A DNA stretch of 25,947 nt, from positions 1 through 25,947 of IMG/VR virus record IMGVR_UViG_3300027805_000078; one strand, written 5' to 3'. The position numbers were made by a program, and so were the translations under genes. Source of the DNA: a virus. Below, one piece after another: positions 1-25,947 of the stretch (positions are counted from its first letter, which is position 1; each line of letters opens with the position of its first letter). The notes beneath the pieces are model-generated. The model saw nothing but the letters and a program-made list of their open reading frames with translations, searched no databases and was not told the DNA's origin.

Positions 1-1767
1 TTCCCAATCAAGGTAGTTAGTACTCCGAGTCTCAGCCCATGTGACGTTGAAAGTAGTACCACTGGTATTACGGGATACCAAGAACTTACGAATTGGAGAG
101 AACTTCCCAAAGTTCTGTAAAACAATAGAACCATTGACTAATGGGTACCCAGAGGCTTGTTGAATAGTCCACGGATAAAATGCACCTGTAATCGTATTAA
201 GATTAAGGACACGATTGTACTCGTACCGTTGATCAACAGTAGTCGGAGCAGTAGACCGATAAACCCATGATACAATCTTTGCTAACGGATCATATGACCC
301 CTTGGCGTAAAGTTTAGAAGCTGTAGGAATAGTATCAAAGAACGTCTTAATCGTAGTGTCTGTCAATGAGACAACTGACAGATCCCCAGAAGCCTGAGAA
401 GGTTGCACAGCATAGATACCATTTGTGTTCCAGAACAGTGGATAGCCTTCCACATTCATAATGCTCTGGTGACCAAGTGCAGGGATGTTAGACAACTTAC
501 GGACTGCGTAGTCATCAGCCTGAAAGCTTAAACCCCTACTACCCGAAATAACCCAAATGCCGTTTGATGCAAAAATAACCAGGTCACTACCTACGGGTTC
601 CAAAGAGACTACGGTACCAATATCCGGAATGACAATAACGCCACCATCTGTAGGTAGTAGATCTGACAGACTTTCTGAAGTAGGGTCATTGACCTGCATG
701 CAGTGACCGTAGTCATCCGTAGATTCAACAATTTTAGAGAAGTAAATTTGAGTATTGTAACCAGATGCAGCAACACCACTGTACCATACACGGCCTGCGT
801 AAAAGGTGCATGCACTTGGACGAGCATAGCCAGAAGATAACGTCTCAGGATTTGGGCTTGTTGATAGATTAATAGCAGTCCAGTGACTAGTCGTGTTAAT
901 TTTAGAGGTACGGTCTATGTTCCAGGCAGTAAATGAATAATGGCCTTTTGGAGCTGCAGAAGCACCATTAAGAATACGGTTAATCCATCTTCCGTTAAAC
1001 TCTTCATTTGCATCTTTGAACTGCCACCAGACGTCCGCATTAGACGGAAAGTCGGTTCTATTCGTATGCCACAAGTTTAAAGGGTTTGTTGGATTTGGAT
1101 AACTGTTCCAATTAACTGTATCCATAGCCTGTTCAATGTACCAACCTTGGTTCATTATGTTATACAGGTGCTTCCGAGTTACTTTATAAGTACCGGCAGT
1201 TTCTATTGGACGTTCTTCAATAGAGTACCCATCGTTAACACCTTCAAAGTCACGGACCTGTACGTCAATTACTGCAGACGAAATAGTATCAGCAGATACG
1301 TTGTAAGAGACGTAAAACGGATTGCAATACGGATGGGTAACAAATAACGTACCAAAGCCAGAGGTAAACTGGCAAGGTTCTGTATTCGTGTTAGGAGCAC
1401 CAGACACTTTATACGTGTCAATGCTAATGGTGTAGCTCTTACGCTTGTCTGAAATTGTCGTATCAGTGCCAAGCAGGTAGAAGTGCAACGTAGAGCCAAT
1501 TTGGACTACGGTAAAGTTTACAGTCCCAGAACCAGCGGCTGATTCCCAGAGGAATTCTTCAATTGCAGAAGAGGACCTAGTAGTAGACAAGTTCGTATTA
1601 GAGGCTTCATAGTTAAAACCAAGGCGACGTGTTACTGCACCCGTCTGTTGAAAGACACAGTCAAAGGTATCAGTAGAAGCGTTCTCAGGAAAATTAAGGC
1701 CCGTAGCCTCAGAGATGAGACCCTTAGTAAAATTATTCTCGGGGGCAATCTGTGGGGTACGGGCCAT
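1..1767 (-). CDS. Tail tubular protein B-like (T7 gp12-like tail tube/nozzle), 3' end cut by window edge
   Basis: The frame is open from an ATG at 1767 to the left edge, giving 589 codons without a stop. The protein begins MARTPQIAPENNFTKGL and has repeated beta-rich stretches, as expected of a tail nozzle. T7 gp12 is about 790 residues, so roughly a quarter may be missing. It would form the distal tail tube through which DNA leaves the virion. The assignment rests mainly on position: it follows a gp11-like gene at 2047-2817 with one small gene between, the usual gp11-gp12 order. The start lies 4 nt past the stop of that small gene. No catalytic motif is visible. An alternative is another large tail or stabilisation protein, but its place in the tail module is secure. 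Confidence 0.75.
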   Translation of the reverse strand, partial: MARTPQIAPENNFTKGLISEATGLNFPENASTDTFDCVFQQTGAVTRRLGFNYEASNTNLSTTRSSSAIEEFLWESAAGSGTVNFTVVQIGSTLHFYLLGTDTTISDKRKSYTISIDTYKVSGAPNTNTEPCQFTSGFGTLFVTHPYCNPFYVSYNVSADTISSAVIDVQVRDFEGVNDGYSIEERPIETAGTYKVTRKHLYNIMNQGWYIEQAMDTVNWNSYPNPTNPLNLWHTNRTDFPSNADVWWQFKDANEEFNGRWINRILNGASAAPKGHYSFTAWNIDRTSKINTTSHWTAINLSTSPNPETLSSGYARPSACTFYAGRVWYSGVAASGYNTQIYFSKIVESTDDYGHCMQVNDPTSESLSDLLPTDGGVIVIPDIGTVVSLEPVGSDLVIFASNGIWVISGSRGLSFQADDYAVRKLSNIPALGHQSIMNVEGYPLFWNTNGIYAVQPSQASGDLSVVSLTDTTIKTFFDTIPTASKLYAKGSYDPLAKIVSWVYRSTAPTTVDQRYEYNRVLNLNTITGAFYPWTIQQASGYPLVNGSIVLQNFGKFSPIRKFLVSRNTSGTTFNVTWAETRSTNYLDWE

Positions 1768-1770
1768 GTA

Positions 1771-2046
1771 TTATGCAATCTTCTTTTTGAGTTCAGCAGG
1801 AGCAGTGGTTTCCGTGGGAAGGTCCTTCGACACCTTGGTCCGCTCAGCAAGGTACTTATCTACATCGCTTCGAGCGGCCTCCCAGGTAGTGTAATTACCC
1901 TTCAGGTACTCTGGTAACTGGCCTCTTTCGAGGTGGATGTTGATGAAACCGTAGGGATCGGTTCGCTTCAACATTAGTTTGTTGTTACCTAGATCAATCA
2001 CCTTGGTCCTGGGATCATCCCGATCAGGGTCAAATTCGTCGAACAT
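1771..2046 (-). CDS. Small conserved-looking protein between tail tube genes
   Basis: This is a 91-residue protein starting MFDEFDPDRDDPRTKV. The N-terminus is acidic and the C-terminus is lysine-rich, ending ELKKKIA. No membrane segment, cysteine motif or known domain is visible. Its stop lies 4 nt before the tail tube B start, and its start abuts the stop of the gp11-like gene, so it is translated inside the tail operon. A minor virion or tail assembly role is inferred from position only. Confidence 0.7.
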   Translation of the reverse strand: MFDEFDPDRDDPRTKVIDLGNNKLMLKRTDPYGFINIHLERGQLPEYLKGNYTTWEAARSDVDKYLAERTKVSKDLPTETTAPAELKKKIA

Positions 2047-2817
2047 TTACTTCCTTCCATAGTTTGGTCTGTTATGGAGCTCCCCGTAGGTCTGTCCAGG
2101 GAGAGCACGCTTTTGCCCTTGGGATACGATCCATCCACGGCGGGCACGCTTCTCAGCTTTGGCATTCACCGTCTGCTTGAGTTCAATAAAGGCTTGTCCC
2201 TTGGCTTCGTTAAACAGCAGCGTAAACTGCTTAGCGTCGAGGTCAGGGGTAAAGTTGTCAGTATGGGTCCAAGTTGGGCTCAACTGTCCATACGCGATAG
2301 TCTTGTTCTTCTGCAGGAAAGAGTCTTCAGCAGAATTATACGAGTCAAAGATAATCGTATTGTCGTTAAAAGTCGTCCACTTGCTCGGGAACAGGTCGTT
2401 ACGGCACAGGATATCCATGGTATCAGAGCCGTTAGTAGTAAGAGTGAACGTAGTTACGTCACTGTCACCACCATTCAGAGCATGCATAGAGTCAATGAAA
2501 TCTTCAAGGGGTACGAAGTAAACTTCAGTGTACTTCTTTCCCGTTTCAGACGTTAGTTTATTATCGTACTTAATCCACTCAATGTCAAGAACATTCGACG
2601 GTAGAGTCATAATTACCGGAGTAGACGAGCTCGTAGCAGTAATCTCGAACAGGTCTTCATGTTCAGGCAGCTTCAAAGATGAAATAATATCAAAGTATGC
2701 GCTACGAATAATGTCCGCTACCTGTACTGATTCAGCAGTGTCTGTAACGGAGTTGACGGTATCACTATCCATCGAGGACAGGATACGCTGCGTCATCTCA
2801 AGGAGCGTCATCTTCAT
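2047..2817 (-). CDS. Tail tubular protein A-like head-tail adaptor (T7 gp11-like)
   Basis: This 256-residue protein resembles the podovirus gatekeeper or adaptor family that joins portal to tail nozzle; T7 gp11 is about 196 residues. Visible features are an N-terminal helical part (residues 1-50, SVQVADIIRSAYFDIISSL), a beta-rich middle with LPSNVLDIEWIKYD, and a helical C-terminal part (about 195-230) ending in the basic run KAEKRARRGW. The helix, beta and helix plan and the long helix near the end fit the adaptor family. It precedes tail tube B, as in T7-like phages. The family call is by overall pattern and synteny, not by an active-site motif. Confidence 0.75.
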   Translation of the reverse strand: MKMTLLEMTQRILSSMDSDTVNSVTDTAESVQVADIIRSAYFDIISSLKLPEHEDLFEITATSSSTPVIMTLPSNVLDIEWIKYDNKLTSETGKKYTEVYFVPLEDFIDSMHALNGGDSDVTTFTLTTNGSDTMDILCRNDLFPSKWTTFNDNTIIFDSYNSAEDSFLQKNKTIAYGQLSPTWTHTDNFTPDLDAKQFTLLFNEAKGQAFIELKQTVNAKAEKRARRGWIVSQGQKRALPGQTYGELHNRPNYGRK

Positions 2818-2819
2818 GT

Positions 2820-3041
2820 TCAGAGAAACCTTTTATTCTTGATCCAGGCAGAGGGGATAGCAATTCGACGGTTAGTTTCAGGAGGGCTTAGATCAGCTGC
2901 TAGGAGGACTTCTGTCTTAGTCTCCTCCACTAACCAGCCTACGGACTTAATTAAGTGGGTCTTTAGATCTAGCTTGTCTGTCCAACCGTTATCGGTGGTA
3001 GCGTCAAGCCACTCAATGTAGACAAGACGAGGAGGTTTCAT
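2820..3041 (-). CDS. Small protein of unknown function
   Basis: This 73-residue protein starts MKPPRLVYIEWLDATTDNGW. It is a compact mixed sequence with no membrane helix: a WLDA beta-like start, a central VGWLVEE motif and an arginine/lysine-rich end (AIPSAWIKNKRFL). Small proteins of this look are common in phage genomes between lysis and tail genes, but I cannot name a function. It starts directly at the stop of the XhlA-like gene and ends 2 nt before the tail tube A start. Confidence 0.7.
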   Translation of the reverse strand: MKPPRLVYIEWLDATTDNGWTDKLDLKTHLIKSVGWLVEETKTEVLLAADLSPPETNRRIAIPSAWIKNKRFL

Positions 3042-3260
3042 TTAGGGCTTCACCAACATAAACGGAAGAAACTTAGTAAGGAGTGCACCGACTGTACTGG
3101 CCAACCCTGCTACGAGCATGAGCGTCTTCCACCCACCCTTAGCTTGAAGAAGGGTGTCTCGGATAATCCTGAGGTCGCCCTTCATGTCAGTCATGTCGCG
3201 CTTCATAGCTTCGACTTCGACTTCTAAGACGGCAATACGCTCATTCTCATTGGAGGTCAT
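3042..3260 (-). CDS. XhlA-like lysis accessory protein (coiled coil plus one membrane helix)
   Basis: This 72-residue protein has an N-terminal coiled coil (about residues 5-35, ERIAVLEVEVEAMK followed by MTDMKGDLRIIRDTLL), the motif KGGWKTL, and one hydrophobic helix (about 46-70). That plan matches the XhlA/haemolysin-type family, which acts with holins at the inner membrane. I choose the ATG at 3260 over the longer frame from 3293: it overlaps the upstream stop as ATGA and has a strong AAGGGAGG ribosome site 7 nt away. It lies one gene downstream of the 3TM holin. A spanin role is less likely because there is no lipobox or periplasmic domain. Confidence 0.75.
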   Translation of the reverse strand: MTSNENERIAVLEVEVEAMKRDMTDMKGDLRIIRDTLLQAKGGWKTLMLVAGLASTVGALLTKFLPFMLVKP

Positions 3261-3448
3261 AGACGAGCCTCCCTTGTGTCCACCAGCTGGCAAGAAGCCA
3301 TCCCATTAGTAATCTCACCCTTCTTCACAAGGTCTTGAAGAGTCGCTTTGACTTCAGCCTGTGTAGGGCACTTGGGGATAATCGTAGCGTTAATATCCAT
3401 TTGGCCATCTGGGTACAGGAGCCAAAGAGAGAAGATAAAAAGTTTCAC
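3257..3448 (-). CDS. Small protein of unknown function in the lysis cassette
   Basis: I start this at a GTG at 3448, not the ATG at 3466. The GTG overlaps the holin stop as GTGA and has a GGAAGGGA ribosome site about 8 nt upstream. The 63-residue product begins MKLFIFSLWLLYPDGQ, a short hydrophobic stretch, followed by DINATIIPKCPTQAEV and a polar helix. Two cysteines are present. It could be secreted or membrane-associated, but the hydrophobic segment is too short to be sure. Coupling to the holin and the XhlA-like gene suggests a part in lysis; the function is not known. Confidence 0.65.
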   Translation of the reverse strand: MKLFIFSLWLLYPDGQMDINATIIPKCPTQAEVKATLQDLVKKGEITNGMASCQLVDTREARL

Positions 3449-3846
3449 TTTGATGTTCCCTTCCACTTATCGAAGCTACGGGCAGCAGTCACACCAAGCA
3501 TTGCAGTGACAAGGGCCATCATGGCTTCAGTATTCGGTTCTGGAAGAGGGGTTGTGACTCCGACAATCGTAAGGAACCAAGACAAGATCGGTTGGAGAAG
3601 GAAAGCGTATCCAAGAGCACAGCCACCCATCCAGCCAATAAAGGGGCGCCAACCAGCTACGAAAAGGCTAGAGTGACCAGCTTCGACTTTGTTGACTTCC
3701 ATCTGTGCTACTGATTGTTCAGCAGCGTACTTAAGGAGTTCAGCCTGCATCTCCATCGACGCACGTTCTTTAGCTGCGGGATCAGGTATCCGATCCACGA
3801 GCTTCTCAATCATTTTAAGGCCGGGGCCGAGGAGTGCTTGAAACAT
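3445..3846 (-). CDS. Holin, 3TM family (gene-transfer-agent holin-like)
   Basis: This 133-residue protein would form the membrane lesion that releases the endolysin. The N-terminal 55 residues are amphipathic and helical (MIEKLVDRIPDPAAKERA). Next come the family hallmark AGWRPFIGWMGG (about 64-75), a hydrophobic run to about 98, and a last hydrophobic helix at about 107-122. The charged tail FDKWKGTSK should be cytoplasmic. The GWRPFIGW motif and length fit the GTA_holin_3TM family. It lies two genes downstream of the endolysin and overlaps the next small gene by 4 nt. Confidence 0.85.
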   Translation of the reverse strand: MFQALLGPGLKMIEKLVDRIPDPAAKERASMEMQAELLKYAAEQSVAQMEVNKVEAGHSSLFVAGWRPFIGWMGGCALGYAFLLQPILSWFLTIVGVTTPLPEPNTEAMMALVTAMLGVTAARSFDKWKGTSK

Positions 3847-4091
3847 TAGCGGTACCCTTTAGCGATCTTGGCAGCTGCTTTAGGCTGCTTGGAGAATTGT
3901 TTGCCTTGCTTGACTGCTTTGCGTTTGGCTGCAGTAGAGGCTGCGTAAGTCTTAGAGGGCATGGCCTTAATGGCAGCTTCTGGAAGGTACCGTTCACCAG
4001 TTGCCTTAGGGCCCTGGGTTGACGGCTTACCAGACTTCGTACGCCACTTCTGTTGAGTCCAGGCCTTGAGTGATTTCTGAGGAGCTTTCAT
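3846..4091 (-). CDS. Basic small protein, DUF5872-like
   Basis: I set the start at the ATG at 4091 because it overlaps the upstream stop as TGATG; a longer frame from 4160 would run far into the neighbour. The 81-residue product is very basic and contains LKAWTQQKW, TKSGKPSTQGPKATGERYLP and a C-terminal KRKAVKQGKQFSKQP. I recognise this pattern from many phage and large-virus genomes, where it is usually labelled DUF5872; no function is established to my knowledge. Nucleic-acid binding is plausible from charge alone. Its stop overlaps the holin start by one base. Confidence 0.75.
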   Translation of the reverse strand: MKAPQKSLKAWTQQKWRTKSGKPSTQGPKATGERYLPEAAIKAMPSKTYAASTAAKRKAVKQGKQFSKQPKAAAKIAKGYR

Positions 4092-4276
4092 CAGTCTTTG
4101 TACCCACCACCGGACTTCTTGTACTGAAGGGCTAGCTGCTGAGCTTTTCGGGCTGACCACTGACCAGTCTTACCACCTTTGCCGGATGCCTTGATCTTCT
4201 CGAACAAAGCCTTCCGCATTCCAGGCTTGGTATAGTTACCTGCTGAGTTGACTTTGCTTTTGGGCTTGGTTGCCAT
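4091..4276 (-). CDS. Basic small protein, partner of the DUF5872-like gene
   Basis: This 61-residue lysine/glycine-rich protein has the motif KPGMRKALFEKIKASGKGG followed by GQWSARKAQQLALQYKKSGGGY. The WSARKAQ...YK..GGGY pattern recurs in phage genomes, usually beside or fused to the DUF5872-like part that follows here, so the two genes probably form one functional pair. The function is unknown. It starts 2 nt after the endolysin stop. The pair sits between endolysin and holin, which is odd for a lysis cassette and suggests a virion or DNA-associated role inserted into it. Confidence 0.75.
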   Translation of the reverse strand: MATKPKSKVNSAGNYTKPGMRKALFEKIKASGKGGKTGQWSARKAQQLALQYKKSGGGYKD

Positions 4277-4277
4277 A

Positions 4278-4766
4278 TTACGCCTCGTTAACAGACAGTC
4301 GACCCTGATGGGAAACTACGTTAGGCTTAGTATTGACTGGGAACTCTTTGGGCCACCTCGCGTCTACAAACCGGGACTTGGCAATCCAGGCATCAGTGAC
4401 GCTATCGGACTGGTTTCCACCCCTAATAAGGTAGGATGTAGCGTTCTCAGCTACGTAGAAGCCTACATGGCCTCCTCCAGGCCTTTTAAAGACCATTACA
4501 GCCCCTATTCGGGGTTGAGTCTCACCGCCATACCCGCCCCAGGCAAGGGCACTCAACGGGCTTCCTGGGAGGTTCTGGGCTCCTGCCTCTCTAAGGCAGT
4601 GAGCGACAAACAGACCACACCACGGGATGTCATCTTTAGTATAGAAGGAAGACACCCAGCCACCCAACTTCTTAGCCCATGAAATAATAATAGGGTTGTT
4701 GGAGGGGCCTTTGGCTTCCTTAGTATTCAAGAGCCGCTTAGCGACGTCCATCCAGGGTGTAGACAT
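4278..4766 (-). CDS. Endolysin, CHAP-like peptidase/amidase (TIGR02594-type)
   Basis: This 162-residue protein is predicted to cut peptidoglycan at lysis. The cysteine nucleophile is in PWCGLFVAHC (C50), the general-base histidine in GGGHVGFY (H100), and a third polar residue lies in RGGNQSD (N118). This order is that of the TIGR02594/CHAP-like group (NlpC/P60 superfamily). The catalytic domain fills nearly the whole protein, with no separate cell-wall binding module and no signal peptide, so export should depend on the holin 430 nt downstream. It follows the tail-fibre genes. Amidase versus endopeptidase specificity cannot be told from the motifs. Confidence 0.85.
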   Translation of the reverse strand: MSTPWMDVAKRLLNTKEAKGPSNNPIIISWAKKLGGWVSSFYTKDDIPWCGLFVAHCLREAGAQNLPGSPLSALAWGGYGGETQPRIGAVMVFKRPGGGHVGFYVAENATSYLIRGGNQSDSVTDAWIAKSRFVDARWPKEFPVNTKPNVVSHQGRLSVNEA

Positions 4767-4803
4767 AGGTTACTCTGTAGTTAAGGTAAAGTCTGTAGTA
4801 AAC

Positions 4804-5070
4804 TTAAGTTGGTATTACAGGCCAGACCGGATTAAATGGATCGGTAGTGTTTTCGGGAAGGTCACGAAGGTCTTGACGATACTGTGACCATTCAAGTTGT
4901 TTTGATGGATTGTATGTAGACCAACGATCACTTAGAACAAAAATATCACTTGCAGATAGCTTAACATTTCTTTGATAGCGAAGACTATCCCACGCATTTA
5001 CAACAATCTCTTGTTCCGTCAAAGGTTCAGTAATTTCTTCGCCAGTAGTGCAATTAATAATTGTTGCCAT
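4804..5070 (-). CDS. Tail-fibre assembly chaperone-like protein
   Basis: This 88-residue protein ends in WSQYRQDLRDLPENTTDPFN followed by PVWPVIPT. The W..YRQ.LRDLP....P...VWP..P pattern is the hallmark of the phage tail assembly chaperone family found beside tail-fibre genes. The N-terminus MATIINCTTGEEITEPLTEQ is a typical variable, fibre-interacting part. Its start is 2 nt past the tail-fibre stop, so the two are co-expressed. The expected role is helping fold or attach the fibre encoded just upstream; it is probably absent from the virion. Confidence 0.8.
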   Translation of the reverse strand: MATIINCTTGEEITEPLTEQEIVVNAWDSLRYQRNVKLSASDIFVLSDRWSTYNPSKQLEWSQYRQDLRDLPENTTDPFNPVWPVIPT

Positions 5071-5071
5071 A

Positions 5072-8000
5072 TTACTTTACTCCGTACAAAATTACTGTTG
5101 CTACCTGTCCTGAGGCATCATGATTAAAACGAATGGCGTTGATAACACCAGTAATTGTAGCTTCTGTGGAGGCTGTAGTATAAGTACCTGTTGCTCTATT
5201 GTTAGTGTTAGCAATACCAGTAATAGCAGAGAACCTTGGAGTAATTACTTTACTAGTTGCAGCAGTACCAACATTTGAAATAATACAAAATCCACTACCT
5301 ACACCATCATTTGCTGCAACGTTGTTAATAGTTCTATTGACTCCATATGAAGTACCATTATTAGAACTTAGATTAACATAAAAATCAGCATTACTTGACA
5401 TCTGTATATTATAATGGACATAGAAAGTTGTATAACCACTGGGAATGCTGGTAAAAGCAAGTGCAGTAGTTCCTGATTGAACACCACTTGAAATATATTC
5501 CAGAGCTAAAGCACTACCACCACTGGCAGCAGCCCAGATAGGGGCAACACCAGAACCTTGTGCAGTCAGTACCTGACCAGAAGTACCTGTTGTATCAAGC
5601 TTGGCAAGTGTGGCAGCACCAGAACCAATCTTGGCAGCAGTGACAGCACCTGTGGCAATAGTCGCAGCAAAAGAGCCTGTGCCAGTTCCAGTAACATCGC
5701 CCGTAAGCGTTATGGTCTGGTCGCCAGTGTTGGTGCCAGAAGACGTACCAGAGAAAGTTCCGGACTGTGTAGCTAGTGTACCAAGTCCAAGGGTGGTGCG
5801 TTGAGCAGCTGCATCAGCATCATCAAGCAATGCTTTGCCAGCCGTAGTAATGTCTCCACCAAGTTTTGACGTTGAGACTGAACCAGCAGCAATAGTTGCA
5901 GCAAAAGAACCCGTACCAGTACCAGTAACATCGCCCGTAAGCGTTATAGTCTGATCGCCTGTGTTTGTACCGCTGCTTGTTCCGCTAAATGTTCCCGATT
6001 GAGTGGCTAGTGTACCAAGGCCGGAGATGTCTGTGTTGGCAATCGTAGCCCATGATGGAGCAGCAGACGCGCCACCAGATTTCATGTATTGAGTTGATGT
6101 TCCGTAGTTTGCACCAGAAATGCCCCACTGACCAGATGATCCAATACGGAATCGTTCGACAGCAGCATTCTGTGTGCTACCTGTTGTACCAGCAGGGGCG
6201 GTCTGAAGTGTAATCGCGCCACCAGCACCTGTACCAGTACCTATGGAACCCCTGATAATAAAATCCTGTCCAGCAGTATCTGTTGTGCCAGCTACAACAG
6301 ATGAAGCATAAAGTGTCTGAGCCACAGGAGTAGCTTGGTCAACGCCTAGCTGTAGAACGCCAGCAGAAGGAGAAGTGAGGATAGCTCTGTTTGTCCACAA
6401 GACTCTACCTGTACCAGCAGCAATCAAATTACCACCAGACGTAATATTACCACCAGACGTAACAGCACCATTTTGGTCTACTCTGAAAGAAGTAGAATCA
6501 GGATTTGTGCTATCCTCTACACGGATTGCATCGCCAGTACCAAGCTGGGTCACTCGGAGAGCAGCATTGGTATTGTCAGTAACTTGGATAATCTGGTTTG
6601 CAGTGAATGTGTTTGATACCTCAGTCCCCGCAGCAGCCAGAGTCGTGCGCTGAGCAGAAGCATCTGCATCGTCTAACAGTGCCTTACCGGCAGTCGTAAT
6701 GTCACCGCCAAGCTTGGATGTATCAACAGCACCAGCGTCAATCGTCCATGTAGTACCAGAAGCGGATACTGTAATGTCACCTTTGTCACCGTCAGACACA
6801 GCTGGGCCAGCAGGACCTGCAGGACCCGTTGGGCCAGTAGGTCCTACCTGGGTGTACATTACTTGTGTAGCAGTAAGGACTACACCTGGTGTCTGCGGAA
6901 CAGAGCCAGAAGCAGGAATCGTCTCAATAGCAACACTACTGCTAGATGCCTTCCAGTAAAGCTGAAGCGTATCATTAGCATTCGGGGCAGTGTCTACATA
7001 ATTGACAGTACCGACTGTATAGCCAGGAAGTCCACCCTGTTGCTTAGGAATATGGAAACGAGTGTTACTGTTTGGGTACGCAGTTCCGTTGAACACTAGC
7101 CAGACGTCTACGTAATGCTCCGAACTGTCTGTGTTAATAAACTGAATTGAGTACGTTAGGTTATACGTAGCAGAATTAGCAAAGACAACTGTATTCCCGC
7201 CAGTAAGCGAGACGCCATTGGCTTCATTTGTTGAACCAATAGCAATCGCAGCACCAGAAGCTCCAGTTGGACCAGTCTGGTCAGTTGTGTCGTAGAACGA
7301 TCCGTAATAACCTAAAGCACCACCAGCACCAGTTGCACCAGTAGCACCTGTAGCACCAGTAGCACCTGTGGCGCCAGTAGGGCCAGTATCGCCAGTGTCA
7401 CCTTTTGGACCTTGAGGGCCTGTGGCGCCAGTTGCACCTGTAGCACCTGTTTCCCCGGTATCGCCTTTAATACCTTGGGTACCCTGAGGACCAGTGTCAC
7501 CAGTATCGCCTTTAGAACCAGTAGCACCAGTGTCACCCTTGTCACCCTTGGCGCCTGTAGGCCCAGTATTACCAGTAAGACCCTGAGGGCCCTGAGCACC
7601 AGTAGCGCCTGCATCACCTTTCAAGGTGAATAGGACGGCTCCCCAGTTACCAGAGACCTTCTGGTAGACGTCGCCATTGTCACGAAGATAGAAGTCTCCG
7701 TCAGCACCAGTGCCACCAGATGGTGTACTTGCACCAGTAATCCACTTGGAAGAGATGAAGTCCCAGGTAGTGCCATTGTACGTCTTGAGACGGGCACCTA
7801 CGCTGTTAAAATACAAAGCCCCGGCAATGAGGGCGTTACCATCATTATCCAGGGCAGGATCAGAATTCTTTGCACCCAGATAACGATCATCGAAGTTATC
7901 GTACAGGGCTGCGGTGTTGTCGTAGATAGTCGTGACCTGGTTGATCAGGCCGTCGAACTCAGCCTTACGGACAGGTTCGGTATTACCCACAGCTGCCACA

Positions 8001-8182
8001 AGATTTTGAATCCGGTAGCTGTTCATATCGAGGTTAGCACCCATCGAGTTCGGGGAAGACCCGTCACGCGATAGCGTATTCTCAATAGCTGTCTCAATCA
8101 ACGCACTATTAGCGTTAATAGAAGAAATAGCACTTGTTTCGTTTGTCAGAGTCGTCAGATCTGTGAGGGTAATTTTAGGCAT
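5072..8182 (-). CDS. Tail fibre with collagen-like repeats
   Basis: This 1036-residue protein is the likely receptor-binding fibre. The N-terminus (about 1-110) has the virion-attachment pattern [15 protein letters not shown] followed by [10 protein letters not shown]. Residues of about 115-190 are a GTTWDF-type spacer. A collagen-like Gly-X-Y block of about 100 residues (coding bases about 7312-7620) contains many GATGATGAT units, and a short second block ([15 protein letters not shown]) lies near 6800-6850. The rest is a repetitive beta shaft with two near-identical [18 protein letters not shown] units, then a non-repetitive C-terminal tip ending VILYGVK. Gly-X-Y in phage fibres forms trimeric collagen-like helices. 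A chaperone-like gene follows. The repeats make it prone to recombination. Confidence 0.85.
5656..5785. repeat. Tail-fibre shaft repeat A, copy 1
   Basis: This is a 130-bp unit, read from CAATAGTCGCAGCAAAAG to GCTAGTGTACCAAG, that recurs as copy 2 at 5890-6019 with identical length. It encodes the [18 protein letters not shown] shaft module. Most differences between copies are at synonymous positions, showing selection on the protein rather than a very recent duplication. Confidence 0.85.
5793..5872. repeat. Tail-fibre shaft repeat B, copy 1
   Basis: This is an 80-bp unit encoding [20 protein letters not shown] followed by AQRTTL. A second copy of equal length lies at 6642-6721, more diverged at the DNA level but nearly identical in protein. 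Confidence 0.8.
5890..6019. repeat. Tail-fibre shaft repeat A, copy 2
   Basis: This is the second copy of the 130-bp shaft unit, 234 bp from copy 1. Parts are nearly identical (for example ACATCGCCCGTAAGCGTTAT in both) and other parts have drifted synonymously. Confidence 0.85.
6642..6721. repeat. Tail-fibre shaft repeat B, copy 2
   Basis: This is the diverged second copy of the 80-bp unit at 5793-5872. It again encodes [20 protein letters not shown], placed just before the stretch that follows the short second collagen block. Confidence 0.8.
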
Positions 8183-8222
8183 TGAACTCTCAAAGACAAA
8201 TTGGAAACAAAGTGTGAAAGAA

Positions 8223-8251
8223 TGGGGTAAGGGCTTTGGACCCCTACCCCA
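8223..8251 (-). terminator. Hairpin between virion-protein gene and tail-fibre gene, possible weak terminator
   Basis: TGGGGTA and TACCCCA pair, then one mismatch, then GGG/CCC, with a 7-nt loop: an 11-position stem with 10 pairs. On the minus strand it is followed by TTCTTTCACACTTTG, which is T-rich but not a clean T-run. It could cut transcription from the capsid genes into the fibre gene, or stabilise the capsid mRNA 3' end. Confidence 0.5.
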
Positions 8252-8272
8252 CTCGTAGTGTTCAACCCGGAA

Positions 8273-8809
8273 TTACGGGTAGAAGTAGCGAACGCGGACC
8301 TTCAGTACACCCGCATTGAGGGTGTTGGTGCCATGGCCTGAGTTAGCCACGGTGATCACGCCGTTGCTGGCGAGAGTCGTACCAAGAAGTGCACCAGCGC
8401 CCGTGCTACCCACGCGGGTCACGATCTTCGTGCCAACCGTGGCAAGGCCAAGAGCCGTGCCAGTAGCTGAAGTCGTGAGGAAACCGTCGTGGTCGAGTTC
8501 CGTAGAACGATCCGAAGCCTGCTTGAGGCCAAGGACAAAGGTAGCGGCACCAACTGTACCCGCGCTTGCCGTGAAAGCAGTCTGGACGACCGTTTCCACT
8601 TCTTCAACACGAGCACCCTTCGGAATCACAACACCGAACGAGTCCGTGGTGCGGGGAAGGGCCGTAGTGGCAGAGTTGAAGTCGTTGAAGGCAATTTCGA
8701 ATTCTACTTCGTGATTGCCGTTGTAGATCTTCTTTGCGCCACCAGACGCCGATTCGGCTTCGTTCACACCATAGCGAACGTAGAGGCCGTCGTTATTCAT
8801 CCAAGTCAT
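8273..8809 (-). CDS. Putative virion protein following the major capsid gene
   Basis: This 178-residue protein starts MTWMNNDGLYVRYGVNEAES, with a GGGAGATAAAGC ribosome site before its ATG. It is beta-rich and Ala/Thr/Gly-rich with VVQTAFTASAGTVGAATF and ends in LKVRVRYFYP. There are no cysteines and no catalytic motif. Its place directly downstream of the capsid gene and ahead of a hairpin suggests an abundant structural protein, such as a head decoration protein. I do not recognise the family. Confidence 0.75.
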   Translation of the reverse strand: MTWMNNDGLYVRYGVNEAESASGGAKKIYNGNHEVEFEIAFNDFNSATTALPRTTDSFGVVIPKGARVEEVETVVQTAFTASAGTVGAATFVLGLKQASDRSTELDHDGFLTTSATGTALGLATVGTKIVTRVGSTGAGALLGTTLASNGVITVANSGHGTNTLNAGVLKVRVRYFYP

Positions 8810-8836
8810 GCTTTATCTCCCTTAGGATGTTACTAA

Positions 8837-9784
8837 TTAGACCTGATCGGTGTCAGAGATGACTACGACCATGTTTTCGGGACGATAGAGCTTGAAACCG
8901 TAACGGCAGGTCGTCACGTATTCCTCACGCTGCATGTCCTTGTTGTACTCGGAGTCAACCTTAGGGGCCTGACGGACCGAGCCAACGAACGGCAGCACAT
9001 CGGGAGCAGCCGAGAAGAACAGGTTTGCAACGCCCGCACCGGAGGTCTTGGCGCCAATCGTTTCGTTCACGCCGGTCTTGAGGTTCTGAGACACGTACAC
9101 GTCAAAGCCGTACACGTTTGAAATGAACTTCATACCAGTCGAGATACCAGACGACACGATGCCTTCCCAACGGGGGTTGTTGGACACGTTCACGAGGTTG
9201 GTGAGCGTCGACAGGGTGTATTCCACCGAGGGATCGACGATAGCCACCAGGTTCGTCATCGGCACGTTAGCCTTCTGAAGGGCATAGCGAGCCTTGGCGA
9301 AGTCCTGCAGAGCGATTACTTCGCTGGTGCCAGAGGCAACCCAACGATGCTCAGCGCCGTTAATAGCATTCGTTGCACCGGAAGACTGAGCCGTCGGGCC
9401 CAAGTCGAGGATGTCGACTTCCATAGCCTTCGCGATAGCACGATGCTGCTTCGGCACGAAAGAAGACACGAGGCGGGACATGTAGTAGCTGTCCTGCTTC
9501 ATCTTTTCCGTAATGAACGTAGCGGAGCTCTTGTACTTGTTGATCGAGAAGGTGAAGTTACCGGTATCCATCCCAGTGTAGCGGATGCCCTGGCCTTCCG
9601 CATAGTCAGCCACTTCGGCCTGACCGATAGACGGAATGTTCAGAGTGTCGCCATCGGGGAAGTCCGTGATCATGTCAACGTACGTCGTGGCGAAGAGTTC
9701 GTCAAGGAGAACTTCCTTGATCTGGTTCGACCAGAGATTCGAACGAATCAGGTGGTCGTTAGAGGTAGTTTGAAAACCAGCCAT
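8837..9784 (-). CDS. Major capsid protein
   Basis: This 315-residue protein starts MAGFQTTSNDHLIRSNLWSN. It contains helical and beta stretches typical of HK97-fold capsid proteins: an N-arm, a long helix with KQHRAIAKAMEVDIL, FAKARYALQKANVPMTNLVA, and a conserved-looking C-terminal part YVTTCRYGFKLYRPENMVV. Size and the place directly after a scaffold-like gene support the call. The ATG is preceded by AAGGA about 10 nt away. The codon pattern is GC-richer than in the small neighbours (many GTC, ACG, GTG), consistent with high expression. No cleaved prodomain is evident. Confidence 0.85.
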   Translation of the reverse strand: MAGFQTTSNDHLIRSNLWSNQIKEVLLDELFATTYVDMITDFPDGDTLNIPSIGQAEVADYAEGQGIRYTGMDTGNFTFSINKYKSSATFITEKMKQDSYYMSRLVSSFVPKQHRAIAKAMEVDILDLGPTAQSSGATNAINGAEHRWVASGTSEVIALQDFAKARYALQKANVPMTNLVAIVDPSVEYTLSTLTNLVNVSNNPRWEGIVSSGISTGMKFISNVYGFDVYVSQNLKTGVNETIGAKTSGAGVANLFFSAAPDVLPFVGSVRQAPKVDSEYNKDMQREEYVTTCRYGFKLYRPENMVVVISDTDQV

Positions 9785-9817
9785 TTGGGCCTATTCCTTA
9801 TGTTGAATCAGTTGAAG

Positions 9818-10633
9818 TTAGGAATAGAACTTCTCGCCCAGCTTCATCGCCTGTTTGTGCAAATCGTTCTGTACTTGAGCAGACCAATACCGTGTCGGGT
9901 CCTGTTTCCGGATCTTTTCGAAGTCTTCAAACTTCTTTTCCTGAGTGCCCGTAGCCCCGAAGCCTGCCGAATTAACGGAAGAACGGGGAGGAGCGGAGAA
10001 GACATCAGTTTGGGACTTGGGAGTACCCGGAGCAGAGTCTAAACCAAGCAAAGCAAACAGAGCACGAGGCTCACGCTTAGCAATGTCAGCAACAAACTCC
10101 TTAGTCAGGCCGAGGGCCTTGGTGCGTACTTCAAGTTCAGAGACGTAATTATCGCCAAACTCGGAGACTAGACGGCTCTTAACCGTCTGGACATTGTTGG
10201 ATACGACACGCTCCTGCTCTTTGGCCTGGAGTCGCTGTTCGATAACCCGCTCAATGTCATCTGAAGAGAGGTTCTTAGAAGCGGTCCCGTCTTGGCCGTT
10301 TTCACCGGGCTTTTGTGTACCCTGGTTAATCACGTTCCGGTCGGTGTTCGTGGTACTCATGCGGTCCATAAGTTCCTCTAGTTTAACCCGCGTATTTAAT
10401 TCGCTACGGAGAGCGGCTTGCTCCCGCTGGAGACGTTCAATAAAGACGTCGCTGTGAGCCTTAGCTTTAGCAAGTTCGGCAGGATCTTTAAATTTCTTGC
10501 CTTCGCCTACGTATTCACTAAGGTAATCCTTGTTGGGGTCGATAAGGATTGGGCGTTCGCCGTTATCTTCGAAAATGCGTTCCTCATTCTGAGTCTCGCC
10601 TGTCGCACTAAAGAGGTCGTCTTCAGTAGCCAT
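9818..10633 (-). CDS. Capsid assembly scaffold protein
   Basis: This 271-residue, highly charged protein would guide procapsid assembly and leave before DNA entry. It has an acidic N-terminus (MATEDDLFSATGE), a central coiled coil (about 55-95, VFIERLQREQAALRSELN) and a second helical segment (about 125-150, IERVIEQRLQAKEQERVV). A disordered Pro/Ser/Gly part (about 200-230) precedes a basic helical tail (about 240-271). This plan is typical of T7-like scaffolds. It lies between portal and capsid genes, the canonical place. Confidence 0.85.
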   Translation of the reverse strand: MATEDDLFSATGETQNEERIFEDNGERPILIDPNKDYLSEYVGEGKKFKDPAELAKAKAHSDVFIERLQREQAALRSELNTRVKLEELMDRMSTTNTDRNVINQGTQKPGENGQDGTASKNLSSDDIERVIEQRLQAKEQERVVSNNVQTVKSRLVSEFGDNYVSELEVRTKALGLTKEFVADIAKREPRALFALLGLDSAPGTPKSQTDVFSAPPRSSVNSAGFGATGTQEKKFEDFEKIRKQDPTRYWSAQVQNDLHKQAMKLGEKFYS

Positions 10634-10657
10634 TCGTTTTGGTCTCCACGAATTGAT

Positions 10658-10915
10658 TTAGAAAAATGAAAGCAGATCAAGGGTCTTCTTAATCTGTAGT
10701 CTTTGGCCACTAATGTGAGCCATAGTTAGTGCCCAGCTGGGGTCCTTGTCGGGAGCCTGGAGTTGGGCAGCGGAAAGAGAATTGTCCTCTTCCGTGAGTA
10801 GGTCTCGGAGACGTCCTAGTGCAGTAGTACTGTTACGGAGAACGTCTTCGAGGAGTTTTCGTTTATCAGAGTCTCGTTCAGCCTTGGTCCAGGCTGTAGC
10901 TAAGGCTTTACTCAT
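10658..10915 (-). CDS. Small helical protein after the portal gene
   Basis: This 85-residue protein starts MSKALATAWTKAERDSDKRK. It is almost wholly helical and charged, with a LLEDVLRNSTTALGRLRDLL heptad-like segment and a second helix ending LQIKKTLDLLSFF. There is no known motif. The ATG overlaps the portal stop as TAATG, so it is translationally coupled to the portal. A role in head assembly is inferred from place only. Confidence 0.7.
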   Translation of the reverse strand: MSKALATAWTKAERDSDKRKLLEDVLRNSTTALGRLRDLLTEEDNSLSAAQLQAPDKDPSWALTMAHISGQRLQIKKTLDLLSFF

Positions 10916-12726
10916 TAAGCCACAGCCTCATCCATTGAGGAATCGTAGTCATCCTGAGCAATACCAGCAGGGGTCATAGATTCAACACTGACCTGTTCCT
11001 GATGGCTATTAGAAAGTCGCTGTGCGTCAGCTTGTTCGGACAACTGAATAAACGGTTCAACCAGTTTATAGTCTTCTAGGTTAAAGAGTTCTTCAATCAT
11101 CTCGGAAATTTTAATACCTGAGAAGTGTACTTTAATTGTTGGGTCTTGACCCATCGGAGAATTAAAGAACTGTGTGAGATTTTGAATAATCTCAGCTTTC
11201 TCAGCAAAGTGGCGAGCGGCAAGAGGACGCATACGGCCTTGGCCAGTAATGTCTTGAGCATTAAGGGTAGAGAACATAGCTACCTTAAACTCGTCATTGA
11301 ACGCCCGGATAGTAGTCTTACCCATCTTACGGCGAGCTAGTTCGAGCATTGCGTTCAGTAGCGGTTCTACAACCTGTTCCTCGAACTGAGCAATCTTAGA
11401 TTGGAAGATACGGCCAGCAGCAGATTCAAGACGCTGCACTTCGTAAGCAGTCTTTTCCCCAGGAGAACGGATGCCCATGGCTTCCTTCGGAGAGCCAGCC
11501 ATCTCTTCCATCTTCTGTTCGACGATGGCGATCTCAGTATTTACCTGAAGAGCTGAGGCATTGGGAGTCAGAAGTTCTACCTCACCATCGTCACCCATGT
11601 AAATACGTTCCATGGGGCCGTAGTTGAAGTCTTCGACATAACCCTTGATACGGATCGGCGGGAAAACCGTCAGATCCATCACGTCAGCCTTGAGGTTTTC
11701 AAGGTGGTCGATGCGGTACTGCATGCCTACGAGGTTATCAAGCGGGCCCATAGCCCACAAGTTATCCTGACGTACACGCCAACCAGCGTGGAAGATCGGA
11801 GCAATACCAAAGAACGAGTCATTAGGGCGACTAGAAAGAACTTTGTGACGGTCGACCACGGTAATGATGTGGTTTTCCAACAGAGTATCTGTTTCGCTGT
11901 CGTAAAGATCGCCGTAGAAGGTCAGAACTTCACAATAACCAGACTGGAGATAAGAGAAGTAGTTACCAAAGCCATCAACCTGGAGGTAGCTGTCTTTTTC
12001 AGCTAAGTCAAACGTCGGTTGATGCGTAGAAGTATTAGAGTTTGAGCGGTACCGGACTAGGTACTGGAAGATGTCTTCCACTTCCTTCATGTTCTCAGGA
12101 CTCGTCTGAGACATCAACTGCTTCTTAAGTTCACCAAGGCTAATCAATGAACGAATAATTTTGGGAGAATTCTCAAAACTCTCAGCAATCGGATTAAAGA
12201 CAATGTCAAGAGGAGAGATTCGACGCGGAACTGGGCCTACGTAACCAACCTGCTGCCTATCGCCAACGGTCTTTGTCTGATCTACAAAATCAACTGTAGC
12301 AAAGCAGTTGCCATAATCAATGTAGTCTAGGACAAGCTTAGAGACTTCGTTCTTGAAGTTGGAGCGATCAATTGACCATTCCATATACGATTCAATAACG
12401 TCACGCTTCTCTTTAGTATCAGAACCTTCTTCGGCACCTTCCCAGTACAGCCACTTTCTTTTGGGGAAGAGTGATGCAATGTAATTGGCGCTGAGGTTGT
12501 CTCGGATCTGGCACAGCTTCGGAATCGTGGTCTTGTTCTTCCACGGAAGCTGGGAGTTAGTAGTCTCAGTCGTATCGGTAGCAAAGACGTAGCGGCGGAT
12601 CTCATTCCACTCGCTAATCTTAACCTGACGGAAGGACTGCCAATCCTGGTACTTACGGGCGATCTCGGTGCCAAGGTTGTCCGGGGCTAGACCCAGGGTC
12701 TCAATGTCGAGGGTTTTACCCGCCAT
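10915..12726 (-). CDS. Portal protein (head-tail connector)
   Basis: This 603-residue protein forms the dodecameric DNA channel at the capsid vertex. Length and order (terminase, portal, scaffold, capsid) fit. Visible parts are an N-terminal helical start, the wing-type segment LCQIRDNLSANYIASLFPKR (about 72-91), the stretch GPLDNLVGMQYRIDHLENLK near residues 320-340, and MGIRSPGEKTAYEVQRLESA (about 418-437), a pattern I associate with podovirus portals. The C-terminus is polar and Gln-rich. The start overlaps the large-terminase stop by one base (TAATG). Confidence 0.85.
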   Translation of the reverse strand: MAGKTLDIETLGLAPDNLGTEIARKYQDWQSFRQVKISEWNEIRRYVFATDTTETTNSQLPWKNKTTIPKLCQIRDNLSANYIASLFPKRKWLYWEGAEEGSDTKEKRDVIESYMEWSIDRSNFKNEVSKLVLDYIDYGNCFATVDFVDQTKTVGDRQQVGYVGPVPRRISPLDIVFNPIAESFENSPKIIRSLISLGELKKQLMSQTSPENMKEVEDIFQYLVRYRSNSNTSTHQPTFDLAEKDSYLQVDGFGNYFSYLQSGYCEVLTFYGDLYDSETDTLLENHIITVVDRHKVLSSRPNDSFFGIAPIFHAGWRVRQDNLWAMGPLDNLVGMQYRIDHLENLKADVMDLTVFPPIRIKGYVEDFNYGPMERIYMGDDGEVELLTPNASALQVNTEIAIVEQKMEEMAGSPKEAMGIRSPGEKTAYEVQRLESAAGRIFQSKIAQFEEQVVEPLLNAMLELARRKMGKTTIRAFNDEFKVAMFSTLNAQDITGQGRMRPLAARHFAEKAEIIQNLTQFFNSPMGQDPTIKVHFSGIKISEMIEELFNLEDYKLVEPFIQLSEQADAQRLSNSHQEQVSVESMTPAGIAQDDYDSSMDEAVA

Positions 12727-14285
12727 TATCTAATTCCACCAAATCTAGAGGAGCCGAACGAGTTACCTTCCTGTTTATTCAGACTGACCTTGCTGGACGT
12801 CTGACGGGAAGGTGGGACGGCGATTTCAATAACAGAAGCCAAGGCATCCTTGACGTCATCGTGAGGAGGATTCTGCAGGACGAGCTCTTCTTCAAGAGTC
12901 TGACAGTTACCACCAGCGTAGTGCCATATCTGGCCGTTGGCGTAACGTGGCTGCAGTGCGGCTTCGATGCGCTCTTCCTTGTTACCCATGTGTCGATTAG
13001 GGCGGAAGGCTTCGATCGTAAGTGCAAGTCCGTGCTTACGGACGTAATTAGTCTTGAGGTCTTCGACGATAACTGCCTGAGCTACTGTGACTTCAGCTCG
13101 GAGTTTCCTGAAGTCCCACTTTTGGTGGAGGTACAGGATCTTATCAAAGTACTCGGAGATCAGCTTGGATCGGAATCTTTCGATGTCGAGGATGTAGTAA
13201 TTGTGGACTGCATCAACGCCGACAACAACGATGGACGTGTAGTCAGCGGTTTTAGCAAGACTGAACGCGAAGTCGATACTTGCAAAGACATTGAGCCGCT
13301 TGCCTTTGTAGAACCACAAGCCGTTCTGACGCGTGAGGTGGTTGCGGTCGTAGTACTGAAAACTCTCCCGAGGAATCGACGCAGTCGACGAGTCATTGGG
13401 ATTGTTGTAGTATTGCGCTCGGAATTGAGTCCGATCGAGGTACTGAGCACGCTTCTTAGCCAGAATTCGATCATCAAAACCAAACCACTTACCGTCGTTA
13501 CGTTGCTGACGGGGCCACAGGAATTCACCTGAACCATCACCTCTGGACTCCACTTGATACTCTACTTTTTCGTAGAGAGGTTCGGAGTCAACGACTTCAC
13601 CTTCGTCACTATAGATATCTACCTGCATCTCGACCATGTCATTATACAGGTCTCGTGGGTGATACCGTGTGCCTACGACCCACTCTTGGGCGTCTGCACC
13701 TTCGATAGACGAGAGGAGCGAGTACTGTTGCTTTGTCTTTTCGCGGCCTTCTTCGGTGTAGGCGTTCTCACGGACGACGACATCATCCAGAACAGCCACG
13801 TCACAATGAAGACCGGTAATAGAGGTAGTGAGACCAGCAGTGAAAATAGTTGGGTCACGGACAGCTTCAGCCTTGCGTTTGGGGTGATCGACAGAGATTT
13901 CGTACTCTGTCCACTTCTCGCGCTTGCCTTCGTCCGGGTGGATCATCTCTGGCCAGTAAAACCGGTAGATGTCGGAGGTCAGGATGTCCTTGATAAACTT
14001 GAGCTGCTTCGTAGCCAGGTTTGCCGTGGACGAGATGTATAGGATGCGAACCGCTGGATTACGGGTAACCCACCAGGCTACCCGATACGCTACGAGGGCT
14101 GACTTCTGGTGGTCACGGGGCATCAGGAGTAGCTGGTGGCTCTTCGCCTCTTCCCTACTCCACCACCGGATTACTTCCCGGTGGCAAGACCCAAGAACAC
14201 GTCCTGGGTGGATGAGAGTAATGAACTTCTCAAGGTCAGCTTCAGCAGCTTCTCGGATAGCCTGCTTCTTATCGGCAGGATTCAC
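12726..14285 (-). CDS. Terminase large subunit (packaging ATPase and nuclease)
   Basis: This 519-residue packaging motor has a GTG start. Domains: the N-terminal ATPase carries an unusual Walker A-like loop MPRDHQKSA (about 55-63), an ISSTANLA segment and Walker B VAVLDD (163-168). The C-terminal RNase H-fold nuclease has SIDFAFSL (D338), a second Asp near 348 and the acidic PPHDDVKDAL near 475. The ribosome site is poor (AAGG abuts the GTG), but no ATG lies upstream of the conserved part. The Walker loop lacks the classic GxxGxGK(T/S) form, which is common in phage terminases. It is followed at once by the portal gene. Confidence 0.9.
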   Translation of the reverse strand: MNPADKKQAIREAAEADLEKFITLIHPGRVLGSCHREVIRWWSREEAKSHQLLLMPRDHQKSALVAYRVAWWVTRNPAVRILYISSTANLATKQLKFIKDILTSDIYRFYWPEMIHPDEGKREKWTEYEISVDHPKRKAEAVRDPTIFTAGLTTSITGLHCDVAVLDDVVVRENAYTEEGREKTKQQYSLLSSIEGADAQEWVVGTRYHPRDLYNDMVEMQVDIYSDEGEVVDSEPLYEKVEYQVESRGDGSGEFLWPRQQRNDGKWFGFDDRILAKKRAQYLDRTQFRAQYYNNPNDSSTASIPRESFQYYDRNHLTRQNGLWFYKGKRLNVFASIDFAFSLAKTADYTSIVVVGVDAVHNYYILDIERFRSKLISEYFDKILYLHQKWDFRKLRAEVTVAQAVIVEDLKTNYVRKHGLALTIEAFRPNRHMGNKEERIEAALQPRYANGQIWHYAGGNCQTLEEELVLQNPPHDDVKDALASVIEIAVPPSRQTSSKVSLNKQEGNSFGSSRFGGIR

Positions 14286-14292
14286 CCTTGGA

Positions 14293-14448
14293 TTACTTCA
14301 TCGACTTCTTGGCAGCAGCCTTCTTAGCAGGGGCTTTCTTAGCCACAGCCTTCTTGGCCATAGGGGCGCCAGACTTCTTAGCGTAGGCATCAGCAGCCTT
14401 CATACCAGCTTCGTTGTAGGGGAACTTCTTCTTACCAACCATAGGCAT
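14293..14448 (-). CDS. Lysine/alanine-rich basic peptide (histone-tail-like)
   Basis: This 51-residue protein starts MPMVGKKKFPYNEAGMKAAD and its last 22 residues are tandem AKKA units (AKKAVAKKAPAKKAAAKKS). The ribosome site AAGGA lies 7 nt before the ATG. The composition resembles the tails of histone H1 and bacterial HU/histone-like proteins, so DNA binding is likely, but no folded domain is visible. It lies between the two terminase genes, so a role in packaging or DNA condensation is possible. Confidence 0.7.
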   Translation of the reverse strand: MPMVGKKKFPYNEAGMKAADAYAKKSGAPMAKKAVAKKAPAKKAAAKKSMK

Positions 14449-14460
14449 TTGTAAATCCTT

Positions 14461-14625
14461 TTAAGCTTTGTAGCCCATCTTCTTGAGGGCAGTGAGGTAG
14501 ATTGAATCTTTAGAGGCGGGAGTCATTGGAGTCATTTTCTCCCGCTTAGGAATTGCTGACTTATCTATTTTCTTTAAGTCAGGCTTAAAAGTATTTAACT
14601 TGTACCTCTTAGGTGGGCTTGCCAT
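14461..14625 (-). CDS. Small basic protein between terminase genes
   Basis: This 54-residue protein starts MASPPKRYKLNTFKPDLKKI and ends LTALKKMGYKA. It is lysine- and proline-rich with no cysteines or membrane helix. Its start abuts the stop of the gene before it and 12 nt separate it from the next start. I do not recognise it. Charge and context match its two basic neighbours. Confidence 0.65.
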   Translation of the reverse strand: MASPPKRYKLNTFKPDLKKIDKSAIPKREKMTPMTPASKDSIYLTALKKMGYKA

Positions 14626-15063
14626 TTACTTACCCTTGAGTTTGTAAGGAGTCTTTGAAGCGGTAAAGTTCTGGAAGTTACCCTTGGCGTTTTTAGTGTA
14701 GGTGTATCCATTCTTTTGGTAAGATGTCACAGCACCCTTGCTCTTTTTGATGTCACCCTGCTCGCCAGTGTACGCCTGAGGTTGCGTAGAACCCTTTTTC
14801 ATAGGAGGGGTACTAGACCTACCAGACTTGGTCAAGGAGGCGTCAGGAGCCCTCGGAGCAGGGGTCTTGGAGACCGGACGGGCAGGAAGCTTAGCAGGGG
14901 CCTTAGAGTCTAGGCGACTACCCTTGCGAGCGCTCGGAGGGGGGCTGTAGGGCGCCGCAGAAGCCTTAGCCTTGGGCGAAGCATTACGGTAGGGGATAAT
15001 CGTGTCTTCGCCGTCCATGTTGGACTTGAGGCGAGAGCGAGGGAGTTTCTGGTAAATAGCCAT
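14626..15063 (-). CDS. Basic, probably disordered protein downstream of small terminase
   Basis: This 145-residue protein is rich in Lys, Pro, Ser and Ala with few hydrophobics. It begins MAIYQKLPRSRLKSNMDGED and has a long low-complexity middle (about 30-90, including PAKLPARPVSKTPAPRAP). It ends with GYTYTKNAKGNFQNFTASKT and PYKLKGK. The middle is predicted disordered; the ordered end could bind a partner or DNA. The ATG overlaps the small-terminase stop (TGATG). The function is not known. Confidence 0.7.
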   Translation of the reverse strand: MAIYQKLPRSRLKSNMDGEDTIIPYRNASPKAKASAAPYSPPPSARKGSRLDSKAPAKLPARPVSKTPAPRAPDASLTKSGRSSTPPMKKGSTQPQAYTGEQGDIKKSKGAVTSYQKNGYTYTKNAKGNFQNFTASKTPYKLKGK

Positions 15064-15584
15064 CAGTTTACTTCCAATCGTTTTGAATCTTCGAGGAGTC
15101 TTCGGTCTGTGATGGCCATTTCGTCTGCGGCCTTCTTGACGTCTTCTTTTGAGGGACGTCCCCGTCCGTGGGGCTTACCGTCTTCCTTTTCCACCCATCC
15201 GCGATCGACCAGGAATTTGTTGGCAGCGAAAGCGTTCTTGGAGGAGGACTCGGCTTCGGCTCGGAGACCACGTAGGGCCCTGGCCTTGATTTTGAGGGAG
15301 AGCTCCTTACGCCACCTTTCTGCATACGGCTTGAACCATTCCGCAGAAGTCAGCATCTCCCAGTGCTCCCAGCCATCCAAGTACGTGTTAGAGAACTCGT
15401 ACTCGGTCAAATCCTCCATCTCCATGTAAAGACGGTAGAGGGAGGGAAAGCCTTCGTGGTCCCAGTCCTTCAGGGAATAGACGACAGAAGACTTATCAGC
15501 CAAGGTAGTCTCAAAGAATAGACCTTTGAGGTAACGTCCGTTAGTGGAGTTACGGAACTTGGAGCGGTGCTCTGGGAGAGACAA
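15063..15584 (-). CDS. Terminase small subunit
   Basis: This 173-residue protein should recognise the packaging site and load the large subunit. I use a TTG start at 15584: AAGG lies 8 nt upstream and the first in-frame ATG is about 50 codons later. Visible features are VVYSLKDWDHEGFPSLYRLY (about 34-53), WEHWEMLTSAEWFKPYAERW (about 72-91) and a basic helical KELSLKIKARALRGL. The C-terminal tail carries HGRGRPSKEDVKKAADEMA, resembling an AT-hook-like GRGRP. It is the first gene of the leftward operon, about 110 nt from the promoter. Confidence 0.8.
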   Translation of the reverse strand: MSLPEHRSKFRNSTNGRYLKGLFFETTLADKSSVVYSLKDWDHEGFPSLYRLYMEMEDLTEYEFSNTYLDGWEHWEMLTSAEWFKPYAERWRKELSLKIKARALRGLRAEAESSSKNAFAANKFLVDRGWVEKEDGKPHGRGRPSKEDVKKAADEMAITDRRLLEDSKRLEVN

Positions 15585-15703
15585 AGAAATTACCTTAAGT
15601 TATACTTTAAGTATCAAGAGACTAAAAGGTAACTGCAGTCTATAGTCCAAGTTAGCCTTAAGGTGCTCTCCAACACTTGAGCTTAACCTCAGCTCATACA
15701 TTA

Positions 15704-15732
15704 AGTATACCATACGTAAGCATGGAAGTCAA
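15704..15732 (-). promoter_or_regulatory. Sigma70-type promoter for the leftward structural operon
   Basis: On the minus strand, TTGACT (15732-15727) is followed by exactly 17 nt and TATACT (15709-15704). One mismatch in each hexamer and optimal spacing make this the best promoter in the window. Transcription should start near 15697, giving a ~110-nt leader before the small terminase TTG. The flanks are AT-rich, and GTATAC overlaps the -10 as a small palindrome. Its presence means that host RNA polymerase could read the virion genes. Confidence 0.75.
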
Positions 15733-15800
15733 GAAGAAAATGTTGAAATGGAGGAATTTCTGCTAGAAAATCTCAAGGTGGTATTCATACTACAGGGTAA

Positions 15801-15838
15801 ACCCCCAGCCCCCTCTATACCGGGGGAGTACAGGGGGT
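15801..15838. repeat. Double C-tract/G-tract inverted repeat
   Basis: ACCCCC (15801-15806) pairs with GGGGGT (15833-15838), and CCCCC (15809-15813) pairs with GGGGG (15822-15826) inside it, with loop TCTATACC. The strand asymmetry (C-rich then G-rich) is striking against the surrounding sequence. Confidence 0.75.
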
Positions 15839-15851
15839 ACTTACTGAGTGG

Positions 15852-15883
15852 ATAGGCAGGGGTGTGTAGCACCTATAGCCTAT
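15852..15883. repeat. Two-step inverted repeat
   Basis: ATAGGC (15852-15857) pairs with GCCTAT (15878-15883) and encloses GGTG/CACC with loop TGTAG. It lies 13 nt after the G-tract stem, so the two may stack. Confidence 0.65.
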
Positions 15884-15993
15884 GCCATTACGCTAACTCA
15901 TTGATTATACACAATGTGTCCGCTTCGCAGTGGCTCCGACAACACACTGCCGATCCATACTCGGTTGCGGCGTCGGGTGGTGCCCACGATTCA

Positions 15994-16008
15994 CCCACCT
16001 TTGGTGGG
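15994..16008. repeat. Tri-loop hairpin CCCACC/GGTGGG
   Basis: A perfect 6-bp stem encloses a 3-nt TTT loop. It is one of three hairpins of the same 6-bp stem, 3-nt loop design in this region (others at 16036-16050 and 16532-16546). Confidence 0.7.
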
Positions 16009-16035
16009 ATCTCGTGGTCATTCCTTTGCACCAAG

Positions 16036-16050
16036 CTTGCCTTCGGCAAG
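16036..16050. repeat. Tri-loop hairpin CTTGCC/GGCAAG
   Basis: A perfect 6-bp stem encloses loop TTC, of the same form as the hairpins at 15994 and 16532. Confidence 0.7.
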
Positions 16051-16066
16051 TCCGTGCTGCAGGCTA

Positions 16067-16103
16067 CCACAGGATTCACGGGCTAAAGCCCGATCTCCTG
16101 TGG
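16067..16103. repeat. Long composite hairpin
   Basis: The outer stem CCACAGGA/TCCTGTGG is a perfect 8 bp, and the inner stem CGGGC/GCCCG is a perfect 5 bp with loop TAAA. Small internal loops (TTCA and ATC) separate the stems. It is one of the most stable structures of the region. Confidence 0.8.
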
Positions 16104-16241
16104 TGACGTCCGACAAGCGGACATCGGGTCTGAGTGCGTTGACCGCTGCGGGCCAACGGGCCTCACGAGCGTCCGCTCCGCTACCTCTCGTTCGCCCGAC
16201 TCACCTAGCCAAAGCCGCGTCGCTCCTTCGCTTCGCTTCGG

Positions 16242-16261
16242 ATTTTCCTTAGACGGAAAAT
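16242..16261. repeat. Hairpin ATTTTCC/GGAAAAT
   Basis: A perfect 7-bp stem with a 6-nt loop (TTAGAC), directly after the 17-bp direct repeat CCTTCGCTTCGCTTCGG. Confidence 0.65.
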
Positions 16262-16449
16262 ACGCTCCTAACTTTGGCTCTGCTGCGCAGACGGTTCGTT
16301 GCCCTCCGCTACGTAGTACATCACAACAGAATGCTGCTTGTGACGCCAGCGGCATCACCCAAACGCATCTGAGTAAAGACCCTTCGCTTCGCTACGGCGA
16401 GCTCCAGAGAAACAAGTAAAGTCAGCCAAAGGCTTTGCCTTCGTCTGAC

Positions 16450-16486
16450 CAAACACAAAGTTCACTTTGGGTGAACTTTCTGTTTG
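16450..16486. repeat. Long hairpin with 9-bp perfect stem
   Basis: AAAGTTCAC (16457-16465) pairs perfectly with GTGAACTTT (16471-16479) around loop TTTGG. Outside a 2-nt internal loop, CAAAC (16450-16454) pairs with GTTTG (16482-16486). Confidence 0.8.
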
Positions 16487-16499
16487 CTTCTTTCTCTTC

Positions 16500-16546
16500 C
16501 GGTCTTGACTCAGACCGCGTCGCTCGAAGGAGCAGCCTTCGGCTGC
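16500..16546. repeat. Two adjacent hairpins flanking a GTCGCTC copy
   Basis: CGGTCT/AGACCG (16500-16517) is followed by a CGTCGCTC word and by GCAGCC-TTC-GGCTGC (16532-16546). The second is followed by ACTCTTTTAG, a weak terminator-like context for rightward reading. Confidence 0.6.
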
Positions 16547-16665
16547 ACTCTTTTAGTTTGCCCTAACGTTCGTCGTCGTCCCTCCTCCTCACTCTCGCTC
16601 GGTCGCTCCCTTCGGTCGCTCGGTCGCTCCTACGGGCGTCGCTCCAAGCTTGCGTTTGCGTGAAG

Positions 16666-16671
16666 TATAAT
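16666..16671 (+). promoter_or_regulatory. Consensus -10 element for the rightward early block
   Basis: A perfect TATAAT lies 55 nt upstream of the first rightward start codon. At 17-nt spacing the -35 position reads TCCAAG, a poor match, and there is no extended -10 TG. An activator binding the GTCGCTC words just upstream could compensate; that is inference. Confidence 0.4.
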
Positions 16672-16726
16672 ACGCGTCAGCAGCATTCCGTTGCTGATGT
16701 TTGCTAAAATGAATCGGAGTAAGAAC

Positions 16727-16978
16727 ATGATGATCAACATCACCAGCTACGGCGATCTTCCTATCATCGACGAGGAGTTCGACGAATACGGCTTCGATGC
16801 CTTAGACCTTCCGCCCCGTGCAGACGACGAGGAGGAAGCTATCTACCAACGCTGGGTAGACCTAGACGTTAAGCGCCAGATCGAAGAACGCCAGCGCTTG
16901 AGCTACAAGTTCGCGCGTCACTCAGCTCACGTCCAAGCTTCACTTGACAAGTTCTACATCACAAACGGAGGTAAATAA
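16727..16978 (+). CDS. Small acidic early protein
   Basis: This 83-residue protein is started at the ATG at 16727, which has GGAG 7 nt upstream; a longer TTG-started frame from 16691 lacks a ribosome site. The N-terminal half is acidic (DLPIIDEEFDEYGFDALDLP), and the C-terminal half is a charged helix (VKRQIEERQRLSYKFARHSA). It is the first gene of the right arm. First early genes of T7-like phages often encode host-takeover proteins, but no known family is recognisable here. Confidence 0.75.
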   Translation: MMINITSYGDLPIIDEEFDEYGFDALDLPPRADDEEEAIYQRWVDLDVKRQIEERQRLSYKFARHSAHVQASLDKFYITNGGK

Positions 16979-16979
16979 G

Positions 16980-17084
16980 ATGGACGACTTCGACATCTTA
17001 GACGACTTCGATGACTTCGACGACGACTTCAAGGCTCAGCGTAACGAACGTCGGGCAGAGCAAACTGAAACAGAGGATGAGTAA
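16980..17084 (+). CDS. Very acidic 34-residue micro-protein
   Basis: The peptide begins MDDFDILDDFDDFDDDF, with ten Asp in the first 17 residues alternating with Phe/Ile, and ends in a mixed-charge tail RRAEQTETEDE. The ribosome site GGAGG lies 8 nt upstream, the best of the early block, so translation is very likely. Acidic small early phage proteins can mimic DNA (T7 Ocr is a larger example). That comparison is an analogy only: this peptide is much shorter and has no detectable similarity by eye. Confidence 0.75.
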   Translation: MDDFDILDDFDDFDDDFKAQRNERRAEQTETEDE

Positions 17085-17085
17085 T

Positions 17086-17178
17086 ATGGATACGTTCTTG
17101 ACCTACAGCTTCTACGTCGTACTCGCAGTTGCAGCATACGTAGCCTTCTGGACCTTCTACTTCGATTGGACAGAGTAA
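17086..17178 (+). CDS. 30-residue single-pass membrane peptide
   Basis: The product MDTFLTYSFYVVLAVAAYVA followed by FWTFYFDWTE is one hydrophobic helix with short ends. GAGG lies 9 nt before the ATG, and the start follows the previous stop by 1 nt. A small early membrane peptide could alter the host membrane or block superinfection; the sequence alone does not show which. Confidence 0.65.
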   Translation: MDTFLTYSFYVVLAVAAYVAFWTFYFDWTE

Positions 17179-17188
17179 ATTGATAATC

Positions 17189-17242
17189 AACATCTTCGGC
17201 TTGGAAGTGGCTCGGCAAGAGCCTCACCAAGTCGGGGATGTT
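17189..17242 (+). promoter_or_regulatory. Three-segment hairpin in the leader of the 208-aa gene
   Basis: AACATC/GATGTT, GGCTTGG/CCAAGTC (one G-U pair) and GGCTC/GAGCC nest in order, with small internal loops and a GGCAA apical loop. There is no T-run after it, so it is not a terminator. It could be an RNase III processing site, as between T7 early genes, or a stabiliser of the downstream mRNA. Confidence 0.65.
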
Positions 17243-17285
17243 AAGTAACACATCCATCAACAAATCAGATACAGGATTAAAAACT

Positions 17286-17912
17286 ATGACTCGCATTCTC
17301 GAAGCTATCTACAACACCGCACGTAACGATGAAACGAAGGTTCAGCTTGAAAGCACTGGTGGACACCTCACCGTTGCCATTGACAAGGGACACGACTCAA
17401 TCGCTTCGACGTTCGCCGACTGGCTTGAACTCTCTGCCCGCATGGATGCCTACAACTCAGGCAAGACCGTCGTAGAGGCACGCACGAGCTACCCAGTGAC
17501 CAACATCTGCAACCTCTGGCACAACCAACTCTACGGCAACCGTACGCTTGCTGAAGCGCAGCTTGAGGAACGCTTGGAGTTCCCGAACAACGCTTACTGC
17601 TCTTATCAGAACGTCAAGGTTCGTGAGCAGCAATACGACGCTGTAAAGAACGAAGAGGATGGGATGCAAGGCCCGAGTGCAGAAAAGGACACTGCGTTCT
17701 TGAACAAGGAAGAAGCAGTCCTGTGGAACGCTTACTGCCTCGCTAACTACCATGCAGCTTGCACACTCTTCGAAGAGATCTTCGCAACACCGTTTGTGTA
17801 CAAGCCCTACGATCAGAAGCCTCGCACGATCGCAGGCTCTGCAAACGCCAAGCGCCTTGCTGAAGAACGTAAGGCACTCTTGGCTAAGCGTGCAGCTGGC
17901 ACGGTTAAGTAA
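17286..17912 (+). CDS. Early protein of unknown function
   Basis: This 208-residue protein starts MTRILEAIYNTARNDETKVQ, with AGGA 9 nt before the ATG. It is mostly helical, with DKGHDSIASTFADWLELSAR (about 33-52), RTLAEAQLEERLEF and a lysine/arginine-rich C-terminus (NAKRLAEERKALLAKRAAGT). Cysteines (for example in NICNLW and AYCLANYHAACTLF) do not form a clear zinc motif. No membrane segment is visible. GC-rich codons and a strong terminator right after it suggest high, isolated early expression. I do not recognise the family. Confidence 0.8.
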   Translation: MTRILEAIYNTARNDETKVQLESTGGHLTVAIDKGHDSIASTFADWLELSARMDAYNSGKTVVEARTSYPVTNICNLWHNQLYGNRTLAEAQLEERLEFPNNAYCSYQNVKVREQQYDAVKNEEDGMQGPSAEKDTAFLNKEEAVLWNAYCLANYHAACTLFEEIFATPFVYKPYDQKPRTIAGSANAKRLAEERKALLAKRAAGTVK

Positions 17913-17921
17913 CAACTATCA

Positions 17922-17970
17922 GGTGGTGGAGCTTGTGGCTACGGCTGCAAGCTTCACCGCCTTTTTTTTT
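17922..17970 (+). terminator. Strong intrinsic terminator
   Basis: GGTGGTGGAGCTTG pairs with CAAGCTTCACCGCC over 14 bp (two G-U pairs) around a 12-nt loop, and nine T follow directly. It lies 10 nt after the stop of the 208-aa gene and closes the first early block. Confidence 0.9.
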
Positions 17971-17984
17971 GTGTTCGTGCTGGT

Positions 17985-18027
17985 GCCAAAACCTTCGTGA
18001 TACCTAAAGGTATCCTCAGGTTTTGGC
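17985..18027. repeat. Composite inverted repeat after the terminator
   Basis: GCCAAAACCT and AGGTTTTGGC are perfect 10-bp arms; GATACC/GGTATC form an inner stem with loop TAAA. No T-run follows on the plus strand. It may be an RNA processing or regulatory structure. Confidence 0.75.
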
Positions 18028-18125
18028 TTGCTCCATCACCGCTACAGCTTCCTTGTTCTCAGTTTGTACTTGGGATCGGCGTGGGCCCGATAGGCCATCC
18101 GGTCCTTCCTATCATAATATTAGGC

Positions 18126-18155
18126 TACTAATGGCTCTGCCAGCTTCCATTAGTA
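18126..18155. repeat. Hairpin TACTAATGG/CCATTAGTA
   Basis: Perfect 9-bp arms around a 12-nt loop that itself contains GGCT/AGC-type partial pairing. There is no T-run after it. Confidence 0.65.
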
Positions 18156-18291
18156 ATCTAAGCTTGGAAGTCTCCACTCCCTTCGGTCGTTTCGAAAGGG
18201 AGAGTATCTGAGAAAGGTTCACAAAAGATTAAGCGTAACCCATCCTCAAGCCTCCAACCGAGTCATCCCGTGAGCGCTTAATGTCCATTGC

Positions 18292-18310
18292 GTATTACAG
18301 ATTGTAATAC
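18292..18310. promoter_or_regulatory. Operator-like palindrome GTATTACA-GAT-TGTAATAC
   Basis: A perfect 8-bp dyad with 3-nt centre, AT-rich, lies 130 nt upstream of the first cassette start. The symmetry fits a dimeric repressor site or a hairpin promoter element; no partner protein is visible in the window. Confidence 0.5.
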
Positions 18311-18439
18311 AAAATGTACCAGCCAGTGCGGTCAGATCGCGTGTGAACTTGTCGGTGAAGCCTCTAATCTAACGTGATCCTGTCTTAGTCTAAAGCAACT
18401 AAGATCTAACAAATTCAAAGTCTTACGGAGATCTGTTAA

Positions 18440-18550
18440 ATGATTGAATCAAGACGTTTCAACCACGATACACTGCCCCATCCACTGATTCCCATCAGTG
18501 CTATGACGGTACTTTTCTTGTCGATGTTTGGCATCATCCTGTTCTTTTGA
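18440..18550 (+). CDS. 36-residue membrane micro-protein opening the ligase cassette
   Basis: The product begins MIESRRFNHDTLPHPLIPIS and ends in one hydrophobic segment, AMTVLFLSMFGIILFF. GGAG lies about 9 nt before the ATG. The stop overlaps the ATP-grasp ATG as TGATG, so the ligase is probably translated by coupling to it. It may anchor the pathway at the membrane, or may act mainly as a leader for translation; the sequence does not decide. Confidence 0.65.
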   Translation: MIESRRFNHDTLPHPLIPISAMTVLFLSMFGIILFF

Positions 18551-19293
18551 TGTTCAGATATCTTCTCAAATCACACAGCTTCCGGCGTACACCAGTACTC
18601 CTCAAACACACACTAGGTGCACGGAAGCTTGTGTCTGCGGGAGGTAGGTTCCAGCCTCAACTAGACTGGCTCAGAGACTTCTTCATGGCGTATCCCCCTG
18701 TCTACGCCGGAATTATGTCTAACCTACCTCCCAGCTATAGGCACCTGTCTAACTTCTGGTCATCTAACAAAAATGAACAGCGCGAGCTTCTACAGTCATG
18801 TGGTATCATGACACCAGAGTCTCACACTGACAACGCAACCCACTATATCGTCCGTCCCAATCGCCATTATGGAGGTGTTGACTATCGCATCGTAACTGAC
18901 CCAACTGACTTCAATCCAGCTACACACTACGTAGCACCGGCATTCCCTAAGAAACGGGAGTACCGAGTAGTCTTTGTGTACGGCCACCCTCTGATTCTAA
19001 TGCGTAAGAAACCAGGCCCCGATGTAGGCCTGTTTGACCCATGGAATCATGCCAACGGTTCGTACTTCCAAACAATATCGTCAATGGACCAGTGTCGTCT
19101 GGCCCAGGACACATCGTTCTTCTCGGACATTCAAAAGATCTGCGTCGTTCGTGACGCACACCTTGTAGCTGCTGACGTAATGTCGGACGGCAATCGCTAC
19201 GCCGTAACCGAACTCAACTTCAGCCCGAGTATCACACTTCATGACAACCTCTTGAGGATTAAGAACCATGTTGAATCTGTGCAAAATCACTGA
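18550..19293 (+). CDS. ATP-grasp family ligase
   Basis: This 247-residue protein is predicted to join a carboxylate to an amine through an acyl-phosphate, using ATP. Motifs in order are HYIVRPNRHYGG (about 98-109, the nucleotide-binding strand and glycine loop, with Arg where Lys is usual) and REYRVVFVYGHPLILMRKK (about 136-154). Then come VAADVM (D209) and the metal/ATP-binding TELNFSPSITL (E221, N223). The N-terminal ~90 residues are a divergent pre-ATP-grasp region. I start at the ATG at 18550 (TGATG overlap with the micro-protein), not the TTG just before. The end overlaps the amidoligase start by 26 nt. The substrate is unknown. Confidence 0.8.
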   Translation: MFRYLLKSHSFRRTPVLLKHTLGARKLVSAGGRFQPQLDWLRDFFMAYPPVYAGIMSNLPPSYRHLSNFWSSNKNEQRELLQSCGIMTPESHTDNATHYIVRPNRHYGGVDYRIVTDPTDFNPATHYVAPAFPKKREYRVVFVYGHPLILMRKKPGPDVGLFDPWNHANGSYFQTISSMDQCRLAQDTSFFSDIQKICVVRDAHLVAADVMSDGNRYAVTELNFSPSITLHDNLLRIKNHVESVQNH

Positions 19294-21139
19294 TCCATCT
19301 ATCAAACTTACGTCTGACGACATCAGTAAACTTTTAGACCCACGTCAAAGTCTCCATCTTGTCAACCGTTCTACAGTAACACCCCGTCAGTTCATTGACT
19401 GGGTCAAGGCTACTGTTACTGACGAGACTGTAGATACACATTTACTTTCTAAGTCTGACTACTACAACATCTTTGCCGACGCTAATGAAGCACGTAAATT
19501 CCACGGCTATCAACTGACTAAGCAGATCTTTACTAAGCATCCCAAATGGTTGACTGAGTTCTGCAGGATTGGCTTCAGTCACGACGGAAGTTTTCAGTTT
19601 GAGATCGGCAAACCAAAAATTGCTGAAAATCCTGAGGAACGCTTTAACTATACGTACAGTAACAGTCAATTTACGTACCTTGGTGCATCATCAAACCCGT
19701 ATGCCGACAACTATTACTATACAGGCGATGTATCTATTTCTGATGAAAATCTAGCCAGTATTCATCAGATACTCGATGAACTTGAGGCTTCGTTCTCAGT
19801 CTTTCTTGACATGTCTCCTAACGTTGACGCACCTACTGAATCTGATCGTTTGTTCCGTTCAAGTTACCATACCCAGGTCTTGTCTACGTTGTACTCGTAC
19901 TTGTGTGATCGCTCTATAATTAGTTATCGACACGCACACAGTGGGTATGACTCTATCCGACCAAGTACTGCTTTTACCCGTATGAACGCAATTCCAGATG
20001 ATTTTCGATCTCGTATCCAATACAAGGTTGATTGGGCAGACGGACGTTTTCTCCTAGTGTACACCGAACCACGTCAACCTGCTACTCGTGACTACCTTGC
20101 CAACATCCTCAATTACAGTACCAACGTTCTTGACGTCTTGCCATTCAACATCCGTGGCAAGAAGGAACAAGTATCGCCGCTCTACGGTATCGAGCTCGAA
20201 GCTTGCTCCAACTACAGCCCTGCTACTGTCATTGCAGCCCAGCAGGAGTTGTTCTTCATCCTCAAGCAAGACGGTTCAATAAGTGGCGAGGGTCGCTACA
20301 AGTACGAGATGGTAACCGTACCTGCTACGTTCAAAGCACACAAGCGTCTCTGGGCTGAGTTCTTCAACAAGATCGACTACACCCAGTTCGATACGTCTAA
20401 GTCAACTGGCAATGGTATGCACGTACACATTGACCGTAATGCTTTCAAGGCCAAGGGTCACCTCAATCGGTTCACTTGGTTCTTCATCAACCCTGCCAAT
20501 CTTGACTTGTTGTACGAGATGTCTGAACGCCCAAGCAAGAGCGACATGTTCCGCTGGGCCCCTGTTCCGACACTTCTCAACACCAAGATTGTTACTATGT
20601 TTGATACAGTACGTTCCAATCGTGGATGTCGTGGTGTTATCCACTTCAAGGGCCAGTCGACTGTCGAGATCCGACTGTTCAAGGGCGTCGTATCGTATGC
20701 TACTATCGTCAAGAACCTGGAGTTTGTCGACTCCATGTTCCACTTTACACAGGTCACATCATTGACCAACATTACGTTGCCCAACTACCTTGCCTGGCTA
20801 GCAAGTCAACCCAAGAATCGTTACACTATGGTTCGTGAGTTCTTGTCTCAACTCAAGAACATTGACCAACTCCTTCTGGGTAACGAGCTCAAAGAGTACC
20901 TGTTTACTGCCAACAAGCCTGAGGTAGTCTTGGAGAAGTTGCAGAAAGCCAAGTTCAAGGTTACTAACAAGCACCTTACGATCCTCAATCGTGAGCGTCG
21001 TAAGCGTACATTCATCCTTGACAAAGCTGGTCAGCTTCAACTTGCGTTCTCTAATGCGGGCAAACTAGCATCCCTCGACAAGGAACTGCAAGCCAAGATG
21101 ACTCGCGGTTCTTCCACTATTTCGTTCAACCTTGTCTGA
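19268..21139 (+). CDS. Amidoligase (glutamine-synthetase-fold COOH-NH2 ligase, Amidoligase_2-like)
   Basis: This 623-residue protein has the amidoligase domain at about 305-525: YGIELEA (307-311, metal/ATP glutamates), KQDGSI (333-338), YEMVTVP (346-352), GNGMHVHIDRNAF (381-393) and VEIRLFKG (466-473). These are the ordered motifs of the putative amidoligase family related to glutamine synthetase. It should form an amide or isopeptide bond with ATP. The N-terminal ~300 residues are a separate region I cannot assign, with a Tyr/Asn-rich part near 125-155; the C-terminal ~100 are basic and helical. GAGG lies 10 nt before the ATG. The start lies inside the ATP-grasp gene. Confidence 0.85.
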   Translation: MLNLCKITDPSIKLTSDDISKLLDPRQSLHLVNRSTVTPRQFIDWVKATVTDETVDTHLLSKSDYYNIFADANEARKFHGYQLTKQIFTKHPKWLTEFCRIGFSHDGSFQFEIGKPKIAENPEERFNYTYSNSQFTYLGASSNPYADNYYYTGDVSISDENLASIHQILDELEASFSVFLDMSPNVDAPTESDRLFRSSYHTQVLSTLYSYLCDRSIISYRHAHSGYDSIRPSTAFTRMNAIPDDFRSRIQYKVDWADGRFLLVYTEPRQPATRDYLANILNYSTNVLDVLPFNIRGKKEQVSPLYGIELEACSNYSPATVIAAQQELFFILKQDGSISGEGRYKYEMVTVPATFKAHKRLWAEFFNKIDYTQFDTSKSTGNGMHVHIDRNAFKAKGHLNRFTWFFINPANLDLLYEMSERPSKSDMFRWAPVPTLLNTKIVTMFDTVRSNRGCRGVIHFKGQSTVEIRLFKGVVSYATIVKNLEFVDSMFHFTQVTSLTNITLPNYLAWLASQPKNRYTMVREFLSQLKNIDQLLLGNELKEYLFTANKPEVVLEKLQKAKFKVTNKHLTILNRERRKRTFILDKAGQLQLAFSNAGKLASLDKELQAKMTRGSSTISFNLV

Positions 21140-21154
21140 CCTGGAGTATCAAAT

Positions 21155-22171
21155 ATGTGCGTCATTATCCACCGTATTCCCGGTCAGGATCTTCCGTTTG
21201 AGAAGCTAAAGTCTGCTTGCATTGTCAATCCTGATGGCTTTGGTGTACTCATTCCCGACCGTGGTAAGCTCGAGATGCGTCGTGTCTACGACGTCAACGG
21301 CAACGCAGCAGACAAACTTGCCAAGTTGTTCGAGGATGCCAAAGGTCTGGACGTCTACGCTCACCTCCGCTTCCGGACTAAGGGCCCCAAAGATCTAACC
21401 AATGTCCACCCCTTCACTGTCGTCAACAAAAAGACTGACGGCATTGACGTCCAGTTCATGCACAACGGTACACTCCCTGACTTCGGCAACGACATCGCAT
21501 GTGACTCTCGTGCATTCACCTTCGAAATCGTCCGACCTCTCTATCGTATGGTAGCAGCCCAGGTAGGTACTGAGAAGGCTTTGTACGACCCACTGTTCGG
21601 CAAACTACTTACTAAATACGCTGGACCTAGCTCAATCTTTACTCTTGTTGACAGCTTTGGTAACAACCTTATCATCAACAAAAAGCAAGGCTTTAAGTTT
21701 GATTGGGGCTGGGCTTCTAACGAGTACTCATTCAGGCGTGACCATCGTGACTACGGATACTCTACATCGTACCGACAGTACAAAGCCAACAACTACAAGT
21801 CATCTGAATCAACGTCTTGGGTTATTGGAGAAAACGGTAGCTCTGAGGTAGATAAGGAGTTCAATGACGAACTCCCTTTCGACAACCCGACGACCAAGAC
21901 CAAGACCAAAACTACGACGGCTTTACCCGAGGTAATGAACAAGACTGGTACCCCGGCTGCAATCATTAGCCGGTCTAATATGCCAGTTACATCTAACCGT
22001 CAGACATTCCTTGACGTGGCTGAGTTGCACGACCTCTCTGAGGTCACGAATCTGTCACGTGAGGACATTGAAGACCTCGTAGATGAGTATCCTGAGCATG
22101 CTTGCTTGCTGATCCAGGACCTTATCACAGAACTGTATGACCGTCAGCAGTCACTTAAGGAGGCAGCATGA
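21155..22171 (+). CDS. Class II glutamine amidotransferase-like (Ntn hydrolase) protein
   Basis: In this 338-residue protein the second residue is Cys (MCVIIHR), the expected N-terminal nucleophile after Met removal. Family positions follow: NPDGFG (25-30), YAHLRFRTKG (68-77, substrate Arg), NVHPF, FMHNGTL (101-107, oxyanion Asn-Gly) and CDSRA (D117). All key glutaminase residues seem present. The usual role is releasing ammonia from glutamine or cutting a gamma-glutamyl amide. Residues beyond about 195 are an extra part with a TKTKTKTT linker and a charged helical end. There is no synthase domain attached, so partners must be the ligases. GGAG precedes the ATG; the end overlaps the next gene as ATGA. 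Confidence 0.85.
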   Translation: MCVIIHRIPGQDLPFEKLKSACIVNPDGFGVLIPDRGKLEMRRVYDVNGNAADKLAKLFEDAKGLDVYAHLRFRTKGPKDLTNVHPFTVVNKKTDGIDVQFMHNGTLPDFGNDIACDSRAFTFEIVRPLYRMVAAQVGTEKALYDPLFGKLLTKYAGPSSIFTLVDSFGNNLIINKKQGFKFDWGWASNEYSFRRDHRDYGYSTSYRQYKANNYKSSESTSWVIGENGSSEVDKEFNDELPFDNPTTKTKTKTTTALPEVMNKTGTPAAIISRSNMPVTSNRQTFLDVAELHDLSEVTNLSREDIEDLVDEYPEHACLLIQDLITELYDRQQSLKEAA

Positions 22172-22713
22172 CTAGCTTTCACAAGTGGTTCAACGAGAAG
22201 GTAGAGGGTCATTACTATACCCCTGACATGCCTGATCTGTACCGCCAGGAGTCACACTTCCTGTTCATTGCAGACAATGTAATGACCGGAGAAGCCCGTC
22301 ATCGCCTGCTTCAGCAAGAAGAAGATTTTATTTTTCATGGTCCGGCCTTTACAAAGGAAGCAACTTATGGTATCATGATTAGGTCTAGTACAGTTGAAGC
22401 TGCCAACCCCGTCTACTTTGAGGTTGGATCTAGACCTAATGCAGCCTTTGTCTACGGCGAACTCTATGAAGTTACCCCCGAGATCATATGTGAGCTCGAT
22501 TACTACCAGGCTAACCGTCTAATTACTAACCGTAAGAAGGTTGACATTGTAACCAGAACTGGTGGTGTTGAAACACCTGCATGGATGTACTTAGCTGACA
22601 CAGACTACTTCGTCGATCCCAAAGCTGCTGATCGACTGCAGCCTTACAATCAGCGTGAGTACTTGTGGAATGTACCAGTCATTGCCTGGAACAACACTAT
22701 TTTTGTCAACTAA
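22168..22713 (+). CDS. Gamma-glutamylcyclotransferase-fold protein with altered active site
   Basis: In this 181-residue protein the GGCT/AIG2-like fold shows as HFLFIADNVMTGEARHRLL (30-48), FIFHGPAFT, FVYGELYEV (94-102) and ICELDYYQANRLIT (107-120). In active members the first motif is YGxL-like and the LDxxEG motif carries the catalytic Glu. Here they read IADNV and LDYYQ, so Gln114 replaces the Glu. It may be inactive on gamma-glutamyl amines, bind the product, or use other chemistry. It starts inside the amidotransferase stop (ATGA). The fold assignment is by pattern. Confidence 0.75.
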   Translation: MTSFHKWFNEKVEGHYYTPDMPDLYRQESHFLFIADNVMTGEARHRLLQQEEDFIFHGPAFTKEATYGIMIRSSTVEAANPVYFEVGSRPNAAFVYGELYEVTPEIICELDYYQANRLITNRKKVDIVTRTGGVETPAWMYLADTDYFVDPKAADRLQPYNQREYLWNVPVIAWNNTIFVN

Positions 22714-22739
22714 CTGATTTCGTTCAAGGAATCCCACTT

Positions 22740-23027
22740 ATGTCACGTTGCAGTATCTGTGACTATTCGCAATCAGCCCCTTCATTCTATAACGAAGGGC
22801 TACAGTACTACCAAAATAACAACCGAGTCGTATACGTAAAAGAACATGGAGACATCTGTGTGTCATGTCTTGACAGCATTAATAACATTAATGTCTTTGC
22901 TACAGCAATGAAGCAAGACAACACAGGTCTTGGCGTCTACGACATTGTCGATATTGAACCTTTAGATGAGGAGTTCCAGCCAGACATGTTCCCAGTCCAA
23001 GTACCTGATGATGACATCCAACAGTAA
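22740..23027 (+). CDS. Small zinc-ribbon-like protein before primase-helicase
   Basis: In this 95-residue protein two CxxC pairs, CSIC (C4, C7) and CVSC (about C41, C44), suggest one zinc site. The C-terminal third is acidic (DIVDIEPLDEEFQPD). AAGGA lies 9 nt before the ATG at 22740. It overlaps the primase-helicase start by about 20 nt, which suggests a replication role such as nucleic-acid or helicase binding. I do not recognise a named family. Confidence 0.75.
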   Translation: MSRCSICDYSQSAPSFYNEGLQYYQNNNRVVYVKEHGDICVSCLDSINNINVFATAMKQDNTGLGVYDIVDIEPLDEEFQPDMFPVQVPDDDIQQ

Positions 23028-24615
23028 GCTGGTCAAGTCCCACCAACCTTGCGTCCGCTGCGATAGTTCTGATGCCTTGTCAATCTACGATGATGGTCAC
23101 GGCTATTGCTTTGCCTGTAACTACTACTACAAGGATGCCACTGTATTGCTTGACCCAAATGTCCAACCCGAAGTCACCGCTGCTACGCCTGAGTTCGGGG
23201 ACTTTACGTTCCAGTACGTCGAGTGCCGAGGTATCCGCACAGAGACGATGCAGTTCTTTGTCGTTCAGACGAAGGTCGACCCGGAGGGCAAACCCGTAGC
23301 CCACGGCTACACCTACCCCAACGGGGCAGTAAAGATCCGAGACCTGGAGACCAAGCAGTTCCGAGCCCAGGGTCCCATGTCCGACGCTACTCTCTTCGGC
23401 AAGGACAAGTTCCCTGCAGGTGGCAAGGCCATCGTCATCACCGAAGGTGAGCTCGATGCTATGTCTGCATGGCAGATGCTTGGGCGCCACACTGCCTGCG
23501 TGTCTGTCCGATCTGCTTCATCAGCCCGCAAGGATTGTGCGTCCGAGTACGAGTATCTCAACAGCTTCGAGAAGATCTACCTATGCCTTGACAACGACGA
23601 ACCTGGTAACAAGGCATCACGTGAGATCGCGTCTCTATTCGACTTCAACAAAGTCTTCCAGATTCCTATGTCTTCATTCAAGGATGCCAACGGCTACCTT
23701 GAGGCTAACAAAGACACCGACTTCAAGACTGCTTACCTCAATGCCCAACGGTTCTTGCCTGAGGGTATCATCTCATCCAACGATGAGATCTTCTCAATCA
23801 TCGACAGCGAAGAAACCAAGGCTACCGCATCGTATCCGTGGCCTCAAGTACAAGACATCTCCAAGGGTATCCGTATGGGCGAAGTCGTCCTGCTCACTGC
23901 CCTTGAGGGTGTCGGCAAGACTGAGATCTTCCGTGCTGTCGAGTACCACCTACTTCAAACCACCGACGCTAACATCGGTATCATCCACCTAGAGGAGTCC
24001 AAGTCACGTCTGATCAAGGGCCTTGTAGGCTACGATCTCAAGACCCCTGTTCACCTCGACAGTAATGTATCCAAGGAAGAAATCAAACATGGATGGGAAC
24101 GAGTCACCAAACGAGATAATCGCGTACATATTTACAGCCACTTCGGATCAGACGATCCGGATGTTATCCTTGACGCGATCAGGTTTATGGCATCGGCGTG
24201 TGAATGCAAGTACATTTTCCTCGACCATATTACTATGCTCGTATCAGGACTGGACGATGGAGACGAGCGAAGGATTCTTGATTATATCTCAACCAAGCTG
24301 GCACACATGGTTGAAGAACAGGATTTCTGCCTCTTCCTCATCAGCCATGTCAACGACGACGGAAAGACTCGAGGCTCTCGTAACATCTCTAAGATTGCAG
24401 ACCTGAGTATCCATCTTGACCGTGACCTAACCAAAGCTGACCCAGTAGAGCGTAACACTACAAACTTGATCGTACGTAAGAATAGGTTTGCTTCACAGAC
24501 TGGTCCAGCAGGGCAGCTGTACTTCGATCCGTCTACCTACGTCATCAAAGAACGTGTAATGCCACCAGCTGGCTTGCCACCTGTGGAAACACCTCAACAT
24601 GTGGAGAATTTCTAA
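23008..24615 (+). CDS. DNA primase-helicase (T7 gp4-like)
   Basis: This 535-residue protein compares with 566 in T7 gp4. The N-terminal zinc site has CVRC (C15, C18) and CFAC (C34, C37). The TOPRIM primase core has VITEGELDA (E146) and LDNDEPG (195-200). The hexameric RecA-like helicase has the Walker A loop LEGVGKTE (299-306), catalytic Glu in HLEES (329-331), Walker B YIFLDH (402-407), LISHVND (444-450) and the arginine-finger region KNRFASQTGPAGQLY. It primes and unwinds DNA for the polymerase encoded about 800 nt downstream. The start is one of two adjacent ATGs (23008/23011), both inside the zinc-ribbon gene; neither has a good ribosome site, so coupling is likely. Confidence 0.9.
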   Translation: MMTSNSKLVKSHQPCVRCDSSDALSIYDDGHGYCFACNYYYKDATVLLDPNVQPEVTAATPEFGDFTFQYVECRGIRTETMQFFVVQTKVDPEGKPVAHGYTYPNGAVKIRDLETKQFRAQGPMSDATLFGKDKFPAGGKAIVITEGELDAMSAWQMLGRHTACVSVRSASSARKDCASEYEYLNSFEKIYLCLDNDEPGNKASREIASLFDFNKVFQIPMSSFKDANGYLEANKDTDFKTAYLNAQRFLPEGIISSNDEIFSIIDSEETKATASYPWPQVQDISKGIRMGEVVLLTALEGVGKTEIFRAVEYHLLQTTDANIGIIHLEESKSRLIKGLVGYDLKTPVHLDSNVSKEEIKHGWERVTKRDNRVHIYSHFGSDDPDVILDAIRFMASACECKYIFLDHITMLVSGLDDGDERRILDYISTKLAHMVEEQDFCLFLISHVNDDGKTRGSRNISKIADLSIHLDRDLTKADPVERNTTNLIVRKNRFASQTGPAGQLYFDPSTYVIKERVMPPAGLPPVETPQHVENF

Positions 24616-24833
24616 TGGCTAAGATTAAGATTACATGGCTCATTGATGAGCATGACTGTGAGACATGCGGTTACAGTTCTGCTAGTGGTGCCATCATCAA
24701 CATTGGTGATGATGTTACCATCAAGATGGAACCTGTGGCCCATTGTTATGACGGGGTGAACTACTATACTGAGGAAGTGTACAACAGGATCTTGTCAGAG
24801 CTTGGGCATGTGGTGGAGGAAGTAGATGATTAA
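24615..24833 (+). CDS. Small protein with CxxC motif
   Basis: This 72-residue protein starts MAKIKITWLIDEHDCETCGY. It has one CETC pair and one later Cys (VAHCYD), with beta-strand-like segments and an acidic C-terminus. Its ATG overlaps the helicase stop as TAATG. It has no named family; a small replication accessory is possible from position. Confidence 0.7.
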   Translation: MAKIKITWLIDEHDCETCGYSSASGAIINIGDDVTIKMEPVAHCYDGVNYYTEEVYNRILSELGHVVEEVDD

Positions 24834-24978
24834 GCCAAACCCAGGTTCACCACAGGCAGTCAAGGAAGGCTGTCTGTGTCCTGTAATGGACAACCACAAC
24901 GGCCAAGGAATGCCACACCCCGACGGTCCACGCTTCTGGATTCACGCTCACTGCCCACTACATGGGAGACCTAAATGA
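24826..24978 (+). CDS. Small Cys/His-rich phage protein
   Basis: The 50-residue product starts MIKPNPGSPQAVKEGCLCPV and contains DNHNGQGM and FWIHAHCPLHG. The NPGSP..A...GC.CPV.DN...FW....CPLHG pattern recurs in T7-like and related phage genomes near replication genes. Cys and His placement suggests metal binding. The function is not known. It overlaps the previous gene by 8 nt and the next by 4 nt. Confidence 0.7.
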   Translation: MIKPNPGSPQAVKEGCLCPVMDNHNGQGMPHPDGPRFWIHAHCPLHGRPK

Positions 24979-25091
24979 AATACTTTATTCTTGCGCTCGT
25001 GGTTCTCGCTCTCACCCTGTGGGTGAGTGAGAGCTCGATCCCCTCGACACAACAGTCAACCTGGTGGCTGAAAGAAGACTTCAATGAATGA
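24975..25091 (+). CDS. 38-residue membrane or secreted micro-protein
   Basis: The product starts MKYFILALVVLALTLWVSES and ends WWLKEDFNE: one hydrophobic helix, then a polar tail. The ATG overlaps the upstream stop (ATGA) and the end overlaps the next gene by 8 nt. It could be a single-pass membrane peptide or a secreted peptide; there is no lipobox Cys. Confidence 0.6.
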   Translation: MKYFILALVVLALTLWVSESSIPSTQQSTWWLKEDFNE

Positions 25092-25413
25092 TGACATCTA
25101 CAAGAAACTGTACGACTTTGACACATTCCACTCCGGTATGTGTCTATACGAAGAGTTACTTGAACGAAGGAGAGACGACAGTAAACGATACCTTCCTGTT
25201 TGGCTTGACAACTACTGGGATAACAACGGTACCAATGAAGTCCGAGATCGGTGTATCGAAGCTGCTTCTAAACTTACCCCACTCTGGGAAAGCATGAGTA
25301 TTGAGTATCGCGAGAACAACGCCTTTGATTGGGAATTTATCCCAGATGTTGTCAAAGGACTTACCATGACCAACGGCAAGTTTGAATTACATAAACCAGC
25401 TGATGAGGTGTGA
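25084..25413 (+). CDS. Protein of unknown function before DNA polymerase
   Basis: This 109-residue protein starts MNDDIYKKLYDFDTFHSGMC. It is helical and rich in aromatic and charged residues (YLPVWLDNYWDNNGTNEVRD, WESMSIEYRENNAFDWEF). There is no Cys pair and no membrane segment. The stop overlaps the polymerase ATG as TGATG, so co-translation with the polymerase is expected. I do not recognise it. Confidence 0.7.
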   Translation: MNDDIYKKLYDFDTFHSGMCLYEELLERRRDDSKRYLPVWLDNYWDNNGTNEVRDRCIEAASKLTPLWESMSIEYRENNAFDWEFIPDVVKGLTMTNGKFELHKPADEV

Positions 25414-25947
25414 TGTTCGTAGTTATTGACATTGAGACTGACGATCTCAACGCTAAGCACATCTGGTGCATCGTCTGTCAGGACGTTGCCACGGGTGAGC
25501 AAGTGGTGTTCCACAAGCCTACCGAGGACAAGGCTGCTGCTGAGGCGTTCCTATCATATATTTCTAAAGCTACGGCTCTTATCGGTCACAACGTCATTGG
25601 CTTTGACATCCCTGTGCTACACCGTCTGCTAGGCATGCCGTACAACCCAAAGGCTGTCATCGACACGCTAGTCGTCTCGCAGCTTCTCAACTACAACATC
25701 CCTGGTGGTCACTCTCTTGATGCCTGGGGTGAGCGTCTCAAGCTACCCAAGACTAAGTTCTCCGACTTCTCCAAGTACTCCGAGGAGATGGTTTCATACT
25801 GCAAGCAAGACGTCCGAGTCTCTACTCAGCTGTTCAAGACGTTCAAGCCTTATATCGAGTCTGATGCTTGGCGTAAGTCTCTACGCCTTGAGCATGACAT
25901 TGCCTGGCTCTGCGGTGACCTTACGGCTACTGGCTTTGGCTTCGATT
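25413..25947 (+). CDS. DNA polymerase, family A, T7 gp5-like (5' part only)
   Basis: About 178 codons are present before the right edge. The 3'-5' exonuclease motifs are visible: Exo I VIDIETDDL (D6, E8), Exo II GHNVIGFDIPVL (D65) and YCKQDV (D133). D6, E8 and D65 are almost at the positions known for T7 gp5 (D5, E7, D65). The polymerase domain lies outside the window. Together with the gp4-like primase-helicase it forms the core replisome. Confidence 0.9.
   Translation, partial: MFVVIDIETDDLNAKHIWCIVCQDVATGEQVVFHKPTEDKAAAEAFLSYISKATALIGHNVIGFDIPVLHRLLGMPYNPKAVIDTLVVSQLLNYNIPGGHSLDAWGERLKLPKTKFSDFSKYSEEMVSYCKQDVRVSTQLFKTFKPYIESDAWRKSLRLEHDIAWLCGDLTATGFGFD

Follow-up and report, generated by a model that had tools for sequence, protein, structure and literature searches.

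Four consecutive genes upstream of a primase-helicase gene in a viral genome fragment form, to judge from their folds and from the same gene order in six other viral contigs, a reduced form of the amide-bond cassette known from phages. They encode an ATP-grasp ligase, an amidoligase, a class II glutamine amidotransferase (GATase) and a γ-glutamyl cyclotransferase-like (GGCT-fold) protein, and comparison with other loci points to the amidoligase-GATase pair as a near-constant core, the ATP-grasp and GGCT genes being accessory. The fragment, called the window below, is the whole 25,947-bp IMG/VR virus record IMGVR_UViG_3300027805_000078. A phage peptide-bond cassette was predicted by Iyer et al. 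(2009), as quoted by PMC10580990, PMC5498523 and PMC6256558; the sequence-only reading that drew attention to these genes had cited this prediction, and as far as the three citing papers relate it, correctly in substance. The name "peptidoglycan modification cassette" is used in PMC5498523, which lists phiEco32, 7-11, PA11, tf, MR299-2, LUZ24, PaP3 and CW02. The peptidoglycan proposal is repeated in PMC6256558 and PMC11945000 and is, as in PMC5498523, a prediction only; our literature search found no experimental test of the function of the phage cassette.

The window is organized in two divergent blocks, structural genes on the minus strand in its left part and replication genes on the plus strand in its right part. 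The structural block includes a 1036-aa, probably tail-related protein (5072-8182, minus strand) whose Gly-rich repeat (GPQGxxGxTG) resembles collagen. The two blocks are separated by about 1.6 kb (15584-17238) that holds no convincing long ORF and no tRNA or Rfam match, and scans of the whole window for both gave none. A 224-aa ORF without a PHROG match follows (17238-17912, plus strand); by eye it resembles a 227-aa ORF in the corresponding position of contig L047 (6277-6960). Directly 3' of it, a consensus scan alone identified a strong terminator-like stem-loop (17921-17962, plus strand, 19 bp stem, T8). This element is the probable upstream boundary of a transcription unit that would be the cassette's own.

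All five plus-strand ORFs described in the sequence-only reading were found, and the junctions are exact. A 36-aa ORF with one hydrophobic stretch (18440..18550) is joined by a TGATG overlap (TGA 18548-18550, ATG 18550) to the ATP-grasp gene (P0001, 18550..19293), which overlaps the amidoligase gene (P0002, 19268..21139) by 26 nt. A 15-nt gap leads to the GATase gene (P0003, 21155..22171), and a 4-nt ATGA overlap to the GGCT-type gene (P0004, 22168..22713). The first of these ORFs had been counted as a fifth cassette gene, a membrane peptide. We rejected it as a conserved member: among the six relatives a comparable hydrophobic leader was seen in L048 alone, with an unrelated sequence, so the peptide is no defining part of the cassette. 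It has a good Shine-Dalgarno sequence (-6.6 kcal/mol), whereas that of the ATP-grasp gene is weak (-1.5 kcal/mol), and it may therefore be a translated leader that couples translation to the poorly initiated ATP-grasp gene. Conversely, a Cys-rich 95-aa ORF with two CxxC pairs (P0005, 22740..23027, plus strand), absent from the earlier list, does belong to the conserved block; a similar ORF lies between the GGCT and primase-helicase genes in four of the six relatives (weakly in L049). The primase-helicase gene (22966..24615, plus strand, start codon uncertain) lies outside the amide chemistry and served as a positional anchor.

A search for related loci with P0002 alone gave none, and the cassette had no match among 50,697 phage records at the DNA level; using an alignment as the query instead produced 228 candidate relatives. 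In six viral contigs (L017, L047, L048, L049, L050 and L054) the order ATP-grasp, amidoligase, GATase, GGCT, primase-helicase was the same as in the window, and the 26-nt ATP-grasp/amidoligase overlap was identical in L047 and L049. L050 has a second amidoligase-like ORF (2047-2871) directly before its ATP-grasp gene, whose frame is split into two ORFs (2868-3335 and 3302-3661). The run is therefore no accident: the genes are kept together in relatives rather than scattered, which supports the earlier expectation that they should act together.

The four folds that had been assigned by eye are supported by Pfam for P0003 and P0004 and by predicted structures for P0001 and P0002. Pfam itself left P0002 just under the cut-off and did not match P0001 at all; P0001 and its relatives together gave a single weak ATP-grasp_3 match, and structure prediction was therefore used. 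Although tblastn of P0001 found nothing in phages, profile methods later found homologues, and hhalign related it to ATP-grasp proteins encoded in previously described phage cassettes (LUZ24 gp21, phi32_80 and RIO-1_14; 98.2%, E 4e-14). The best Foldseek match of the predicted structure (mean pLDDT 74) was ArgX (E 6.5e-9), and D-Ala-D-Ala ligase (Ddl), PsnB, LysX, RimK and glutathione synthetase were matched too. The catalytic positions K134, E137, R139, D209, E221 and N223 are invariant in the lineage, D209, E221 and N223 being the Mg/ATP-binding Asp, Glu and Asn of the fold. On this modelling P0001 is a member of the ATP-grasp superfamily, a carboxylate-amine ligase of the RimK/Ddl/LysX-ArgX type.

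With VIA-align the top match was RimK (Z 12.3 over 215 residues, rmsd 4.2). This would suit a role in protein modification, the ATP-grasp enzyme extending a host or phage protein with amino-acid tails, in the way that RimK modifies ribosomal protein S6, and similar roles have been proposed for phage R2K enzymes (PMC4431377). However, Ddl and ArgX matched P0001 equally well (Z 11-12 for the three, differences of less than 1 Z), and such a role leaves the amidoligase-GATase core unexplained; we hold it to be quite unlikely. The R2K profiles did not match P0001, and its phage homologues matched below cut-off only (R2K_2, E 0.002-0.04).

P0002 is, on the predicted structure, a GS/GCS-fold amidoligase. 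The Pfam Amidoligase_2 match was just below threshold (E 6e-4, 20.3 against a cut-off of 22 bits), and six of the seven lineage members matched in alignments made with loci from IMG/VR (best E 1.7e-4). The comparison by hhalign with LUZ24-type amidoligases gave E 9e-5 (59% probability). A search of PDB sequences with the amidoligase profile found no match, but the fold search succeeded: in the predicted structure, residues ~300-534 matched YbdK (Z 10.5 and rmsd 4.2 over 208 residues) as well as glutamine synthetases. The catalytic core (residues ~283-560) keeps the motifs GIELE, KxDGS, EMVTVP, NGMHVH and TVEIR, and the catalytic positions E309, E311, D335, S337, E347, H385, H387, E467 and R469 are invariant in the lineage. 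The N-terminal extension of ~280 residues is fast-evolving, and since pLDDT is below 50 for most of the first ~270-280 residues, no fold can be claimed there.

The glutaminase P0003 was matched by Pfam GATase_4 above cut-off (3e-5; 7/7 members in lineage alignments), and its lineage profile matches PurF. The catalytic residues, earlier described as intact, are all present and invariant: the nucleophile Cys2, Arg72, the oxyanion pair Asn104-Gly105, and Asp117. No recognised synthetase domain was found in the C-terminal part of the protein.

P0004 was matched by Pfam GGACT (9e-7; likewise all seven lineage members), and its lineage profile matches the GGACT chains 1vkb, 3jub and 3jud. By these matches it is a GGACT-fold protein, as had been proposed, but its activity as a cyclotransferase is doubtful. 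The acid/base Glu of the LDxxE motif (Glu82 of GGACT, Glu98 of GGCT) is replaced by Gln114 (codon CAG, 22507-22509), a point that the sequence-only reading had missed; the aligned site reads LDDFESC in 3jub, LDDFQSC in the GGACT mutant 3jud and LDYYQAN in the window, the same change as in the solved mutant. The Glu was kept in 31 of the 33 GGCT-type sequences of the fetched loci, a set that includes a few weak members, the exceptions being the window (Gln) and L050 (Asn). Mutating the equivalent Glu inactivates ChaC1 and GGCT but only lowers the activity of ChaC2 (PMC7022552), so loss of catalytic activity in P0004 is likely but not certain. An assembly error could also account for the Gln; the YGTL loop of P0004 is degenerate too, which counts against it.

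The cassettes of RIO-1, LUZ24, phiEco32, PA11 and PSA-HP1 are like that of the window in having an Amidoligase_2-type enzyme, a class II GATase, an ATP-grasp protein, a GGCT protein and a position before the primase-helicase gene (PMC5498523, PMC3890496). They differ from the window lineage, in which the order is ATP-grasp, amidoligase, GATase, GGCT, the amidoligase has its long N-terminal extension and no COOH-NH2 ligase (PF14395-type) was seen; the window GGCT protein, moreover, is without the catalytic Glu. A profile built from the COOH-NH2 ligases of LUZ24, phiEco32, RIO-1, RHph and phiM6 gave no match, and no second GATase was found, in the window or the available flanks of the six relatives. 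With these genes absent from the window, its cassette may make a different product from the larger ones; they could also lie outside the 25.9-kb fragment. The COOH-NH2 ligase is not universal in any case, as none is annotated beside the pair of MEP402. In the Methylophilales phages MEP401 and MEP402, as in the window, the gene directly behind the amidoligase gene encodes a class II GATase and the two lie upstream of the primase gene, but neither ATP-grasp nor GGCT is annotated beside the pair.

The nearest annotated set is that of the HMO-2011-like phages phiM6 and RHph_N3_19 (putative amidoligase, ATP-grasp, GATase II, GGCT and primase-helicase), with identities to the window of at most 36% for the GATase (tblastn), 22-24% for the GGCT protein, 24-25% for the ATP-grasp protein and 44% for the primase. 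The GGCT-like gene is annotated as hypothetical in RHph_N3_19 and RHph_N3_13. Unlike the window, phiM6 and RHph_N3_19 have a short amidoligase encoded before the ATP-grasp gene, and further upstream an extra COOH-NH2-ligase-like gene, a second GATase and a C26 peptidase.

The position beside the primase-helicase gene, from which action on a host target during replication, or the making of a small peptide for defence evasion, had been inferred, is real but not peculiar to this phage, being regular in LUZ24, phiEco32, phiM6 and RIO-1; cassette genes are also annotated there in RHph_N3_19 and RHph_N3_13, and UFV-P2 has the same genes before its primase-helicase (PMC3890496). By sequence, the phage that carries the cassette is Zobellviridae-like: the large terminase (12726-14285, minus strand) is about 64%, and at most 66%, identical to those of the Roseobacter Zobellviridae phages SIO1, P12053L and ICBM1. 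The best match of the primase-helicase, at 44%, is instead to HMO-2011-like Rhizobium and Sinorhizobium phages. With the two proteins nearest to different phage groups, the genome is a mosaic, and its structural and replication modules have likely recombined. The annotations of SIO1 and P12053L show no cassette gene upstream of the primase, whereas RIO-1, also a member of the Zobellviridae, has such genes; together with the affinity of the primase, this suggests, from annotation and identity comparisons made without a tree, that the cassette travels with the replication genes and not with the structural ones.

Amide chemistry on modified phage DNA bases during replication would be one use for a cassette that adjoins a primase-helicase gene, and the Gat-QueC phages have a GATase domain that we take to be of class II. 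That domain works on DNA bases (PMC6884629). However, the examined parts of LUZ24, phiEco32, phiM6 and RIO-1 have no annotated genes for 7-deazaguanine or hydroxymethyl-pyrimidine, and the amidoligase-GATase pair occurs on conjugative-type elements (see below), which makes this use highly improbable.

We then looked at the pair itself. In viral loci anchored on the amidoligase, a class II GATase was present in 80/80 and directly downstream in 77/80; the same loci had an ATP-grasp gene in at least 8 and a GGCT gene in at least 11, both counts being lower bounds since the profiles are narrow. Over all fetched loci the amidoligase was followed by the GATase in 131 of 145 proteins, with a median gap of 4 nt. 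As the loci were retrieved via an amidoligase or GATase sequence, close phage kin are over-represented, and the count by clusters at 40% identity (29 of 36) is the fairer one. The pair occurs far beyond these phages. In bacterial and archaeal loci from a one-genome-per-species collection, a GATase ORF lay beside the amidoligase in 28 of 29, and in Butyricicoccus the pair lies close to genes for a T4SS coupling protein, a MobA/MobL relaxase and an integrase, so that bacterial mobilizable elements are among its carriers. The pair of Butyricicoccus pullicaecorum (L142, 6608-8673) comes from a genome with five such loci. An automatic search for fused ORFs found none, probably because the GATase profile itself includes a fused member; Pfam on two candidates revealed that GATase and GGACT are fused in phages C75C1 and ctfjg026. 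When phage FJK.R9 was subjected to directed evolution, missense mutations arose in the amidoligase gene and in the adjacent-numbered gene, annotated as an aminotransferase (PMC11450229).

The near-constant position of the GATase directly behind the amidoligase suggests that the core is an amide synthase of two subunits that depends on glutamine. The window combines, in one tight conserved run, two ATP-dependent carboxylate-amine ligases of different folds, an intact class II glutaminase and a GGACT-fold protein. P0003 would release ammonia from glutamine and pass it to P0002, encoded next to it, and the two proteins would together act on a carboxylate. P0001 may attach an amino acid, or an amine of similar kind, to that molecule. 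In most relatives the GGACT-fold protein presumably cleaves gamma-glutamyl-amines, and P0004, its acid/base Glu being Gln, is probably a binding or structural partner. As a whole, this reading of the block as a reduced cassette with an amide synthase core and accessories is our best explanation, to which we give an even chance. Ammonia supply by the GATase is the simplest reading of the adjacency, just as separate glutaminases serve other amidotransferases. A precedent is MurT-GatD of Staphylococcus aureus, likewise a ligase and a separate glutaminase encoded as a gene pair, with a 4-bp gap, which amidates peptidoglycan (PMC3267633); it combines a Mur-ligase-like protein with a CobB/CobQ-type class I GATase instead of a GS fold with a class II enzyme and is no relative. 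A GATase acting as an opposing amidohydrolase would fit the adjacency too.

The cassette has also been described as a peptide ligase and hydrolase set (PMC5498523), in which the ligases build unusual peptide linkages while the class II GATase and the GGCT protein trim or recycle peptidoglycan peptides; the further upstream C26 gene of phiM6 and the RHph phages, gamma-glutamyl-hydrolase-like, would agree with it. Yet the GATase stays directly behind the amidoligase even where GGCT or ATP-grasp genes were undetected, as would be expected of a subunit more than of an enzyme for a separate degradation step, and P0004 is without its catalytic Glu; we regard this version as improbable, if still worth weighing. 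Less probable again is an auxiliary metabolic function in which a soluble metabolite, a glutathione-like peptide or a product of nitrogen metabolism, is made or modified. A similar set in Phage-ZRK32 has been read as nitrogen-metabolism genes (PMC10945688), and among the predicted folds are ones resembling GshB, YbdK and GGACT, but the authors of that reading offer it as speculation and several cellular copies lie on mobilizable elements, not in metabolic operons.

For the amide synthase, the target would be modified at an early stage of infection, in line with the proposals of Iyer et al. and Hardies et al. We tentatively weigh a cell-envelope precursor such as a peptidoglycan stem peptide highest, at somewhat less than an even chance, because the published proposal concerns the envelope and the pair is found on mobilizable elements, which would benefit from changes to the surface. 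A broader and more tentative proposal is that the pair is a two-subunit, glutamine-dependent amide synthase, widespread in phages and on mobilizable elements, whose role is to cap a carboxylate of the host, probably one in its envelope, with ATP-grasp and GGCT proteins optional and P0004 a non-catalytic binding partner.

Two points appear to merit further work: the core made up of amidoligase and GATase, and the cyclotransferase catalytic residue that has been lost naturally. The function of the phage amidoligase cassette has been a matter of prediction since 2009, and the four-enzyme version and the near-constant pair reduce it to a problem of two-protein biochemistry, while the natural Glu-to-Gln change in P0004 offers a built-in test of the need for cyclotransferase activity. 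If it is true that the pair amidates an envelope carboxylate, phages and conjugative elements would have a means of remodelling the surface of their hosts that is new.
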